Source: Celeribacter sp. PS-C1 (GTDB taxonomy: Bacteria > Pseudomonadota > Alphaproteobacteria > Rhodobacterales > Rhodobacteraceae). From it: a stretch of DNA of 64,000 bases. The notes beneath the pieces were generated by a model. The model was not told the DNA's origin, made no database searches, and was given only the letters and a program-made list of their open reading frames with translations. How positions within the stretch are numbered: position 1 is the stretch's first letter; every line of letters starts with the position of its first letter. Positions 1 through 64,000 of the stretch are shown one piece after another. The translations under genes were made by a program, and so were the position numbers. Location: contig NZ_JAHXRW010000004.1 in NCBI RefSeq assembly GCF_019429625.1, positions 310,001 to 374,000 of the forward strand, given 5' to 3'.

Positions 1-539
1 CTGACGTGATGCTGCCGGAAGCGCTGATGCGCACCGACACGGGTTTTAGCCGCCTGACCGACGGCACGATCACCGAGGACGACTATCTGCCCTATGGCGT
101 GAGCTATCAAAACGCAGGCATCGCGACCTCTCTGCATTATGTCGATGAGTATGACGCCACGGTGCTGGGTCTCGGCGGCGCGTGGCAGAGCGGCGCATGG
201 CAGTTCGAAGTGGCGCTGGAATATGTTGATGGCGACACGAATGACGCCAACGCCAAGCTACAAGGGCGCTATGAATTGGGAGCGGGCGAGATGTCCGGCA
301 CGCTGTCCTACAATGAGGCCAACGACGCCCCTGCGGCGGTGGAACTGGCCTATCGCCACCAAGTGACGGATAGACTGTCTTTGACCGAGCTGATCTCCGT
401 GCCCTTCGAGGAACCGGAAGACGGCGTGGCGCTTTTGGGGGCGAATATCTACCTGCGCGGCTCGACATCTTTGGACCTGTCGGGCGGCTATGGCGCGGGG
501 GATGGATTGGCCTCTGCCGCGCTCAGGTTCGAGTTTTAA
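1..539 (+). CDS. Outer-membrane beta-barrel protein, C-terminal part (partial at window edge)
   Basis: The reading frame is open from the window edge (an Asp codon precedes the first GTG/ATG), so the true start lies outside. About 178 residues are visible. They show alternating polar and aromatic segments typical of transmembrane beta strands with acidic turns, and the chain ends in ...LRFEF, with the terminal phenylalanine used by the BAM machinery to recognise barrel proteins. This suggests a porin or a porin-like autotransported barrel in the outer membrane. No family-specific motif is visible, so the exact class is not assigned. A strong hairpin terminator follows directly. Confidence 0.6.
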   Translation, partial: DVMLPEALMRTDTGFSRLTDGTITEDDYLPYGVSYQNAGIATSLHYVDEYDATVLGLGGAWQSGAWQFEVALEYVDGDTNDANAKLQGRYELGAGEMSGTLSYNEANDAPAAVELAYRHQVTDRLSLTELISVPFEEPEDGVALLGANIYLRGSTSLDLSGGYGAGDGLASAALRFEF

Positions 540-557
540 ATCCGAAAGACAGACATG

Positions 558-586
558 AAAAAGGGCGCCCGAGAGCGCCCTTTTCT
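558..586. terminator. Bidirectional rho-independent terminator
   Basis: A perfect 10-bp stem (559-568 with 575-584) with a 6-nt loop lies between the convergent barrel gene (+) and cyclophilin gene (-). A-run and T-run flanks are on both sides, so it can stop transcription in both directions. Confidence 0.85.
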
Positions 587-605
587 ATTGATGGACAGTT
601 ACAAC

Positions 606-1163
606 TCAGTCCGTAACGGTGACAGACGTCATCACATCCGGCTCACCGATGACGGCGCCGTTCGGACCGGTGCCGCGTTTGATCTGATTTACCACATCCA
701 TGCCCGAGGTCACCTTGCCGACCACGGTGTATTGACCGTCGAGATGCGGCGCGGGGGCGAACATGATAAAGAACTGCGCATTGGCGGAGTTCGGGTTCTG
801 GCTTCGCGCCATGCCAACGACGCCGGTGTCAAAGGACTGATCCGAGAACTCAGCCTTCAGGTCGGGATAGGTCGACCCACCGCGCCCGGCCATTTGCATC
901 GAGAAATCGGCTGCGCCCATCTTGCCATATTGCACATCGCCGGTCTGGGCCATGAAGCCGTCGATCACGCGGTGAAATACAACATTGTCATAGGCGCCTT
1001 CGTTGGCGAGCTTGGTGATTTGTTCGACATGGCCCGGAGCCACATCATCGAACAGGTCGATATGGACAACGCCATTGGCCTCACCCGAGACGGTGATGTC
1101 GAGACCGGTTGCAAAAGCCGGCCCCGCCGCCAGAGCGGCGATCAGGGTGAGCGATTTAAGCAT
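606..1163 (-). CDS. Periplasmic cyclophilin-type peptidyl-prolyl cis-trans isomerase
   Basis: 185 residues. A hydrophobic N-terminal signal peptide (about residues 1-19, ending AFA) directs it to the periplasm. The cyclophilin core follows, with the signature FHRVIDGFMAQTGD and the NSANAQFFI segment that lines the proline-binding pocket. It catalyses proline isomerisation in folding proteins. The start overlaps the stop of the upstream cyclophilin gene by 8 nt, so the two are probably translationally coupled: this copy secreted, the other cytoplasmic. Family assignment is secure; substrates are unknown. Confidence 0.93.
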   Translation of the reverse strand: MLKSLTLIAALAAGPAFATGLDITVSGEANGVVHIDLFDDVAPGHVEQITKLANEGAYDNVVFHRVIDGFMAQTGDVQYGKMGAADFSMQMAGRGGSTYPDLKAEFSDQSFDTGVVGMARSQNPNSANAQFFIMFAPAPHLDGQYTVVGKVTSGMDVVNQIKRGTGPNGAVIGEPDVMTSVTVTD

Positions 1164-1662
1164 CGGCGGCCACTTTCATGGAGATCATCGCATCCGGATA
1201 CATCGGCGGCTCGCCACGGGTGATCTTGTCGACGGCGTCCATGCCGGAGATCACGCGGCCATAGACCGTGTACTGACGGTTCAGGAAGTGGTTGTCGGAA
1301 AAGTTGATGAAGAACTGCGAGTTGGCGGAGTTCGGGTTTTGCGAACGCGCCGCACCGATGGTGCCGCGATCATGCGGAATGCCGGAGAATTCGGCCGGAA
1401 GATCCGGCAGATCAGAGCCGCCGGTGCCTGCGCGACGCAGCTCGAAATCCTTGTTTTGGTTGCCGAATTTCACGTCGCCGGTCTGCGCCATGAAACCGTC
1501 GATCACGCGATGGAACACCACGCCGTCATAAGCGCCGGAACGGGCCAGTTCTTTCATCCGCTCGCAATGCTTAGGCGCGATGTCGGGCAGAAGCTCAATG
1601 ACCACTTCGCCGCCTTCGAGCGTGATGATGATCGTGTTTTCAGGGTCTTTGATGTCGGCCAT
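1156..1662 (-). CDS. Cytoplasmic cyclophilin-type peptidyl-prolyl cis-trans isomerase
   Basis: 168 residues when started at the ATG at 1662 (MADIKDPENT). A longer open frame exists upstream but runs into the pgk promoter region and lacks family similarity. It has no signal peptide. The cyclophilin signature FHRVIDGFMAQTGD and the NSANSQFFIN pocket segment are present. It is the first gene of a two-gene (-) unit with the secreted paralog, sharing an 8-nt overlap. The unit is divergent from pgk, with about 200 bp of shared promoter space. Confidence 0.93.
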   Translation of the reverse strand: MADIKDPENTIIITLEGGEVVIELLPDIAPKHCERMKELARSGAYDGVVFHRVIDGFMAQTGDVKFGNQNKDFELRRAGTGGSDLPDLPAEFSGIPHDRGTIGAARSQNPNSANSQFFINFSDNHFLNRQYTVYGRVISGMDAVDKITRGEPPMYPDAMISMKVAADA

Positions 1663-1864
1663 GACTGGCTCCTCCGAATAGAAAACCGTCTGCAAAACGG
1701 TCAAAATTTGCCGCAGTTTAATCTGCGTAGAGGGCAAGGGAAAGGGCGATCTCGCCTCTCCTTTCCCGGATCGCGCCCGTGAGCGGTCACGGCGGTTGAC
1801 GAAGCGGTGATCAGAGTTCAAACAAGTGTCAGATGTCAAAACCTCCCCGAAAGGACCGACTGCT

Positions 1865-3052
1865 ATGGCTTGGAAAACCCTCGATGATATGGAGCTGGCC
1901 GGCAAGGTCGTGCTGACCCGCGTGGACATCAACGTGCCCGTGGCCGATGGCAAGGTGACCGACGCCACGCGGATCGAGCGGATCAAGCCGACCATCGACG
2001 ATATTCTGGAAAAAGGCGGCAAACCGGTGCTTTTGGCGCATTTCGGTCGTCCGAAAGGTCAGGTCGTGCCGGAGATGAGCCTCGGGCTGATCAAGGATGC
2101 TGTGGCCGAGGTTCTGGGTGTGCCGGTCACATTCGCGAGCGACTGCATCGGCGGCCCGGCGAAAGAAGCGGTGGCCAATCTGGGCGCAGGCGAGGTTTTG
2201 CTTTTGGAAAACACGCGCTTTCATGAGGGCGAGACCAAGAACGACGGCCAATTCGCCGCCTCCCTCGCGGCACTTGGCGATGTTTACGTCAACGACGCTT
2301 TCTCTGCGGCGCACCGCGCGCATGGCTCGACCGAAGGTGTGGCAAAGCTTCTGCCGGCGTGCGCCGGTCGGTTGATGCAGGCTGAGCTTTCGGCACTCGA
2401 AGCCGCGCTGGCGACCCCTGATCGCCCGGTCGTCGCCGTGGTCGGCGGCGCGAAAGTGTCTACCAAACTTGACCTGCTGGGCAATCTGGTGCGCAAGGTC
2501 GATTATCTGATCATCGGCGGCGGCATGGCCAATACGTTCCTTGCCGCCGAGGGCGTCGATGTGGGCAAATCGCTCTGCGAACACGATCTGGCTGACACCG
2601 CACGCGAGATCATCAAGAAGGCCGATGAGGCCGGGTGCGAAATCGTGCTGCCGGTGGATGTGGTCATCGCCCGCGAGTTTAAGGCAAATGCCGAAAACGA
2701 AGTCGTTCCGGTGACCGAATGCCCGGCAGATGCGATGATTTTCGATGCCGGTCCGAAATCCGTCGAGCGCATCGGCGAGATCATTGAGGGCGCCAAGACC
2801 CTGATCATGAACGGGCCGCTGGGCGTGTTTGAACTGGAGCCTTTCGGCAAGGGAACCTTTGCGATGATCGACAAGATCGCCGAGCAAACCAAGGCTGGCG
2901 CTCTGGTGTCGGTCGCGGGTGGCGGCGACACGGTGGCTTCGATCAACGCCTCGGGCCACGGCGAAGATTTCACCTACATCTCGACCGCGGGCGGTGCGTT
3001 CCTCGAATGGATGGAAGGCAAGGAATTGCCCGGGGTTGTAGCCCTCGACTAA
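1865..3052 (+). CDS. pgk: Phosphoglycerate kinase
   Basis: 395 residues, the normal bacterial length. It catalyses 1,3-bisphosphoglycerate + ADP to 3-phosphoglycerate + ATP in glycolysis and the reverse in gluconeogenesis. Visible motifs are RVDINVP (PGK signature), AHFGRP, the hinge region, and the nucleotide-binding GGGDT near the C terminus. The ATG at 1865 is chosen over an in-frame ATG at 1826 because an AGGA ribosome binding site lies just before it and the protein then begins like other alphaproteobacterial PGKs. A strong terminator follows, and another glycolytic gene (class I aldolase) is next. Confidence 0.97.
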
Positions 3053-3057
3053 ACATC

Positions 3058-3086
3058 AAGGCCCGCCGAGTTTGGCGGGCCTTTTC
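3058..3086 (+). terminator. Rho-independent terminator after pgk
   Basis: A perfect 10-bp GC-rich stem (3058-3067 with 3074-3083), 6-nt loop and T-run lie 6 nt after the pgk stop codon. Confidence 0.9.
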
Positions 3087-3330
3087 ATTTCCGCCCAGCC
3101 TCTTCTTGATACAAAAAGCGGCCCTGAAAGGCGCATTTGCGCTGTATCAAGACGTTGCCGGGAAAAGCGGCATAGCGTGCCGTCGAGACAAGCCCTGCGC
3201 GCCACCTGCAAGAGATTCCAGAAAGTTAGCGCCACCAAGATTGCGACAGACCGCCGGGCAAGGTAACTCGGTGAGTGAGAACTGAAAGCCCTCGGGACCG
3301 AGGGGGATTTGAGTCAAAAAGAGGAATGAG

Positions 3331-4224
3331 ATGTCTATTCAAGAAATGACCGCCAAAATGGGCGAAGGCCAAGGCTTCATCGCAGCACTTGACCAATCGG
3401 GGGGCTCCACGCCCAAGGCGCTCAAACTCTACGGCGTCGAGGAAAGCGAGTATTCTGGTGACGACGAGATGTTCGACATGGTGCACGCCATGCGCTCGCG
3501 CATCATCCAGTCGCCGTCTTTTACTGGCGACAAGGTGATCGGCGCGATCCTCTTTGAGATGACCATGGACCGCGAAGTGGGCGGCAAACCGACCTCTCTG
3601 TTCCTCTGGGAAGACAAAGGCGTGGTGCCTTTTCTCAAGATCGACAAGGGGCTCGAATCTGAAGCCAATGGCGTCCAACTGATGAAGCCGATGCCGGGTC
3701 TCGATGACCTTTTGGCACGTGCCGCCAAGCTCAAGGTCTTTGGCACGAAAGAGCGTTCGGTGATCAACGCCGCCAATCCGGAAGGCATCAAGGCCGTCGT
3801 GGACCAACAATTCGAGATCGGCGAACAGGTAATCAAGGCCGGTCTGATGCCGATCCTTGAGCCAGAAGTGACCATCACCATCGCGGACAAAGCCGAGGCA
3901 GAAGCGATCCTGCGCGAAGAAATCCTCAAGCATCTCGACGCCATGGACGAAAGCAAACAGGTCATGCTGAAGCTGTCCCTGCCGACCGAGGCCAACTTTT
4001 ACAAGCCGCTGGTGGACCACCCGCGCGTGTTGAAGGTCGTGGCTCTGTCGGGCGGTTACGGTCGCGATGAGGCCAATGACATCCTGTCGAAAAACACCGG
4101 CATGATCGCGTCCTTCTCCCGCGCTCTATCCGAAGGCCTGAACGCCAAGCAAAGCGACGCGGAGTTTGACGCCACGCTGAAAGCCGCAGTCGACAGCATC
4201 CAGGCGGCCTCCATCGCAGGCTGA
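3331..4224 (+). CDS. Fructose-bisphosphate aldolase, class I
   Basis: 297 residues. It cleaves fructose 1,6-bisphosphate to DHAP and glyceraldehyde 3-phosphate (reversible). The N terminus carries the family segment FIAALDQSGGSTPKAL, and the MLKLSLP segment around residue 214 supplies a candidate Schiff-base lysine. This is the short bacterial class I family, which does not use a metal. It is preceded by AAGAGGAATGAG-type ribosome binding sequence and followed by a terminator, so it is probably monocistronic although functionally paired with pgk. Confidence 0.93.
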   Translation: MSIQEMTAKMGEGQGFIAALDQSGGSTPKALKLYGVEESEYSGDDEMFDMVHAMRSRIIQSPSFTGDKVIGAILFEMTMDREVGGKPTSLFLWEDKGVVPFLKIDKGLESEANGVQLMKPMPGLDDLLARAAKLKVFGTKERSVINAANPEGIKAVVDQQFEIGEQVIKAGLMPILEPEVTITIADKAEAEAILREEILKHLDAMDESKQVMLKLSLPTEANFYKPLVDHPRVLKVVALSGGYGRDEANDILSKNTGMIASFSRALSEGLNAKQSDAEFDATLKAAVDSIQAASIAG

Positions 4225-4248
4225 TCTGCGCCGAAGAAGTTTCTCGAT

Positions 4249-4275
4249 AGGGCGTCCCAGATGGGGCGCCCTTTT
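4249..4275 (+). terminator. Rho-independent terminator after the aldolase gene
   Basis: The stem AGGGCG/CGCCCT is extended by TCCC/GGGG (with a G-T pair) around a 4-nt loop and followed by TTTT. Confidence 0.85.
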
Positions 4276-4688
4276 CGCATGTAAAACGCGCTCCCCCACG
4301 CCCTGAGTTCGGCCCATCCACGTCCTTCGCCTCGCAAAAACGAGGTGAGTCGCGCCGCCCACGCCCCGCCACAAGCCCGAAAGAGGTGGGAAAGATATGT
4401 GCATTTCCTCACTGGAACCCGGTCGCGAAAACCCTGTAACACTTTTACGAACATATATGCTGCATTTGCGAAATCACATCGCCGTTTCATCAGCGTAAAT
4501 CCGCATCCTGCGCATAGAATCCCACTTGCGCGATGGACAAAAAAGGTCAAAAGGCGTTGAGATTAGGAGGAATTCCGCCCGCATTAAGCAGCATTCCGCC
4601 AGAGACACCCTAAGATTGGCATTTTGTGCTGCACAGCAAAATTGACGCCCTATTTACCCTCCAGACCCTGACATCACGGAGTGCCAGT
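4276..4688. other. Intergenic region upstream of the opg operon
   Basis: About 410 bp with no convincing gene. The short open frames on both strands lack ribosome binding sites and protein-like composition. GC falls towards the right half, as expected of a promoter region for opgG. A small CCTCG/CGAGG stem with an A-rich loop lies at 4330-4345. I cannot assign -35/-10 elements with confidence. Confidence 0.5.
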
Positions 4689-6356
4689 TTGACGATTCCC
4701 GCCGGTTCCGCCGCAACCCTTGAGACTTCCCCTGACAATCTGCGCCGCCGCCGGTTTCTATCGGCTATGGCAGGCTCCGTTGCCCTCTCTGCGGTAATGC
4801 CCTCTTTGCTCTTGGCCCAAGAGGCCGAAGTTCCTGCGACCGAGGCTCCTAACGTAGAGCCCGCACCTGCGGAACCTGTCGCGGCCCCCGAGTTTCCGCC
4901 TTTCAGCTTTGATGCACTCTCTGAGGAGATGCGCAAAGCGGCCGGTGAGAATTGGCACGAGGCGGAGAAGATCGAGGGCGCGCTCGCGGGGCTCGATTAC
5001 GATGCTTACCAACGCATCCGCTTCCGCCCCGACCACGCCCGCTGGCAGGATGAAGGACAGGCCTTCCGGCTGCACGCCTTTCACCTCGGGTGGCTGTTCA
5101 AAGAACCGGTGCATATTTTTGAGATCGTGGATGGCCGTGCCCAGCCGATGGAGTTCTCCACCCATGACTTCGAATATGGTGGCAATGTCAGCGAACAGAT
5201 CCCCGAAGACACGCCGATGCCGGGTGTTGCGGGCTTTCGCCTGCACAACCCGCTCAACCGCGCCGATATTTTCGACGAGCTGATCGCATTCCTGGGCGCG
5301 AGCTATTTCCGCGCTCTGGGTCGGGGGACGGTCTACGGCCTCTCCGCACGTGGGCTCGCGGTCAACACCGCCATGCAGGGCGGCGAGGAATTTCCGCGCT
5401 TTACCGATTTCTGGATCGAACGTCCGATGCCGGGCGCCCATCAGATCACGGTCTATGCCGCCCTCGACAGCCAATCCGTGACCGGCGCTTACCGCTTTGT
5501 CATCACCCCCGGTGAGGACACCGAGATGGAGGTCTCCGCCCGGCTGTTCCTGCGCGAAAAGACCGACCAGATCGGCATCGCGCCGCTCACCTCAATGTAT
5601 CTCTTCGGCGGGGCCGATCCGCGCGGCTTCGACGATTTCCGCGCCTCTGTGCATGACAGCGAATATCTCGTGCTCAACACCCGAGGCGGCGAGACTTTCC
5701 TACGCGCTCTAAACAACCCGCCGCGTCTGGCGAGTTCTTATCTGGGCGCGGAGAACCCGCTGTCTTTCGGCCTCGTCCAGCGCAGCCGCAATTTCGACGA
5801 TTACCTCGACGCGCAGGCGCATTACGAACGCCGCCCGTCCTTGATGGTTGAGCCGATTGGCGATTGGGGCAAGGGCACCGTGCGCTTGGTGGAAATCCCG
5901 TCGAAACTTGAGGGCAATGACAATATCGTCGCATTCTGGGTTCCAGACGGAAAGTTCGACAAAGGCGCGGCGCTTGAATATGCCTACCGGCTGCACTGGG
6001 GCATGGACCCCAAAGGGGACCGCAGCGTCGATCGCGCCCGCATCCTGCGCACCCGCGTGGGCGAAGGCGGCGTGGCCGGCGTCGAACAGAAAAGCGATAC
6101 CCGCAAGTTCGTGATCGATTTCGGGGGCGGCGCTCTGTCGACCCTGCCTGCCGATGCCGTGCTTGTACCCGAAGTCAACAGCGGCCGTGGTGTCATCACG
6201 CAGGCGATCGTGAGCAAGATCAGCGGCACAGACATCTGGCGCCTTGTGATCGAGGCCAAGACCGATCCCGGTAGCGTGGCGGAACTAAAAGCGGCCCTCG
6301 CGGGTTATGGACAGACTTTGACGGAAACGTGGCTTTACCAATGGATGAGGGAATGA
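4689..6356 (+). CDS. opgG: Periplasmic glucan biosynthesis protein OpgG (MdoG)
   Basis: About 555 residues. OpgG is a periplasmic protein needed to build or branch osmoregulated periplasmic glucans (OPGs). A twin-arginine signal (RRRRFLSAMAG) is followed by a short Ala/Pro/Glu linker and then the MdoG fold. The start is uncertain: the TTG at 4689 has a GGAG sequence 7 nt upstream and is preferred over a GTG at 4626 that has none. Its stop overlaps the next small gene by 4 nt (ATGA). It is the first gene of opgGIHC. Confidence 0.92.
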   Translation: MTIPAGSAATLETSPDNLRRRRFLSAMAGSVALSAVMPSLLLAQEAEVPATEAPNVEPAPAEPVAAPEFPPFSFDALSEEMRKAAGENWHEAEKIEGALAGLDYDAYQRIRFRPDHARWQDEGQAFRLHAFHLGWLFKEPVHIFEIVDGRAQPMEFSTHDFEYGGNVSEQIPEDTPMPGVAGFRLHNPLNRADIFDELIAFLGASYFRALGRGTVYGLSARGLAVNTAMQGGEEFPRFTDFWIERPMPGAHQITVYAALDSQSVTGAYRFVITPGEDTEMEVSARLFLREKTDQIGIAPLTSMYLFGGADPRGFDDFRASVHDSEYLVLNTRGGETFLRALNNPPRLASSYLGAENPLSFGLVQRSRNFDDYLDAQAHYERRPSLMVEPIGDWGKGTVRLVEIPSKLEGNDNIVAFWVPDGKFDKGAALEYAYRLHWGMDPKGDRSVDRARILRTRVGEGGVAGVEQKSDTRKFVIDFGGGALSTLPADAVLVPEVNSGRGVITQAIVSKISGTDIWRLVIEAKTDPGSVAELKAALAGYGQTLTETWLYQWMRE

Positions 6357-6553
6357 CTGTGACGCGAGCTTCTCAACAGACCGAATTTGATATGGGCACT
6401 GATATGAACCCCGACGCACATCTGGATGCGGCTCAAAATTGGCTGCCGCCCGAGGCACCGCTTGAGATGCCGCGCCAGGTTCTTGAGCGCGAAACTCGGC
6501 GCACCGAATGGCCCCGCCTTCTGCGCCTGATCCTGCCCGGCAAAGCCGTCTGA
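6353..6553 (+). CDS. opgI: Small protein OpgI-like, between opgG and opgH
   Basis: 66 residues; the ATG overlaps the opgG stop codon (ATGA) and the stop lies 17 nt before opgH, so it is coupled to the operon. It has no signal peptide or membrane segment. The visible core is a Pro-rich LPPEAPLEMPRQ stretch followed by a basic tail. In Rhodobacter sphaeroides the operon is opgGIHDC (from memory), with a small opgI of unknown role at exactly this position, so the name is by synteny. An alternative is a detached N-terminal piece of OpgH, whose homologues elsewhere carry a long cytoplasmic N-terminal extension. Confidence 0.7.
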   Translation: MTVTRASQQTEFDMGTDMNPDAHLDAAQNWLPPEAPLEMPRQVLERETRRTEWPRLLRLILPGKAV

Positions 6554-6570
6554 GGCCGAGAGACAAGATC

Positions 6571-8379
6571 ATGTCCTCTTCGCCTCGCAAGGCCGCGCGC
6601 AGGGCCCTGCCCGCTGATGCCCGCACCAAGCTGATCCGCACGCTGGCCCTGAGTTTCGCACTTTTGGCGGCGCTCACCGCCTCTACGCTTTTGGCCGATG
6701 CCGCCATTCAGGATGGTGTTGACGTCTGGGACGTTGTGCGCGGTGTGTTGATCTTTGTGACCACCGCCTGGCTCGCCTGGGGGGCGACGCTGTCTTTCGT
6801 CGGCCTCGCACCGCGCGTCGGCAAACGCCGCCCTGCGCCGGAGTTGCAAACCCCTGCCCCGCGCCTTGTCGTCTTGGTGCCGATCTGCAACGAAGACCCG
6901 GTGACGACCTTTGCCCGCATCGCCGCGATGGATCAGTCGATCCGCGCCGAAGCTCTCGCCGCCGACATCGCGATCCTGTCTGACACCCGCAATGATGAAT
7001 CTGCGCTTTTGGAGCGTCAGACCTATCTGCGCCTGATCCGCGAGACGCACGGAGAAGGTCGCATTTTCTACCGTCGTCGCGACGACAATCGGGGCCGCAA
7101 GGCGGGCAACATCGAAGAATTCATCCGTCGCTCCGGCAGTGCCTATGATTTCGCGCTGATCCTCGATGCCGACAGCCTGATGGAGGGCCGCGCCGTGCGC
7201 GAGATGGCCGCCAAGATGCAGGCCGACCCGAAGCTTGGCCTGTTGCAGACCCTGCCGAAAATCATCGGTGCGCGGTCGTTCTTTGGCCGGGCGATGCAAT
7301 TCGCGGCGAGCTTTCACAGCCCGATCTTCACCCGTGGCCTTGAGCGACTTCAGGGCAACACAGGTCCTTTCTGGGGTCATAACGCCATGGTGCGGGTCAA
7401 TGCCTTTGCTGAAAGCTGCGCTCTGCCGGAACTGGCGGGACCGCCGCCCTTTGGCGGGCATATCCTCAGCCATGACTATGTCGAAGCCGCGCTTTTGGCG
7501 CGCGGTGGCTGGCGCGTGCAGGTCGATCACACCATCAGCGGCTCGTTCGAAGAAGGCCCCGAAAACATCCTGTCCTACGCCAAACGCGACCGCCGCTGGT
7601 GTCAGGGCAACCTGCAACATTCCCGGCTTTTGCTGTCTCCCGGCATCGCGGGCTGGTCCCGGTTCGTGTTTTTGCAGGGTATCTTTGCCTATCTCGTTTC
7701 CGTGCTCTGGGCCGCTTTCCTGATCACCTCTGTGGTGGCGACAATCCTTGCACCGGTGCCAAATTACTTCCCCGAACCGCATATGCTGTTCCCGGTTTTC
7801 CCGGACGACCGGACCAAGGAGATCACCGCGCTGATCGTGGGCATCATGGGGCTTTTGATCCTGCCAAAATTCGCCATTCTCTATGAGGCCTCTGGCACGC
7901 GGCGCACCGCGCGGTTTGGCGGATCGCTTCGTGCAGGTTTCTCGGTTGTGGCGGAGATTTTACTGTCCTCACTGATCGCACCTTTGATGCTGATGTATCA
8001 AACCAAAGCCGTGCTTCAGGTGCTCTCCGGTCGCGATGGCGGCTGGCCCGCCAACCAGCGTGGCGAAGGCGCTTTGACCTTGATGGAAGGCTTCCGCGCC
8101 GGGCTTTGGATCATGCTCACAGGCGGCGCGGCGCTGGCTTTGGTCGCCCGTGTGGCACCCGATCTGACGCTTTGGCTCCTGCCCGTCTGTCTGCCGATGT
8201 TGGCAGCGCCTTTCCTGATCGCATGGACCTCGCGTCCGCTCACACATGCCCTGTTTCTGGTGCCCGAAGAGCGCCGCCCTGCCCCGGTGATCCGCAGCTA
8301 TCGCGAGATCCTTGGCCGTTGGCAGGCGGAGCCGCGCGCAGATGTGGCATCCCCGGAGGTGACCCATGTCCCGGCATGA
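6571..8379 (+). CDS. opgH: Glucans biosynthesis glucosyltransferase OpgH (MdoH)
   Basis: 602 residues from the ATG at 6571. It is an inner-membrane processive GT2 enzyme that polymerises glucose from UDP-glucose into the OPG backbone. Two N-terminal membrane segments precede the catalytic domain, which shows PICNED, D199-A-D201 in LDADSLMEG, and the KRDRRWCQGN acceptor-site motif. Several membrane segments follow. It is shorter at the N terminus than the enterobacterial enzyme, consistent with the separate small gene just upstream. It overlaps opgC by 14 nt. Confidence 0.94.
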   Translation: MSSSPRKAARRALPADARTKLIRTLALSFALLAALTASTLLADAAIQDGVDVWDVVRGVLIFVTTAWLAWGATLSFVGLAPRVGKRRPAPELQTPAPRLVVLVPICNEDPVTTFARIAAMDQSIRAEALAADIAILSDTRNDESALLERQTYLRLIRETHGEGRIFYRRRDDNRGRKAGNIEEFIRRSGSAYDFALILDADSLMEGRAVREMAAKMQADPKLGLLQTLPKIIGARSFFGRAMQFAASFHSPIFTRGLERLQGNTGPFWGHNAMVRVNAFAESCALPELAGPPPFGGHILSHDYVEAALLARGGWRVQVDHTISGSFEEGPENILSYAKRDRRWCQGNLQHSRLLLSPGIAGWSRFVFLQGIFAYLVSVLWAAFLITSVVATILAPVPNYFPEPHMLFPVFPDDRTKEITALIVGIMGLLILPKFAILYEASGTRRTARFGGSLRAGFSVVAEILLSSLIAPLMLMYQTKAVLQVLSGRDGGWPANQRGEGALTLMEGFRAGLWIMLTGGAALALVARVAPDLTLWLLPVCLPMLAAPFLIAWTSRPLTHALFLVPEERRPAPVIRSYREILGRWQAEPRADVASPEVTHVPA

Positions 8380-9580
8380 CATCGCGGTGCCGAATGAGTT
8401 GGCCCAGCCGGTGAAACGCCCGCGAGATCCGCGGATCGACGCGTTTCGCGGGCTGGCGCTCTTGATGATCTTCATCGACCATTCGCCGCACAATCCCTAT
8501 GAATATCTCACCGTGCGCAACATCGGCTTTTCCGACGCGGCGGAGGCGTTTTTCATCATGTCCGGCGTTGCCGCCGGTCTGGCCTACACCGGCCGGTTCG
8601 AGGCCCGTCACGAGAAAGGCCTGTGGCAGGCCATGGCGCCGATGTGGAAACGCTCCTGGACGCTCTATCTGGTGCAAATCCTGCTGACCTCTCTGGCCAT
8701 CGCGATCTTTGCCGCAGGCGCCACATGGTTTGGCGTCGACGAGTTGCTGACCAAAATCAACCTCAGGCAGGTGTTCAACAACACCGCCGAGGCGCTCATC
8801 GGCATTCCTCTACTGGGGCATCAGCTTGGCTATGTGAACATTCTGCCCGCCTATTCGGTGCTGTTGTTTTGCGGGCCCTTGATGATCCTCTTGGGGCTCT
8901 GGCGGCCCATGTTGCTTTTGGGGCTGTCGGCCGCGATTTGGCTCGCGGCGGGCATTTGGCGGATCAACCTGCCGAATTACCCCAATCCGGGCGGCTGGTT
9001 TTTCAACCCTGTCGCGTGGCAATTCATCTTTGTCGTCGGGCTTTTGACGGGGATTTTCCTGCGTCGGGGCGAACGCTTTTTGCCGAAAACGCCGTGGCTC
9101 TTTTGGCTCGCGGCCGGGTGGCTCGCGGTGGTTCTGGCATGGCGCTATGTGCCGGAATTCGGGCCGTTCATGAACCATCAGATGGCGGTTCTGGGCAAGG
9201 CGGGCCTGCCGTTCAACATGGTATCGCATGACAAGACCTTCCTCGCCCTGCCTCGTATGACCCATGCTCTGGCGCTGGCCTATGTGTTGTCCTGCCTGCC
9301 TTGGGTGACACGTCTGACCGGCTCGAAAGCGCTGTCGTTCTTGCGGCTGTTGGGGCGTCAGGGCCTTTTGGTTTTCGCAGCGGGCACGGTGCTGGCGCTC
9401 TTCAACCATGTGATCATGGGCTATTACGCGGAGGCAGAGTGGCTCGGGTGGGTGCTCCTACCCTTGGGCGCATTGATCCTGATCGCGGTCGCCTGGCTGG
9501 GCGATGTTCAGAAGTCTGCAAAGCGCAAAACCGCCGCGCGTCAGGTGGAGGTTGCGGCACCGCCCCTGCCTGCAGAGTAA
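8366..9580 (+). CDS. opgC: OpgC-like membrane acyltransferase for periplasmic glucans
   Basis: 404 residues with about ten hydrophobic segments. The N terminus carries the acyltransferase-type opening RIDAFRGLALLMIFIDHSP and FFIMSGVAAGLAY, characteristic of the OpgC family. In R. sphaeroides OpgC adds succinyl groups to periplasmic glucans (established knowledge); the same role is inferred here from family and position as last gene of the opg operon. The start overlaps opgH by 14 nt. There is no opgD between opgH and opgC, unlike in R. sphaeroides. Confidence 0.88.
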   Translation: MSRHDIAVPNELAQPVKRPRDPRIDAFRGLALLMIFIDHSPHNPYEYLTVRNIGFSDAAEAFFIMSGVAAGLAYTGRFEARHEKGLWQAMAPMWKRSWTLYLVQILLTSLAIAIFAAGATWFGVDELLTKINLRQVFNNTAEALIGIPLLGHQLGYVNILPAYSVLLFCGPLMILLGLWRPMLLLGLSAAIWLAAGIWRINLPNYPNPGGWFFNPVAWQFIFVVGLLTGIFLRRGERFLPKTPWLFWLAAGWLAVVLAWRYVPEFGPFMNHQMAVLGKAGLPFNMVSHDKTFLALPRMTHALALAYVLSCLPWVTRLTGSKALSFLRLLGRQGLLVFAAGTVLALFNHVIMGYYAEAEWLGWVLLPLGALILIAVAWLGDVQKSAKRKTAARQVEVAAPPLPAE

Positions 9581-9779
9581 CACGCAAGTGTATTCAGGCC
9601 GCGCACAATCCGTTTCAGCATTTTTTTGCAGATGATTCGTTTTTGGGATTCACAGCGCGAATCGCCTGTGGCATAAGAGGGTTACGGAGGGGTTCCGCCA
9701 AAGAGAACGCCCCGTGAGGCAGTACAGGTGATCTGACTCCGGTCGGGCATCTTTCATACAAAAAGGTAAGAAGCCTATC

Positions 9780-10082
9780 ATGGCTCATCCGCGTAAACGC
9801 CCCTCGCTGGCTGTGCTTTTGTACGTCGGCGTGATGGTCACCCTCGGTGGCTATTTCACCTTTGCATCCGTGCAAGGGGAGTATGGGCTGTTTCGCCGCT
9901 TGCAGATCGAGGCAGAATTGTCCGAGTTGCAAGCGGTGAGCGGCAAACTCGACGCGGAGCTGGCCGTGATGCGCAACAAGACTTTGCGCCTGTCCGACAG
10001 CTATCTCGATCTCGACCTTTTGGATGAACAGGCACGCGATGTTTTGGGCTATCTTCGTGCCGATGAGATTGTGATCCGCTGA
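9780..10082 (+). CDS. ftsB: FtsB/DivIC-family septum formation protein
   Basis: 100 residues: a short basic cytoplasmic N terminus, one membrane helix (about residues 12-29), and a periplasmic heptad-type coiled coil (about 38-75). This is the architecture of FtsB/DivIC, which bridges FtsL and FtsQ in the divisome. AAAAAGGTAAG provides the ribosome binding site. A small transglycosylase-like gene follows and pdhABC lies further on. Sequence similarity in this family is weak, so the call rests on size, topology and context. Confidence 0.75.
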   Translation: MAHPRKRPSLAVLLYVGVMVTLGGYFTFASVQGEYGLFRRLQIEAELSELQAVSGKLDAELAVMRNKTLRLSDSYLDLDLLDEQARDVLGYLRADEIVIR

Positions 10083-10114
10083 CATCCAGACATCCCCTGC
10101 CCGAAAGGCAAAAG

Positions 10115-10735
10115 ATGACACAGACAGCCAATGACACCGCACCGTTTTTGACCCGCCGCCGGATGATTTTGGGTGGCACGGGTCTTTTGGCGTTGTCGGC
10201 CTGTGGCGGTGGCTATGGCGGCGCGCCTGCGAACCCCGAGGATGCCTGCGCGATCTTCCGCGAGCGCCCGCATTACCAAAGGGCGCTGGAGGCCTCCGCA
10301 CGCAAATGGGGTGTGCCGGTGCATGTGCAAATGGCGCTGATCTATCAGGAATCCACCTTCCGCGCGACCGCCCGCCCACCGAAACGCTATGTCCTGTTCA
10401 TCATCCCGAAAGGCCGGGCCAGCTCCGCCCGCGGCTATGCGCAGGCGCTCGACGGCACATGGGACGACTACCGCAACGGCCCGGGTCGCGCAGGCGCCAG
10501 CCGCAGCAACATCCGTGACGCCACCGATTTCATCGGCTGGTATGTCTCGACCAACAACGCCGCCTTGGGGATTACCAACACCGACGCCCGCAACAGCTAT
10601 CTGGCCTATCACGAAGGCCGCACAGGATACCGGCGCGGATCGCATAATGGCAAGACGTGGTTGCTGAATGTGGCGGATGGGGTGGCTGCGCGCGCGGCGC
10701 GCTATGAGGCGCAGCTGGGGTATTGTAGTCGGTGA
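10115..10735 (+). CDS. Small lytic-transglycosylase-like lipoprotein
   Basis: 206 residues. A Tat-like signal (RRRMILGGTGLLALSAC) ends in a lipobox cysteine, so the product is probably a periplasm-facing lipoprotein. The mature part starts with an SLT-like segment, YQESTFRA, where the Glu is the candidate catalytic acid of lysozyme-like transglycosylases, followed by ARGYAQALDGTWDDY. It would act on peptidoglycan, and it sits next to an FtsB-like gene, which fits a cell-wall role. A second, smaller relative lies at 32008-32478. Catalytic activity is inferred, not shown. Confidence 0.7.
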   Translation: MTQTANDTAPFLTRRRMILGGTGLLALSACGGGYGGAPANPEDACAIFRERPHYQRALEASARKWGVPVHVQMALIYQESTFRATARPPKRYVLFIIPKGRASSARGYAQALDGTWDDYRNGPGRAGASRSNIRDATDFIGWYVSTNNAALGITNTDARNSYLAYHEGRTGYRRGSHNGKTWLLNVADGVAARAARYEAQLGYCSR

Positions 10736-10759
10736 GCGGCGTTAGGCCGCTTCAAACCG

Positions 10760-11080
10760 TTACGGCAAGTAGTCCCGCGCGAAAATCATCAGCAAGCCAA
10801 CAATTGAAAAGAGCATTGCATAACTCGCCACAACATACGCAAGGGCCTTTAACCACTTTTTCCGCAACTCGGGAAATATCTCCCCCGCCAACAAGCGACT
10901 AAAATTATTCTGCGGACTTTTGGGGTCAGCGAGAGCTTTCCATGGTACGTACGAAATATGCCCCTCTGATATTTTAAACATCGTGGAAATAACTTTCGAC
11001 TGCCAAAAGAAGAAAATGCCAAACGCAATAACAGCATTGGCAAACGATACAAAAACAAGAGCATAAACGAGAATGGCCAT
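10760..11080 (-). CDS. Hypothetical two-helix membrane protein, AT-rich
   Basis: 106 residues with a hydrophobic helix at each end (about residues 3-27 and 80-102) and a basic loop between them. No family is recognised. Base composition is clearly lower in GC than both flanks, and codon use includes many AT-ending codons, which suggests recent acquisition. No good ribosome binding site is visible before the ATG. It is convergent with the preceding lipoprotein gene, only 24 nt away. It could be a real small membrane gene or a decaying import. Confidence 0.45.
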   Translation of the reverse strand: MAILVYALVFVSFANAVIAFGIFFFWQSKVISTMFKISEGHISYVPWKALADPKSPQNNFSRLLAGEIFPELRKKWLKALAYVVASYAMLFSIVGLLMIFARDYLP

Positions 11081-11251
11081 GACGCTATTCTAACGTCTGG
11101 ATGCAGCGTCAGACAATGCCATGAAGTCATTGGGCATTTCATCTCCGAGCTTCACCGCCCCCCTCCTGCCCCGCCATTCCCAAAACGCATAGCTGCCACC
11201 CGCAATGCATATCAGAAAATCCGTGCAATCGTGACTTACCTCCTCTATCAT

Positions 11252-11271
11252 ATAGTTTAATACTAAACTAT
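11252..11271. promoter_or_regulatory. Palindromic operator candidate upstream of pdhA
   Basis: Perfect 8-bp inverted repeat ATAGTTTA/TAAACTAT with a 4-nt spacer, ending 28 nt before the pdhA start codon. A TATAGT hexamer overlapping its left arm could be a -10 element, so a bound repressor could block initiation. The binding protein is not identified. Confidence 0.5.
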
Positions 11272-11299
11272 CAGCCGTGATCTTGGAGGAGGAGGCCTG

Positions 11300-12325
11300 A
11301 TGGCACCCCGTAAAACAGCGTCCAAACCGGCAAGCCAAGCAAACGTCTCTAAAGACGAGCTTCTTGCCTATTACAAAGACATGCTTCTTATCCGTCGTTT
11401 CGAGGAAAAAGCCGGCCAGTTGTACGGCATGGGCCTCATCGGCGGGTTCTGTCACCTCTATATCGGCCAAGAGGCCGTTGTGGTCGGGCTTGAGGCCGCC
11501 ACGAAAGAGGGCGACAAGCGCATCACCTCTTACCGCGATCACGGGCACATGCTCGCCTGCGGCATGGACCCGAACGGCGTGATGGCCGAGCTGACCGGTC
11601 GCGAGGGCGGCTATTCCAAAGGCAAAGGCGGCTCGATGCACATGTTCTCGAAAGAGAAGCATTTCTACGGCGGCCACGGGATCGTCGGTGCGCAGGTGCC
11701 GCTCGGCGCCGGTCTGGCATTTTCAGACAAATACAAAGGCAATGACAATGTGACCTTCGCCTATTTTGGCGATGGTGCAGCCAACCAGGGTCAGGTCTAT
11801 GAGACCTACAACATGGCCGAGCTTTGGGACCTGCCGGTCATTTTCGTCATCGAAAACAATCAATACGCCATGGGCACCTCGGTGGCCCGCTCGACCAAAT
11901 CCCCGTCCCTGTGGGAACGCGGCGCGGCTTACGGGATCGAAGGCGAGGAAGTGGACGGCATGGACGTTCTGGCCGTGAAAGAGGCCGGTGAGCGCGCCGT
12001 GGCACACTGCCGCGCGGGCAAAGGGCCCTACATCCTTGAGGTGAAAACCTACCGCTACCGTGGTCACTCCATGTCCGACCCGGCGAAATACCGGACCCGT
12101 GAGGAAGTGCAGAAAATGCGCGAAGAACGCGACCCGATTGAGGCCGTGCGTTCGATCCTTTTGACCGGCAACCATGCGACCGAAGACGATCTGAAGGCCA
12201 TCGACAAAGACATCAAGGCCATCGTCAACGAATCCGCAGAATTCGCCAAGGAAAGCCCGGAACCGGCGCTCGAAGAGCTTTGGACCGACATTTACGCGGA
12301 CGAAATTCCGCAGCACAACGCCTGA
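11300..12325 (+). CDS. pdhA: Pyruvate dehydrogenase E1 component, alpha subunit
   Basis: 341 residues. With E1 beta it forms the thiamine-diphosphate enzyme that decarboxylates pyruvate and reductively acetylates E2. The TPP motif begins GDGAANQGQVYE and ends ENNQYA at the canonical spacing, and the phosphorylation-loop-like RYRGHSMSDP is present. An excellent GGAGGAGG ribosome binding site precedes the ATG. First gene of pdhA-pdhB-pdhC, with an 18-nt gap to pdhB. A palindromic operator candidate lies just upstream. Confidence 0.97.
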   Translation: MAPRKTASKPASQANVSKDELLAYYKDMLLIRRFEEKAGQLYGMGLIGGFCHLYIGQEAVVVGLEAATKEGDKRITSYRDHGHMLACGMDPNGVMAELTGREGGYSKGKGGSMHMFSKEKHFYGGHGIVGAQVPLGAGLAFSDKYKGNDNVTFAYFGDGAANQGQVYETYNMAELWDLPVIFVIENNQYAMGTSVARSTKSPSLWERGAAYGIEGEEVDGMDVLAVKEAGERAVAHCRAGKGPYILEVKTYRYRGHSMSDPAKYRTREEVQKMREERDPIEAVRSILLTGNHATEDDLKAIDKDIKAIVNESAEFAKESPEPALEELWTDIYADEIPQHNA

Positions 12326-12343
12326 TCCGGGGAGAACGACACA

Positions 12344-13717
12344 ATGGCAACCGAACTTTTGATGCCCGCCCTTTCTCCGACGATGGAAGAAGGCACGCTC
12401 GCGAAATGGCTCATCAAGGAGGGCGACACCGTCTCCTCCGGCGACATCATCGCGGAAATTGAAACCGACAAGGCGACGATGGAATTCGAAGCCGTGGACG
12501 AAGGGATCGTCGGCAAGATCCTCGTGGCCGAGGGCACCGAGGGTGTGAAGGTCAACGAAGTGATCGCGATCCTCGTCGAAGAGGGCGAGAGCGCGGACGA
12601 CATCGCGGCCCCTGCCCCCGCTGCCGAGGCTCAGGCCCCTGCGGCGACCGAAGCACCGGCGTCTGCTCCGGCGAAAGCTGCGGCTCCGGTCGAAGTGGTC
12701 TCCAAAGCCTCCCCGGATTTCCCGGAAGGCACACCGATGAAAACCCAGACCGTGCGCGAAGCACTGCGCGACGCCATGGCTGAAGAGATGCGCCGTGACG
12801 AGAACGTCTTCCTCATGGGGGAAGAGGTCGCGGAGTATCAGGGCGCTTACAAAATCTCCCAAGGCATGCTGGACGAGTTTGGCCCGAAACGCGTTATCGA
12901 CACGCCGATCACCGAGCACGGCTTTGCGGGCATCGCCACGGGTGCGGCCTTTGGCGGGTTGAAACCGATCGTCGAATTCATGACCTTCAACTTCGCGATG
13001 CAGGCCATCGACCACCTGATCAACTCCGCCGCCAAGACGCTTTACATGTCTGGCGGTCAGATGGGGGCACCGATGGTGTTCCGTGGTCCGAATGGGGCCG
13101 CCGCCCGCGTGGGCGCGCAGCACTCCCAAGACTACGCCGCATGGTATGCGCAAATCCCGGGCCTCAAAGTGGTCATGCCCTACTCGGCAGCCGACTACAA
13201 AGGTCTGATGAAAACCGCGATCCGTGACCCGAACCCGGTGATCTTCCTTGAGAACGAAATCATGTACGGCAAATCCTTTGAAGTGCCGGACCTCGAAGAT
13301 TTCACCATTCCCTTCGGCAAGGCCCGCATCTGGCGCGAAGGCACGGATGTGACCATCGTCTCCTTCGGCATCGGCATGACCTACGCCTTGGAAGCTGCGG
13401 ACAAACTGGCCGCAGAAGGCATCTCCGCCGAAGTCATCGACCTGCGGACGCTCCGTCCGATCGACTACGACACCGTGCTGGCCTCCGTGATGAAGACCAA
13501 CCGCTGCGTGACCGTCGAAGAGGGCTTCCCGGTCGGTTCCATCGGCAACCACATCTCGGCTGTAATTATGCAGCGTGCGTTTGATTATCTCGACGCGCCG
13601 GTGATCAACTGTGCCGGTAAAGACGTGCCGATGCCCTATGCCGCCAACCTTGAAAAACTCGCGCTTGTGACCACCGACGAAGTCGTGGCTGCCTGCAAAG
13701 AAGTCACCTACCGCTAA
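12344..13717 (+). CDS. pdhB: Pyruvate dehydrogenase E1 component, beta subunit with N-terminal lipoyl domain
   Basis: 457 residues. Residues 1-80 form a lipoyl domain with the modified lysine in ETDKATMEF, followed by an Ala/Pro-rich linker (about 85-125) and then the transketolase-like E1 beta core ([18 protein letters not shown]... onward). The extra lipoyl domain on E1 beta is a known feature of several alphaproteobacteria. The lipoyl domain is nearly identical to that of PdhC at both DNA and protein level. It is co-transcribed with pdhA and pdhC. Confidence 0.97.
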
Positions 13718-13729
13718 GGAGAACCCGTT

Positions 13730-15034
13730 ATGGCTATTGAACTTTTGATGCCCGCGCTGTCTCCGACGATGGAGGAAGGGACGCTGGCGAAATGGCTCGT
13801 GAAAGAGGGGGACTCCATCTCCTCTGGCGATGTGATCGCAGAGATCGAGACCGACAAGGCGACGATGGAATTCGAAGCCGTTGACGAAGGCGTCATGGGG
13901 AAAATCCTCGTGGCCGAGGGCACGGAAGGCGTGAAAGTGAACGCGCCCATCGCGGTGCTTTTGGAAGAGGGCGAAGACGCCTCTGCCGCTGAGAACCTCG
14001 GCGCCTCTGCGCCCGCTCCGGCGGCAGCAGAAGCCCCGAAAGCCGAGGCGGCGGCTCCTGCCCCCGCAGCTGCTGCGGCCCCTGCCCCGGCAGCTCCGGT
14101 TGCAGCCTCCGGCGAGCGCATCTTTGCCTCGCCGCTGGCGCGTCGCATCGCAGCTCAGAAAGGTCTCGATCTGTCTGCGATTTCGGGCTCCGGTCCGAAA
14201 GGACGTATTGTGAAAGCGGATGTGGAGAACGCCACTGTCGCGCCGAAAGCCGAAGCTCCGAAAGCTGCTCCGGCCCCGGCTGCTGCAGCCGCTGCGCCCT
14301 CTGGTCCCTCGGCGGATATGGTCGCGAAGATGTACGAAGGTCGCGAGTACGAGGAAATCAAACTCGACGGCATGCGCAAAACCATCGCTGCGCGTCTCAC
14401 GGAAGCCAAGCAAACCATCCCGCATTTCTACCTGCGCCGCGACATTCAGCTTGATGCGCTGATGAAATTCCGCGCCGAGCTGAACCACCAGCTCACTGGC
14501 AAGGGTGTGAAGCTGTCGGTCAATGATTTCATCATCAAGGCCGTGGCCAACGCGCTACAAGAAGTGCCGAGCGCCAATGCCGTTTGGGCAGGCGACCGTG
14601 TGTTGCAGATGAAAGCATCCGATGTGGCCGTCGCGGTCGCCATCGAAGGCGGTCTGTTCACGCCGGTTCTGAAAGACGCTGACATGAAGTCGCTTTCGGC
14701 CCTGTCGAAAGAGATGAAAGACCTCGCGCATCGCGCCCGCGACCGCAAGCTTGCGCCGCATGAATATCAGGGTGGCTCCTTTGCGATCTCCAACCTCGGC
14801 ATGTTCGGCATCGACAATTTCGACGCCATCGTGAACCCGCCGCACGCAGGTATTCTGGCGGTCGGCACCGGGGTCAAGAAACCGGTGATCGGCGAAGATG
14901 GCGAGATCAAGGTCGCGACCGTGATGTCCGTCACCATGTCGGTGGATCACCGCGTGATCGACGGCGCGCTTGGGGCGGAACTGCTCAAAGCCATCGTCGA
15001 AAACTTGGAAAATCCGGTGGCGATGCTGGCTTAA
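13730..15034 (+). CDS. pdhC: Dihydrolipoyllysine acetyltransferase (E2) of pyruvate dehydrogenase
   Basis: 434 residues. Domains in order are: one lipoyl domain (1-80; ETDKATMEF), Ala/Pro linker, a peripheral-subunit-binding domain (about 128-165; [16 protein letters not shown]), a second linker, and the catalytic acetyltransferase domain ending with [14 protein letters not shown], which carries the active-site histidine. It transfers acetyl groups to CoA and forms the complex core. It lies 12 nt after pdhB and is followed by a strong terminator. E3 is not encoded in this window. Confidence 0.97.
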
Positions 15035-15060
15035 CGCCAAGCCTCATCATAGTGTTACAG

Positions 15061-15086
15061 AAGGCCCCGCAAGTGCGGGGCCTTTT
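15061..15086 (+). terminator. Rho-independent terminator after pdhC
   Basis: A perfect 10-bp stem (15061-15070 with 15075-15084), AAGT loop and short T-run lie 26 nt after the pdhC stop. Confidence 0.9.
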
Positions 15087-15134
15087 GCGTAAGGGGTGAA
15101 TGGATGTTGAGGTTTTTCTGGGGGCGGCACAGGC

Positions 15135-15971
15135 TTAGAGTGACACGGTCACCGGATCTGCGAGGCCGAATTCCTCTTGAATGGCAGAGAGCCGCGCGGG
15201 ATCGGTGATTTCCAGATTGGCGAAATAGAGCAGCTTATCGTTGCCTTTGCGGATCTGCATGTTGTCGCCGTGGTTGACCACATAAAGCATCGCCGGAAAT
15301 GGAACCGGGTCCAGAGGAAAGCCAAGTCGCGCCGCACGGGGGGCGTAATTCTTGTGACCCTTGCCAATCATGCGCAGGAAGAAGACAGGAAAGGCCTGTT
15401 TGCCCCAGTCCACCGCGAAAAAGGCGCAGGAGCCGCAATGCTCCCAAAACTCGGTCTCGCCACCGATGGCCCGGCCCAAAGGGGCCATGCGCCCGGACAG
15501 CGCATCCATCATATAGCCCTGTTCGACCAGATAGCCCCGGCCATTGTTGTCCTCTGCCACATAGCGAAACAGATCGGGGTGCAGCAGATCGTCGGCATCG
15601 AGATGCATGACATAGCTGAACCGGTCGAACGTCCGTGCGGCGTATTCCGCCATCAACCGCACCTTGATCCTCTGATCGGAGACGTTGGCGGCGGCATGAT
15701 GTGGCGGAGCAGAAACGAAATGATAGCCGTCTTTTTCGGGGAAATTGTCGGGCCGGTCCTGAGAACAGAGGATCACTTCGACATTCGAATAGCTCTGCGC
15801 CCGAATCGAGGCCAAGGTCAGTTCAAGAATATCGCAAACACTGTGCCAGTCGTGCGCCCGCGCCTTGCCGACGAGCGGGATCATCACGAGGATAAGCGGC
15901 GCATCCTCCGGCTTGTGTTTCCGAGCGAAAACATGGCGGTAGCCCGCGGAAAGCAGCGATTTCACGTCCAT
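15135..15971 (-). CDS. GT-A-type glycosyltransferase, family uncertain
   Basis: 278 residues and no signal peptide. After a short basic N terminus, the chain shows the GT2-like nucleotide-sugar fold: LILVMIPL near the start, VEVILCSQDR, and HLDADDLLHPDLF around residue 120, where the DADD would bind the metal-nucleotide sugar. It is therefore probably a cytoplasmic glycosyltransferase for a surface polysaccharide, but donor and acceptor cannot be told. It lies 17 nt downstream of cysE on the same strand, so the two may be co-transcribed. Confidence 0.65.
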   Translation of the reverse strand: MDVKSLLSAGYRHVFARKHKPEDAPLILVMIPLVGKARAHDWHSVCDILELTLASIRAQSYSNVEVILCSQDRPDNFPEKDGYHFVSAPPHHAAANVSDQRIKVRLMAEYAARTFDRFSYVMHLDADDLLHPDLFRYVAEDNNGRGYLVEQGYMMDALSGRMAPLGRAIGGETEFWEHCGSCAFFAVDWGKQAFPVFFLRMIGKGHKNYAPRAARLGFPLDPVPFPAMLYVVNHGDNMQIRKGNDKLLYFANLEITDPARLSAIQEEFGLADPVTVSL

Positions 15972-15988
15972 CTGAGCAGCGGCCCTAC

Positions 15989-16807
15989 TCAGGCCTTTTC
16001 GCCGCGTGCACCAATCAGTTGGTTCATCGAAATCGACGGCTGGGAACAGCCAGCCTCACCCACGACTTTGGCGGGAACACCCGCGACCGTGGTGCAATGC
16101 GGTACATCATTGAGGACGACAGAACCCGCAGCGACGCGAGAGCAATCGCCGATCTTGATATTGCCGAGCACCTTGGCGCCTGCGCCGATCAGGACACCGT
16201 CGCCAATTTTCGGGTGACGGTCTTCGTCCTCTTTGCCGGTGCCGCCGAGCGTCACGGAATGCAGGATCGAAACATTGTCGCCGATCACAGCCGTCTCGCC
16301 AAAGACCAAAGCATGGGCGTGGTCGAGGAACAGCCCCTTCCCGATGCGGCAGGCGGGGTGAATGTCGACGGAGAATTGCTCGGACATGCGCATCTGGAAG
16401 AAATAGGCCAGATCGCGGCGACCTTCGCGCCAGAGCCAGTTGGAAACGCGATGGGCTTGGATCGCCTGGAAGCCTTTGAAATAGAGCAAAGGCTGGATGT
16501 AGCGATGGCAGGCCGGATCGCGGTCGTAAACGGCAGCGATGTCGGCACGCGCAGCCTCAGAGAGCATCGGATCGCCCGAATAGGCGTCGTCGGCAATCTC
16601 GCGAATAAGCTGTTCGGACATCTCGGGAGAGGCAAGTTTCTGCGCGATCCGATAGGCCAGCGCATCCTCCAGCGTCTCGTGATGCAGGATACAGGCATGG
16701 ACCAACCCACCCAACAGAGGCTCGGCCTCAACGGCTTGCCGCGCCTCGGAGACGATCTGGCTCCAGACGGGATCGAGTTTTTTCAAAGTGGTGCGTGTCT
16801 TGGCCAT
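15989..16807 (-). CDS. cysE: Serine O-acetyltransferase
   Basis: 272 residues, the usual CysE length. It makes O-acetylserine from serine and acetyl-CoA, the carbon skeleton for cysteine. The N-terminal helical domain is followed by the left-handed beta-helix of hexapeptide repeats. The conserved DIHPACRIGKGLFLDHAHALVFGE-type region (histidine of the catalytic centre) is present, as is the C-terminal tail that interacts with cysteine synthase. The gene lies immediately downstream of the collapsed GTA locus. Confidence 0.95.
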   Translation of the reverse strand: MAKTRTTLKKLDPVWSQIVSEARQAVEAEPLLGGLVHACILHHETLEDALAYRIAQKLASPEMSEQLIREIADDAYSGDPMLSEAARADIAAVYDRDPACHRYIQPLLYFKGFQAIQAHRVSNWLWREGRRDLAYFFQMRMSEQFSVDIHPACRIGKGLFLDHAHALVFGETAVIGDNVSILHSVTLGGTGKEDEDRHPKIGDGVLIGAGAKVLGNIKIGDCSRVAAGSVVLNDVPHCTTVAGVPAKVVGEAGCSQPSISMNQLIGARGEKA

Positions 16808-16876
16808 GCGCTTTTCCTCTTTTTCGAGAGTGTACTATAGATAGTCCCGAATTCAAAAGCGCAAGAGCGTAAAGAT

Positions 16877-16909
16877 GAAAAAGACCCCGCCGCAGGTGCG
16901 CGACGGGGT
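16877..16909 (-). terminator. Rho-independent terminator after the DUF2793 gene
   Basis: On the minus strand a 10-bp stem with one G-U pair (16884-16893 with 16900-16909), 6-nt loop and CTTTTT tail. It ends the remnant GTA transcription unit before cysE. Confidence 0.8.
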
Positions 16910-16951
16910 TTGTGATTTTGCGTGATCGACCGGATGGTCGTCGTCCGCGTG

Positions 16952-17668
16952 TTATTCGTAGGGCAGTGAGAATTGGACACAGTGGATGGCGAGGCGGATC
17001 ACTCCGCCTGCATCGAAATCCCCGCCCTCTCCGGTGAGGATCAGATCCTCGGAGGCATAATAGGTCAAAGGCGTGCCGGTGAGACCGCGCAGCCAGCTGC
17101 CTTGTGAGAGCGAAAGACCTGAGCCGTAGCGGTTCGAAGACCCCGCCACACCAAGCGAAAAGCCCGTGAGCCCGCTGCCGGTGATGTCGCTGAGAACCCG
17201 CCCTGTGACGCCATAGACGACGGATTGTCCGGGGAGCGCAAAGCTGGCCGCAGAGGTGGTGCCGGCGGTTATCGTGTGATCGATCTCGATGACACGCTGC
17301 ACCATGCCCGCACCATTTGCGGAGAGGGTCTGAAGGCCCAGCACCCAATCCGCGCCATCATATCCGGCCCAGCCATTTTGATCCGCGATATAGGCGCGCA
17401 TGCCCAAAGTGGCGGGCACAAACGCCCAGCCGCCGTTGACATACAGCGAGATCATCCCCGCCTGACCGGACCAGTCCTTGACAGGGGCGGAGCCCACACC
17501 GTAAGCGTCGCCCTCTTGCGGCGTCAAAGGCGGTGTGTTGCCGGTTACGGAGAGGAGCGTGAGCTGCATCAGCCCGTCGATCCGGCTCAGCGCCTCATTC
17601 ACGGTCACATGTTTCTGGGCCTGCGCGGCCTCGATCAGCGGCAGGGCAAAACGGGTTGTATCACTCAT
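16952..17668 (-). CDS. DUF2793 protein associated with GTA tail genes
   Basis: 238 residues from the ATG at 17668. The N terminus, with RFALPLIEAAQAQKHVTVNEAL, is the DUF2793 signature found in phage and GTA tail regions; the rest is Gly/Ser/Thr-rich beta structure resembling a tail fibre or adhesin-like appendage. The start overlaps the stop of the terminase/gp15 chimera by 8 nt, as expected if it was the gene following gp15 in an ancestral GTA cluster. The gene is intact. A role in particle attachment is inferred from family and position; without capsid genes it cannot act in a particle encoded here. Confidence 0.8.
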   Translation of the reverse strand: MSDTTRFALPLIEAAQAQKHVTVNEALSRIDGLMQLTLLSVTGNTPPLTPQEGDAYGVGSAPVKDWSGQAGMISLYVNGGWAFVPATLGMRAYIADQNGWAGYDGADWVLGLQTLSANGAGMVQRVIEIDHTITAGTTSAASFALPGQSVVYGVTGRVLSDITGSGLTGFSLGVAGSSNRYGSGLSLSQGSWLRGLTGTPLTYYASEDLILTGEGGDFDAGGVIRLAIHCVQFSLPYE

Positions 17669-20177
17669 TGATCTCAATCCTTTTGAAGAGGCCCGCGCCG
17701 AAGCTTTCGGACATTTGGGCAACGTGGATTTCATAAGCGCCGGTCAGACCGTCGCTGGTTTTCTGAGAGGCCGTGTAGGTCCAGCTTGTGGAGCCGGTGG
17801 TAACTTCGCGTAGAATGGCGCCGTCCTTGATGACCCGGACGAGGTAGAGCTCATAGCTTTCACCCAGTGGCACCTCAAAGGATTGCCAACTGTCGCCATC
17901 GATACGCGTTCGCCGCACCCAACTCACCGCCGTGCCGCCCGTCCCTGTCGGCACCGCTTGGAGATGCGCGGGCGCATAGGGCCGCAATCCGATGCCATCG
18001 AAAGCCTCGACATAGTGGCTGAAGCTCGTGTCATCATAGGCCCGGTTCGACGGCCCGATCCGGTAGTGACGCGCCAGACCACGGGACGACTGCGGCAGAT
18101 CAAGCTGACGCAATGTCGTGTCGATCAGCACAAAGCGCGAGCCCGCAGGCCAGCTTTGCGTCTTATCGCCCGTGTCCAGACCATCCGTACCAGCCTGCCC
18201 GCGAAGGCGCAGCGAGATGTCGTAGGTGTTCTCACCCACGATCTCGGCATTGGCGAATTGGAACACCTCCCAATTGGACGAGGTGCCATCGCCGATGGCC
18301 GCGACATTGGCGCCATTGAGCACATCAAGCGGGTCGACCGAGGACAATTCCCCCCGTGTCAGTTTGACCCGCAGCACAGAACCGCGATCCCAGAGGCCGG
18401 GTTTGGCCGCATCAAGTGCAGTCTGCGTGACCCCGATTGTGGCCCAGCTCGGCACCAGAGTGTTGAGCGTATAGCCACTGTCCGACGCCGACGCATAGAC
18501 CGCCGCAGAGCCCGGCCAAGGATTGGCCGTCACCGCGATATGCGGTGTGTAAGGCACCTCGTCTCCGGTCAACAACGGCAAGTCAAGGAACAACGGATAG
18601 ACCGGCACAGGCGCGGAGAAGGCCTTGGCCTCGATGATCTCTTCGACCATGTCGGAAGGCTCATAGACCTCCTGCTCGACCCGCACGGCTTCGATCTGTT
18701 GCTGTTGACCAAGGGTGGCGTGATCGACGCGGTAGCGCAGCGTGCCCTCTTCGGTCTCGACGCTGATCACATCGCCCGCGCCATAGGACATGAGCGACGG
18801 CGACAGGGAGAACCGTGCCGTATCCCGCGCAATCCGCGCCTCGGAGAGCCAGCGCTCGACGATCTGGCGCCCCTCGGCCCGCGTGAGTGCAAGAGGCAGT
18901 TCGGATTGCGACACCAGACGGCTTGCCTCATCCGGGAAGATCGCCTCCTCGGAGCGCGCCGCATAATCGCCGTCGGCATCGACAAAGGTCAGCTGAACGC
19001 GGCCAGCGACCTCGGCCTCAGGCGCACGGACGCGCTCGAACAGACCGTCCAACTCGTCGGAAACCGCAAAATCCGTATCCGCCAGCGTCAGCTGCGATTT
19101 GCCATCCCGCGAGCGGAAGATCAGTTGCCCCTCACGCTCGACGGCTTCGAAACCATAGGCCAGCATCAAGGGTTGCAGCGCCGAACGCGCCCCCGCGATG
19201 TCGTTGACGTTATAGCCCCGGAGCACGCCCCAAAGCTCGGTTGTGTCGATCTCTTTCACGCCGGACCGCACGCAGATTTCGGTTACGACATCGGCCACAG
19301 ACCGCGCGGTCGAACGCCCGTTGAGCCAATGCCCCTTGGCGTAACTGTCGCCATCGGACCACACCGCCGTGACCGACGGAAACGCCGGATAGGGCCGCGC
19401 GTCCCACGCCCAGACATGGGCACGGGTCATGTCGATCATCGGGCCGTCATAGACCTCGGAGGTCGGGTTGTTCTCATCCTCGCCCCAATAGCCGGTCATC
19501 GCCCGGATGTACTGAAGCTGGATGAAATCATCCCGCCGCCCGTTAGAATAGGCCGGAAGTGCGCTTTCCGAGGATTTCGCATCCAGAAACTTGTTCGGCT
19601 CATTGGTGCCCTTGTCGATCGCGGCACAGCCCAGTTCATCGACCCAGGCCGCATCGAATTGCGGCCCGCGCAGCGCCTCAGGATCATTACCGGAAAACAC
19701 GGTGGCCTCCGCCCCGTTGGGCCAGATCAGCGTTCGTCGCGTCGCATGCCATGTCGGTCGCCGGTCGGGGGGCGAACAGGCCAGAATGCCACTGTCGCCA
19801 AACACCATCACCTCGCGCGCCTGATCATAGGTCTCGCCGATCAACGCCACCCGTTTCGCGCGGCCTCTTTGTGTCGCCCGGCTTCCCTCAACCATCGACC
19901 GCACCCATTCGGAGCCCGCGCGCGTTTTGCCTGCACCGCGCCCGCCCATGATCACCCATGTGCGCCAATCGCCCTCCGGCGGCAATTGGTGATCCAGCGC
20001 CCAAGCCTCGAAGAGGTAAGGGAGCGCCATAAGCGCCCCCTCCCCCAACGTGTCCAAAAACTCACGCTGTGTCTCTGGTGGCTCTGAGGCGAGCCAGCCG
20101 ATCAAGGATCTCAGATTTGGCGGCGTCAAAGTCGATCTCTCCGCCGCCGAGCTCTCCGCTTTTGCGTTTGTGCTCAT
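17661..20177 (-). CDS. In-frame chimera: GTA large terminase N-terminus fused to GTA gp15 (tail/host-specificity) C-terminus
   Basis: 838 residues with no stop. Residues 1-182 are a terminase ATPase half: WVIMGGRGAGKTRAG (Walker A about 78-85), ETYDQAR, DPEALRGPQFDAAWVDEL (Walker B about 174-181). From about residue 181 the chain becomes GTA gp15: ELGCAAIDKGTNEPNKF, KSSESALP, the VWAWDARPYPAFP segment at the end of the TIM-barrel domain, then the phage-tail_3-like and C-terminal regions. The terminase nuclease domain, all capsid and most tail genes, and the gp15 N-terminus are missing. A good AAAGGA site precedes the ATG at 20177, which overlaps terS by 116 nt. This is a relic of a deletion; any function of the chimera is unknown. 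Confidence 0.85.
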   Translation of the reverse strand: MSTNAKAESSAAERSTLTPPNLRSLIGWLASEPPETQREFLDTLGEGALMALPYLFEAWALDHQLPPEGDWRTWVIMGGRGAGKTRAGSEWVRSMVEGSRATQRGRAKRVALIGETYDQAREVMVFGDSGILACSPPDRRPTWHATRRTLIWPNGAEATVFSGNDPEALRGPQFDAAWVDELGCAAIDKGTNEPNKFLDAKSSESALPAYSNGRRDDFIQLQYIRAMTGYWGEDENNPTSEVYDGPMIDMTRAHVWAWDARPYPAFPSVTAVWSDGDSYAKGHWLNGRSTARSVADVVTEICVRSGVKEIDTTELWGVLRGYNVNDIAGARSALQPLMLAYGFEAVEREGQLIFRSRDGKSQLTLADTDFAVSDELDGLFERVRAPEAEVAGRVQLTFVDADGDYAARSEEAIFPDEASRLVSQSELPLALTRAEGRQIVERWLSEARIARDTARFSLSPSLMSYGAGDVISVETEEGTLRYRVDHATLGQQQQIEAVRVEQEVYEPSDMVEEIIEAKAFSAPVPVYPLFLDLPLLTGDEVPYTPHIAVTANPWPGSAAVYASASDSGYTLNTLVPSWATIGVTQTALDAAKPGLWDRGSVLRVKLTRGELSSVDPLDVLNGANVAAIGDGTSSNWEVFQFANAEIVGENTYDISLRLRGQAGTDGLDTGDKTQSWPAGSRFVLIDTTLRQLDLPQSSRGLARHYRIGPSNRAYDDTSFSHYVEAFDGIGLRPYAPAHLQAVPTGTGGTAVSWVRRTRIDGDSWQSFEVPLGESYELYLVRVIKDGAILREVTTGSTSWTYTASQKTSDGLTGAYEIHVAQMSESFGAGLFKRIEINE
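19629..19640 (-). other. Deletion junction between terL and gp15
   Basis: The codons for D180-E-L-G183 sit where terminase sequence (AAWVDEL, Walker B) passes into gp15 sequence (ELGCAAIDKGTN). Both parent proteins have Glu-Leu at the corresponding place, so a short shared DNA word probably guided the deletion. The exact crossover base cannot be fixed without an intact relative. Confidence 0.7.
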
Positions 20178-20388
20178 CGAGACGTTTCCTTTCGTCGAAT
20201 GAGGTGTTCAGCGCCTTGTTGAGATCCGCCATGTGCTTGGCGATGTCCTTCGCCGCATCCGGATCTCCGGCCTCAACACCGAGTATGGCCTCGTTGACGG
20301 CCCCGATCGCCCGGAGCACGCTCTGGTCGGCAATCTTCACCAGATTGTCCAACCCGTGTTCATCCCCCACAGATGAAGTCACTTTCAT
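20062..20388 (-). CDS. terS: GTA small terminase-like protein (gp1/TerS)
   Basis: 108 residues, mostly helical and highly charged (AKDIAKHMADLNKALN, SFDERKRLDEHKRKSG). Size, position immediately upstream of and overlapping the large terminase fragment, and helical content match RcGTA gp1, which was recognised as a small terminase (established knowledge, from memory). It would bind DNA ends during packaging together with TerL. The gene is intact and has a GAGAGG ribosome binding site, although its partner is truncated. Confidence 0.75.
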   Translation of the reverse strand: MKVTSSVGDEHGLDNLVKIADQSVLRAIGAVNEAILGVEAGDPDAAKDIAKHMADLNKALNTSFDERKRLDEHKRKSGELGGGEIDFDAAKSEILDRLARLRATRDTA

Positions 20389-20675
20389 TGTCTTCGCCTC
20401 TCATGCTTGAGTGTTCTCCGCACGAGAAACGCGAGGTTTTTCGGTGCCCCTCAGCACTTTGACGGGACGTAATTGGACCCCCTCAGGTCCCTTTCGCCTC
20501 ATCCCCCACGCTTTCCAGCAAGACCACCCTGCGACAAAACCCGTAAAATTGGTTAAAGCCAGCGCGCGGCGTCAGCGTATCAAAGCATTAACCTTTGCCA
20601 CATGACTGCGGCTTTGTTCCCACTTGAAATCGCGGCCCATTTTGCGCATCACCGAAAAGAAAACGAGGAACCGCC

Positions 20676-21449
20676 ATGGCCAGCGCCTTTCACGCCAAGC
20701 TCTACGCGCTCTACGAGGGCGACAGCGACCGCGCGCATGTCTTTCGCTACGCGCTTTTGACCTTCGACATGGTGACCATCCTCTTCGTCATCGTCACCTC
20801 ATTCTTCCCGCACCCGCTCTGGGTCGAGATCACCGATCTGGTGTTCGGCTTCCTGATCCTTCTGGACTTCTCCGCGCGGGTCTATGTGGCCGATCGCAAG
20901 GTCCAGTACCTGACCCGTCCCTCGACGCTCGCCGACATCCTCGCCATGATCTCTTTTCTGGCGCCGCTCGCGGGCGAAGGCCTTGGCTTCCTGCGCATCC
21001 TGCGCACGCTCAGGCTCTTGCACACCTATCAGCTGATGAACCGGCTGCGGCAGGACTTTAAACTCTTCCGCAAACACGAAGAAGTCATCGTCGCCGCGAT
21101 CAACCTACTGGTCTTTATCTTTGTCACAACCGGGCTGATCTACGCCTTGGAGCACGGCCACAACCCGCATATCCGCAACTACGCAGATGCGCTCTATTTC
21201 ACCGTGACGACGCTCACCACCACCGGTTTTGGCGACATCACCCTGCCCGGCACAACGGGTCGCCTGGTCTCCATCGCCGTGATGTTCTTTGGTGTCACGC
21301 TGTTCCTGCGCCTCGCCCAAGTGCTCTTTCGTCCCACCAAAGTGCGTTACGAGTGCGAAAGCTGCGGGCTCATGTTGCATGACGCGGATGCGACCCACTG
21401 CAAACATTGCGGCGCCGTGGTTCATATCCAAACCGAAGGCCTTCTGTAG
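20676..21449 (+). CDS. Voltage-gated-type potassium channel with C-terminal zinc ribbon
   Basis: 257 residues. Six membrane segments: S1-S3 (about 22-95), an S4-like helix LRILRTLRLLHTYQL with periodic arginines, S5, pore helix with selectivity filter T181-T-T-G-F-G-D187, and S6. The filter is the TxGFGD variant used by K+ channels. After S6 comes a compact cytoplasmic zinc-ribbon-like tail, CESCG and CKHCG (about 228-247), in place of the usual RCK or cyclic-nucleotide domain. It would conduct K+ across the inner membrane. It is divergent from terS with about 290 bp between. Confidence 0.88.
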   Translation: MASAFHAKLYALYEGDSDRAHVFRYALLTFDMVTILFVIVTSFFPHPLWVEITDLVFGFLILLDFSARVYVADRKVQYLTRPSTLADILAMISFLAPLAGEGLGFLRILRTLRLLHTYQLMNRLRQDFKLFRKHEEVIVAAINLLVFIFVTTGLIYALEHGHNPHIRNYADALYFTVTTLTTTGFGDITLPGTTGRLVSIAVMFFGVTLFLRLAQVLFRPTKVRYECESCGLMLHDADATHCKHCGAVVHIQTEGLL

Positions 21450-21485
21450 CGTCTCCGGCGGGAGTATTTTCCCACGGAAAAGACG

Positions 21486-22676
21486 CTATTCCACGGCTGT
21501 GCCGAACAGCGTTACCATGGCCGCGATTACCGTCACGGCGACGAAAAAGGCGATATGGATGGCTGATTTGCCAGCACGGCGCGCCAGCACTACGGCGATG
21601 GCGCCCTGCACCGTGTAATAGGCGGCAAAGGCCTTGGACGCCCAGGAAATGATCTGGAAGACGTCGAGGCCCCATGTGATCATAAGGCCCAAGGCGACCA
21701 GCCCGGCATAGCCGATTTTCACGGGCACCCGGCCCTTGGTCAGTTCCTCAACCAGCCCACCCGCACCGGAAGTGTCCGCCACAGCCGCCGAGAACTGCGC
21801 CGCGAGCGCCGCGATCACCAGCATCATCGGCAACACCGGCGCAACGATCCGCATCATGTCGATAATGGCCGTTTCCGAGGTCTCGATCTGATCGGGACGG
21901 AATACATAGGCCATGAGCAGCACGTAGATCATGTAGATCGCCGCCGAGACCCATTGCGCAATGCGCATCGAGCGGATGCGGGTCTTGGCGTCGTACTCCT
22001 CGCCCAGATAGTGCGAGGTTTCAAAGCCCTGCACCGTGACCACAAGCCCGAACAACAGGCTCAGCGCTGGCCAGCCCGTCAGGCTCGCGGGCGTCACGAT
22101 CAACGCCTCAGTGCTGGCTTTCTCCGCGAAAAACCATGCCAAGCCGACCAAAAGCCCGGCAATAATCGACAGTTTCAGCCCGACAGACACCTGTTCCAAC
22201 CGCTCCAATGCCGAAAACCCTTTGGTCCAGCCGGTGATCAGGATCACACCAAACACCGCACTGGTCACCAGACGCGCCGCAACCTCCGTGTCCCATGGCG
22301 TCAGACTGACAGCAAAGGCGCCCAAAAGGTTGAGATAATAAGCGACCGAAATCACATAGGCGAAGGACAGCACCCAAGAGGCCAGATGTTCGAGCCGACC
22401 GCTCAGCGCATCATGTCCGCGCTCGTCCAATGCCGCGATATTGAACCGCACCGCAGCGCCGATCGCATAGGCCAAGAGACACAAAAGCGCCATCGCCAGC
22501 GGTGTCCACGCCCCGTAAGCCTGCGCCAAAATAGGTCCCAAAACCAGAAAGCCCGATCCTATGATCGAGGCCAATGGCGTCACAGTCGCTTTCCAAAGCT
22601 GTGCCTGCGCCAGCCGCGGCCAACTCAAAAGCCCCGCCACCAAAAGCGTCATGGCAATAATGGCACTGGTTTCCAT
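21486..22676 (-). CDS. APC-superfamily amino acid/polyamine-type transporter
   Basis: 396 residues from the ATG at 22676, which has AAGGA 8 nt upstream; a longer frame to 22727 would run through the mltG terminator. It has ten to twelve hydrophobic helices. The first two membrane segments are separated by the APC-like motif ASIIGSGFLVLGP, matching the unwound helix 1 of LeuT-fold carriers, and ITGWTKG and LLFGLVVTVQGFE follow. The substrate is unknown. It is downstream of mltG but separated from it by a terminator, so it is probably transcribed on its own. Confidence 0.75.
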   Translation of the reverse strand: METSAIIAMTLLVAGLLSWPRLAQAQLWKATVTPLASIIGSGFLVLGPILAQAYGAWTPLAMALLCLLAYAIGAAVRFNIAALDERGHDALSGRLEHLASWVLSFAYVISVAYYLNLLGAFAVSLTPWDTEVAARLVTSAVFGVILITGWTKGFSALERLEQVSVGLKLSIIAGLLVGLAWFFAEKASTEALIVTPASLTGWPALSLLFGLVVTVQGFETSHYLGEEYDAKTRIRSMRIAQWVSAAIYMIYVLLMAYVFRPDQIETSETAIIDMMRIVAPVLPMMLVIAALAAQFSAAVADTSGAGGLVEELTKGRVPVKIGYAGLVALGLMITWGLDVFQIISWASKAFAAYYTVQGAIAVVLARRAGKSAIHIAFFVAVTVIAAMVTLFGTAVE

Positions 22677-22689
22677 CGTCTCGTCCTTA

Positions 22690-22726
22690 AAAAGCAAAAG
22701 GGCGCAGCCTCGCCGCGCCCTTTTCA
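22690..22726 (-). terminator. Rho-independent terminator after mltG
   Basis: A perfect 10-bp stem AAAAGGGCGC/GCGCCCTTTT (22696-22705 with 22715-22724), 9-nt loop, between mltG and the APC transporter gene. Confidence 0.88.
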
Positions 22727-22741
22727 TATCGTCTCAATAGC

Positions 22742-23917
22742 TTACTGGCTTGCGCGTTCGGCTTCGATCTCGCGCCATTTGGCGACATTGGCGTTATGTT
22801 CCACCAAGGTCTCGGCAAAGGCGTGCCCGCCCGAACCATCTGCCACAAAGAACAGATAGGGCGTCTCATCCGGGTTCACCGCCGCCTGCATCGCCTCAAG
22901 CCCCGGGTTGGCAATCGGTCCCGGCGGCATGCCCTCAATCACATAGGTGTTGTAGGGGCTGTTCGATTGCAGCTCCGACTGACGCAAACCGCGCCCCAGC
23001 ACGCCGACACCATTGGTCACGCCGTAAATCACCGTCGGGTCCGTCTGAAGCCGCATGCCACGACGCAAACGGTTCTCGAACACAGAAGCCACCTGACGGC
23101 GCTCTTCCGCCAGCCCGGTTTCCTTCTCGATGATCGAGGCCATGATCAGCATCTCTTCCGGCGTGTCGAACGGCAGGCCATCGACACGCGCCGCCCAGAC
23201 CGTGTCGATCCGCTGCTGCTGCGCCGCTTCCATGCGAGCAATCAGGTCGTCCACATCGGAGCCTTCGCGCACTTCATAACTATCGGGCGCCAACATGCCC
23301 TCTGCAGGCATCTCGTCCGTCTCGACAGAGCCGGTCATAAAATCAGCCGCTTTGAGGCTTTCAACGACGCGCCACACGGTGGTGCCCTCGGCCACCAACA
23401 CGCGATAGCGCGTGTCCGCCTCGGACCGCACCTTGGTATATTCAGCCGGAATCTCCTGAACCGCGTCGCTCTCTGCGATGGGTTCGAACTCGGCGGTTTC
23501 AACATAACTGCCGGTCTGCGGATCCAGTTCACGCACCTGAATTTCGGCGCGGTTCACACCGATGCGGTAAACCACCTCGGTGCCACAAGTCGACGCACCG
23601 CCACGGGTGATTTGATCAATGATCTCCACCATGGAGGCGCCTTCCTCAACAAGGAAAGACCCGGCCTTAAGTTCTTGTGACTTCTCAGAATACTCGGCAC
23701 CGATACGGAAAATATGCGCATTGGAAATCGCGCCTTGATCGGCCAGATTTTCGGACACCCGCCGCATGGTCGAGCCCGACGGCACACGCAGACAGATCGC
23801 CTGATCAAGAGGTCCTTGAGCAGAATATTCCCGTTTGCCCCAAGCCACCGCCCCCGCCAAAGCGACGAGGGCGACGATGAAGAGGGTCAGCGCATTCGAG
23901 GCGATGGATCGCCACAT
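22742..23917 (-). CDS. mltG: Endolytic murein transglycosylase MltG
   Basis: 391 residues. One N-terminal membrane helix (about 8-27) anchors a periplasmic YceG/MltG domain. Visible landmarks are the LysM-like start (LRVPSGSTMRRVSENLADQGAI region), the catalytic ASIIEKETG with its glutamate, and RRQVASVFENRLRRGMRLQTDP. It cleaves nascent glycan strands and helps set their length. It starts 1 nt after the fabF stop codon; this fabF-mltG order is common in proteobacteria. A terminator follows. Confidence 0.95.
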   Translation of the reverse strand: MWRSIASNALTLFIVALVALAGAVAWGKREYSAQGPLDQAICLRVPSGSTMRRVSENLADQGAISNAHIFRIGAEYSEKSQELKAGSFLVEEGASMVEIIDQITRGGASTCGTEVVYRIGVNRAEIQVRELDPQTGSYVETAEFEPIAESDAVQEIPAEYTKVRSEADTRYRVLVAEGTTVWRVVESLKAADFMTGSVETDEMPAEGMLAPDSYEVREGSDVDDLIARMEAAQQQRIDTVWAARVDGLPFDTPEEMLIMASIIEKETGLAEERRQVASVFENRLRRGMRLQTDPTVIYGVTNGVGVLGRGLRQSELQSNSPYNTYVIEGMPPGPIANPGLEAMQAAVNPDETPYLFFVADGSGGHAFAETLVEHNANVAKWREIEAERASQ

Positions 23918-23918
23918 A

Positions 23919-25181
<1,263 letters not shown>

Positions 25182-25313
25182 CCGTGCCCCCTCATTTTTC
25201 GTCTGCGTTTTCTTACACGGCTCCGACCGGCGATGGAAGTCCGAGACGGGATTTGCCGCCAAATCGGCGAATGGTAACCAGATATTGAGGCTTGGTGGGC
25301 AATCAAGAGGGAC

Positions 25314-26510
25314 GTGCAACCGATAGAAACGCCTATGCTCTCGCTCTCACTCCCCCTGCTCGGCCTCTTGCGCCTCTGTTTTCTGGCAGTTGTCGGCCTG
25401 TTCTGCGTGGTTCTGCCAAAGTCTGCCAAGGCTGATCCCTCTTGCGGGCTCGAAGACTGGCTCACCTCGCTGAACGCCAGCGCAAATTCCTATGTCGCCG
25501 CTCTGGGAAGCGCGTCGGAACACGAAGCCGCGCGGCAATTCCGCACCGAAATGGAACGCTACGACCGCGACAGGCTTTTAAAACAAATCCGCGATTCCGA
25601 TTTGGGGCAAAACGAAAAAGCCCTGATGAATTACATCTCGTCGCGCCGCCATCTTCTTGATTTGCATGAGGGGAACTGGCCCGAAATGGCCAAACGCTAT
25701 GGCTCCGACCCGCGCTTTGGCGCGCAAGCCAACACGCTCGAACGCTATCTGACAGCCATTCCCTGCGACCCGGATGCGCCGGATTTCCTCAACGCCGCCG
25801 CAGAGGATGACCAAAGTTTTATGGCCCGCTTGTCCGGGGGCGTCGACGAAATGATTTCCCTCCTCACGCCGAAAGAGGAGGAAGAGCCCGCGCCCGTCGA
25901 CCCCACAAATTTCGACGAGTTTCGCCCACATCCGCCTGCGCCACGCGAAAAGTCGACCGTCGCTTTAAGCCCCTCGGGCAACGTCGCCTTCGCCTTGGGG
26001 ATTTTCACCTTTATCACGGCCATCACCTCCTGGGTTTGGATGCGCTACGGCATCGTGCAACGCCGCGCCATCCGTTACCCCTGCAGTTTGCCGGTGATCA
26101 TTTTCGATGGAATCGCCCCGGTCATCGGCGAATTTCTCGACATCAGCCAGATCGGTGCGAAAATCGAAAGCGATCTTACCCTGCCTCTGCGCCAAAAGAT
26201 CAAACTCACCTGCGGTCCGGTCGAGCGCAAAGCCCGCGTGATCTGGCGCAACAATCACTTCGTCGGCGTGAAATTCGACCGTAGCCTGTCCGAGTTGGAA
26301 ATGCGCTCGCTCCTGGGCCCCTATGCCGCGCAAATATCCGCAGAACGCGAGGAAGCGCGTCAAATGGGTCTCGACATCCCCCTGTCCTCTTATGCTCCTG
26401 CCTCCTTCAAACCCGCGCTTACGCCGCCCGAAGAAAACCTTGACGACATTGAGGCCGCCCCTTCAGACCGCGATACCTCAGAGCAAGAGCCGCCCGATGC
26501 CGCAGCCTAA
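25314..26510 (+). CDS. Membrane-anchored PilZ-domain protein (putative c-di-GMP receptor)
   Basis: 398 residues. A signal peptide or first helix (about 8-38) is followed by a mostly helical region with several charged stretches (about 45-215), a second membrane helix (about 222-245) and then a PilZ domain. Both c-di-GMP contacts are present: R250-x-x-x-R254 and D276-I-S-Q-I-G281. The predicted topology is periplasmic sensor or effector outside and PilZ inside. The C-terminal tail (about 345-398) is acidic and disordered. GTG at 25314 has a GAGGG site very close; an ATG at 25335 is the alternative start. It lies on the opposite strand between acpP and fabF. Confidence 0.82.
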   Translation: MQPIETPMLSLSLPLLGLLRLCFLAVVGLFCVVLPKSAKADPSCGLEDWLTSLNASANSYVAALGSASEHEAARQFRTEMERYDRDRLLKQIRDSDLGQNEKALMNYISSRRHLLDLHEGNWPEMAKRYGSDPRFGAQANTLERYLTAIPCDPDAPDFLNAAAEDDQSFMARLSGGVDEMISLLTPKEEEEPAPVDPTNFDEFRPHPPAPREKSTVALSPSGNVAFALGIFTFITAITSWVWMRYGIVQRRAIRYPCSLPVIIFDGIAPVIGEFLDISQIGAKIESDLTLPLRQKIKLTCGPVERKARVIWRNNHFVGVKFDRSLSELEMRSLLGPYAAQISAEREEARQMGLDIPLSSYAPASFKPALTPPEENLDDIEAAPSDRDTSEQEPPDAAA

Positions 26511-26529
26511 AAGGAAAGGACACAGGCAA

Positions 26530-26563
26530 AAGAAAACGGCGCCGTCCAAAGACCACGCCGTTT
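26530..26563 (-). terminator. Terminator between convergent acpP and PilZ genes
   Basis: 8-bp stem AAACGGCG/CGCCGTTT (26534-26541 with 26556-26563) with a 14-nt loop; on the minus strand it is followed by TTCTTTTG, fitting the acpP transcript. The loop is long, so it may be weak. Confidence 0.6.
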
Positions 26564-26614
26564 CAAAATCTAGTTCTGATCGGCCCCCTATTGGGCGCCC
26601 CCAAAAGGGTCGGA

Positions 26615-26848
26615 TCAGGAAGCTTCGGTGATGAACTTCACCGCGTCGCCAAAGGTCTGGATGGTCTCGGCTGCGTCGTCCGGGATCTCAATGCCGAACT
26701 CTTCTTCGAATGCCATAACCAGCTCGACGGTGTCGAGGCTGTCTGCGCCCAGGTCGTCGATGAAGGACGCGGTTTCCGTCACTTTATCTTCTTCAACGTC
26801 GAGGTGCTCGACAACGATCTTTTTCACGCGATCTGCGATGTCGCTCAT
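26615..26848 (-). CDS. acpP: Acyl carrier protein
   Basis: 77 residues, acidic, the size of AcpP. The phosphopantetheine attachment serine lies in [21 protein letters not shown]-type context (DSL). It shuttles acyl chains between enzymes of fatty-acid and lipid A synthesis. It is downstream of fabD and fabG, with 216 bp to fabG, room for its own promoter. A hairpin (CACGGGCG/CGCCCGTG, 26963-26984) lies in that gap and could attenuate read-through. Confidence 0.97.
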
Positions 26849-26962
26849 GTTCTTTCCTCACAGTTTGGGGCCCGTTGCCCGCTTTCAGCTTTGGCCGCTC
26901 GGACCACTCTCTTTACATGCCGACGTGATCGGATCGTTTCAACCCTTAAACGCCCACATGCC

Positions 26963-26984
26963 CACGGGCGCTTGACCGCCCGTG
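26963..26984. other. Hairpin between fabG and acpP
   Basis: A perfect 8-bp stem with a 6-nt loop, no T-run on either strand. It could be an attenuator, a processing site or an mRNA stabiliser that helps acpP exceed fabG in expression; this is inference. Confidence 0.45.
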
Positions 26985-27064
26985 CTCAATCTGCGCTGCT
27001 CATAGCACAATCCTTCCCGGTGGCAAATGTTTTGTGACGCCACGTCCGAAAAGGCTTTATGCGC

Positions 27065-27802
27065 TCAGAGCATAGCCATCCCGCCATTCACATGCAGCGT
27101 CGTGCCGGTGGTATAGCCTGCCTCTTGCGAGGCCAGATACAACACAGCCGCCGCGATCTCTTCCGGCGTGCCCATGCGCGCGCTCGGGATCTGTGCGTTG
27201 ATCTTGTCTTTTTGATCGTCCGTCAGCTTGTCGGTCATCGCGGTCGCAATGAAGCCCGGCGCAACGCAGTTCACGGTGATACCGCGCGTTGCAACCTCGT
27301 AGGCCAGCGATTTCGACATGCCGACCATGCCCGCTTTCGACGCCGCATAGTTGCCCTGCCCCGGGTTGCCGGTCGCGCCGACGATCGAGGAAATATTCAC
27401 AATCCGGCCCCAACGTGCCTTCATCATGCCGCGCAGCACGCCTTTGCACAGGCGCATCGTCGAGGTCAGGTTCACGTTCAGCACGCTTTCCCACTCGTCA
27501 TCCGACATCCGCATAAACAGGTTGTCGCGCGTGATGCCCGCGTTGTTCACCAGAATATCGACAGAGCCCATCGCCTCGGCCGCCTGCTTCGGCAGCGCCT
27601 CGACAGACTCCTTGTCAGACAGGTTGCACGGCAACACATGCGCACGCTCACCAAGCTCTGCCGCCAGCGCTTCCAAAGGCTCCACCCGCGTCCCGGACAG
27701 CGCCACAGTTGCTCCCGCATCATAAAGCGCCTTGGCAATCGCACCACCGATGCCCCCGGACGCGCCCGTGATCAGCGCATTTTTACCAGTCAGATCAAAC
27801 AT
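27065..27802 (-). CDS. fabG: 3-oxoacyl-[acyl-carrier-protein] reductase
   Basis: 245 residues from the ATG at 27802 (GGAGGA ribosome binding site 8 nt away; an in-frame TTG two codons earlier is less likely). It is a short-chain dehydrogenase: TGASGGIGGA nucleotide motif, NNAG, catalytic Ser around SSIVGATG and YAASKAG (Tyr-Lys). It reduces beta-ketoacyl-ACP with NADPH. It lies 87 nt downstream of fabD in the fabD-fabG-acpP order. Confidence 0.96.
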   Translation of the reverse strand: MFDLTGKNALITGASGGIGGAIAKALYDAGATVALSGTRVEPLEALAAELGERAHVLPCNLSDKESVEALPKQAAEAMGSVDILVNNAGITRDNLFMRMSDDEWESVLNVNLTSTMRLCKGVLRGMMKARWGRIVNISSIVGATGNPGQGNYAASKAGMVGMSKSLAYEVATRGITVNCVAPGFIATAMTDKLTDDQKDKINAQIPSARMGTPEEIAAAVLYLASQEAGYTTGTTLHVNGGMAML

Positions 27803-27889
27803 TTCCAATTCCTCCGAAGCTTTTCGCTTCTTTTGTCCATAAAATATTCCGGGTGAACCGCGCCCAAAGGCGCGGTGAGGGCGGAGCCC

Positions 27890-28819
27890 TTACCCTTTCA
27901 GCTTCGCGATGTCTTCAGGCGTGCCCACGGCACTGCAAGCGATGGATTTCTCAATCCGCCGCACCATACCCGAAAGCGCCTTGCCCGCACCGATTTCCCA
28001 CATCTCGGTGACGCCCTCTGCCGCCATGTAGGCCACGGATTCGCGCCAGCGCACGGAACCGGTCACCTGCTCGACCAAAAGCGCCCGGATCAACGCCGGA
28101 TCGGTCACGGCGGAGGCCCGCACGTTCGCCACCAGAGGCACTGCGGGGGCCACGATCTCGACATCGTCCAAGGCCTCGGCCATCACCTCTGCCGCAGGCG
28201 CCATCAGCGCGCAGTGGAACGGTGCGGAGACCGGCAAAAGAACCGCACGTTTCGCGCCTTTTTCCTTGGCGATCTCAACGGCGCGCTCAACGGCGTCTTT
28301 GTGACCGGAGACCACAACCTGCCCCGGATCGTTGTCATTCGCCGCCTGACAGACCTCACCTTGGGCCGCCTCTTCCGCCACGTCTTTCACGGTCGCGAAA
28401 TCCAACCCCAGCAAAGCTGCCATGGCGCCCACGCCCACAGGCACAGCCTTTTGCATCGCTTCGCCACGGGTGCGCAAAAGCCGCGCCGTATCGGCCACGG
28501 AGATCGCACCCGCCGCAGCCAAAGCGGAATATTCACCCAAGGAGTGCCCCGCCACAAACGCTGCATCCGTCACCGCAAAGCCCTCGGCCTCCAGCGCCCG
28601 CATCGCCGCCAAAGAGGTCGCCATCAACGCAGGCTGCGCGTTCTGCGTCAGCGTCAGCGTCTCGATCTCGCCCTCCCAGATCAGCGAGGACAGGCTTTCA
28701 CCCAATGCCTCATCGACCTCTTCGAATACGGCTTTAGCCGCAGGATATGCCTCGGCCAAAGCCTTGCCCATACTGATGGTTTGGGCGCCCTGCCCCGGGA
28801 AAACGAATGCGCGCGTCAT
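27890..28819 (-). CDS. fabD: Malonyl-CoA:ACP transacylase
   Basis: 309 residues from the ATG at 28819 (GGAGGGG site upstream). It loads malonate from CoA onto ACP. The chain begins FVFPGQGAQ, and the nucleophile is in GHSLGEYSALAAAGA. It is the first gene of the fab cluster on this strand. The longer frame to 28906 is leader. Confidence 0.96.
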   Translation of the reverse strand: MTRAFVFPGQGAQTISMGKALAEAYPAAKAVFEEVDEALGESLSSLIWEGEIETLTLTQNAQPALMATSLAAMRALEAEGFAVTDAAFVAGHSLGEYSALAAAGAISVADTARLLRTRGEAMQKAVPVGVGAMAALLGLDFATVKDVAEEAAQGEVCQAANDNDPGQVVVSGHKDAVERAVEIAKEKGAKRAVLLPVSAPFHCALMAPAAEVMAEALDDVEIVAPAVPLVANVRASAVTDPALIRALLVEQVTGSVRWRESVAYMAAEGVTEMWEIGAGKALSGMVRRIEKSIACSAVGTPEDIAKLKG

Positions 28820-28958
28820 GCTCGCCCCTCCAACTGTCTCAATGTTGCAGACGGGTCTAACGGTCTCACGCGCAGGCGGCAAGCCCGACATGGGACCCAC
28901 CGTCACTCAGCTTGATCGCATCGACGCGCCGGATCACCCATTGGAACAGAGATTAAGA

Positions 28959-29642
28959 TCAGCGCAAAGAACGCGGCAGTGTCTTTGAAGCCGCCTTGCG
29001 CGTCATGCGCTGAGACCGAAGACGCGTCGCGTCGGCATTCTCCGTGACGGACATTACTGGCGCGATAGGTTCGGCCCGCAAATCCGTATTCAGATCGTAC
29101 CAAAGCTCCCGCAGCACCGTTTCACTGCCCTCGAACAGCGTCTCTATCGCACCCAGCGCGCCGAAACGCACATCGAGATGCGTTGTCCGGCTCGGCACCG
29201 GACTGCGGCGCACGAACACCGATCCGATCTCCTCAAATCCGATCACAGTGTGCAACCGCGACTCTGCGCGGCGGTTCACCCACACGATCCGAAGCTGGTG
29301 GCGCAGCAAATCAACCTGCACCTCACGACCAAAGCCGCGCTCCGCCAGATAGCCCAGAGACAACCCGACGATGCCAAGGATGATCGACAGGCCCAACTTG
29401 ATGCCCAAAAGCCCGAGCGCAAAACTCGCCCCCGGCCAGAGCCAAAGCGCACCCATCGCCAGAAGAGAGAGAAAAGACAGCCCCCGCAGGCCCACCTCCG
29501 CCCGCGCCCGCATGTTGCCCGAACCGTCCTGCTGCGTGAGACAATAGCCCCACCCCGTCTCTCGCCGAAAGATCGTCCCGCGATCCTTCGTCCTCACGGG
29601 TGCCGCGCTCGCCCCGCGCACCAAATCAGAAGACAGCGTCAT
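28959..29642 (-). CDS. Hypothetical inner-membrane protein with two hydrophobic helices
   Basis: 227 residues from the ATG at 29642, chosen because AAGGA stands 9 nt before it. A basic N-terminal domain (about 1-50) is followed by two adjacent hydrophobic helices (about 55-100) and a cytoplasmic-looking beta-rich C-terminal domain (about 105-200) with a basic tail. The helix pair followed by a soluble domain resembles bacterial PH-like membrane proteins, but I do not recognise a named family. It is upstream of fabD and separated by 139 bp. Confidence 0.6.
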   Translation of the reverse strand: MTLSSDLVRGASAAPVRTKDRGTIFRRETGWGYCLTQQDGSGNMRARAEVGLRGLSFLSLLAMGALWLWPGASFALGLLGIKLGLSIILGIVGLSLGYLAERGFGREVQVDLLRHQLRIVWVNRRAESRLHTVIGFEEIGSVFVRRSPVPSRTTHLDVRFGALGAIETLFEGSETVLRELWYDLNTDLRAEPIAPVMSVTENADATRLRSQRMTRKAASKTLPRSLR

Positions 29643-29918
29643 TCTGTACATTCCTTGTAGTCGTCTCATCCTTAGGTTGTAATGTTGGTTAATCAGGGCG
29701 GGAATGTGACCAGCTTACGGTGTTTTTTTGCGGCGTCGAAAATCACCCATCCAAGCCACAGATCAACGCCGGAGTTTATTCTTGAACCGAGGCCCGAAAT
29801 GCGTATAAGGGCACATCCTTTCGCAAGATACGTATGAACCGCGCAGTCTCTCGTGGTCGGGCCGCGGAAGGTCAAATGCCCGTCCTATGAAATGCGCTTG
29901 AACATGATTGGAGCACCC

Positions 29919-30275
29919 ATGCCGCTTTACGAGCATGTCTTCATTGCGCGTCAGGACCTTTCCAACGCGCAGGCCGAAGGTCTCATCGAACATTTTGGCA
30001 CCGTCCTCGCCGACAACGGCGGGAAACTCGTCGAGCACGAGTACTGGGGCGTCAAAACGATGGCCTACAAGATCAACAAAAACCGCAAGGGCCACTACGC
30101 CTACCTGCGCACCGACGCCCCGTCGGAAGCCGTGCAGGAAATGGAACGCCTGATGCGTCTGCATGACGACGTGATGCGCGTCCTGACCATCAAGGTCGAC
30201 GCGCACGAGGAAGGCCCCTCCGTGCAAATGCAGAAACGTGACGACCGCGAAGAGCGCCGTCCGCGTCGCAACTGA
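29919..30275 (+). CDS. rpsF: 30S ribosomal protein S6
   Basis: 118 residues from the ATG at 29919 (GGAG 6 nt upstream); the longer frame to 29853 is untranslated leader. It starts MPLYEHVFIAR and contains WGVKTMAYKINKNRKGHY, both S6 hallmarks. It binds 16S rRNA together with S18. It is the first gene of rpsF-rpsR-rplI. Confidence 0.97.
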   Translation: MPLYEHVFIARQDLSNAQAEGLIEHFGTVLADNGGKLVEHEYWGVKTMAYKINKNRKGHYAYLRTDAPSEAVQEMERLMRLHDDVMRVLTIKVDAHEEGPSVQMQKRDDREERRPRRN

Positions 30276-30299
30276 TCTTGCTTGGAAAGGACCTAACCT

Positions 30300-30527
30300 A
30301 TGGCCGCTAAACCGTTTTTCCGCCGCCGCAAAGTCTGCCCGTTCTCCGGCGACAATGCACCTGCGATCGATTACAAAGACACCCGTCTTCTGCAGCGCTA
30401 CATCTCCGAGCGCGGCAAAATCGTTCCGTCCCGCATCACCGCAGTCTCTGCGAAGAAACAGCGTGAACTGGCCCGTGCCATCAAACGCGCTCGCTTCCTC
30501 GCCCTGCTGCCCTACGCTGTGAAGTAA
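30300..30527 (+). CDS. rpsR: 30S ribosomal protein S18
   Basis: 75 residues, very basic. Contains RRRKVCPF and the [23 protein letters not shown]-type S18 signature. It pairs with S6 in the small-subunit platform. GGAAAGGA precedes the ATG, and rplI is 12 nt downstream. Confidence 0.97.
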
Positions 30528-30539
30528 GGAGTAGATCCC

Positions 30540-31145
30540 ATGGAAGTTATCCTTCTCGAACGCGTGGCCAAACTTGGCCAAATGGGCGACGTCGTGTCCG
30601 TCAAAGACGGCTACGCCCGCAACTTCCTGCTGCCGCAGGAAAAAGCGCTGCGTGCCTCTGAAGCGAACATCAAAGCTTTCGAAGCTCAAAAAGCTCAGCT
30701 CGAGGCCCGTAACCTCGAGTCCAAGAAAGAGGCCGAAGCTCTGGCTGCGACCCTCGACGGTCAGAAGTTCGTCGTGATTCGCTCCGCTTCCGACGCTGGC
30801 TCCCTCTACGGTTCCGTCACCCCGCGTGACGCCGCAGACGCCGCCACCGAAAACGGCTTCACCGTTGACCGCAAACAGGTTGCTCTGAAAGCTCCGATCA
30901 AGGAACTCGGCCTGCACGAAGTGCACGTCATCCTGCACCCGGAAGTTGAAGCCACCGTCATCCTCAACGTGGCTCGTTCCACCGAGGAAGCCGAGCTTCA
31001 AGCCGAAGGCAAATCCATTCAGGAGCTTGCTGCAGAAGCCGAAGCACAGGCCGAATTCGAGATCTCCGAACTGTTCGACGACATCGGTTCCGCCGCGTCC
31101 GACGACGACGATCTGGCCGAAGCTGTCGAGGCAGAAGAAGAGTAA
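30540..31145 (+). CDS. rplI: 50S ribosomal protein L9
   Basis: 201 residues. Starts with the L9 N-terminal domain ([30 protein letters not shown]), followed by the long connecting helix and the C-terminal rRNA-binding domain. An additional acidic tail of about 50 residues, typical of alphaproteobacterial L9, ends the chain. It is the last gene of the ribosomal operon; a strong terminator follows. Confidence 0.97.
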
Positions 31146-31169
31146 TCTTCTCCCTGTCGAAAAATTCGA

Positions 31170-31198
31170 AAGCCCCGCTGTTTCAGCGGGGCTTTTTC
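31170..31198 (+). terminator. Rho-independent terminator after rplI
   Basis: A perfect 11-bp stem (31170-31180 with 31184-31194), TTT loop and T-run. Confidence 0.92.
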
Positions 31199-31224
31199 TT
31201 TGGTCTTCCGTTCTTTGGCGTCAC

Positions 31225-31815
31225 TTACATCTTGTGATGATCGCAGGTCACATTCGGATTGAACGGCATCAGATCACCAGACGGATTTTCCCGGAACAAC
31301 CAGACATGCTGGTCATAATGCGGCATAAACCCGTGCGCCTCATCCCCCGGCGTCTCCGGGTCGTCCGCCATACGGTCCCACATGCGCCCATTGATCATCG
31401 GTGCCTCCTCATTTCCGGCGGCCTTCCAAGCCGCCTCGAACACCAGATTCTCAATCCCGACCAGCTCCATCGAGCCGTCCGCTTGGGGCTCGTAAAGCAA
31501 AATCGCCGGCTTCATGAAATCCGTATGCGTGCCGGTGCCATCAACGCGGCCTCCCGGAGGCGCCAGTTCAAGCATCGCGGGATGCAGATAATGAATACCC
31601 ATTCCACCCCACTCCGCAGGCAGACCTTCCGCCGCCGCTTCCACGCAATGGCCCGATGGATCGGGAATATAGCCCTCAGCCAGCGCAACATTGACGTCCT
31701 TATACTTTTCCGCCGCACTGCGCAGTTCGTCGAGATCATAGGTCTCCGCCTGTATCGCCCCCGCGAAGCCAAGCGCAGCGACAAAGCCGGTTGCAAGTTT
31801 TGTGCATTTTCTCAT
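31225..31815 (-). CDS. Secreted protein of unknown function
   Basis: 196 residues from the ATG at 31815 (GGAGGAG site). A signal peptide (about residues 1-22, ending IQA) is followed by a soluble domain with conserved-looking blocks: GHCVEAA, MGIHYLHPAML, PAILLYEP, MELVGIENLVF, a late HGFMPHYDQHVWLF block and a His-rich end (CDHHKM). The many histidines could bind a metal or heme, but this is inference and no named family is recognised. It is divergent from the small transglycosylase gene at 32008. Confidence 0.65.
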   Translation of the reverse strand: MRKCTKLATGFVAALGFAGAIQAETYDLDELRSAAEKYKDVNVALAEGYIPDPSGHCVEAAAEGLPAEWGGMGIHYLHPAMLELAPPGGRVDGTGTHTDFMKPAILLYEPQADGSMELVGIENLVFEAAWKAAGNEEAPMINGRMWDRMADDPETPGDEAHGFMPHYDQHVWLFRENPSGDLMPFNPNVTCDHHKM

Positions 31816-31922
31816 GATTTTCTCCTCCCAAAGTGGACGCAAATCTTACGTCTGCGCCCACCTACATGGTGCGCGACTTGGCGAGTCGTCACAAGTTGGC
31901 CCTTTTTGCAGGCCCTCAGCGA

Positions 31923-31941
31923 GGTTTTGCCGAGCAAAACC
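31923..31941. promoter_or_regulatory. Perfect inverted repeat in divergent promoter region
   Basis: 8-bp arms GGTTTTGC/GCAAAACC around a CGA spacer, between the divergent genes starting at 31815 and 32008. Could be an operator or RNA hairpin; the factor is not identified. Confidence 0.4.
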
Positions 31942-32007
31942 ACAACATCTTGGCAGAGAGGCCCGAACATGATCAATAAACACAGTTGAATTTTTAATGA
32001 GCCCCCC

Positions 32008-32478
32008 ATGACCGCAGTCGCCCGCCGGACCTTCCTTCTGTCTGCACTCGCCCTCGCCGCCTGTGGCAACAAGGCCGAAGTCTCCCGCAACCGCCCTTTC
32101 GATCCGCCGCTCTACCCCAATGAGACGCCGGAACTGCGGGCTCTGATCAACAAATGGGCCGACCATTACGAAATCCCGCGCGAGCTGGTGCATCGTCAGG
32201 CCGTGCGCGAAAGCACCCACCGCCCCTGGGCCCGCAATGGACCCTATTGGGGCCTCCTACAAATCCTGCCGCAAACCGCCCGCACCATGGGTCACCGCGG
32301 CCCTGCGGAAGAGCTCTTGGACCCGAATGTGAACCTCGAATACGCAGGCAAATACCTGCGCGGCGCTTATATGGTGTCCGGTGGCGACATTGATGGCGCG
32401 ATGGGCTGGTACGCGCGCGGCTACTACTACGAAGCCAAGGAAAAAGGGCTTTTGTATGAGACGGGACTGCGCAGCTAA
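32008..32478 (+). CDS. Small lytic transglycosylase-like lipoprotein
   Basis: 156 residues. A signal with RRTFLLSALALAAC gives a lipobox cysteine at about 19. The SLT fold is recognisable from HRQAVRESTHRPWARNGPYW followed by GLLQILPQTARTMG; the Glu in RES is the candidate catalytic acid. The gene would encode an outer-membrane-anchored muramidase-type transglycosylase. It is related in design to the lipoprotein at 10115-10735. A terminator follows. Confidence 0.82.
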   Translation: MTAVARRTFLLSALALAACGNKAEVSRNRPFDPPLYPNETPELRALINKWADHYEIPRELVHRQAVRESTHRPWARNGPYWGLLQILPQTARTMGHRGPAEELLDPNVNLEYAGKYLRGAYMVSGGDIDGAMGWYARGYYYEAKEKGLLYETGLRS

Positions 32479-32515
32479 CCGCTTCGTTGTCTGAAAATAT
32501 CCGGCAATCGCAACG

Positions 32516-32537
32516 AAGGGGGCAGAGCCCCCTTTTT
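32516..32537 (+). terminator. Rho-independent terminator after the transglycosylase gene
   Basis: 7-bp stem AAGGGGG/CCCCCTT with a 5-nt loop followed by TTT. Confidence 0.75.
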
Positions 32538-32567
32538 CTTTGCCCACATTGCATACGACCACCGCGA

Positions 32568-32601
32568 CAAAAAAAGGCCGCCTCCTCACGGAAGCGGCCT
32601 T
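32568..32601 (-). terminator. Rho-independent terminator after tig
   Basis: On the minus strand an 8-bp stem AAGGCCGC/GCGGCCTT (12-nt loop) followed by a seven-T run, 40 nt after the trigger-factor stop. Confidence 0.85.
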
Positions 32602-32642
32602 CTGTCCCTCGCTTTATGCGAGATGTCCTTTAAGGACTTATC

Positions 32643-33971
32643 TTATTCGTCGTCGAGGCTTTCGACAGCTTTTTCCAGCTCTTCTTTCGAGACTTCTTTC
32701 TCGGTCAGTTGAGCGTTTTCAGCGATGTAATCGACCACTTTGTCTTCGAACAGCGGAGCCTGGATCTGCTGACGCATCTGCGGGTTTTGCTGAACGAATT
32801 CAAAGAACTGACGCTCTTGGCCCGGGTACTGACGCGCTTGCATCATAACCGCTTGGGTGAACTCTGCGTCGGTGATCTGGATTTCTTGCTTCTGACCGAT
32901 GTCGGCCAACAGAAGACCGAGGCGCACACGGCGCTCAGCCAGCGTGTTGTGCTCGTCGCTCACCTCGATTTCCGGGTGATCGTGACCGTGCACGTCCGGG
33001 TTTTCCTCGTGCCACAGCTGGTGCGCGATTTGTTTCGCTTCAGCTTCAACCAAGGACGGCGGCAGATCGAAGGACACAACAGCGTCGAGTTGATCCAGCA
33101 GGCCACGCTTCATCACAGCGCGGGCGGCGCCGGCGTATTCGGCCTCGAGACGCTCAGCGATCTGGGATTTCAGGGAGGCGAGGTCTTCGGCGCCGAACTT
33201 CTTCGCCAGCTCGTCGTCGATGGCGGAATCAGCCGGAGCTTTGACCGCTTTGACTTTGCACTCGAACACGGCGTCTTTGCCGGCCAGGTTCTCTGCGCCG
33301 TATTCCTCGGGGAATTTCACTTCCACGTTTTTCTCGTCGCCAGCTTTCAGACCCACGAGCTGCTCTTCGAAGCCCGGGATGAAGGAACCGGAGCCCAGCA
33401 CCAGCGGGTAGTCTTCTGCAGCACCGCCGTCGAAGGCTTCGCCGTCAACTTTGCCGAGGAAGTCGATCACGACTTGGTCGCCATCCGCAGCTTCGCCGTC
33501 TTTGTCTTCAAAGTTCTGCGCGGTGGCCGCCAGGTTTTTCAGAGCATCTTCGATCTCATCTTCGCCCGCTTTGACGACGAGTTTCTCGAGCGTCACGGTG
33601 GAGAGGTCGGCTTCCGGAATCTGCGGCAGGGCTTCGTAGGTCATGGTGACGATGACATCGTCGCCCTCTTTCCACTCTTCGCCGCCTTCCATGGTGACAT
33701 TCGGCTGCATCGCCGGCTTGTCGCCAGAGGCTTCGAAGTGATCGTTCATCGCGCCATCGACAGCTTCCTGCATGGCTTCGCCAAGAACACGCTGGCCGAA
33801 TTGCTTTTTGAGGAGCGCCATCGGCACTTTGCCTTTGCGGAAACCCTTCATCTCGACTTCGGGCTGGGCTTCCTTGAGCTTCTCGTTGACTTTGGTGTCA
33901 AGCTCAGCGGCGGTGATGGTGATCTGATAGCCGCGCTTCAGACCTTCGTTCAGGGTCTCGGTGACCTGCAT
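32643..33971 (-). CDS. tig: Trigger factor
   Basis: 442 residues. It is the ribosome-bound chaperone and prolyl isomerase. The N-terminal domain has the ribosome-docking signature GFRKGKVP (about 43-50), followed by the FKBP-like PPIase domain (about 160-245) and the helical C-terminal chaperone domain with an acidic end. No upstream gene on this strand; the tRNA-Leu lies about 280 bp further on the same strand. Confidence 0.97.
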
Positions 33972-34251
33972 CTTGGCGTCCTTTTTACGTTCTTACGTCT
34001 CTTCCGGCCGCTGGACCGCGACCTGATAAATCAGACGCCCTTCTAGGGGCAGAATCCCTATCGCGCAAGGCTATTCCGCCTGTATTTGCGCGTCTCTTTG
34101 AGTGATGGCCTCTGTGTCGGCCTGATCTTGAGGTTGAGCAAGACAGCAACAACTTTGTTTGCATTGGCTTTCATCGTTTCCCTGCCGAAAACGACTGCCA
34201 ATTGCTGCTGTTTGGGAGGTATAGCCCAACGTCATCCTCTGAATGAGGTGG

Positions 34252-34336
34252 TGGTGCGGGTGGAGGGACTTGAACCCCCACGCCTTGCGGCGCCAGAACC
34301 TAAATCTGGTGCGTCTACCAATTTCGCCACACCCGC
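34252..34336 (-). tRNA. tRNA-Leu (anticodon UAG)
   Basis: 85 nt including an encoded CCA. The 7-bp acceptor stem GCGGGTG/CACCCGC, the D-arm GCGAAATTGGTAGACGC, an anticodon stem CCAGA/TCTGG with loop TTTAGGT (anticodon TAG), a long variable arm and the TPsiC arm GGTTCAAGTCC are all present, as expected for a class II leucine tRNA. Confidence 0.95.
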
Positions 34337-34494
34337 GTGGGGGCTCAGATAGCAAAAGGTTTTTGCGAGGGAAAGAGGCAATCGCATGTGTTGCTCAGCA
34401 CATCGAACAACCCGCTCAAGAAAATGCTGTCCGGTAACACAAAATTACCATATTCTGCTGAACTATTGAGGCAGAGACATTCAGAGGCCCTGAC

Positions 34495-34815
34495 ATGACC
34501 TATAAAGGCAGCGGGCGCGATCACGAGCATGACGACGGGAGAACTCCGTCGATTCCGCTCCGCGTGCGTGACATTTTACCCAATCATGACAGGGGCCTGC
34601 CCCTCGGGACCAAGGTTATGACTGCCGATGGCATCCTGCCCGTGGAGTATCTTGAGCCCGGTGATAGGGTGATCACGCGAGCGGGGATGCGCAGATTGCT
34701 CGGCATCGACACGCCTGCGCCGAAGCGGTTCAAATTGACCTTCGAGCGCGAAGAAGTGATCTACGCAGACGGCCAAATGGTAATGAGCGAGACAGGATTG
34801 CCCTTTTCCGCCTGA
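34495..34815 (+). CDS. Miniature Hint-like (Hedgehog/intein-type) protein
   Basis: 106 residues. After a charged N-terminal segment, residues about 38-75 match the start of the Hint_2 family common in Rhodobacteraceae: GTKVMTADGILPVEYLEPGDRVITR and a following RRLLGID. The catalytic Cys normally found at the start of a Hint domain is not present (Leu-Gly occupies the place), and the domain ends early. It is therefore probably not self-splicing. It may be a degenerate or repurposed stand-alone domain. A terminator follows. Confidence 0.6.
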   Translation: MTYKGSGRDHEHDDGRTPSIPLRVRDILPNHDRGLPLGTKVMTADGILPVEYLEPGDRVITRAGMRRLLGIDTPAPKRFKLTFEREEVIYADGQMVMSETGLPFSA

Positions 34816-34839
34816 TAGTCAGCACAGCTAGGGAATGAG

Positions 34840-34870
34840 AAAAGCCGCCCCTTTTGAGGCGGCTTTTGTT
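34840..34870. terminator. Bidirectional rho-independent terminator
   Basis: A perfect 10-bp stem AAAAGCCGCC/GGCGGCTTTT with an 8-nt loop, between the convergent Hint-like (+) and nnr (-) genes. Confidence 0.88.
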
Positions 34871-34909
34871 TTGAGCATTTAGACCCGAAAATATGGGCCA
34901 CGAAAAAAA

Positions 34910-36544
34910 CTAAAGGCTCAGCGCTCGAAAGACCTTTGGCAGCTCTTCGGGCAAATCCTCGGCAATCAGGCCGGGGCCAAAACTGCGCGCGGCCTCGACA
35001 TGCAGCCATGCGGCGGTCTCGCAGGCCTGATGCGAAGAAAATCCGCGCGCCAAGAGGCCCGTGATCAACCCCGCCAGCACATCTCCCGAGCCAGCCGTTG
35101 CGAGCCAAGGCGCGGCACGATCATAGACGGCGGCATGGATCGAACAGCGTCCATCGGCGGTTGCGATCACTGTATCGGGCCCTTTGAACAGCACCGTGCA
35201 GCCTGCACGCTTGGCGGCTTCGCGGGTGGCATCCACTTTACTATATGCCGGACCTTTGATGGGCGGTTCGGCAAGTTTGGCGGCCAGGTCGGGGAAGAGG
35301 CGTTTGAACTCGCCCGCGTGGGGCGTGAGGACGCAATTTTCATGCAGAGTGGCAAAGCCAGTTTCGCTTTCCGAGAGCGCCGTGAGAGCATCGGCGTCGA
35401 GCACAGTGGCGCGTTTGGCGGCGAGTGCATGAGGCAGGAATTCCACAGCGCGTTCGACACCGAAACCGGGACCGATGCAGAGCGCATTGAGGCGTTTGTC
35501 GGCCAGCACACGAGACAGGATTTCCGGCGTGTCAATCTCGGTCAGCATGATGGCGGTGATCTGGGCGGCGACTTCTGTGACGGCCTCATGCGGGGTGCCG
35601 AGGGTGACGAGGCCAGCGCCGACACGCAGCGCCGCGCGGGCGGCGAGACGGGCGGCCCCGGTTTTGCCAGAGAAACCGGAGAGGATCAGGGCGTGGCCGT
35701 GGGTGTATTTGTGATTTTGGTTCGACCGAATTGAAAATGTGTCTTTTCTGAGATGATAAGGCTCTGGACGTCCGACCAGTCGCACACGCAAAATCTCATC
35801 GGTTTTTGACTTTGAGAATTGTGCCTGTGCCTCCTCTGATGTCAGAGGTTTTGGGGCATTTATAGTGGCAATTATATCCTCGACAAACTTAAACCTCGGC
35901 ACCGGCAAGCCAATATCGCAAACAGTAATTTTTCCGCAAACAAACGGTCCCCGTCCTAAGAAATGGCCAATTTTTTGTTTGTGAAAGGTTACGGTCAAGT
36001 CTGCTTTCGCGCAAACCCCGCCCAGAGAGGTACCACTATCAGCACAAAGGCCCGAGGGTATATCAACAGAAACTGCCCGGAAGTGAGGATTATGCTTATG
36101 GAGATAGCTAAGCGTATACGAGATACTTTTTGAAATTGACCGTGTCAGCCCGGTACCAAAAAGCGCGTCGATATAAAGATTGCAGCTAGGCAACCAAAAT
36201 CCCTCCGGGACAGGTGACACCTCCCCCATCTCCCCCCATCGTTCATAATTCACCTTTGCATCCGGCGGCAGCTTGTCGGGATCGCCATAGAGGAACACTT
36301 CCACCTCCCAGCCGCGTTGCTTCAACAGGCGCGCGATGACGAAGCCGTCACCGCCGTTGTTGCCGGGGCCACAGAGGACGACGGCTTTATAGGAGGTCTG
36401 CGCGAACTCGGGCCATTCCGCCATGACGGCCTCGACCACACCCGCACCCGCGCGCTCCATCAAGTCGAGGCCGGTGACCTCTCCACTGTCGATGGCGGCT
36501 TGCTCGATGGCACGCATTTGCGCCGATGTCAGAATCTCGCTCAT
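34910..36544 (-). CDS. nnr: Bifunctional NAD(P)H-hydrate epimerase / ADP-dependent dehydratase
   Basis: 544 residues. The N-terminal NnrE (YjeF_N) half has GPGNNGGDGFVIARLL, LFGTGL and VDIPSGL; the C-terminal NnrD kinase-like half has GPGFG, LTPHAGEFKRLFP and TAGSGDVLAGLITGLLARG. It repairs damaged NAD(P)HX. The middle of the gene (about 35705-36215, coding the end of the epimerase and the linker) has much lower GC and different codon use than the two ends, so it looks like an imported segment. The start overlaps a short decayed ORF (ATGA) that resembles its own N terminus. Confidence 0.94.
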   Translation of the reverse strand: MSEILTSAQMRAIEQAAIDSGEVTGLDLMERAGAGVVEAVMAEWPEFAQTSYKAVVLCGPGNNGGDGFVIARLLKQRGWEVEVFLYGDPDKLPPDAKVNYERWGEMGEVSPVPEGFWLPSCNLYIDALFGTGLTRSISKSISYTLSYLHKHNPHFRAVSVDIPSGLCADSGTSLGGVCAKADLTVTFHKQKIGHFLGRGPFVCGKITVCDIGLPVPRFKFVEDIIATINAPKPLTSEEAQAQFSKSKTDEILRVRLVGRPEPYHLRKDTFSIRSNQNHKYTHGHALILSGFSGKTGAARLAARAALRVGAGLVTLGTPHEAVTEVAAQITAIMLTEIDTPEILSRVLADKRLNALCIGPGFGVERAVEFLPHALAAKRATVLDADALTALSESETGFATLHENCVLTPHAGEFKRLFPDLAAKLAEPPIKGPAYSKVDATREAAKRAGCTVLFKGPDTVIATADGRCSIHAAVYDRAAPWLATAGSGDVLAGLITGLLARGFSSHQACETAAWLHVEAARSFGPGLIAEDLPEELPKVFRALSL

Positions 36545-36633
36545 AGCGCGCCTCCCCGTCTCATCAACGCAACAGCGCCGAAAGCCACAAGATCAATGGC
36601 GCGCATTTGTGCACGGGTCAGCAATTCTGCCAT
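36541..36633 (-). pseudogene. Decayed second copy of the nnr 5' end
   Basis: A 30-codon ORF from the ATG at 36633, reading MAELLTRAQMRAID then ALMRRGGAL, parallels the nnr N terminus (MSEILTSAQMRAIE ... LMERAG). Between the similar blocks there are small deletions. The stop codon overlaps the nnr start (ATGA), so translation may still be coupled. It is best explained as a partial duplication that has decayed, or a scar of the exchange that produced the mosaic gene. Confidence 0.6.
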
Positions 36634-36784
36634 AAAAAACCTCATAAGTTTTCAAATCGCCCTTTTTGAATCCACATCGCACAAATAATATGCAGAGCAA
36701 CGCGAATCCTGTGGGCGTTTCACTTGCCCTCAGGTTAGTCGATTGTGGCCGGATAAGAGAAATGGTCTCACAGTCAGCAAATGA

Positions 36785-37144
<360 letters not shown>

Positions 37145-37231
37145 GGGAGGCGCATGGCGCGAAACCCTGTGGCAATCCGGGATCGCGCCTTTCGCCAAAA
37201 CGCAATACTCAACCAAAGGACAAGGTCAAAA

Positions 37232-38638
37232 ATGAGCATCCAAGACGTTCTCAAGACCATGAAGGACGAAGACGTCCAATATGTAGACGTGCGGTTCACC
37301 GATCCGCGCGGCAAACTTCAGCACGTGACGCTGCGCCACACTGAAGTGGACGAAGACTTCTTTGAAGAAGGCTTTATGTTCGACGGTTCCTCCATCGCTG
37401 GCTGGAAATCGATCGAAGAATCCGACATGAAACTGATCCCGGATCCGGACTCGGTTTACATTGACCCGTTCTACGCCGAGAAAACGCTCTGCGTGCACTG
37501 CACCGTGGTTGAGCCGGACACCGGCGAATCCTACGACCGCGACCCGCGCGGCTGTGCGCAGCGCGCCGAGGCTTACCTGAAGTCCTCCGGCATCGGCGAC
37601 GCATTCTACTGCGGCCCGGAAGCTGAATTCTTCCTCTTCGACGACGTGCGTTACTCCGTCACCCCGAACAAAGTGGGCTACCAGATCGACGCCGACGGCG
37701 CTGCCTGGAACACCGACGCTGAGTTCGAAATGGGCAACCTTGCGCACCGTCCGGGCTACAAAGGCGGCTACTTCCCGGTGAACCCGTCCGACGACGGCCA
37801 GGACATCCGTGGCGAAATGCTGACCACCATGGCCAACATGGGCATGAAGGTCGACAAGCACCACCACGAAGTGGCAACGTCGCAGCACGAGCTGGGCATG
37901 ATCTTCGGTCAGCTCACCGAGCAAGCCGACAACCTGCAGAAATACAAATACGTGATCCACAACGTGGCTCTGGCCTACGGCCGTTCCGCGACCTTCATGC
38001 CGAAGCCGATCAAAGGCGACAACGGCTCGGGTATGCACGTGAACATGTCGATCTGGAAAGACGGCAAGCCGCTCTTCGCTGGCGACAAATACGCTGATCT
38101 CTCCGACGAAGCTCTGTGGTTCATCGGCGGCATCCTGAAGCACGCGAAAGCGCTGAACGCCTTCACCAACCCGTCCACGAACTCCTACAAACGTCTGATC
38201 CCGGGCTTCGAAGCTCCGGTTCTGCGTGCGTATTCCGCTCGTAACCGCTCTGGCTGCGTGCGTATTCCGTGGTCGGAATCCCCGAAAGCAAAACGCGTCG
38301 AGGCTCGCTTCCCCGACCCGTCCGCAAACCCGTATCTCTGCTTCGCAGCGCTCCTGATGGCCGGCCTCGACGGCATCAAGAACAAGATCGATCCGGGCCC
38401 CGCTTCCGACAAAGACCTCTACGATCTGCCGCCGGAAGAACTGGCCGAAATCCCGACCGTTTGCGGCTCTCTCCGTGAAGCGCTCGAAGAGCTCGAAAAA
38501 GACATGGACTTCCTCACCGCAGGCGACGTGTTCACCAAGAGCCAGATCGAAGGTTACATCGACCTCAAATGGGAAGAAGTGTACTCCTACGAGCACACCC
38601 CGCACCCGGTCGAATACGAAATGTACTACTCCTGCTAA
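37232..38638 (+). CDS. glnA: Glutamine synthetase, type I
   Basis: 468 residues, the standard GS-I length, from the ATG at 37232. It makes glutamine from glutamate, ammonium and ATP. Visible are [10 protein letters not shown], the glutamate/metal region [19 protein letters not shown], and the adenylylation tyrosine in [11 protein letters not shown]. It is activity-regulated through GlnB and adenylylation. A terminator follows. Confidence 0.98.
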
Positions 38639-38662
38639 GCGGCACGAGACATACAGATTTGG

Positions 38663-38690
38663 AAAGGGCTCCCTCTCGGGGGCCCTTTTC
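38663..38690 (+). terminator. Rho-independent terminator after glnA
   Basis: Stem AAAGGGC/GCCCTTT with inner CCC/GGG pairs, followed by TTTTCTTT. Confidence 0.85.
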
Positions 38691-38712
38691 TTTATCGATC
38701 AACTCTTTTGAA

Positions 38713-39582
38713 TCAATGCCGCCTGCGCAATTTCTGAACGATAAACGCCGGGTCCACCTCGCAGCGTTCCGCCCGGATTTGCGCCCAGATCAGCCCGGTG
38801 AAAATCACCGTACCGCCAAGGATATTGCCAACCAGCGCGGGCAGGATGAAACCAAAGAGGCCCTGCCCCACAGTGAGATGATCTGTGAACATAAGCAAAA
38901 CCGCCTCACAGGTCCCGGCGATCACATGCGAGAACCCGGCCAGAGAGATCAGCCAAGTGACAAGAATGATTAAAAACAGCTTGGACGATCCGGCATTGGG
39001 CATCATCCAGACCAGACAGGCGATGAGCCACCCGGCGCCGATGCCCAGAAACAACGTCTGCCAGACGCCGCCCTCCACCGCATGTTCCGAGATTGCTACC
39101 AACGCCTCGAACACCTCCGGCTCCGTGAAGCGGATGTGATAGACCGCCGCGGCGAAAAGCGCCGATCCGGCGAGATTAAAGAGCAAAACAATGCCCCAAA
39201 GCTGCATGATCCGCACAAACACCCGATGCGTCGGGCGGGTCAGAAATGGCACGACGGCGGTGATGGTGTTCTCGGTGAAAAGCTGCATTTTCCCCATGAT
39301 CACAATGACAAAGCCGATGGCATAGCCGAGGTTCTCCACCAGAGGGCGCCAATCCGTATCGGGCAGATGCGCATGAAACAGCGCCTTGCCCAGCACCGAA
39401 AACCCGAGCGCCAGCCCGGCGATCATCGCGGACATGGCCAGAGATGAATTCGGCCGTTGCAACTCTTCGGCGCCTTCGCGGCGGATCACCTCAAAGACCA
39501 GAGGAGCGGCCATGCTTGACGCCTCTTCAAGCACCTCTTCCTGATGTGCCTCGGATTGATGTTTTGGTGTTTTCTGCGACAT
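38713..39582 (-). CDS. Formate/nitrite transporter (FNT) family channel
   Basis: 289 residues from the ATG at 39582 (GGCGGA site); upstream in-frame codons to 39708 overlap the DUF1284 promoter. Six membrane helices. Landmarks are LGFSVLGKALFHAHL, GFVIVIMGKMQLFTENTITAVVPFLTRP (helix 2-3 break) and SHVIAGTCEAVLLMF, resembling the YfdC/FNT branch. The conserved His-like position is within FSHVIAG. It would move a small monovalent anion or weak acid; the substrate is not determinable. It is convergent with glnA. Confidence 0.82.
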   Translation of the reverse strand: MSQKTPKHQSEAHQEEVLEEASSMAAPLVFEVIRREGAEELQRPNSSLAMSAMIAGLALGFSVLGKALFHAHLPDTDWRPLVENLGYAIGFVIVIMGKMQLFTENTITAVVPFLTRPTHRVFVRIMQLWGIVLLFNLAGSALFAAAVYHIRFTEPEVFEALVAISEHAVEGGVWQTLFLGIGAGWLIACLVWMMPNAGSSKLFLIILVTWLISLAGFSHVIAGTCEAVLLMFTDHLTVGQGLFGFILPALVGNILGGTVIFTGLIWAQIRAERCEVDPAFIVQKLRRRH

Positions 39583-39688
39583 ATTCCGCCCGTCCTTCGA
39601 GAATGCACTCCCATCTCTTTCAACGCCGCAAGAGGCCCCGATGTTCCCATCTGTTTCCATCCCCGCGCCGCTGCGGTAAGCCCTCGCC

Positions 39689-40123
39689 ATGACCATTGCC
39701 AAAACCATCGCGCTGCGCCCTCATCATCTCTTGTGCCTGCTGACCTATGTCGGCAAAGGCTATTCTCCCGCCTTTGTTGCCGGCTATGACCGGATCGTCG
39801 CGCGACTGAGTGCGGGCGAAGAGATTGAGATCATCTCCGGCCCCGACGACATCTGCGCACCGATTGCCTGTGATCTCACCGAGCATTGCCATGGAACCTC
39901 GGTGATCTCGCGGGACGCACGCGCCGCTCAGGATGTGGCCCAGCTCCTCGGCACAGAGATCACCCCCGGTGCGCGCCTGACCCTTACGCCAGAGATCACC
40001 GCCGCCCTACGCGCGGCATTCGCCACCGGTGAAATCCGAAGCGCCTGCCCGGGCTGCGAATGGGAAGCGCTCTGCACGGAGGTGGCCAAGGACGGCTTCC
40101 CGGGGGGGCGCTTCAGGCCCTGA
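39689..40123 (+). CDS. DUF1284 domain protein
   Basis: 144 residues. The DUF1284 start LRPHHLLCLLTYVGKGYSPAF is present, followed by YDRIVARL, GPDDICAPI, CHG and a C-terminal PGCEWEALC. Conserved cysteines and histidines suggest a metal or Fe-S site, but the family has no settled function. It is divergent from the FNT-family gene (about 106 bp between starts). Confidence 0.8.
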   Translation: MTIAKTIALRPHHLLCLLTYVGKGYSPAFVAGYDRIVARLSAGEEIEIISGPDDICAPIACDLTEHCHGTSVISRDARAAQDVAQLLGTEITPGARLTLTPEITAALRAAFATGEIRSACPGCEWEALCTEVAKDGFPGGRFRP

Positions 40124-40268
40124 CATGGCCCCAGTGGCTCGAGCCTTATTCGCGCGCACAAGCGAACATGAAAAGAGGCCTTAGCGCTTTATTTTTCCCG
40201 ATCTCGCCCAAATCCTGCCACGGCGTCTCGCTAATCTGATCCCGCAGAGATCATAGAATGAGGCCCCG

Positions 40269-40793
40269 ATGTTTGGATTGTCGCGAGAGTTGCACCCACT
40301 CGACAGCCGCCACCCGAACAACCGCAAGATCGACCGCGCCATCAAAGAACGGCGCGAAGGGTTTCGCACGGCAGAAAAAGGCCATGCGACACGGCATTTC
40401 TTTTTGCCGCCCAAAGCAGACACGGCCCGCACCCGTCTGGCAGAATTGAAATCCAAGCCGCATCTCACTCACAGCCAAGAGCGCGAGTTTACAAGCCTTG
40501 AGGCCCGCCTCTACGCACTGGATCGTCATCAGACCGAGAAAGACACGCTCAGACGCTTTCCCATGCCCCTGCGTTTGATTTTCGGCACGCCGATCCGTGC
40601 CTATGCGATGATGCGTGGCCAATGGTCAGTGCGTGGCCGCAAAACCCGTGACACATGGACCATCTGGCATCTACTGGCGATCGGCGCAGTCCTGATCCCG
40701 ATGATCCTTACCGAGGGCGGCCTTGTCCCGGCGATCGAGGCGCTGATTGACGAACTCAGGATCGGCAGCACCTCGCTGACCACAAAACCATGA
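40269..40793 (+). CDS. Hypothetical protein with a C-terminal membrane helix
   Basis: 174 residues. A basic, helical N-terminal part (about 1-100) with a heptad-like stretch (RTRLAELKSKPHLTHSQ...) is followed by one membrane helix (about 134-152) and a short tail. No family recognised. The stop overlaps the next ORF by 4 nt (ATGA), so the two are co-translated. Confidence 0.55.
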   Translation: MFGLSRELHPLDSRHPNNRKIDRAIKERREGFRTAEKGHATRHFFLPPKADTARTRLAELKSKPHLTHSQEREFTSLEARLYALDRHQTEKDTLRRFPMPLRLIFGTPIRAYAMMRGQWSVRGRKTRDTWTIWHLLAIGAVLIPMILTEGGLVPAIEALIDELRIGSTSLTTKP

Positions 40794-40972
40794 ATGATAA
40801 ACCTAACCCCAGCCGCTTTGCCCGTTTCATTGACGGCGTCTACAGCATGGGCTTCTGGTTTCGCTTCAGCGGGTTCTTCATCTTTCTCGGTTTGCTTGTG
40901 GTTCAGGACGACCTGCGTCACGCCCTCTTCGGCCTCCTGCGGGACGGCATCGTCAATCTGATGGGACGTTAG
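40790..40972 (+). CDS. Small hypothetical membrane protein
   Basis: 60 residues. Begins at an ATG overlapping the stop of the preceding gene. A hydrophobic helix (about 20-40; FRFSGFFIFLGLLVV) spans the membrane. No family recognised. It overlaps the oppositely oriented DUF6314-like gene by 4 nt at its 3' end. Confidence 0.55.
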   Translation: MNDKPNPSRFARFIDGVYSMGFWFRFSGFFIFLGLLVVQDDLRHALFGLLRDGIVNLMGR

Positions 40973-41400
40973 GCCTCGCGCCAATAGCGCGTTTGAAACC
41001 GGTAATCCTTGCGCGGACCTGTGACGCGCCAACTGGCCGACCAGTTGGGCCAATCGCCGAACTCATAGCGCACCTGATAGCTGTCTGGATCGCAGGCGTG
41101 ATCGGCCTCAGGCGTGGCCGCATTCGGATCGAAGCTATGGAAAAACCGCCCATCGTCGAAAAACACCGCGATCTCTTCCGCGGGGGCCACGGCCGCCTGC
41201 CAAAGATACCGCCGCTCTGCTTGCAAGGGCTTATCCCGCCCCGGCAGATGCAAAAGCCCGCGCTCTTCCTGCCAGAACCCGCCTTGATCGTGGGACACAA
41301 ATTCGCAAGTGCCCGTCAACTCGAAGCACGCATCAGCGCGAAAATCCTCGATCTCTCGCGCCATGGACCAAAGCCCGGCAAAGTCTTGCAATCGGATCAT
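40969..41400 (-). CDS. DUF6314-like protein
   Basis: 143 residues from the ATG at 41400 (GGAGG nearby). Core features are LQDFAGLWSMAREIED at the start, WQEERGLLH, FFDDGRFFHSF, HACDPDSYQVRYEF and a terminal RVTGPRKDYRFQTRY. This matches my memory of DUF6314, a small lipocalin-like family in Rhodobacteraceae; the number is from memory. Function unknown. Soluble, no signal peptide. Confidence 0.65.
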   Translation of the reverse strand: MIRLQDFAGLWSMAREIEDFRADACFELTGTCEFVSHDQGGFWQEERGLLHLPGRDKPLQAERRYLWQAAVAPAEEIAVFFDDGRFFHSFDPNAATPEADHACDPDSYQVRYEFGDWPNWSASWRVTGPRKDYRFQTRYWREA

Positions 41401-41599
41401 CCCACCCTCCTCACGGCGCTGGCCAAACGGCACGCCCGCAATCTGTGGCGTTTTTCTCAGGATCATCGCGCTCTGACCAGCGTTTTCTCATCCGCTGCGC
41501 CATTGGCTTTTGCCCCTACTATGTATGCGTCAGACTTGCGCGCCGCGCCCCATCCCCGTAAGAGAGCCGCGACGCGTTTGAAACCTGAAAGGCCTGCCG

Positions 41600-42904
41600 A
41601 TGATCCCCCGTTATGCCCGCAAAGAGATGGTCGACATCTGGGAACCCGCCACCAAGTTCAAAATCTGGTATGAGATTGAGGCCCACGCCTGTGACGCCCA
41701 AGCGAAACTTGGCGTGATCCCGCAGGAAAACGCGGACGCCGTGTGGAAAGCCAAAGATGTCGAATTCGACGTTGCCCGCATCGACGAAATCGAAGCCGTC
41801 ACCAAACATGACGTTATCGCCTTTCTGACGCACTTGGCCGAACACGTTGGCTCCGAAGAAGCCCGTTTCGTGCACCAAGGCATGACCTCCTCTGACGTCT
41901 TGGATACCTGCCTCAACGTTCAACTCGTGCGCGCCGCCGACATCCTCCTCGAGGGCGTCGACAAGGTTCTGGCCGCGCTGAAAAAACGCGCCCTTGAGCA
42001 TAAGATGACCGTTCGCGTTGGCCGCTCCCACGGCATCCACGCCGAGCCGACCACCATGGGTCTGACCTTTGCGCGCTTCTACGCCGAGATGGATCGCAAC
42101 AAGAACCGTCTCGAAAAAGCCAAATGGGAGATTGCCACCGGCGCGATTTCCGGCGCTGTCGGCACCTTCGCCAACATCGACCCGGCCGTCGAAGAGCATG
42201 TTTGCGAACAGATGGGCCTGCGCCCGGAGCCGATCTCCACGCAAGTCATCCCGCGTGACCGCCACGCCATGTTCTTTGCCACTTTGGGCGTGATTGCGTC
42301 GTCGATCGAGAACATCGCGATTGAAATCCGCCACATGCAGCGCACCGAAGTGTTGGAAGGCGCTGAGTTTTTCTCCATGGGCCAAAAAGGCTCCTCGGCG
42401 ATGCCGCATAAGAAGAACCCGGTTCTGACCGAGAACCTCACGGGTCTTGCCCGTCTCGTGCGCATGACCGTGGTACCCGCGATGGAAAACGTCGCCCTGT
42501 GGCACGAGCGCGATATTTCGCACTCTTCTGTGGAGCGCGGCATTGGTCCGGACGCCACTGTGACCCTCGATTTTGCGCTCAACCGCCTCGCCGGTGTGGT
42601 CGACAAAATGATCATCTACCCGGAGAACATGTTGGCCAACATGAACAAATTCCCGGGCCTCGTGATGTCCCAGCGCGTGCTTCTGGCGCTCACCCAAGCC
42701 GGTGTGTCGCGCGAAGACGCCTATTCTATGGTGCAGCGCAACGCGTTGAAAGTCTGGGAAGATCGCGTCGATTTCCGCGAACAACTTCTGGCCGACGAAG
42801 ACGTGGTCAAGGCGTTGGGCGTTGACGGCATCAATGCGAAATTCGACATGGATTATCACACCAAACATGTCGACACGATCTTTAAGCGGGTGTTTGGCGA
42901 ATAA
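41600..42904 (+). CDS. purB: Adenylosuccinate lyase
   Basis: 434 residues. It cleaves SAICAR and adenylosuccinate in purine synthesis. The fumarase/lyase signature SSAMPHKKNP is clear (GQKGSSAMPHKKNPVLTEN), with the catalytic region HQGMTSSDVLDT and the His in VGRSHGIHAEPTT. The normal length and start codon with an adequate upstream AAAGGCC. A hairpin lies between it and the next small gene. Confidence 0.97.
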   Translation: MIPRYARKEMVDIWEPATKFKIWYEIEAHACDAQAKLGVIPQENADAVWKAKDVEFDVARIDEIEAVTKHDVIAFLTHLAEHVGSEEARFVHQGMTSSDVLDTCLNVQLVRAADILLEGVDKVLAALKKRALEHKMTVRVGRSHGIHAEPTTMGLTFARFYAEMDRNKNRLEKAKWEIATGAISGAVGTFANIDPAVEEHVCEQMGLRPEPISTQVIPRDRHAMFFATLGVIASSIENIAIEIRHMQRTEVLEGAEFFSMGQKGSSAMPHKKNPVLTENLTGLARLVRMTVVPAMENVALWHERDISHSSVERGIGPDATVTLDFALNRLAGVVDKMIIYPENMLANMNKFPGLVMSQRVLLALTQAGVSREDAYSMVQRNALKVWEDRVDFREQLLADEDVVKALGVDGINAKFDMDYHTKHVDTIFKRVFGE

Positions 42905-42950
42905 ACGCGCTGTTCAAACCCCTGAGAAAATCACTGATTCTGTGATACAG

Positions 42951-42984
42951 TCTCCCGAAGGTCACCATGCTTTCGGGAGATTTT
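42951..42984 (+). promoter_or_regulatory. Hairpin occluding the RBS of the 52-residue peptide gene (or purB terminator)
   Basis: Perfect 9-bp arms TCTCCCGAA (42951-42959) and TTCGGGAGA (42972-42980), 12-nt loop, followed by TTTTC. The right arm contains the GGGAG ribosome binding site of the ORF at 42986. It could act as a terminator for purB, as an RNA switch gating the small gene, or both. Confidence 0.6.
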
Positions 42985-42985
42985 C

Positions 42986-43144
42986 ATGTTGAAACGCGCC
43001 CTTCTCGTCACTGTCCTGCTCGCCCCCTTTTCCCTCGCCGCTCAGGATGCCAGCTGCTCACACGAACAAAAACTCGCCTCCTGCGCGGATGGCTACACCT
43101 GGGACAAGGAAACCGGCACCTGCGTTGAACAGGTCATGGGCTAA
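42986..43144 (+). CDS. Small secreted Cys-containing protein
   Basis: 52 residues. A signal peptide of about 19 residues (MLKRALLVTVLLAPFSLAAQ) precedes a mature peptide of roughly 33 residues with three cysteines: ASCSHEQKLASCADGYTWDK and GTCVEQ. The spacing recalls tiny chitin-binding-like or disulfide-rich peptides, and similar ORFs next to purB are familiar from roseobacters (from memory). A GGGAG site 7 nt upstream supports the start. The GGGAG lies inside a perfect hairpin. Three cysteines cannot all pair internally, so a dimer or a mixed disulfide is possible. Confidence 0.7.
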   Translation: MLKRALLVTVLLAPFSLAAQDASCSHEQKLASCADGYTWDKETGTCVEQVMG

Positions 43145-43261
43145 GCGCCACCGTCCCGAACGATTTTTGGCAAGTTTCTCACCGCTGGTCACTTTGCGTT
43201 AAGGCTCATCCTCCATGGTGATTCCAACAAAGTGAATCGCTAAAATGGCTGTGAGGCGCGC

Positions 43262-43342
43262 GTGGAAGGATTGCCACAAATATCCGATGACATGGGGGCC
43301 CTGCCCGATCTGGGCGGGCTGGAAAACATGGGGGGGGGGTAA
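43262..43342 (+). other. 26-codon leader frame ending in the poly-G tract (probable true start of fliG)
   Basis: A GTG at 43262 with a GAGG site 5 nt upstream opens a protein-like frame, MEGLPQISDDMGALPDLGG and then LENM, that stops (TAA at 43340) immediately after ten Gs. Losing one G would join it in frame to the FliG reading frame. Confidence 0.55.
43330..43339. repeat. Homopolymeric G tract (10 G) at the 5' end of fliG
   Basis: Ten consecutive G residues. Such tracts slip during replication and during sequencing. Nine Gs would put the GTG at 43262 in frame with fliG; ten do not. Confidence 0.85.
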
Positions 43343-43376
43343 TGAAAGCTTCGACCTACCACCTCCCGTTTCTCGC

Positions 43377-44375
43377 ATGCCCGCCCGCCTGTCGAAAAAG
43401 GCCAAAGCAGCGATCATCGTCAAACTTCTCGCGTCTCAAGAGGTCAAACTGCCGCTGGCCACATTTCCCGAAGAGATGCAGGTCGAGCTGGCCCATCAGC
43501 TGACCGATCTACGCTATATCGACAAGACCACGCTAACTTCAGTGGTCGAGGAATTTCTCGGAGAACTCGAAGCTATCGGACTTAGTTTTCCCGGCGGTCT
43601 TGAGGGGGCCCTCAACGTGCTCCATGGCACGATCTCTGCGACGATCGCCTCGAAACTGCGCTCCAATGCGGGCTTCTCGCTTACCGGCGACCCGTGGCAA
43701 CGCATTTCAGATGTCGACATTCCCCGACTGTTGCCCATCCTTCAGGAAGAAAGCGTCGAGGTGGGCGCCGTGCTATTGTCGAAACTCAAAGTATCCAAAG
43801 CCGCGCAGCTCATGTCCATGCTCCCCGGTGAACGCGCGCGGCGTGTGGCCTATGCAATTTCTCTGACCTCCTCCGTCTCGCCCGAGGTGGTGCAGCGCAT
43901 CGGCCTTTCGCTGGCCGCGCAACTCGACGCGCAACCGTCTCAGGCCTTCGCCGACGAGCCGCCAGAGCGCGTCGGCGCGATCCTCAATTTCTCTTCGTCG
44001 AGCACTCGTGACGGTGTGCTTGAGGGGCTCGACGAAACCGACAAGGCCTTCGCCGAGCAGGTCCGTAAGAACATCTTCACCTATGCCAACATTGCCACCC
44101 GCATCGACCCGCGGGACATCTCAAAAGTCGTGCGAGGTGTCGAGCAGGATCAACTGATCAAAGCGCTCGCGGGCGCCACCGGCGAAGCTGCCGCCTCCAC
44201 CGATTTTATCCTCTCCAATATGTCCAAACGCATGGCGGACGGGCTGCGCGAAGAGATGGAGAATCTTGGCAAGGTGAAGGACAGCGATACAGAAGAGGCG
44301 ATGAACGCAGTCGTCAGCGCGATCCGCGATTTGGAAGCCACCGGCGAGATCTTCCTTTTGACCGGCGACGACTGA
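43377..44375 (+). CDS. fliG: Flagellar motor switch protein FliG
   Basis: 332 residues if started at the ATG at 43377; the likely native start is 43262 in another frame, separated by the ten-G tract. The middle and C-terminal FliG domains are recognisable: RRVAYAISLTSS, AFAEQVRKNIFTYANIATRIDPRDI with the EHPQ-like and torque-helix regions, and LSNMSKRMADGLREEMENLGKV. FliG transmits torque between stator and MS ring. It stands alone here, with no other flagellar gene in the window. No good ribosome binding site precedes 43377. Confidence 0.8.
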   Translation: MPARLSKKAKAAIIVKLLASQEVKLPLATFPEEMQVELAHQLTDLRYIDKTTLTSVVEEFLGELEAIGLSFPGGLEGALNVLHGTISATIASKLRSNAGFSLTGDPWQRISDVDIPRLLPILQEESVEVGAVLLSKLKVSKAAQLMSMLPGERARRVAYAISLTSSVSPEVVQRIGLSLAAQLDAQPSQAFADEPPERVGAILNFSSSSTRDGVLEGLDETDKAFAEQVRKNIFTYANIATRIDPRDISKVVRGVEQDQLIKALAGATGEAAASTDFILSNMSKRMADGLREEMENLGKVKDSDTEEAMNAVVSAIRDLEATGEIFLLTGDD

Positions 44376-44460
44376 GACTGCGCCTCCTCCGCCCTATCGC
44401 GGATCGCTCTCGTGTTTGATCCGCTGGACAAAAGGCGGCGCCGCTCCTAGCGTCACCCCT

Positions 44461-45366
44461 ATGAATTGGTTTTCCCGCCTCCCCGCGCACTCGCGCGGCG
44501 TCATCTATTTGCTAATCTCCGTCACGGCTTTTGCTGTGATGGATATGACCGCCAAACTTTTGGGGGAGCGCGTGAGCCTGTCCCAAGTGCTTTGGGCGCG
44601 CTATGCCGGGCAGCTCCTGGTGTTGGTTCTGATCTTCGCACCGCGCTTGAGTCGCGCGCTGCGCACAGACCACCCTTGGCTTCAAATGCTGCGCGCCATC
44701 ATGCTCCTCGGCGCGACCGCGTTCTTCTTTGGCGCGCTTCAACATCTTGGGTTGGCTGAGGTGATCGCGATCGCCGAATTGCAGCCGATGCTGATCACCT
44801 TGGGGGCAGCACTGTTTCTGAAAGAAAAAGTCGGCCCGCGCCGGGGCTTGGGCGTCGCCTTTGGTCTGCTCGGTGCCCTCATCATCATCCGCCCCGGCTC
44901 TGATGTGTTCACCCCAGCTTCCTTGATGCCCTTGGCCGCGGCGGCCTGCGTCGCGACCTATGCCCTCGCAACTCGGCACATCGGCCTCAAAGAAAGTCCG
45001 ATCACCGGCCTGCTCTACTCCGCGCTCTTTTGCACTGCGTTGATGAGTATAATCGTGCCCTTCACCTGGGTGCGCCCGGACGCCATCTCAGTGGGGCTGA
45101 TGCTGGCCATCGGTTGTCTCGGCACTCTCGCGCAATTGACCTTGATCCGCGCCTATTCCGTCACCGAGGCCTCCGCCATCGCCCCCGTTTCACACCTCGG
45201 CCTCCTCGTCGCCGTCGCTCTGGGCTATGTCGTCTTCGACAGTTTGCCGGATCTCTGGACCGTTCTGGGTGGCCTTGTGATCGTGGCCGCCGCGCTCTAT
45301 GTCTGGCACCGAGAACGCAAGACCGGCACAGCTGTCACCGTGCCCGAAGAGATGGGTCAGCCATGA
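44461..45366 (+). CDS. DMT-superfamily (EamA) transporter
   Basis: 301 residues from the ATG at 44461. Ten hydrophobic helices arranged as two EamA repeats (about 12-145 and 150-290); the first has AEVIAIAELQPMLITLGAALFLKE, the second SVTEASAIAPVSHLGLL. Substrate unknown; exporters of metabolites are common in this family. The stop overlaps the lpxL start by 4 nt (ATGA), so the two are translationally coupled. Confidence 0.85.
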   Translation: MNWFSRLPAHSRGVIYLLISVTAFAVMDMTAKLLGERVSLSQVLWARYAGQLLVLVLIFAPRLSRALRTDHPWLQMLRAIMLLGATAFFFGALQHLGLAEVIAIAELQPMLITLGAALFLKEKVGPRRGLGVAFGLLGALIIIRPGSDVFTPASLMPLAAAACVATYALATRHIGLKESPITGLLYSALFCTALMSIIVPFTWVRPDAISVGLMLAIGCLGTLAQLTLIRAYSVTEASAIAPVSHLGLLVAVALGYVVFDSLPDLWTVLGGLVIVAAALYVWHRERKTGTAVTVPEEMGQP

Positions 45367-46295
45367 AAATCAAACGCGGAGAGATCGAGGGGACGCTGGG
45401 GCAGTACCTGGGCAATCTCGCGACGCGTGGACTTTTGGCACTGGCACTGTCGCTGCCGTACAGCGCGCGAGTGCGGTTTATGGGCTGGTTCATGGCGCGG
45501 GTCTTTGCCCCTTTGGCCGGCTATACGTCCCGCGTGCGCGAAAACCTGCACCACGTCCTGCCCGATCTGCCCGAAGAGGAGGTCAAACGCCTGACGCGGG
45601 CAGTACCGGACAACGCGGGCCGCACATTGATCGAGATTTACTCCGGCCCGGAATTCATCGCCAAGATGAAAGACATCCGCTTTGATGGCCCCGGCGCCGA
45701 GATTCTGCGTGACGCACGGGACAATCGCCGCCCTGTCATCTTGCACACCGGGCATTTCGGCAATTACGACGTGCCGCGCGCCGCCCTCATTGCCCACGGC
45801 TATGATGTCGGCTCGCTTTACAATCCGATGAAGAACAAATTCTTCAACGCGCATTATGTCAAAGCGATCGGCACCATCGGCCAGCCCCTTTTTCCGCGCG
45901 GTCGTAAGGGGTACGCGCAGCTTTTGAAACATCTGAAATCCGGCGGGATGATCGGGTTTCTCTCTGACGTCTATGTCCATCAGGGCGCGATGCTGACGTT
46001 TTTCGGAAAACCGGCCCGCACCGCGCTTTCAGCGGCAGAGCTCGCGTTGAAATATGACGCGCTGCTTGTGCCGATCTATGGCGTGCGCGAAGCGGATGGG
46101 CTGAATTTCCGGGTTCAGGTCGAGACGCCGATCCCACATGGCGCACCGGAAGAGATGGCGCAGGCCCTGAACGATAGTCTAGAGGCCATCACGCGGAAGC
46201 ATATGGAACAATGGTTCTGGATTCACCGCCGCTGGAAGCCGGAGCGTCTTGCGAAAGCCATGGCGAAAAAGGCCGCGCAAGATCGCATGTCTTAA
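45363..46295 (+). CDS. lpxL: Lipid A biosynthesis acyltransferase (LpxL/HtrB family)
   Basis: 310 residues from the ATG at 45363. One N-terminal membrane helix (about 22-45) anchors a cytoplasmic-face acyltransferase with the HxxxxD motif in LHTGHFGNYD, and the GGMIGFLSDVYVHQGAMLTFFG region conserved in LpxL/LpxM. It adds a secondary acyl chain to lipid A precursors. It is coupled to the upstream DMT transporter. Confidence 0.9.
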   Translation: MKIKRGEIEGTLGQYLGNLATRGLLALALSLPYSARVRFMGWFMARVFAPLAGYTSRVRENLHHVLPDLPEEEVKRLTRAVPDNAGRTLIEIYSGPEFIAKMKDIRFDGPGAEILRDARDNRRPVILHTGHFGNYDVPRAALIAHGYDVGSLYNPMKNKFFNAHYVKAIGTIGQPLFPRGRKGYAQLLKHLKSGGMIGFLSDVYVHQGAMLTFFGKPARTALSAAELALKYDALLVPIYGVREADGLNFRVQVETPIPHGAPEEMAQALNDSLEAITRKHMEQWFWIHRRWKPERLAKAMAKKAAQDRMS

Positions 46296-46304
46296 AGCAT
46301 CAAG

Positions 46305-46952
46305 TTACAGCAGCAAATCCGCGACGACACCGACGGTCACAGCGCCGATTGGCTCGCCCGTAGACGGATCGACAATGGTGGCCGAGACCTGCGCCTGAGA
46401 GATGCCGATTGAGGCATCGAATTCGATTTCGCCGATCTCCATACCGTCTTTTCCCGCGCCAAAAGAATTCTTGAACTTGGCCTCATCTCCCTGCCAATAA
46501 TCCGAGGGCGCGGCTGCGGCAGCCACGTTCAAGCCCTGCGCATCCATAACGAAAATTTCCGCGATCACGCCCCCTGCACGGGCGATTTTGTGCAACAAAC
46601 GCTCGGCCGAAGGCCCCTTCACCACCGCATCGACCAATGGGCGTTCCTTTTCGCCGACCTGAGCCCGCCACTGCAGATCGAGGTCGAGAATTTCCGCTTC
46701 TGTCAGATCTTTTGTGCGCTCGTTCTGCGCACGAATAGCACCAAGCAGCGTTGGTTCCTGCACCAAACCGGCGATCTCCTCGTCGAAATACGCCTGAAGC
46801 ACCTGAGAGATATCATCTCGGCTCAGCAGCCCTGCCTCTGGCTCAGCAGCCCTCATGGGCAGACTAGTCACGACAAGCGCAACCAACGACGCAAAAATTG
46901 CCCGAAACAGGATCCAAACAGAGTGAAAGGGGAGTGGGGGCATAAGGCGCAC
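46305..46952 (-). CDS. Secreted Cache-like domain protein
   Basis: 215 residues. Starting at the GTG at 46952 (GGAG 6 nt upstream; an ATG at 46943 is the alternative), a signal peptide (about 10-35) is followed by a single extracytoplasmic domain resembling a Cache/PAS-like sensor: AEIFVMDAQGLNVAAAAAPSDYWQGDEAKF and SATIVDPSTGEPIGAVTVGV. It has no membrane-spanning signalling module, so it may be a stand-alone periplasmic binding domain. It is convergent with lpxL with only 9 nt between them. Confidence 0.68.
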   Translation of the reverse strand: MRLMPPLPFHSVWILFRAIFASLVALVVTSLPMRAAEPEAGLLSRDDISQVLQAYFDEEIAGLVQEPTLLGAIRAQNERTKDLTEAEILDLDLQWRAQVGEKERPLVDAVVKGPSAERLLHKIARAGGVIAEIFVMDAQGLNVAAAAAPSDYWQGDEAKFKNSFGAGKDGMEIGEIEFDASIGISQAQVSATIVDPSTGEPIGAVTVGVVADLLL

Positions 46953-47048
46953 AACAGTCTCCAGTCAGGTTGCAACGCGCAACATCGGGACCTTGTTAGC
47001 GGCGAAGCCTTTACGTTGGATTAAACCCGGTCACCAAATCGCACGACT

Positions 47049-47852
47049 TCACTGCGAGGCGATTTGACCGATGGGAGCCTCGGCGCGCACTGCGGCCAAG
47101 ATAGGACCAGGGCCGTTGGGGCTTGTCGCCTGAAGCAGCACGGCGGCGCTGTCGGGGCCATCGAGATCAAGCGACACGGCCAGAGGCTCCTGCCCATTCC
47201 AATCGACGAGCGGGCGCCATTCGGTGACAATATTGGTGTAATCCACCTCGCGCCCGGCGTTTTCACCACGGGTGATGGACACGCGTTCATGCGGATCAAA
47301 GCGCACGATTTGCAGACGCATGTTGGCGGGCAAACCGCCCATCGGCATCGCCGTAATCATCAAAGTCTGACCCGATTGCGACACGGAAAGGTTCACGGGC
47401 GCGGCGGGTTGGGCCTTATGGCGCATGATCAGATCGGCCAGATGCATCGGCTTGGCGCCCACCAGATGATCGGCGCCCTGCACAATAAGTTGTGGCGTGT
47501 AGATCGTGCGTTTGCCAGCGGCATGGGCATAGGCTTTTTGACGCTTAGTAAATTCCGGTTTCGCAAACTCATCGCGCCAGCCGATGTAGTCCCAGTAATC
47601 GACATGCAAGGACAGCGGCAAAACCCCCTCGCGTGTCGCAAGCTCGGCCATCATTGCATCAGCGGGCGGACAAGAGGAACAGCCCTGCGAGGTGAAGAGT
47701 TCCACCACGACGAGCGGCTGGTTCGCCTCTCTTTGAGCGTCTTGAGCGACCCCGGGCACCGCGAACGGCAAGGCAACAGCAAGCGCCAAAACTCCGCTCC
47801 GCAGGGCGCGAGAGGGGAGAATGGATGTCATAGCTGCAAAAATCTGTCGCAT
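47049..47852 (-). CDS. DUF1223 secreted protein with thioredoxin-like CxxC motif
   Basis: 267 residues. A signal peptide (about 1-36) is followed by LVVVELFTSQGCSSCPPADAMMAELA, with a C-S-S-C redox-like centre at the start of a thioredoxin-like fold, HVDYWDYIGWRDEFA and YTPQLIVQG. These are hallmarks of DUF1223. It probably acts in the periplasm on thiols, but the substrate is unknown. It lies about 120 nt upstream of the acnB terminator. Confidence 0.85.
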   Translation of the reverse strand: MRQIFAAMTSILPSRALRSGVLALAVALPFAVPGVAQDAQREANQPLVVVELFTSQGCSSCPPADAMMAELATREGVLPLSLHVDYWDYIGWRDEFAKPEFTKRQKAYAHAAGKRTIYTPQLIVQGADHLVGAKPMHLADLIMRHKAQPAAPVNLSVSQSGQTLMITAMPMGGLPANMRLQIVRFDPHERVSITRGENAGREVDYTNIVTEWRPLVDWNGQEPLAVSLDLDGPDSAAVLLQATSPNGPGPILAAVRAEAPIGQIASQ

Positions 47853-47974
47853 GTCGGCTCCGTCGGTTGCCCAACAGGTGTAAGCCGATTGCGCGTTTCA
47901 GGCCAATCAAGGATTTGCGAGATGCTGTTACAGGGCGTTGAACGTGCCGTGAGGGTCACAGCCGGAAGACCAAT

Positions 47975-48006
47975 GCAAAAGGGCGACACATAATGTGCCG
48001 CCCTTC
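47975..48006 (-). terminator. Rho-independent terminator after acnB
   Basis: On the minus strand a 12-bp stem with one G-U pair (47979-47990 with 47994-48005), 3-nt loop and TTTTG tail, 23 nt after the acnB stop. Confidence 0.88.
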
Positions 48007-48028
48007 TTCAAACTTTATCTCTGACGGA

Positions 48029-50818
48029 TCAGAAATGTGCGGATTTCGCCGTGCTCGGCACCTGAAGCGGCGGGGCGAATTTGGTCAGGTCGATGCCTTC
48101 CACCGCGTGCTTGTACTCGTCGAGCGTCGGCGTGCGGCCGAGGATCGCGGAGAGCACCACAACAGGGGTGGAGGCCAAGAGGCTTTCGCCTTTCTTGTTC
48201 TCGCTGTCTTCCACAACACGGCCTTGGAACAGGCGGGTCGAGGTCGCCAGAACGGTGTCACCTTTGGCGGCTTTCTCCTGGTTGCCCATGCAGAGGTTAC
48301 AGCCCGGACGTTCGAGGTAGAGCGTGTTCTCATACTCGGTGCGCGCGTTGGCCTTCGGGAAGAGATCGTCAAACTCGAAACCGGAGTACTTCTGAAGCAC
48401 TTCCCAGTCGCCCTCTTCCTTCAACTCGTCGATGATGTTGTAGGTCGGCGCGGCCACCACGAGCGGCGCTTTGAATTCGACCTTGCCCGTCTCTTTCTCG
48501 AGGTTTTTGAGCATCTGAGCGACGATTTTCATGTCGCCCTTATGCACCATGCAGGAGCCAACAAAGCCCAGATCCACCTTCTTCTCGGCGCCGTAGTAGG
48601 AAACCGGGCGGATGGTGTCGTGGGTGTAGCGCTTGGACACGTCGGCGTTGTTCACGTCCGGGTCGGCGATCATCGGCTCGTCGATCAGATCGAGATCAAC
48701 AACAACCTCCGCGAAGTATTTCGCACCTTGGTCCGGGGTCAGCGCCGGTTTCGCGCCGGAGGAGATCTCCGCGATGCGCTTGTCGGCTTTGTCGATCAGG
48801 CCCTGAAGCGTTTTCGCCTCATTGTCCATGCCCTTGTCGATCATCACCTGAATACGGGATTTCGCCAGTTCCAGCGAGCCGATCAAGGTGTCGTCATTGG
48901 AGATACAGATGGAAGCTTTCGCCTTCATTTCCGCGGTCCAGTCGGTGAAGGTGAACGCTTGGTCCGCCAGAAGCGTGCCGATGTGCACTTCGATCACGCG
49001 GCCTTGGAAGACGTTGTCTCCGCATTGCTTGAGCATCTGCGCTTGGGTGGCATGCACCACGTCGCGGAAGTCCATGTAATCCTTCATTTCGCCTTTGAAG
49101 GTCACTTTAACGGACTCGGGGATCGGCATGGTCGCCTCACCGGTCGCCAGCGCCAGAGCCACGGTGCCGGAGTCGGCGCCGAAGGCCACGCCTTTGGACA
49201 TGCGGGTGTGGCTATCGCCGCCCACGATGATGTCCCAGTCATCCACAGTGATGTCGTTCAGCACCTTGTGGATCACGTCGGTCATGGCGTGGTAGTGGTT
49301 TTCCGGGTCACGCGCGGTGATCAGGCCGAATTTGTTCATGAAGGACATGAGTTTGGGGATGTTGGCCTGCGCCTTTTTGTCCCAAACAGACGCCGTGTGA
49401 CAGCCGGACTGATAGGCACCGTCCACGGAGGGTGAAATCACGGTGGCGGCCATGGCTTCGAGTTCCTGCGAAGTCATGAGACCCGTGGTGTCCTGCGAGC
49501 CAACGATGTTGACCTTCACACGCACATCGGAACCGGCCAGAAGCGGCTCTTTCGCCAGAACGCCGACGGCGTTGCGGTTGAAGATTTTCTCAACAGCGGT
49601 GAGGCCTTGGCCCTCTTTGGTGATCTCTTTCGACGGCGCAAAGACCAGCGGCGCCTCGACACCGAGGGTTTCAGCGGCGATGGTCTGGAGTTTCTTACCG
49701 AAGACAACGGCATAAGAGCCACCGGCTTTCATGAACTCGACCTTTTGCGGCGTGAAGGCGGAGGACACATCAGCCAGCTCGGTGCCGTCAGCGTCATAGA
49801 GTTTCTTCTCTTTGGTGTTGATGGTCAGCACCTTGCCCGTCTCGACAGAGTATTTCTGCTCGAGGATCGGGTCGCCATTCTCGTCAAGCACCGGCTTGCC
49901 ATCGGCATCGACTTTCTTGACCCAGTTCTTGAGGTCGAGACCGATGCCGCCGGTCACGCCAACGGTGGTGAGGAAGATCGGCGAGATGCCGTTGGTGCCT
50001 GCCACGACCGGCGCGATGTTCACAAACGGCACATAGGGAGAGGCTTGCTTGCCGGTCCAAAGCGCCACGTTGTTCACGCCGGACATCCGCGACGAGCCCA
50101 CGCCCATGGTGCCTTTTTCCGCGATCAGCATGACGCGGGCATCGGGGTTGGCTTTTTGCAGCTCTTGAATCTCGGCCTGTGCTTCGGGCGTGATCATGCA
50201 TTTGCCGTGCAGTTCACGGTCAGAGCGCGAGTGCGCCTGATTGCCCGGGGACAGAAGGTCGGTGGAAATGTCGCCTTCAGCGGCGATATAGGTGACGACT
50301 TTGATCTCTTCTTCGACGTCCGGCAGCTTGGTGAAGAACTCAGCCTTCGCGTAGCTTTCGAGAATGTCTTTGGCGACCGCATTGCCGGCCTCATAGGCGG
50401 CTTTCAAACGATCGGTGTCGGCCTCATAGAGGAAGACCTGAGTTTTGAGCACCTCTGCGGCTTTCGCGGCCAGTGCGGCATCGTCGCCCAGCGCGATGTC
50501 GAGCAGAACCTCAACAGACGGCCCGCCCTTCATGTGGGACAGAAGCTCAAAGGCGAAATCCGGGGTGATCTCGGCCACGGTGACTTCGCCCAAAACGATC
50601 TTCTTCAGGAACGCGGCTTTCACGCCAGCGGCGGAGGTCGTGCCCGGCAGGGTGTTGTAGATGAAGAAGTTCAGCGCGTCTTTGCGGTGCTCGCTGCCCT
50701 CGTCTTCGATCAGGGAAATCAGCTCAGCAACCAGCGCGCCATCGTCGATGGGCTTCGGGTGCAAGCCTTCGGTTTTGCGCGTTTCGATTTCGGTTAGGTA
50801 GTCGGTGTACAAGCTCAT
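48029..50818 (-). CDS. acnB: Aconitate hydratase B
   Basis: 929 residues. AcnB has its own domain order: HEAT-like N-terminal domain, swivel domain, then the Fe-S core. Visible are the start MSLYTDYLTEIETRK, GDSHTRMSKGVAFGADSGTVALAL and the cluster-ligating region RPGCNLCMGNQEKAAKGD. It interconverts citrate and isocitrate. It is divergent from acnA (313 bp between starts), so the two aconitases are neighbours sharing a regulatory region. A strong terminator follows. Confidence 0.97.
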   Translation of the reverse strand: MSLYTDYLTEIETRKTEGLHPKPIDDGALVAELISLIEDEGSEHRKDALNFFIYNTLPGTTSAAGVKAAFLKKIVLGEVTVAEITPDFAFELLSHMKGGPSVEVLLDIALGDDAALAAKAAEVLKTQVFLYEADTDRLKAAYEAGNAVAKDILESYAKAEFFTKLPDVEEEIKVVTYIAAEGDISTDLLSPGNQAHSRSDRELHGKCMITPEAQAEIQELQKANPDARVMLIAEKGTMGVGSSRMSGVNNVALWTGKQASPYVPFVNIAPVVAGTNGISPIFLTTVGVTGGIGLDLKNWVKKVDADGKPVLDENGDPILEQKYSVETGKVLTINTKEKKLYDADGTELADVSSAFTPQKVEFMKAGGSYAVVFGKKLQTIAAETLGVEAPLVFAPSKEITKEGQGLTAVEKIFNRNAVGVLAKEPLLAGSDVRVKVNIVGSQDTTGLMTSQELEAMAATVISPSVDGAYQSGCHTASVWDKKAQANIPKLMSFMNKFGLITARDPENHYHAMTDVIHKVLNDITVDDWDIIVGGDSHTRMSKGVAFGADSGTVALALATGEATMPIPESVKVTFKGEMKDYMDFRDVVHATQAQMLKQCGDNVFQGRVIEVHIGTLLADQAFTFTDWTAEMKAKASICISNDDTLIGSLELAKSRIQVMIDKGMDNEAKTLQGLIDKADKRIAEISSGAKPALTPDQGAKYFAEVVVDLDLIDEPMIADPDVNNADVSKRYTHDTIRPVSYYGAEKKVDLGFVGSCMVHKGDMKIVAQMLKNLEKETGKVEFKAPLVVAAPTYNIIDELKEEGDWEVLQKYSGFEFDDLFPKANARTEYENTLYLERPGCNLCMGNQEKAAKGDTVLATSTRLFQGRVVEDSENKKGESLLASTPVVVLSAILGRTPTLDEYKHAVEGIDLTKFAPPLQVPSTAKSAHF

Positions 50819-51131
50819 GACGGTCCCTGCGATTTGAGATGCGAGTTGGTGACAGAAAGCTCAAAAGCCGGGCCACAAATCTTTGCTTCACCCGACTCTC
50901 GAATTATTTGTATGCAAAAGTATACGAAGTGCGCGGCGGATGCAAGATATGCCAGCGCCCGCAGTTAAAATCTCTTCTACCCCCCTGCCCTCTGCCCTGT
51001 CCACCGAAACACATCCCCATTGCCCGCCCGGTCATGGACATGACGCAAGAATGCGCTAAGACTCATGAGAGCCACGTCAGGCGCAACAGATCGTTGCACC
51101 GCGCAGTTTTAGTAAGAGCCGGAGGCATTCC
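50819..51131. other. Shared divergent promoter region of acnB and acnA
   Basis: 313 bp with lower GC in the acnB-proximal half. It carries a near-palindrome TTnGTATnC-AAAA-GnATACnAA at 50907-50928 and a GGAGG-type ribosome binding site before acnA. I see no protein gene in it. Confidence 0.6.
50907..50928. promoter_or_regulatory. Operator candidate between acnB and acnA
   Basis: GTATGC and GTATAC face each other across AAAA (5 of 6 pairs), with matching TT/AA outside. The pattern resembles spaced sites of GntR-type regulators. It lies about 90 nt before acnB and 200 nt before acnA. The identity of the regulator is unknown. Confidence 0.45.
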
Positions 51132-53879
51132 ATGACAGTTGTTGTCGGTCAAGACACCGCAAAAACCCGCCGCACGTTAGAGGTAAACGGTAAAACGCTC
51201 GCCTATTATTCCATCCCCGCCGCAGAAGAGGCCGGCTTCGGCACCTTCTCTAAACTCCCTGCCGCGCTCAAGGTGGTGCTGGAGAACATGCTGCGGTTCG
51301 AGGATGGCGGCTTTTCCGTCTCCACTGATGACATCAAGGCCTTTGGCGCATGGGCCGAGAATGGTGGTCAGAACCCGCGCGAGATCGCCTATCGCCCCGC
51401 CCGCGTGTTGATGCAGGATTTCACCGGCGTTCCCGCCGTGGTCGACCTCGCCGCAATGCGTGACGGTATCAAGGCCCTGGGCGGCGATGCCAAGAAAATC
51501 AACCCGCTGGTGCCGGTCGATCTCGTGATCGACCACTCCGTGATGATCGACGAATTCGGCAACCCGCGTGCCTTCCAGATGAACGTCGATCGTGAATATG
51601 AGCGCAACATGGAGCGCTACCAGTTCCTGAAATGGGGCCAGACCGCATTTGAGAACTTCCGCGTCGTACCGCCGGGCACCGGGATTTGTCACCAGGTGAA
51701 CCTCGAATACCTCGCGCAGACCGTCTGGACCGACACGGACCCGGACGGCGTGGAAGTCGCCTACCCCGACACGCTCGTGGGCACCGATAGCCACACCACA
51801 ATGGTCAATGGCGCCGCCGTTCTGGGCTGGGGCGTTGGCGGGATCGAGGCCGAAGCCGCCATGCTCGGCCAGCCGATCTCCATGCTGATCCCTGAGGTCG
51901 TGGGCTTCAAACTCACCGGCGAGATGATCGAGGGCACCACCGGCACCGATTTGGTGCTCAAAGTCGTCGAAATGCTGCGAGAACATGGCGTGGTTGGCAA
52001 ATTCGTTGAATTCTACGGCGACGGTCTCGACAACTTGCCGCTGGCGCAACGGGCGACGATTGCCAACATGGCGCCGGAATATGGCGCGACCTGTGGTTTC
52101 TTCCCGATTGACGCCGAGACGCTGCGCTATCTCGAACAAACCGGCCGTGACAAAGACCGCATCGCGCTGGTCGAGGCCTATGCGAAAGAGAACGGCTTCT
52201 GGCGTGGCGCGGATTACGATCCGATCTATTCCTCCACGCTCGAACTGGACATGGGCACCATCGTGCCCGCTATCTCCGGCCCGAAGCGCCCGCAGGACTA
52301 TGTCGCGCTGACGCAAGCCGCCTCGGCTTTCGAGAAAGTCGTCGCCGATTACCGCGGCATCGACGTCTCCGACGCCGCCAAAGACATGTTGGAGGAAGGC
52401 CCCGCGGCCACCAAAGCCGTCGACATCAACAAATCCAAGGCCGTCAAAGGTCAGGATTACGAGCTGCATGACGGCTCCGTCGTGATCGCCTCGATCACGT
52501 CCTGCACCAACACATCGAACCCCTATGTGATGATCGGCGCTGGCCTTGTGGCGCGCAAAGCGCGCGCTTTGGGCCTCAACCGCAAGCCTTGGGTGAAAAC
52601 CTCGCTCGCCCCCGGCTCTCAGGTGGTGACCGAATATCTGGAGGCCGCTGGCCTGCAAGAGGACCTCGACGCCGTGGGCTTTAACCTTGTGGGCTATGGC
52701 TGTACGACCTGTATCGGCAACTCCGGCCCCATCGCGCCCGAGCTGTCCGAAGCCATCGCCGAGGGCGACCTGATCGCCACCTCCGTGCTCTCTGGCAACC
52801 GCAACTTCGAAGGCCGGATTTCGCCCGATGTGCGCGCCAACTACCTCGCCTCCCCGCCGCTGGTCGTCGCCTACGCGCTGGCCGGTGACATGAACATCGA
52901 CCTGACGTCGGAGCCACTCGGCCAAGACAGAGATGGCAATGACGTCTTCCTGAAAGACATCTGGCCGTCGAACGCCGAGATCGCGGAACTCGTTGAGAAA
53001 ACCGTGACCCGCGCAGCGTTTCAGGCGAAATATGCCGATGTTTTCAAGGGCGACGAGAAATGGCAAGGCGTTGAGGTTTCGGGTGGCGAAACCTACGACT
53101 GGCCGCCGGAATCGACCTACATCCAGAACCCGCCCTATTTCCAAGGCATGGGGGCCGAGAAAGGATCGATCCAGAACATCGAAGGCGCGAAAGTCATGCT
53201 CATTCTGGGCGATATGGTCACCACCGACCACATCTCGCCGGCTGGCTCGTTCAAGGAAAGCACCCCTGCCGGCAAATACCTCACAGAGCGCGGCGTGCCG
53301 GTGCGCGAGTTCAACTCCTACGGGTCGCGTCGCGGCAACCACGAGGTGATGATGCGCGGCACGTTTGCCAACATCCGCATCAAGAACGAGATGCTGGACA
53401 GCGTCGAAGGCGGCTACACCAAAGGCCCGGACGGCGCACAGACCTCAGTATTCGAAGCCTCGATGGCCTATCAGAAAGCGGGCACGCCTTTGGTGGTCTT
53501 CGGCGGCGAACAATACGGCGCAGGGTCCTCGCGCGACTGGGCCGCGAAAGGCACCGCGCTATTGGGCGTCAAAGCCGTGATCGCGGAGAGCTTTGAGCGT
53601 ATCCACCGCTCCAACCTAGTCGGTATGGGCGTTGTTCCGTTCGAATTCACCGGCGGCGACACCCGCAAAACCCTGGGCCTCACGGGCGATGAGACCGTCA
53701 CCATCATGGGCCTCGACACGGTGAAACCGCTTGAGACGCTCGATTGCGCGATCACCTACGCGGACGGCACGACCAAGACCATCAAGGTCAAATGCCGCAT
53801 CGATACCGCGCCGGAGATCGAATACATCGAAAACGGCGGCGTGTTGCACTACGTGCTGCGCAACCTCGCGAAATCGTAA
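51132..53879 (+). CDS. acnA: Aconitate hydratase A
   Basis: 915 residues, typical of AcnA/IRP-type aconitases. Fe-S ligand cysteines are in SITSCTNTSNP and GCTTCIGNSGP; GTDSHTTMVNG and AGSSRDWAAKG substrate segments are present. It catalyses citrate to isocitrate in the TCA cycle, and this type can bind mRNA when the cluster is lost. GGAGG precedes the ATG. It faces acnB head to head, and a terminator follows. Confidence 0.97.
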   Translation: MTVVVGQDTAKTRRTLEVNGKTLAYYSIPAAEEAGFGTFSKLPAALKVVLENMLRFEDGGFSVSTDDIKAFGAWAENGGQNPREIAYRPARVLMQDFTGVPAVVDLAAMRDGIKALGGDAKKINPLVPVDLVIDHSVMIDEFGNPRAFQMNVDREYERNMERYQFLKWGQTAFENFRVVPPGTGICHQVNLEYLAQTVWTDTDPDGVEVAYPDTLVGTDSHTTMVNGAAVLGWGVGGIEAEAAMLGQPISMLIPEVVGFKLTGEMIEGTTGTDLVLKVVEMLREHGVVGKFVEFYGDGLDNLPLAQRATIANMAPEYGATCGFFPIDAETLRYLEQTGRDKDRIALVEAYAKENGFWRGADYDPIYSSTLELDMGTIVPAISGPKRPQDYVALTQAASAFEKVVADYRGIDVSDAAKDMLEEGPAATKAVDINKSKAVKGQDYELHDGSVVIASITSCTNTSNPYVMIGAGLVARKARALGLNRKPWVKTSLAPGSQVVTEYLEAAGLQEDLDAVGFNLVGYGCTTCIGNSGPIAPELSEAIAEGDLIATSVLSGNRNFEGRISPDVRANYLASPPLVVAYALAGDMNIDLTSEPLGQDRDGNDVFLKDIWPSNAEIAELVEKTVTRAAFQAKYADVFKGDEKWQGVEVSGGETYDWPPESTYIQNPPYFQGMGAEKGSIQNIEGAKVMLILGDMVTTDHISPAGSFKESTPAGKYLTERGVPVREFNSYGSRRGNHEVMMRGTFANIRIKNEMLDSVEGGYTKGPDGAQTSVFEASMAYQKAGTPLVVFGGEQYGAGSSRDWAAKGTALLGVKAVIAESFERIHRSNLVGMGVVPFEFTGGDTRKTLGLTGDETVTIMGLDTVKPLETLDCAITYADGTTKTIKVKCRIDTAPEIEYIENGGVLHYVLRNLAKS

Positions 53880-53902
53880 GCAAAACGCCAATCTGTTATG
53901 CG

Positions 53903-53934
53903 AAAGCCCCGTGGACACACGGGGCTTTTGTTTT
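53903..53934 (+). terminator. Rho-independent terminator after acnA
   Basis: A perfect 11-bp stem (53903-53913 with 53918-53928), GACA loop, TTTTG tail. Confidence 0.9.
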
Positions 53935-53988
53935 GAGTATTTTCGGCAGCAAAGGAAACGGGTTAGGTTCTCCCAAAAGGAGAACGGA

Positions 53989-54699
53989 ATGCGGATTGGA
54001 ACGGTTCTGGCGGGCGGGCTGATGCTCTGGGCGCAGGGGGCTTTTGCGGAGTATGAAACCTGTATCAGTTTGAACGCCAATCGGCAGCCGGTCGAGACAG
54101 TGGAGGCCTGCACCGCCGCACTTGAGACCGAGCTTTCGGACTATCAACTGGCCGAGGCGCTGGCCGCGCGCGGGGTGGAGTGGCGGCAACTGGGGGAAAA
54201 CGGCAAATCTCTCCGAGACTTGCGCCGCGCGAAACATCTGGAACCCTCGCACAACACCCAGCGGATGCTGGCCTGGACCTGGCATGAACTGGGTTATGAC
54301 AAGACGGCGGAATGGCTTTACACGCGGGTGCTCAAAGAGGCCCCGACAATGCAGGGCTATCTGTCGCGCTGCGTCGTGCGCCAAGAGCTTCGCAAGGATG
54401 AGTTGGCCGTGGAGGACTGTGGCGCGGCGATGGATCTCGACAGTGAAAACGAGGATGTCACCTATTTTTACGCGCGCGCTTTGAACATCGTGGAGCGCCC
54501 GCAAGACGCGCTGGAGGTGGCGGAGCGGGGCCTGGAATTTCACTCCAAGACCAGTGCGCGTCTCCATGTGCAAAAAGCGATTGCGCTGGCTGGACTGCGC
54601 CGTATCGACGACGCGATTGCCACAGCCAAGGCGGCGAAAAAACGCTTTCCCGAAGATGACAGCCTCGCCAAGTTTCTGGCGCTCTCGCAGGAGTGGTGA
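53989..54699 (+). CDS. Secreted tetratricopeptide-repeat protein
   Basis: 236 residues from the ATG at 53989 (AAAAGGAG site); the longer frame overlapping acnA is not real. A signal peptide (about 1-20, ending AFA) is followed by helical repeats of TPR type (for example LAEALAARGVEWRQLGENGKSLRDLRRA, DALEVAERGLEFHSKTSARLHVQKAIALAG). It would act as a periplasmic scaffold. The start is clear; the partner is not. Confidence 0.78.
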   Translation: MRIGTVLAGGLMLWAQGAFAEYETCISLNANRQPVETVEACTAALETELSDYQLAEALAARGVEWRQLGENGKSLRDLRRAKHLEPSHNTQRMLAWTWHELGYDKTAEWLYTRVLKEAPTMQGYLSRCVVRQELRKDELAVEDCGAAMDLDSENEDVTYFYARALNIVERPQDALEVAERGLEFHSKTSARLHVQKAIALAGLRRIDDAIATAKAAKKRFPEDDSLAKFLALSQEW

Positions 54700-55497
54700 T
54701 CAATCCGCGAGGCGGATCGGGCGCGCGTCTAAAGCGGCGGCTTGATCCGGGGTCAACGCCTCCGGCAACACGACCTGCGTGTGGATCGTAAACACCACAG
54801 CACGGGTTTCCGGCAAACGCACAAGGCTTTGGCGCTCCACCCGGATGTACTTCGACGTGTTCGTGCCGTGACGGTACTCGCCCTCGGAGCGCGGATCGCA
54901 AAGATGCGCATCGGATCGCGAGGCCGTCCCTCGCATCAGCCCCCTGCCCACCTGCACGCCATTCATCATCCTTTGCACCCGCGTGGCGAGATCGGGGGTG
55001 TAGGCCTCGATCGGTTGATGAATACGCAGCATCGGCTTCATGAATTTCTCGGGCAACCGCCAGCCGGAGGGAAAACAGAGCACCCCGCCCGTCAGCACGC
55101 TCTCTTCCGTTGCGCCGCTTGGGTCGGGTTGCATCAGGCAGATATCGCATTGCAAAAGCCGCCCCAAGCTGTGCATCGGCTGGTCGCGATCAAGCGGTAC
55201 AGTTACACCATCGGGGCGCGTGATCTCCGTCTCAGATATGGTAAACCCGAGCCCTGGCAAGAGACCCAGAAGCATGTCAAGCAATTCCAAAGCCGCCGGT
55301 CGCGCGCTTTCATCCAACGCGATGACCTCCTCCGGTGTCGTGGCAATCAAATGATCGCGCAAGGCCATCTGCGCATCATAAGCCGTGTCCACCTCAAGCC
55401 AGTCATGCAGCTCAAAGGGGATCACCCCAGGCAACCGCGCGGTGCGCGGATCGGCCCAGGGGGCAAAGCTCAGTTTTGTCTGTAGAATCGGCTCCAT
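54700..55497 (-). CDS. DUF3445 protein (heme-dependent oxidative N-demethylase-like)
   Basis: 265 residues from the ATG at 55497. The family block CFPSGWRLPEKFMKPMLRIHQPIEAY is unmistakable, followed by the VQVGRGLM and VRLPETRAVVFTIHT regions. DUF3445 members have been linked to heme-dependent oxidative N-demethylation (from memory). The gene starts immediately after the TPR gene on the opposite strand, and 69 nt separate its start from the flavin reductase stop on the same strand, so the two may be co-transcribed and share electron flow; this link is inference. Confidence 0.75.
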   Translation of the reverse strand: MEPILQTKLSFAPWADPRTARLPGVIPFELHDWLEVDTAYDAQMALRDHLIATTPEEVIALDESARPAALELLDMLLGLLPGLGFTISETEITRPDGVTVPLDRDQPMHSLGRLLQCDICLMQPDPSGATEESVLTGGVLCFPSGWRLPEKFMKPMLRIHQPIEAYTPDLATRVQRMMNGVQVGRGLMRGTASRSDAHLCDPRSEGEYRHGTNTSKYIRVERQSLVRLPETRAVVFTIHTQVVLPEALTPDQAAALDARPIRLAD

Positions 55498-55566
55498 GAC
55501 GGCATGCTGCACTGGATTTCCCGGCACCGGAAGGGACCAGATCCGCGCAACCTTGAGACCAGCATC

Positions 55567-56184
55567 CTAGCCTTTGAAGACCGTCTCAATCGGCGGCGCG
55601 GTGAGCACGAATTGATCCTCGGAGCCGACATAATTGTCGCCATGCAGCCGCGCGATGGGCTGATAGACCTCGGGGTTCACATAGCGCCCCTCGGCATCGA
55701 GGCAGTCGCGGCGCACATGCATCTGCACCACCTCGCCAATCACCAGCACCCGGTTCGGCCAGTCCAAAAGACGCTCGGTCTTGCATTCAAACACACAGGA
55801 CGCGCCGGTGATGCGCGGCGCGGAAATCATCGTGCAGGCCTCCGTCTCAACGCCCGCCAACGCCAATTCATCCACCCCTGTCGGCACCGCAAGACCGCCG
55901 ATCAACATGGCCTCGGAGAGCGCCTTGTCGACCATATGAATGGCAAACTCGCCGGTGCGGCGGATGTTGGCGGCGGTGTCTTTTTCCTGCTCCGGCTTGG
56001 AGGCGATGCCCAACACCAAAAGCGGCGGCTCAGACGACATCACGTTGAAAAAGCTCATCGGCGCGGCGTTCGAACTGCCGTCCGGGTTCACCGTGGTCAC
56101 CAAGGCGATGGGGCGTGGCCCCACGAAATTGGTGAGCAAGCGATAGCGATCGCGGGCGGGAAGCGTGGTGAAATCGAACTGCAT
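55567..56184 (-). CDS. Flavin reductase-like / FMN-binding split-barrel protein
   Basis: 205 residues from the ATG at 56184. It has the split-barrel FMN pattern: PRPIALVTTVNPDGSSNAAPMSFF near the start, GIASKPEQEKDTAANIRRTGEFAIHMVD, and a late VLVIGEVVQMHV. Members reduce flavins or are FMN-dependent oxidoreductases. It lies between the DUF3445 and GST genes on the same strand. Confidence 0.83.
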   Translation of the reverse strand: MQFDFTTLPARDRYRLLTNFVGPRPIALVTTVNPDGSSNAAPMSFFNVMSSEPPLLVLGIASKPEQEKDTAANIRRTGEFAIHMVDKALSEAMLIGGLAVPTGVDELALAGVETEACTMISAPRITGASCVFECKTERLLDWPNRVLVIGEVVQMHVRRDCLDAEGRYVNPEVYQPIARLHGDNYVGSEDQFVLTAPPIETVFKG

Positions 56185-56242
56185 CTGATGTCTCTCTGGC
56201 GTGGATCCGGCCAGAGAGACCACAGGACGTCCGGAAAGTCCA

Positions 56243-56869
56243 TCAGGCGGGGACAAGCCCCATCTCTTGTGCGGCTTTCGCGTCATAGGTGGCGGCTTCT
56301 GCCATCACAGGCTCCGCCCCGCACCTCGCCACCCAGTCGCGGATCACCGCCACATCAGGTGTCGCCTCCGGGAACCACAAAAACGGCGACGCGATCAACA
56401 GATCGGCGGCGCTGAACTGATCGCTCAACAGGAAATCTCGCCCTTCAAGCCCCGCGACGAGATAGGCCACCGCCTCCGGCATGCCCCGGAAGGTGGCCGT
56501 CAGAGCCGGGTGCGACAGCCCGGCGATCTGATGCACATAGGCGGGCTCCAAGACATTGCCGTACCAAAACAGCCAGGTCAGATAGGCGCCCCGCCCCGCC
56601 TCCCCGACGTTGGGCGCAAAATCAGATGCGAAACGGTCGGTCAGGTAGAGCATGATCGCATTGCTTTCGCGGATCGTCTCGCCATCGTCCGTGATCAGGA
56701 ACGGCACTTTGCCCTCGGGATGCGGGTTGTGCGGATCGCGCCCACCAGACCCGTCCTGACGCGGAATATCGGTCAGGCGAATGTCGACCTCCGACATCGC
56801 GTCGAGCGCCATCAAAAGCGTGACGATCCGCGAGCTGCGCGACTTGGGGGCATGATAAAGGGTGAGCAT
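56243..56869 (-). CDS. Glutathione S-transferase-like protein
   Basis: 208 residues from the ATG at 56869. The thioredoxin-like N domain (LYHAPKSRSSRIVTLLMALD, GKVPFLITDDGETIRESNAIMLYL with the cis-Pro and ESNAI glutathione motif) is followed by a helical C domain. It probably conjugates or reduces with glutathione. It is divergent from the WYL regulator gene over a 105-bp region containing a perfect inverted repeat, which suggests control by that regulator. Confidence 0.88.
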   Translation of the reverse strand: MLTLYHAPKSRSSRIVTLLMALDAMSEVDIRLTDIPRQDGSGGRDPHNPHPEGKVPFLITDDGETIRESNAIMLYLTDRFASDFAPNVGEAGRGAYLTWLFWYGNVLEPAYVHQIAGLSHPALTATFRGMPEAVAYLVAGLEGRDFLLSDQFSAADLLIASPFLWFPEATPDVAVIRDWVARCGAEPVMAEAATYDAKAAQEMGLVPA

Positions 56870-56917
56870 GGTCTGTCCTTTCAGAGCTTTGCAATTCAGG
56901 CGGACCATGGCAGTCTT

Positions 56918-56940
56918 CTGCTGACAGAAACCGTCAGCAG
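56918..56940. promoter_or_regulatory. Perfect inverted repeat between GST and WYL regulator genes
   Basis: 8-bp arms CTGCTGAC/GTCAGCAG with a 7-nt spacer, centred in the 105-bp divergent gap. Likely operator of the adjacent YafY-type regulator. Confidence 0.6.
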
Positions 56941-56974
56941 GGCTTTGGCACTTTCGCGTGAAAAAGGAGACCCT

Positions 56975-57727
56975 ATGGCCAAATCGGATCGCCTGTTTCG
57001 CCTGATGCATCTCATGCGCAGCCTGCGCCCGCCGGTAACGGCCACTCTTTTGGCGCAGGAACTCGGCGTCTCTCAACGCACACTCTATCGCGACATTGAG
57101 GCGTTGCGCTGTGCCGGTGCGCGGATCGAGGGAGAGGCGGGATTTGGCTACACCCTGACCGAGGATTTCGCCCTGCCGCCGCAAAGCCTGTCACAGTTGG
57201 AAATCGAGGCTCTGGTCTTAGGTCTGTCCGAGGTGCGTCTGCGCGGAGATCCGGCGCTGTCACAGGCCGCAAGCGATGCGCTGAGTAAGATCACCGCTAG
57301 TTTACCAGAGACAAAACGCACACATATCGAACATTCTGTGGGGCTCGTGCACCGGTATCAGCCACAAAAACAGTACGAAGCCGACCTTTCGCTCATTCGC
57401 CAAGCCTGTTGGGAGGAACGCGCCCTGCACCTGCGTTACCGCGACCGGGAGGGGCGAGAGAGCACGCGCATGATCTGGCCGCTGGCCATAGTCTATCTCG
57501 ATCAGGAGCTGATGCTGCTCGCCCATTGTCGTTTGCGCGGAGCATTTCGGCAATTTCTCGTCGGCTCAATCCTGTCTCTGTCATTGGGCGAAGAGGCGTT
57601 CCGCCCGCGCCGCGTGCCGATGCTGCGCGACTATATGTCAGAGTTGCGCACCCGCTATAAGATATCGCCCGCCTGCGAGGACGGGCGTCGGATCATGGCG
57701 GAAGAAGGCCTTACAACACAGATTTGA
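56975..57727 (+). CDS. YafY-type HTH/WYL transcriptional regulator
   Basis: 250 residues from the ATG at 56975 (AAAGGAG site). The N-terminal HTH reads MAKSDRLFRLMHLMRSL with TATLLAQELGVSQRTLYRDIEALRCAG; the WYL-like C domain follows (ALHLRYRDREGRES, WPLAIVYLDQELMLLAHCRLRGAFRQF). It probably senses a ligand through the WYL domain and controls the divergent GST gene. The 3' end overlaps the ArsC-like gene on the other strand by 17 nt. Confidence 0.88.
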   Translation: MAKSDRLFRLMHLMRSLRPPVTATLLAQELGVSQRTLYRDIEALRCAGARIEGEAGFGYTLTEDFALPPQSLSQLEIEALVLGLSEVRLRGDPALSQAASDALSKITASLPETKRTHIEHSVGLVHRYQPQKQYEADLSLIRQACWEERALHLRYRDREGRESTRMIWPLAIVYLDQELMLLAHCRLRGAFRQFLVGSILSLSLGEEAFRPRRVPMLRDYMSELRTRYKISPACEDGRRIMAEEGLTTQI

Positions 57728-58052
57728 CCGCTTCGGGCGGACGTCCCAAAGCGACGCCCTTCGCGCTTTCCACCACGGGCCTTTCCATCAGCCTAGGATG
57801 GGCTGCAATAGCATCCAAAATGACCTCAGGGTCGGATGTTGCCGTCACCCCAAGCGCCTTCGCTTCCTCCTCTTTCGCCCGCAAAAACGCGCTTGCAGGC
57901 AGGCCGGAGCGCGCCACGAATTCGGCCAGTTTTTCACGCGACACCGGTGTCTCGAGGTAGAGCACGACCTCGGGCGTGATCCCTTCCGCCTCGATCAGTT
58001 TCAGCGTCTCGCGCGACTTCGAGCAACGAGGATTATGGTAGATTGTTGCCAT
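57711..58052 (-). CDS. ArsC-family reductase (arsenate reductase-like / Spx-like)
   Basis: 113 residues. Starts IYHNPRCSKSRETLKLI with a redox Cys in the CSKSR motif, continues LRAKEEEAKALGV, and ends with HPRLMERPVVESAKGVALGRPPEAV, the ArsC signature. It reduces arsenate with glutathione/glutaredoxin in classical members; other members have other roles. No other ars gene is in this window. Confidence 0.88.
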   Translation of the reverse strand: MATIYHNPRCSKSRETLKLIEAEGITPEVVLYLETPVSREKLAEFVARSGLPASAFLRAKEEEAKALGVTATSDPEVILDAIAAHPRLMERPVVESAKGVALGRPPEAVKSVL

Positions 58053-58190
58053 CTCAGAACCTCTTTGTTTCCTACAACCTGCGCCCTCGGCGGAGCGCGG
58101 ACAACAAGAACAAAGGAGAAACGCATTGTTTCCGCTTCAAGCTGCCCTGACGTCAGTTTTGATTAACGATTACGCCCGAGGTCTGTTATC

Positions 58191-58295
58191 ATGAAACGCA
58201 TGATGAACCATATCCCATTGCCACAAAGCCCACTCCCCCTGACTGAGCTCCTGCTTCTGGTGCCGTTCTTCGCCTTCATGATCCTTGCGGGCTGA
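58191..58295 (+). CDS. Short putative membrane peptide upstream of the sulfhydrylase gene
   Basis: 34 codons from an ATG at 58191, with GAGG 9 nt upstream. It ends in a hydrophobic stretch (LTELLLLVPFFAFMILAG) that could span the membrane. No family recognised; may be a leader peptide or a chance ORF. Confidence 0.35.
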   Translation: MKRMMNHIPLPQSPLPLTELLLLVPFFAFMILAG

Positions 58296-58354
58296 ACGCT
58301 CGTAATCTGTCAGGCGGTCGCGAGCACTTGAACAGAGCTCACCATCTCCTTGCG

Positions 58355-58384
58355 CAGTCTCCCTGTTGTCAGTCTCCCTGTTGA
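58355..58384. repeat. Two tandem 15-bp direct repeats in the metY leader
   Basis: The unit CAGTCTCCCTGTTG followed by T or A occurs twice without a gap. It lies 56 nt before the sulfhydrylase start codon. Origin and role unknown. Confidence 0.7.
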
Positions 58385-58439
58385 AAGCGCGTTCGACCGC
58401 GCGTAAGGTCACAGGGATTTTGCGATTAGGGAGGGCAAA

Positions 58440-59717
58440 ATGTCCGATAAAAAACAAGGCTTTGACACGATTCAAGTGCATGCAGGCACCGAGCCGGATC
58501 CGGCCACCGGCGCGCGTCAGGTGCCGATTTACCAAACCACGGCCTATGTCTTTAAAGACGCCGATCATGCCGCCCGGCTTTTTAACCTCGAAGAGGTCGG
58601 CTATATTTATTCGCGCCTCACGAACCCGACCGTCGCCGCTTTGCAAAACCGCATGGCCGCGCTCGAAGGTGGCGCAGGTGCTGTTTGTTGCTCCTCCGGA
58701 CATGCCGCGCAGATCATGGCGCTCTTCCCGCTCATGGCGCCGGGCAAGAACATCGTCGCCTCGACCCGCCTCTATGGCGGCACGCTGACGCAATTCACAC
58801 AGACCTTCAAACGCTTTGGTTGGTCCGCAAAATTCGTGGATTTCGACGATTTCGACGCCGTCCGTGCCGCGATCGACGAGAACACCCAGGCGATTTTCTG
58901 CGAAAGCCTCGCCAACCCGACGGGTGCGATCATGGACCTCGACGCGTTGGGCGAGATCGCCCGAAAAGCCGGAATTCCGCTGATCGTCGACAACACGTCG
59001 GCGACACCCTATCTCTGCAATCCGATCAACCACGGCGCCACCTTGGTCGTGCATTCCACAACAAAATACCTCACCGGCAACGGCACTGTGACCGGCGGCT
59101 GCATCGTCGATAGCGGCACCTTCGACTGGTCCGCTTCGGGCAAATTCCCGTCGCTCTCTGAGCCCGAGCCCGCCTACCATGGGCTTGATTTCCATGACAC
59201 TTTCGGCCCGCTCGCCTTTACCTTCCACGGCATCGCCGTGGGGCTGCGCGACCTCGGCATGACGCTGAACCCGCAGGCGGCGCATTATACGTTGATGGGG
59301 ATTGAGACGCTGTCGCTCCGGATGCAGAAACACGTCCAGAACGCCCGCGAAATCGCGAATTGGCTCAATGGCGACGACCGCGTCGAGGCTGTGACCTATA
59401 GCGGCCTGCCCTCGTCTAGCTATTACGACCGCATGACCCGCATCTGCCCGCGCGGCGCAGGCGCGCTGTTCACCGTGGCGCTCAAGGGTGGCTATGATTC
59501 CTGCGTCGAAACCGTCTCCAAGCTCAAGCTGTTCTCGCATGTGGCGAACCTTGGTGATACCCGCTCGCTGGTCATCCACCCGGCCTCAACGACCCACCGT
59601 CAGCTTGCTCCGGAAGAGCAGGTCAAAGCGGGCGCCGGTCCGAACATCCTGCGCCTGTCCATCGGGATTGAGGATGCCAACGACCTGATCGGCGATCTGG
59701 ATCAGGCTCTGAGCTGA
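58440..59717 (+). CDS. metY: O-acetylhomoserine aminocarboxypropyltransferase (sulfhydrylase)
   Basis: 425 residues. A PLP enzyme of the Cys/Met-metabolism family; the large length (about 425-430) and the region NHGATLVVHSTTKYLTGNGTV with the PLP lysine favour the O-acetylhomoserine sulfhydrylase branch (metY/metZ type) over gamma-synthases. It makes homocysteine from O-acetylhomoserine and sulfide. GGGAGGG precedes the ATG. A terminator follows. Confidence 0.92.
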   Translation: MSDKKQGFDTIQVHAGTEPDPATGARQVPIYQTTAYVFKDADHAARLFNLEEVGYIYSRLTNPTVAALQNRMAALEGGAGAVCCSSGHAAQIMALFPLMAPGKNIVASTRLYGGTLTQFTQTFKRFGWSAKFVDFDDFDAVRAAIDENTQAIFCESLANPTGAIMDLDALGEIARKAGIPLIVDNTSATPYLCNPINHGATLVVHSTTKYLTGNGTVTGGCIVDSGTFDWSASGKFPSLSEPEPAYHGLDFHDTFGPLAFTFHGIAVGLRDLGMTLNPQAAHYTLMGIETLSLRMQKHVQNAREIANWLNGDDRVEAVTYSGLPSSSYYDRMTRICPRGAGALFTVALKGGYDSCVETVSKLKLFSHVANLGDTRSLVIHPASTTHRQLAPEEQVKAGAGPNILRLSIGIEDANDLIGDLDQALS

Positions 59718-59739
59718 TCTTTTAGAGCGTTAAAAATGC

Positions 59740-59770
59740 AAACCCCGCCGAAAATTTGGCGGGTTTTCTA
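59740..59770 (+). terminator. Rho-independent terminator after metY
   Basis: AACCCCGCC/GGCGGGTT stem (one bulged C), 8-nt loop and TTTTC tail. Confidence 0.78.
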
Positions 59771-59795
59771 GGCTCTCCTCACAAGCGAGTACAAA

Positions 59796-59810
59796 GTTCA
59801 CAATGTGAAC
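59796..59810. repeat. Perfect 15-bp palindrome GTTCACA-A-TGTGAAC
   Basis: Seven-bp arms on a single central A, in the gap between convergent metY and ccmG. Operator-like. Confidence 0.6.
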
Positions 59811-59834
59811 ACCAAAAGAGAGCCCCTCACACCA

Positions 59835-59869
59835 ACGCATTAACCTTAATCAGATTAATCTTAATGCGT
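59835..59869. repeat. 35-bp near-perfect palindrome
   Basis: Arms ACGCATTAA/TTAATGCGT and inner TTAATC/GATTAA are symmetric around a central A; only the two pairs between the blocks fail. A 13-bp GTGCT-AGA-AGCAC hairpin abuts it (59868-59880). It is in a convergent gap where an ordinary operator is not expected. Confidence 0.65.
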
Positions 59870-59928
59870 GCTAGAAGCACATCATGCGCTTGCAAGAGAC
59901 GGGGAAGTTACAGCGACATCATGCGCCC

Positions 59929-60468
59929 TCACTGCCCGGCTTTTGCGATCTCTGGCTTGATGTATTTCTCCATGATCTCGACCGTGATCGGACCGGCGAA
60001 ACGGTAGGCGATCTCGCCTTCGGCATTGAGGATATAGGTTTCAGGCACGCCGTAGAGGCCCCATTCGAGCGCTGTGCGGCCCGGTTCGTCCTGGCCGACC
60101 GCAGCGAAGGGATTTCCCAGTTCATTCAAGAATTTCAGAGCATTATCCGTCTCGTCCTTATAGTTGACGCCATAGATTGTGACGCCTTCTTCGGCCAAGG
60201 TTTCGAGTTGCGGATGCTCGGCGCGGCAGGGCGCACACCAAGACGCCCAGTAGTTCACCAGTTTCACGCCCCCTGTCCGCAACATGTCATCCGAGAGCGG
60301 CGCAAGTTCGCCCAGAGGCCCCACCCCCTCAATCGACGGCGCCGCGCGCCCGATCTGAGAGCTGGGCAATTGCTCCGCGTCCTCACGCCCCATGCCAAAC
60401 ATGAATAGCCCCGCAAGCCCCCCAAACAACAAGGGCGGCAGCGCGATGAGCAGGTTGAATTTAGCCAT
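59929..60468 (-). CDS. ccmG: Thiol:disulfide interchange protein CcmG (DsbE)
   Basis: 179 residues. An N-terminal membrane anchor (about 8-26) is followed by a periplasmic thioredoxin fold with NYWASWCAPCRAEHPQL (WCAPC active site). It keeps apocytochrome c cysteines reduced for heme ligation. Its start overlaps ccmD by 8 nt. It is the last gene of the ccm run on this strand. Confidence 0.95.
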   Translation of the reverse strand: MAKFNLLIALPPLLFGGLAGLFMFGMGREDAEQLPSSQIGRAAPSIEGVGPLGELAPLSDDMLRTGGVKLVNYWASWCAPCRAEHPQLETLAEEGVTIYGVNYKDETDNALKFLNELGNPFAAVGQDEPGRTALEWGLYGVPETYILNAEGEIAYRFAGPITVEIMEKYIKPEIAKAGQ

Positions 60469-60613
60469 GATTTTTCCGCTCCTCAGCCGCTTTCAAAAGG
60501 CGTTTCACCTTGGCCGACCGCACCAGCGACCACCAGATCAACCCGGCCAAAAGCAAAAGCGTTGCGCCATAGGCCATCAACACGTCGCCCGCATATTTTC
60601 CGAGATCAGGCAT
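60461..60613 (-). CDS. ccmD: Heme exporter protein CcmD
   Basis: 50 residues. Small membrane protein: MPDLGKYAGDVLMAYGATLL, a hydrophobic helix to about residue 28, then a basic cytoplasmic tail (VRSAKVKRLLKAAEERK). CcmD helps release the heme-CcmE complex from CcmABC. It overlaps ccmC and ccmG by 8 nt each. Confidence 0.92.
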   Translation of the reverse strand: MPDLGKYAGDVLMAYGATLLLLAGLIWWSLVRSAKVKRLLKAAEERKNHG

Positions 60614-61355
60614 CTTTCACCCTTTCGCGCATCTCAAGCGCGTGCAACCGGCGCGCGCGAATTTCAGTCCGGGTGCGCAGGAGCACCAATGAGACAAACA
60701 GCAAAACAAACCCTGCAATCGCCACGAGCGCGGGATACCAATAGACATCGGAGACGTTTTCCTCGGCATCCAGAGACAGGGATGCCCCCTGGTGAAGCCC
60801 CTGATTCCAAAAGAGAACCGCATAACGCGAGAGAAGAGCGAAGACCGAGCCCACAAGGCAGAGTACAGAGGTCAGATCCGCCGCCGTGTCCGGATTATCG
60901 ATCGCTTCCCAAAGCGCCATATAGCCGATGTAGAACAGCAAAAGGATCAGGAACGAGGTCAGCCGCGGGTCCCACTCCCAATAGGTTCCCCACATCGGCT
61001 TGCCCCAGACGGCACCTGTGATCAGCGCGATCAGCGTCATCGTCATGCCAATCGCTGCGGCAGATTTCGCCGCCAAGGCCGAGACATGATGCCGCCGCAC
61101 GATCCAGATGAGAGAGGCCACCAACATCATCGCCCAGATGTTGATCGCCATCATCGCACTCGGCACGTGGATGTAGAAAATCTTGACCGTGGCGCCCTGA
61201 CGATAGTCATCGGGCGTGAAGAAAAAGCCCCAAACGAGCCCACTTACGAAAATCACAGCGGCCAGAACCGAAATCACGGGCAGAGCCCGGTCAGTCCAGC
61301 GCATGAATTTGCGCGGGTTTGCCCATTCCCAAAAGGCATTCCAGTTGATGGCCAT
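60606..61355 (-). CDS. ccmC: Heme exporter protein CcmC
   Basis: 249 residues from the ATG at 61355. Six membrane helices, and the tryptophan-rich heme-handling motif WGTYWEWDPRLTS (WWD domain) between helices. It binds heme at the periplasmic side and loads it on CcmE. Member of the ccmABCDG run. CcmE and the CcmFH genes are not in this window. Confidence 0.96.
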   Translation of the reverse strand: MAINWNAFWEWANPRKFMRWTDRALPVISVLAAVIFVSGLVWGFFFTPDDYRQGATVKIFYIHVPSAMMAINIWAMMLVASLIWIVRRHHVSALAAKSAAAIGMTMTLIALITGAVWGKPMWGTYWEWDPRLTSFLILLLFYIGYMALWEAIDNPDTAADLTSVLCLVGSVFALLSRYAVLFWNQGLHQGASLSLDAEENVSDVYWYPALVAIAGFVLLFVSLVLLRTRTEIRARRLHALEMRERVKDA

Positions 61356-61413
61356 TCTCGCTCTCTCCCCAATGGTCCGCGCCAGACTATGCTCTCGCGC
61401 AGATGATCTCAAC

Positions 61414-62070
61414 TCACCTTAAAGCGACCCGGATGGCCGCCGCTGCGGCAAAGGGCAGCAAGGCGATGGCCCCCAAAGTGATCCCCGCCTGCATCGCCAA
61501 AGGAGTAGCGACCAGAAAGCCACCTGCCCCACGCCGGACCACCTCCGCGCCGAAAATCAGCGTCGGAATGTAAAGCGGCAGCACCAGAAGGCTCATCAAC
61601 AGCCCGCCGCGTTTCAGCCCCACGGTCAGCGCCGCCCCGAAAGACCCGATGAAGGACAACGCAGGTGTGCCAATGAGCAGCGTCACGATCAGCCAACGAT
61701 AGGCCGCGCTGTCGAGATGCAGAAGGAACCCAAGCGCAGGCGCCGCGATCACGAGGGGCAGACCCGTGGTGATCCAATGCGCCAGAGCCTTCATCGCGAC
61801 CACGCCCTCCAACGGGATGGGAGCTGTGGCCAAAAGATCGAGCGAGCCATCCTCGAAATCCAACGCAAAAATCCGGTCCAGCGACAGAAGACAGGCCAAC
61901 AAAGCACCGACCCAGAGGATGCCCGGCGCAATCGCACTCAGCATCTCGCCATCGGGGCCAACGCCAAAGGGCACTAGCGTCACGAGGATCAGGAAGAACC
62001 CGAGCCCAAGCCCGAAACCGCCGCCAGAACGGAACGCCAGAGTGATGTCGCGCCACAACAGCCGGATCAT
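61414..62070 (-). CDS. ccmB: Heme exporter protein CcmB
   Basis: 218 residues, six membrane helices; landmark segments are [21 protein letters not shown] and [30 protein letters not shown]. It is the permease of the CcmAB ABC transporter for c-type cytochrome biogenesis. It overlaps ccmA by 4 nt; 58 nt separate it from ccmC. Confidence 0.95.
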
Positions 62071-62687
62071 AAGAACGCCTCGTCGAAATCGTCGCGGACC
62101 ACATCCATGCGGGCTTTGAAGGGCGTCACATCAAAGACGGTTTCCTCAAAACCGAGATCAATATGGGTCGCGATCACGGCGGCCCCGCCCGCCGCAACAT
62201 GGGCTTTGACCGCCGAGGCAAAGAGCATCACAGACGCCGCGTCCAAAGACACCGTCGGCTCGTCCAGCACCCAGATCGGGCGCCCGGTCACCATCAGTCG
62301 CGCAAGACCCAGACGCCGCTTTTGCCCCGCCGACAAGTTCCCTGCCGGACGGTCGCGCAACGCGTCGAGATTGAAATGCTGGATCGCAGGCTCGATGTCA
62401 TGCCCACCGTAGACCCCGGCCCAAAAGCCAAGGTTCTCCGCCACACTCAAGGTCGCTTTCAACCCATCCGCATGAGCCGCATAGGCCACGCTCTCGGGCT
62501 CGGCCGTCACCTCGCCCGCATAGGGCGGCTGCAAACCGGCCAGCGTGCGCAGGAGCGTGGTCTTGCCAGAACCGTTCGGGCCACGCAGCACCAACACCTC
62601 GCCCGCAGAGACGGCAAAGCTCAGCCCTTCGAGCACCGGCATACCGCCACGTGAGACGGTCAGATCTTTTACGGAAATCAAACTCAT
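62067..62687 (-). CDS. ccmA: Heme exporter ATP-binding protein CcmA
   Basis: 206 residues. ABC ATPase with Walker [15 protein letters not shown], signature [15 protein letters not shown], Walker [12 protein letters not shown]. It powers release of holo-CcmE. It overlaps ccmB by 4 nt (ATGA). Confidence 0.96.
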
Positions 62688-62742
62688 GCGGCCCTGTTTA
62701 CAGCGATTCTGAGATTCTTATCTGACTTGTATCAAGCCGCGA

Positions 62743-63096
62743 TCAAACGGGCAGCAACGCCACCGCGACACGCCGCCCCTCTGAGGCCAGCACATTATAG
62801 GTCCGCGCCGCCGTCGGCGTCGCCATCGGCTCCAAACCGATCTCTGCCGCGTCCAGTGCTTCGCGGAAATCCTTGGGCAGATGGGTCATCTCTGGCCCCG
62901 TGCCGATCACGATGAAATCAATCCGCCCGCGCAGCTCAATGAGAGAGGCCGTGTCGGCATAGCCACCCCAAGGCACCACCGTGTCGCCACAGACCAGCAT
63001 CGCGCCCTCATAGACCTTGCCGTCGATGCGAAACATGTTCGGACCATAGCCATCCACCGGCACGGCATCCTCGAACGGCATTTCATTGAACTGCAT
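62743..63096 (-). CDS. Mth938-like (DUF498) protein
   Basis: 117 residues. MQFNEMPFEDAVPVDGYGPN, FRIDGKVYEGAMLV, and LIELRGRIDFIVIGTG followed by MTHLPKDFREAL form the Mth938-like fold. Function unresolved; homologues are found as NDUFAF3/AAMDC relatives (established knowledge). It lies between secF and ccmA on the same strand, an order I remember in Rhodobacteraceae. Confidence 0.88.
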   Translation of the reverse strand: MQFNEMPFEDAVPVDGYGPNMFRIDGKVYEGAMLVCGDTVVPWGGYADTASLIELRGRIDFIVIGTGPEMTHLPKDFREALDAAEIGLEPMATPTAARTYNVLASEGRRVAVALLPV

Positions 63097-63111
63097 GGCT
63101 GTCTCCCTTGA

Positions 63112-63141
63112 TAAAAAGGCCCGCGTCCCGCGCGAGCCTTT
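63112..63141 (-). terminator. Rho-independent terminator after secF
   Basis: On the minus strand a 10-bp stem with one G-U pair, 5-nt loop and TTTTT tail. Confidence 0.78.
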
Positions 63142-63172
63142 CCTTTGTGCTTAAAATACTCAAACCCGCGCG

Positions 63173-64000
63173 TCAAACCGCGCTGCCGTCGGCCTGAATG
63201 CCTTTGGCGGGCTCTTTCTTGTCCCAGTCGCGTTTGACGCCGAGCCACAACAGGATGTTGGAGGCGACAAACACAGACGACCAGGTGCCGACCACAACGC
63301 CCAAGGTCATCGCAAAGACAAAGCCCCGGATCACGTCGCCGCCCAGCACCAGAAGCGCGATCAGTGCGATCAAAGTGGTGCCGGAGGTCATGACCGTCCG
63401 TGACAGGGTCTCGTTGATCGACATGTTCAACACGCCTGCGAGGTCCAGTTTTTTGTAGCGGCGCAGGTTCTCACGCACCCGGTCGAACACGACCACGGTG
63501 TCGTTGAGCGAGTAGCCGACGATGGTCAGCAAAGCCGCAATGATCGTGAGGTCGAACTGGATGCCAAAGAGCGCGAAGATGCCGATGGTGATCGCCACGT
63601 CATGCACCAGCGCCACCACGGCGCCGACCGCGAATTGCCATTCAAACCGCAGCCAGATGTAGAACAGCACGGCGGCGATGGCGGCGGCCACGGCCTCGAC
63701 CGCGGTCCAGATCAACTCACCCGAGACCTTCGGCCCGACGGATTCGACGGAAGGGAAGGTGATCGAGGGATCGACGGTCTTGAGCGCGTCTTCGACCAGT
63801 TGGATGGTCTCCGGCGTGATCGCTTCGACATCGTCTTGGGCCTGGATGCGGACCATGGCGACGTGTTGATTTTCGTCGAAATTCGGATCGAAGACCTCGG
63901 TGATCGAAATGTCGCCCAGACCCAGATCGGTCATCGCCGCGCGGTAATCGCCCACATCTACGGCGGATTCGGATTGCGTCCGAATGGTCGTGCCGCCTTT
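63173..64000 (-). CDS. secF: Protein translocase subunit SecF (5' end outside window)
   Basis: At least 276 residues; the frame is open through the window edge, where KGGTTIRTQS marks the start of the SecF first periplasmic domain, so the N-terminal membrane helix is missing. The visible part has GVxxS-type periplasmic sequence, the ALVHDVAITIGIF and GYSLNDTVVVFDRVREN motifs, and five membrane helices. SecF partners SecD in proton-driven protein export. SecD is expected upstream, outside the window. Confidence 0.96.
   Translation of the reverse strand, partial: KGGTTIRTQSESAVDVGDYRAAMTDLGLGDISITEVFDPNFDENQHVAMVRIQAQDDVEAITPETIQLVEDALKTVDPSITFPSVESVGPKVSGELIWTAVEAVAAAIAAVLFYIWLRFEWQFAVGAVVALVHDVAITIGIFALFGIQFDLTIIAALLTIVGYSLNDTVVVFDRVRENLRRYKKLDLAGVLNMSINETLSRTVMTSGTTLIALIALLVLGGDVIRGFVFAMTLGVVVGTWSSVFVASNILLWLGVKRDWDKKEPAKGIQADGSAV

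Follow-up and report, generated by a model that had tools for sequence, protein, structure and literature searches.

A recurring in-frame fusion of terminase and megatron genes at a deleted gene transfer agent locus of Alphaproteobacteria

The loss of gene transfer agent (GTA) production is commonly seen as haphazard decay. In the window analyzed here, a stretch of 64,000 nucleotides from Celeribacter sp. PS-C1, one reading frame on the minus strand joins the start of the GTA large terminase (g2, TerL) to the end of the tail protein megatron (g15, Rcc01698). Is this gene the debris of a single accident, or does it recur and persist? To answer this question, the junction, the lost genes, the distribution of the fusion and the conservation of its frame were analyzed.

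Structure of the fusion and the lost cluster in Celeribacter

A sequence-only reading of the window had proposed a terminase start and a gp15-like remainder in one frame of 838 aa, and the Pfam and NCBIfam matches and the base-level junction all agreed with this. The features of the locus are shown in Table 1. Pfam Terminase_6N matched residues 76-182 of the fusion (profile 2-105 of 215, E 1.2e-14), followed by the end of GTA_TIM at residues 172-267 (profile 204-299 of 299), Phage-tail_3 at 330-486 and Rcc01698_C at 579-683. Residues 173-835 aligned to positions 640-1298 of the NCBIfam profile GTA_megatron (NF048004), with a score of 781.7 bits, which was below the curated cut-off of 800. Moreover, the C-terminal half matched residues 644-1302 of the RcGTA megatron chain 6tba/6teh (E 7e-287), and the names of the megatron domains follow an excerpt of PMC7296036.

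Table 1. Features of the fusion locus, in window coordinates
Feature	Position	Strand	Remarks
TerL-N::megatron-C fusion gene	17661..20177	-	838 aa; domain matches and congener comparison
TerL-derived part, residues 1-181, Terminase_6N, Walker A to Walker B	19635..20177	-	coordinates from reading frame
Walker A GGRGAGKT, residues 78-85	19923..19946	-	motif
End of Walker B strand, WVDE, residues 178-181	19635..19646	-	final TerL residues ahead of the join
Junction codon, residue 182, Leu CTG	19632..19634	-	same as terL CTG
Megatron (g15)-derived part, residues 183-838	17664..19631	-	end of peripheral/TIM domain, central hub-like and fibre-binding domains
g1 (GTA small terminase, TerS), 108 aa	20062..20388	-	overlaps 5' end of the fusion; 97% to G001 g1
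DUF2793 gene, downstream neighbour	16952..17734	-	Pfam and congener comparison
cysE, downstream flank	15989..16807	-	also in unfused congeners; congener comparison
Transporter-like gene, upstream flank	21486..22727	-	also in G001 and G007; congener comparison
mltG/yceG, upstream flank	22742..23917	-	also in G001 and G007; congener comparison

The TerL part was 97% identical to TerL of the congener G001 over residues 1-181, and both Walker motifs are present. The combination of an ATPase N-domain and a C-terminal nuclease expected of a TerL was not found, since Terminase_6N ends at profile position 105 of 215 and megatron sequence follows. The earlier description of this part as an ATPase half was thus right about the Walker A and B motifs but too generous in extent, because the ATPase fold of the fusion goes no further than Walker B. 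The predicted structure showed low confidence at Walker A and at the junction and no new joined domain, so ATPase activity of the fusion is putative.

Compared at the base level with the congeners G001 and G007, the window switches where terL ..TGGGTCGATGAACTGG meets g15 ..TGGTTCACCGAAATGG. The join reads GATGAA-CTG-GGCTGT (window about 19631-19635), and g15 of the congeners has ATG, ATC, TTC, TTA or CTG at the junction codon. The window genome (G000) showed no difference from unfused G007 in the last 34 terL-side bases or in the first 50 bases compared on the g15 side.

In G001 and G007, terL, g3-g14 and g15 lie between the same neighbours, mltG, the transporter gene and g1 on one side and the DUF2793 gene and cysE on the other. 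The RcGTA-like gene cluster thus has the same place in G000 as in these congeners, and both the whole cluster between terS (g1) and the DUF2793 gene and the identity of these two neighbours, supported by Pfam and the congener comparison, bore out the earlier reading. Relative to the congeners, the window is without about 12.1 kb of the cluster, a gap that begins at TerL residue 182 and ends near megatron residue 660, and a single reading frame is left. When the 12.3-kb stretch of G001 was used as a DNA query against G000, the next-best match beyond the two junction flanks was 24 bases (40 of 97 candidates scored). The protein-level search of G000 for g3-g14 covered the capsid and portal proteins of G001 and yielded nothing at E of 10 or below; it was run without a parallel positive control, and tblastn finds both proteins in the congeners. 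The chimera matched once within the G000 assembly. The proposal that the particle genes were deleted and terL and g15 thereby fused in frame is supported by two observations: the two congeners have the whole cluster at this locus, and the assembly gave no second site for the block.

Compared with the RcGTA-like head-tail cluster (Rhodobacter capsulatus GTA, g1-g15), the fusion locus keeps g1, the TerL start, the megatron end and the DUF2793 gene, with the mltG/yceG and cysE flanks of unfused congeners, but it is without g3-g14, the TerL nuclease, and the iris, the adhesin and most of the peripheral domain of the megatron. Unlike in the GTA large terminase, the TerL sequence ends at Walker B and a tail protein stands where the remaining ATPase fold and the nuclease would be, while the N-terminal half of the megatron is missing. 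With none of the head-tail genes g3-g14 that mark an RcGTA-like cluster, particles cannot be assembled from the fused locus. The PADLOC models of anti-phage defence assigned no family to the fusion, g1 or the DUF2793 protein.

Recurrence across genera and orders

The earlier reading regarded the chimera as a singular novel protein, which did not hold. In a survey of 394 genomes of the family, the same chimera was found in at least 15 genera besides that of the window. Among the matches listed, at least 13 other genomes matched it end to end, one of them (G347) with an internal stop, and G372, as well as G174 as far as its contig end, add to these. All 14 junctions examined among the 15 surveyed (all but G372) were at the same residue, and the DE of Walker B was read directly in 14 surveyed fusions. 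Furthermore, a junction-pattern scan of genomes of 84,980 species, with the Walker B DE as part of the search pattern, gave 68 matches, which were all true fusions and included 11 of Hyphomicrobiales type. The common join is W-x-D-E of TerL followed by x-G-C of the megatron.

Fusions were carried by 10 of 54 Ruegeria and 3 of 13 Roseicyclus genomes, while Silicimonas (G252) was sampled with one genome and Aliiroseovarius (G276) with two. In a class-level sample of 385 genomes, only G000, G090 and G534 were likely fusions among the matches listed, which indicates that the fusion is rare outside the family; the junction expression gave no match in G534. Six Hyphomicrobiales-type fusions were 32-36% identical to G000, the Mesorhizobium fusion tested had the same Pfam joint (Terminase_6N 105 to GTA_TIM 204), and a shared response-regulator gene adjoins 6 of the 11. 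The scan of IMG/VR for phage carriers of the junction pattern gave no match, which carries little weight because such loci may not be called viral. No description of a TerL-megatron fusion was found in a literature search that mostly did not reach subscription papers.

Fused and unfused genomes interleave in the megatron tree of 119 rows, which required 19 changes, 13 of them forced. The Ruegeria tree of 30 rows required 5 changes (4 forced) and the Roseicyclus tree 3 (all forced), with the three Roseicyclus fusions apart from one another and near the tips. G000 was sister to unfused G001 with 99% support, and the fused halves tracked the host genus. The Hyphomicrobiales-type fusions fell into two deep clades. 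Fused-only clades were formed by the Devosia group (6 rows), the Mesorhizobium group (5), the Silicimonas group (4) and Roseovarius (4), a status that is weak because unfused genomes of these four are absent from the sample. Scattered relatives share one join, down to the amino acid, which looks like a fusion that recurs and is probably kept as a protein rather than a one-off accident.

Conservation of the fused frame

The reading frame was open over all available sequence in 60 of the 68 named fusions, with complete open ORFs in 40, and appeared short or interrupted on at least one side in 8. Walker A was intact in all 63 frames that cover it; the other five do not extend over it, and in two of these the 5' frame is short. 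Of the named fused loci, 56 had sufficient sequence upstream to look for TerS, and a TerS-like ORF was present at 48 of these. The median dN/dS of Ruegeria pairs was 0.068 (fused) vs 0.073 (unfused) for the terminase part, terN, and 0.097 vs 0.099 for the megatron part, g15C. A neutral pseudogene would have a broken frame and a dN/dS near 1, whereas most of the fusions are open and these medians are 0.07-0.10. At 0.05 substitutions per site, 14 of 1000 neutral simulations of an ORF of the length of the fusion ended with an open frame, and at 0.2 none of 1000 did; the end branches of a four-species fused clade of Ruegeria measured 0.19-0.26.

If the fusions are young, their low dN/dS may be a legacy of the time before each of them arose. 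On the G000 branch, amino-acid change in the megatron half was raised, with 32 synonymous and 13 nonsynonymous changes vs 50 and 5 for G001 (Fisher p 0.017). The dN/dS of the TerL part was also raised in some fused pairs, to 0.25 and 0.34 in close pairs and, among distant pairs whose dS was saturated, to as much as 1.1; for comparison, one unfused pair reached 0.25 and mltG 0.39. Ratios across genera are weak, since the NG86 dS was saturated in many pairs.

Origin and possible role of the fusion

The explanation that we favour, with nearly an even chance of being right, is that an in-register fusion formed repeatedly and was retained, together with TerS, as a protein. An assembly or database artefact is extremely improbable: although the window junction is known from the assembly alone and many matches are MAGs or draft genomes, 68 distinct named records show the identical in-frame join, some of them isolates with long contigs, fused genomes occur among congeners without the join, and neither the DNA query nor the capsid and portal proteins recovered the missing block from G000. 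Old vertical inheritance, by which the fusions of each clade would descend from a fused ancestor and the unfused relatives would have regained the cluster, agrees with the fused-only Devosia, Mesorhizobium, Silicimonas and Roseovarius clades, whose unfused members are absent from the sample, and with a flanking gene common to both Hyphomicrobiales-type groups. It is nevertheless very improbable, given the firm placement of G000 beside unfused G001, the several changes required within Ruegeria and Roseicyclus, and the cost of regaining a 12-kb block again and again.

Two further processes would not require a function of the chimera, and both are unlikely, the second slightly more so. One or a few ancient fused alleles may have spread between species by homologous recombination, the halves being overwritten later, nearly to the junction, by local unfused DNA such as short GTA-borne fragments unable to restore a 14-kb cluster. 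This would account for one exact junction across diverged sequences with halves that follow the genus, as well as for the kept TerS and the unfused-like dN/dS. Over the 45 bp next to the junction, 3 of the 12 fused rows were nearer another genus on each side. In 4 of these 6 cases the nearest row was fused, among them Thioclava for the terL side of the window (1 vs 2 differences) and, with 1 vs 4 differences, for a Ruegeria g15 side; these affinities may be chance, as the region encodes conserved residues. At 90 bp, however, 11 of the 12 (with one tie) were nearer their own genus on each side, and at 150 bp all 12 were. Fused Ruegeria rows were no closer together than unfused ones over 90 bp (means of 0.12 vs 0.10 on the terL side and 0.23 vs 0.18 on the g15 side), so that no donor tract of 90 bp or more was found beside the junction in the 12 fused rows, on either side, or in the Ruegeria rows; a very short shared tract (<90 bp) may be present. 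The identity of G000 with unfused G007 on both flanks also speaks against a shared allele, and the low identity of six Hyphomicrobiales-type fusions to G000 would need at least one further origin. The other process is a mutational hotspot, at which the exact deletion would be frequent owing to microhomology (W..E.G), to a nuclease or to the structure of the DNA, and the carriers would be young GTA-negative "cheater" lineages that die out while the ORF still looks conserved; pseudogenised GTAs are discussed as possible recent cheaters in a portion of PMC10883770. TGG......GAR...G is common to both sites, the junction run is 7-8 bp in 5 of 19 Ruegeria, and the Roseicyclus fusions are near the tips. 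Against this, 1,833 to 142,614 of the ~5.3-5.6 million terL x g15 site pairs in six unfused congeners give an equal or better match over 17 bp, and 68 to 8,992 in-frame exact runs equal that of the junction in length in 19 of 20 testable Ruegeria. This ranking disfavours microhomology as the sole cause, the microhomology at the junction being unremarkable. The synonymous junction bases differ among fusions, which indicates that no DNA motif is conserved beyond the codons of the shared residues.

Under repeated formation and retention, the join would arise independently in separate lineages, which would keep it because the chimera and its TerS partner form a working protein. The TerL part retains Walker A and Walker B without the remainder of the ATPase fold and the nuclease, and the C-terminal part retains the domains that bind tail, hub and fibres in RcGTA. 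TerS of RcGTA binds the TerL ATPase domain L27-V258, according to a part of PMC6854486, and by analogy the chimera, with the TerS gene kept beside it, is a putative TerS binder. Such a remnant without a particle might engage TerS and tail or terminase partners and thereby interfere with the assembly of GTAs or GTA-like phages, and the host lineage would no longer pay for GTA production yet could still receive GTAs. We infer that this interference is the most likely way for the chimera to work, though it is itself somewhat unlikely. With tentative confidence, TerS and TerL-N::megatron-C may be regarded as a domesticated two-gene system that is convergent in two alphaproteobacterial orders through the same in-register deletion and functional, for example as an assembly blocker in a GTA recipient. 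Selection by itself does not obviously require one exact residue. The idea that the join is in frame because of polar effects on cysE is weakened by the separate cysE1 transcript of R. capsulatus that a section of PMC9552610 describes.

Like the pseudogenised or lost alphaproteobacterial GTA clusters covered in PMC10883770, the fused locus has given up particle production. Unlike them, the fusions repeat one exact in-frame join and mostly keep the frame, the P-loop and TerS, whereas other GTA deletions in the same genera differ from one another. A single precise rearrangement has been met in several genera and in more than one order, and in most cases the gene that it leaves is open, conserved and accompanied by its partner. 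Either the same pair of genes has given rise to a new protein over and over, or some other process generates or spreads an exact 12-kb deletion, and both alternatives bear on how producers and non-producers of GTAs can exist side by side.

The fused gene and the deletion behind it

The 838-codon open reading frame was confirmed as real, and the single frame claimed in the sequence-only reading held, on the minus strand. Its division into a terminase half and a gp15-like half was borne out by the domain matches (see the table) and by profile comparison. NCBIfam called residues 173-835 GTA megatron (g15), starting at profile position 640, and against the PDB the C part corresponded to residues 644-1302 of the RcGTA megatron (6tba/6teh, E 7e-287). 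In the predicted structure of the chimera, built on an alignment of only 41 rows, confidence was low at Walker A and over residues 182-215, residues 290-838 were mostly good, and no joined domain was seen.

In the unfused congeners G001 and G007, the complete cluster (terL, g3-g14 and g15) has the window's own neighbours, with mltG, a transporter and g1 at one end and DUF2793 and cysE at the other. Relative to both, about 12.1 kb is missing from the window, and the junction was resolved to within a few bases. When the missing block was searched for elsewhere in the window's genome (G000) with a 12.3-kb query, the best match past the two junction flanks was 24 bases (40 of 97 candidates scored), and neither the capsid protein nor the portal protein of G001 had a match there at E up to 10. 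The chimera itself matched G000 once. Since the block was not found elsewhere and the congeners are intact, the earlier proposal that loss of the particle genes fused terL to g15 is right, and deletion and fusion in the window are near certain.

Within the window's genus, 1 of 20 genomes is fused at this junction, and other deletions occur in G016, G003 and G019. The extra megatron-like genes of genomes G008, whose two copies score identically, and G448 are perhaps those of related prophages.

Positions of the fused gene, its domains and other arrangements seen in surveyed genomes (G) or stretches around loci (L)
Sequence	Position	Strand	Feature
Window	17661-20177	minus	Fusion ORF, 838 codons
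Fusion ORF	residues 76-182		Terminase_6N
Fusion ORF	residue 172 onward		End of GTA TIM domain, then Phage-tail_3 and Rcc01698_C
G090	C1:1951746-1954020		Likely fusion spanning junction; frame broken near query residue 400
L239 (G534)			Likely fusion spanning junction, at contig end
L017 (G016)	~7245-9715		g3 residues 1-115 joined in frame to g15 614 onward; later frame change near g15 1213
L019 (G003)	~8804-9997		g5 up to 217 joined in frame to g11 37 onward
L018 (G022)	~5701-9808		Out-of-frame deletion, terL 381 to g15 285
L023 (G019)		reverse	Out-of-frame deletion, terL 422 to DUF2793 158
L020 (G006)	~3800-10950		~7 kb additional DNA between terL and g3; cluster otherwise complete
L022 (G018)	~4471-4700		terL broken near start (TGA, two overlapping frames); cluster otherwise complete
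G008	C1:1849585 and 1916062		Additional full-length megatron-like genes, ~36-38% identical
G448	three extra places		Additional full-length megatron-like genes, ~36-38% identical

Recurrence of the fusion in other genomes

The same in-register fusion recurs in other genera, and the view of the chimera as a singular new protein was thus not sustained. With the chimera as query against 394 genomes from 393 genera of the family, at least 13 other genomes among the matches listed matched it end to end in one stretch (one, G347, with an internal stop), and re-examination of 26 genomes added G372, plus G174 up to a contig end. All 14 junctions read, of 15 in this family, show ..LRGPQF..AWxDE joined to xGC.A.D[KR]G.N.., and residue 192/193 of the terL tblastn query meets g15 residue 661 in 13 of 13. 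Both mltG and cysE adjoin the fusion in 12 of 13 family matches; beside that of G105, cysE was detected and mltG was not. A class-wide draw (n=385) had only three likely fusions among the matches listed: G000, G090 with a broken frame, and G534 at a contig end.

When a named genome collection was scanned with a degenerate junction pattern, 68 stretches came up, and on translation every one was a true fusion. The pattern requires the D of Walker B, so joins placed otherwise are missed by it; the family survey had no such requirement, and this residue stood in all 14 junctions read there. Because named and G-coded matches overlap, the two counts are not additive. Around the 68 fusions, in stretches of up to 8 kb each, tblastn with G001 proteins gave no match for g3-g14, a search that distant homologues could escape.

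Eleven of the 68, judged by their names or their position in the tree, are of Hyphomicrobiales type and form two deep clades of fused rows only. Neither mltG nor cysE was seen in the stretches around them. Both genes are also absent from three long Rhodobacterales stretches, so this absence alone does not prove another locus; in these three (L074, L077 and L101, from Roseivivax and Roseovarius pacificus) the locus may have moved. A downstream gene of 219-224 aa, 75-95% identical and a response regulator in L111, is common to six of the eleven (L111, L097, L080, L103, L083, L075). Five of those six, not L075, carry a further gene, histidine-kinase-like in L111.

In the literature searched, as far as its accessible parts extend, no report of this fusion was found. 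GTA loss, pseudogenisation and the idea of non-producers as cheaters are already in print (PMC10883770). Partial sequences were removed by design from a TerL survey (PMC7947584) and incomplete GTA regions were discarded in a coevolution study (PMC10883770), so fused genes of this kind would have escaped both studies.

Origins of the junction and retention of the frame

The protein tree of the megatron C-half comprised 119 rows, 69 fused and 50 without this fusion (four of these, G003, G016, G022 and G435, with other cluster losses); four rows were dropped as short or unmatched, and a quick method with SH-aLRT support only was used. Fused status required 19 changes, of which well-supported branches force 13, and unfused G001 was the sister of the window (99%). 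Among 54 Ruegeria, 10 were fused, 34 had a terL-g15 spacing of 12.2-14.6 kb, 8 had other losses and 2 were split over contigs. A 30-genome Ruegeria tree gave 5 changes, 4 forced, and the poorly resolved terL-N tree of the same genomes 9 changes, 3 forced. In Roseicyclus, 3 of 13 were fused, in three separate tree places. Recombination could mislead all these trees, because each uses one gene half.

We favour repeated formation of the fusion followed by its keeping as a protein. Spread of one shared fused allele between species seems unlikely to us. In the 45 bp beside the junction, 3 of 12 rows per side were nearer to another genus, four of these six to a fused row, so a very short tract may be shared; the nearest row was of the same genus on each side in 11 of 12 at 90 bp (one tie) and in all 12 at 150 bp. 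The junction's synonymous bases vary between fusions. Directly after the join stands L in 31 of the 68 fusions, the others having Y, I, F, M or T; Roseicyclus has the F of the local g15 there, not the L of the local terL, and the window has the L of terL. This variation hints that crossover points may differ slightly between fusions, as separate events would give.

A mutational hotspot whose carriers are young lineages is, in our judgement, unlikely. The terL and g15 sites have in common an in-register W..E.G motif, but this resemblance is unremarkable. Across six congeners lacking the fusion, between 1,833 and 142,614 of ~5.3-5.6 million terL x g15 site pairs matched as well or better over 17 bp. 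Of 20 Ruegeria that lack the fusion, 19 were compared (one lay outside the search expression; terL partial); their junction run measured 4-8 bp, a length reached by 68 to 8,992 exact runs in frame.

Several results speak for keeping of the fused gene for a function. Ruegeria dN/dS was the same in fused and unfused pairs, and outside Ruegeria fused values mostly lay within the range of unfused pairs and mltG. Under simulated neutral drift the ORF closes quickly, yet a four-species fused Ruegeria clade, if from one fused ancestor, has kept its frame over 0.19-0.26 changes per site. As far as the stretch goes, 60 of the 68 fusions have a frame open on both sides, 40 of these complete. Walker A reads GGRG[AS]GKT in all 63 fusions covering it; among the remaining five, the stretch ends too early in three, and the 5' frame is short in two (L066, L074). 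Where enough DNA lies upstream (56 loci), 48 retain a TerS-like ORF that overlaps the 5' end. Against such a function, conservation would be inherited from before fusion if every fusion were young. Ratios were also raised for the TerL part in some fused pairs, and the window's megatron half showed raised amino-acid change (13/45 vs 5/55 in G001, p 0.017). The low-confidence parts of the predicted structure and its lack of a joined domain count on the same side. In two Ruegeria stretches, L126 (G456) and L091, the fused frame is open ~470 codons upstream of the usual start (a 1310-codon open frame).

Possible function of the chimera

PADLOC gave no match for the chimera. In RcGTA, TerS binds the ATPase domain of TerL (L27-V258) and not the nuclease (PMC6854486); distal tail and hub proteins are bound by the megatron's central domain, and the fibres are held by its last (PMC7296036). 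Compared with these proteins, what remains in the chimera is a portion of the TerS-facing ATPase domain together with the central and last megatron domains; it lacks the nuclease, the iris helix and the particle. Because the binding parts are kept and these others are gone, interference would be its most economical function: the chimera may act as a decoy towards partners from GTAs or related phages, whether TerS, terminase or tail.
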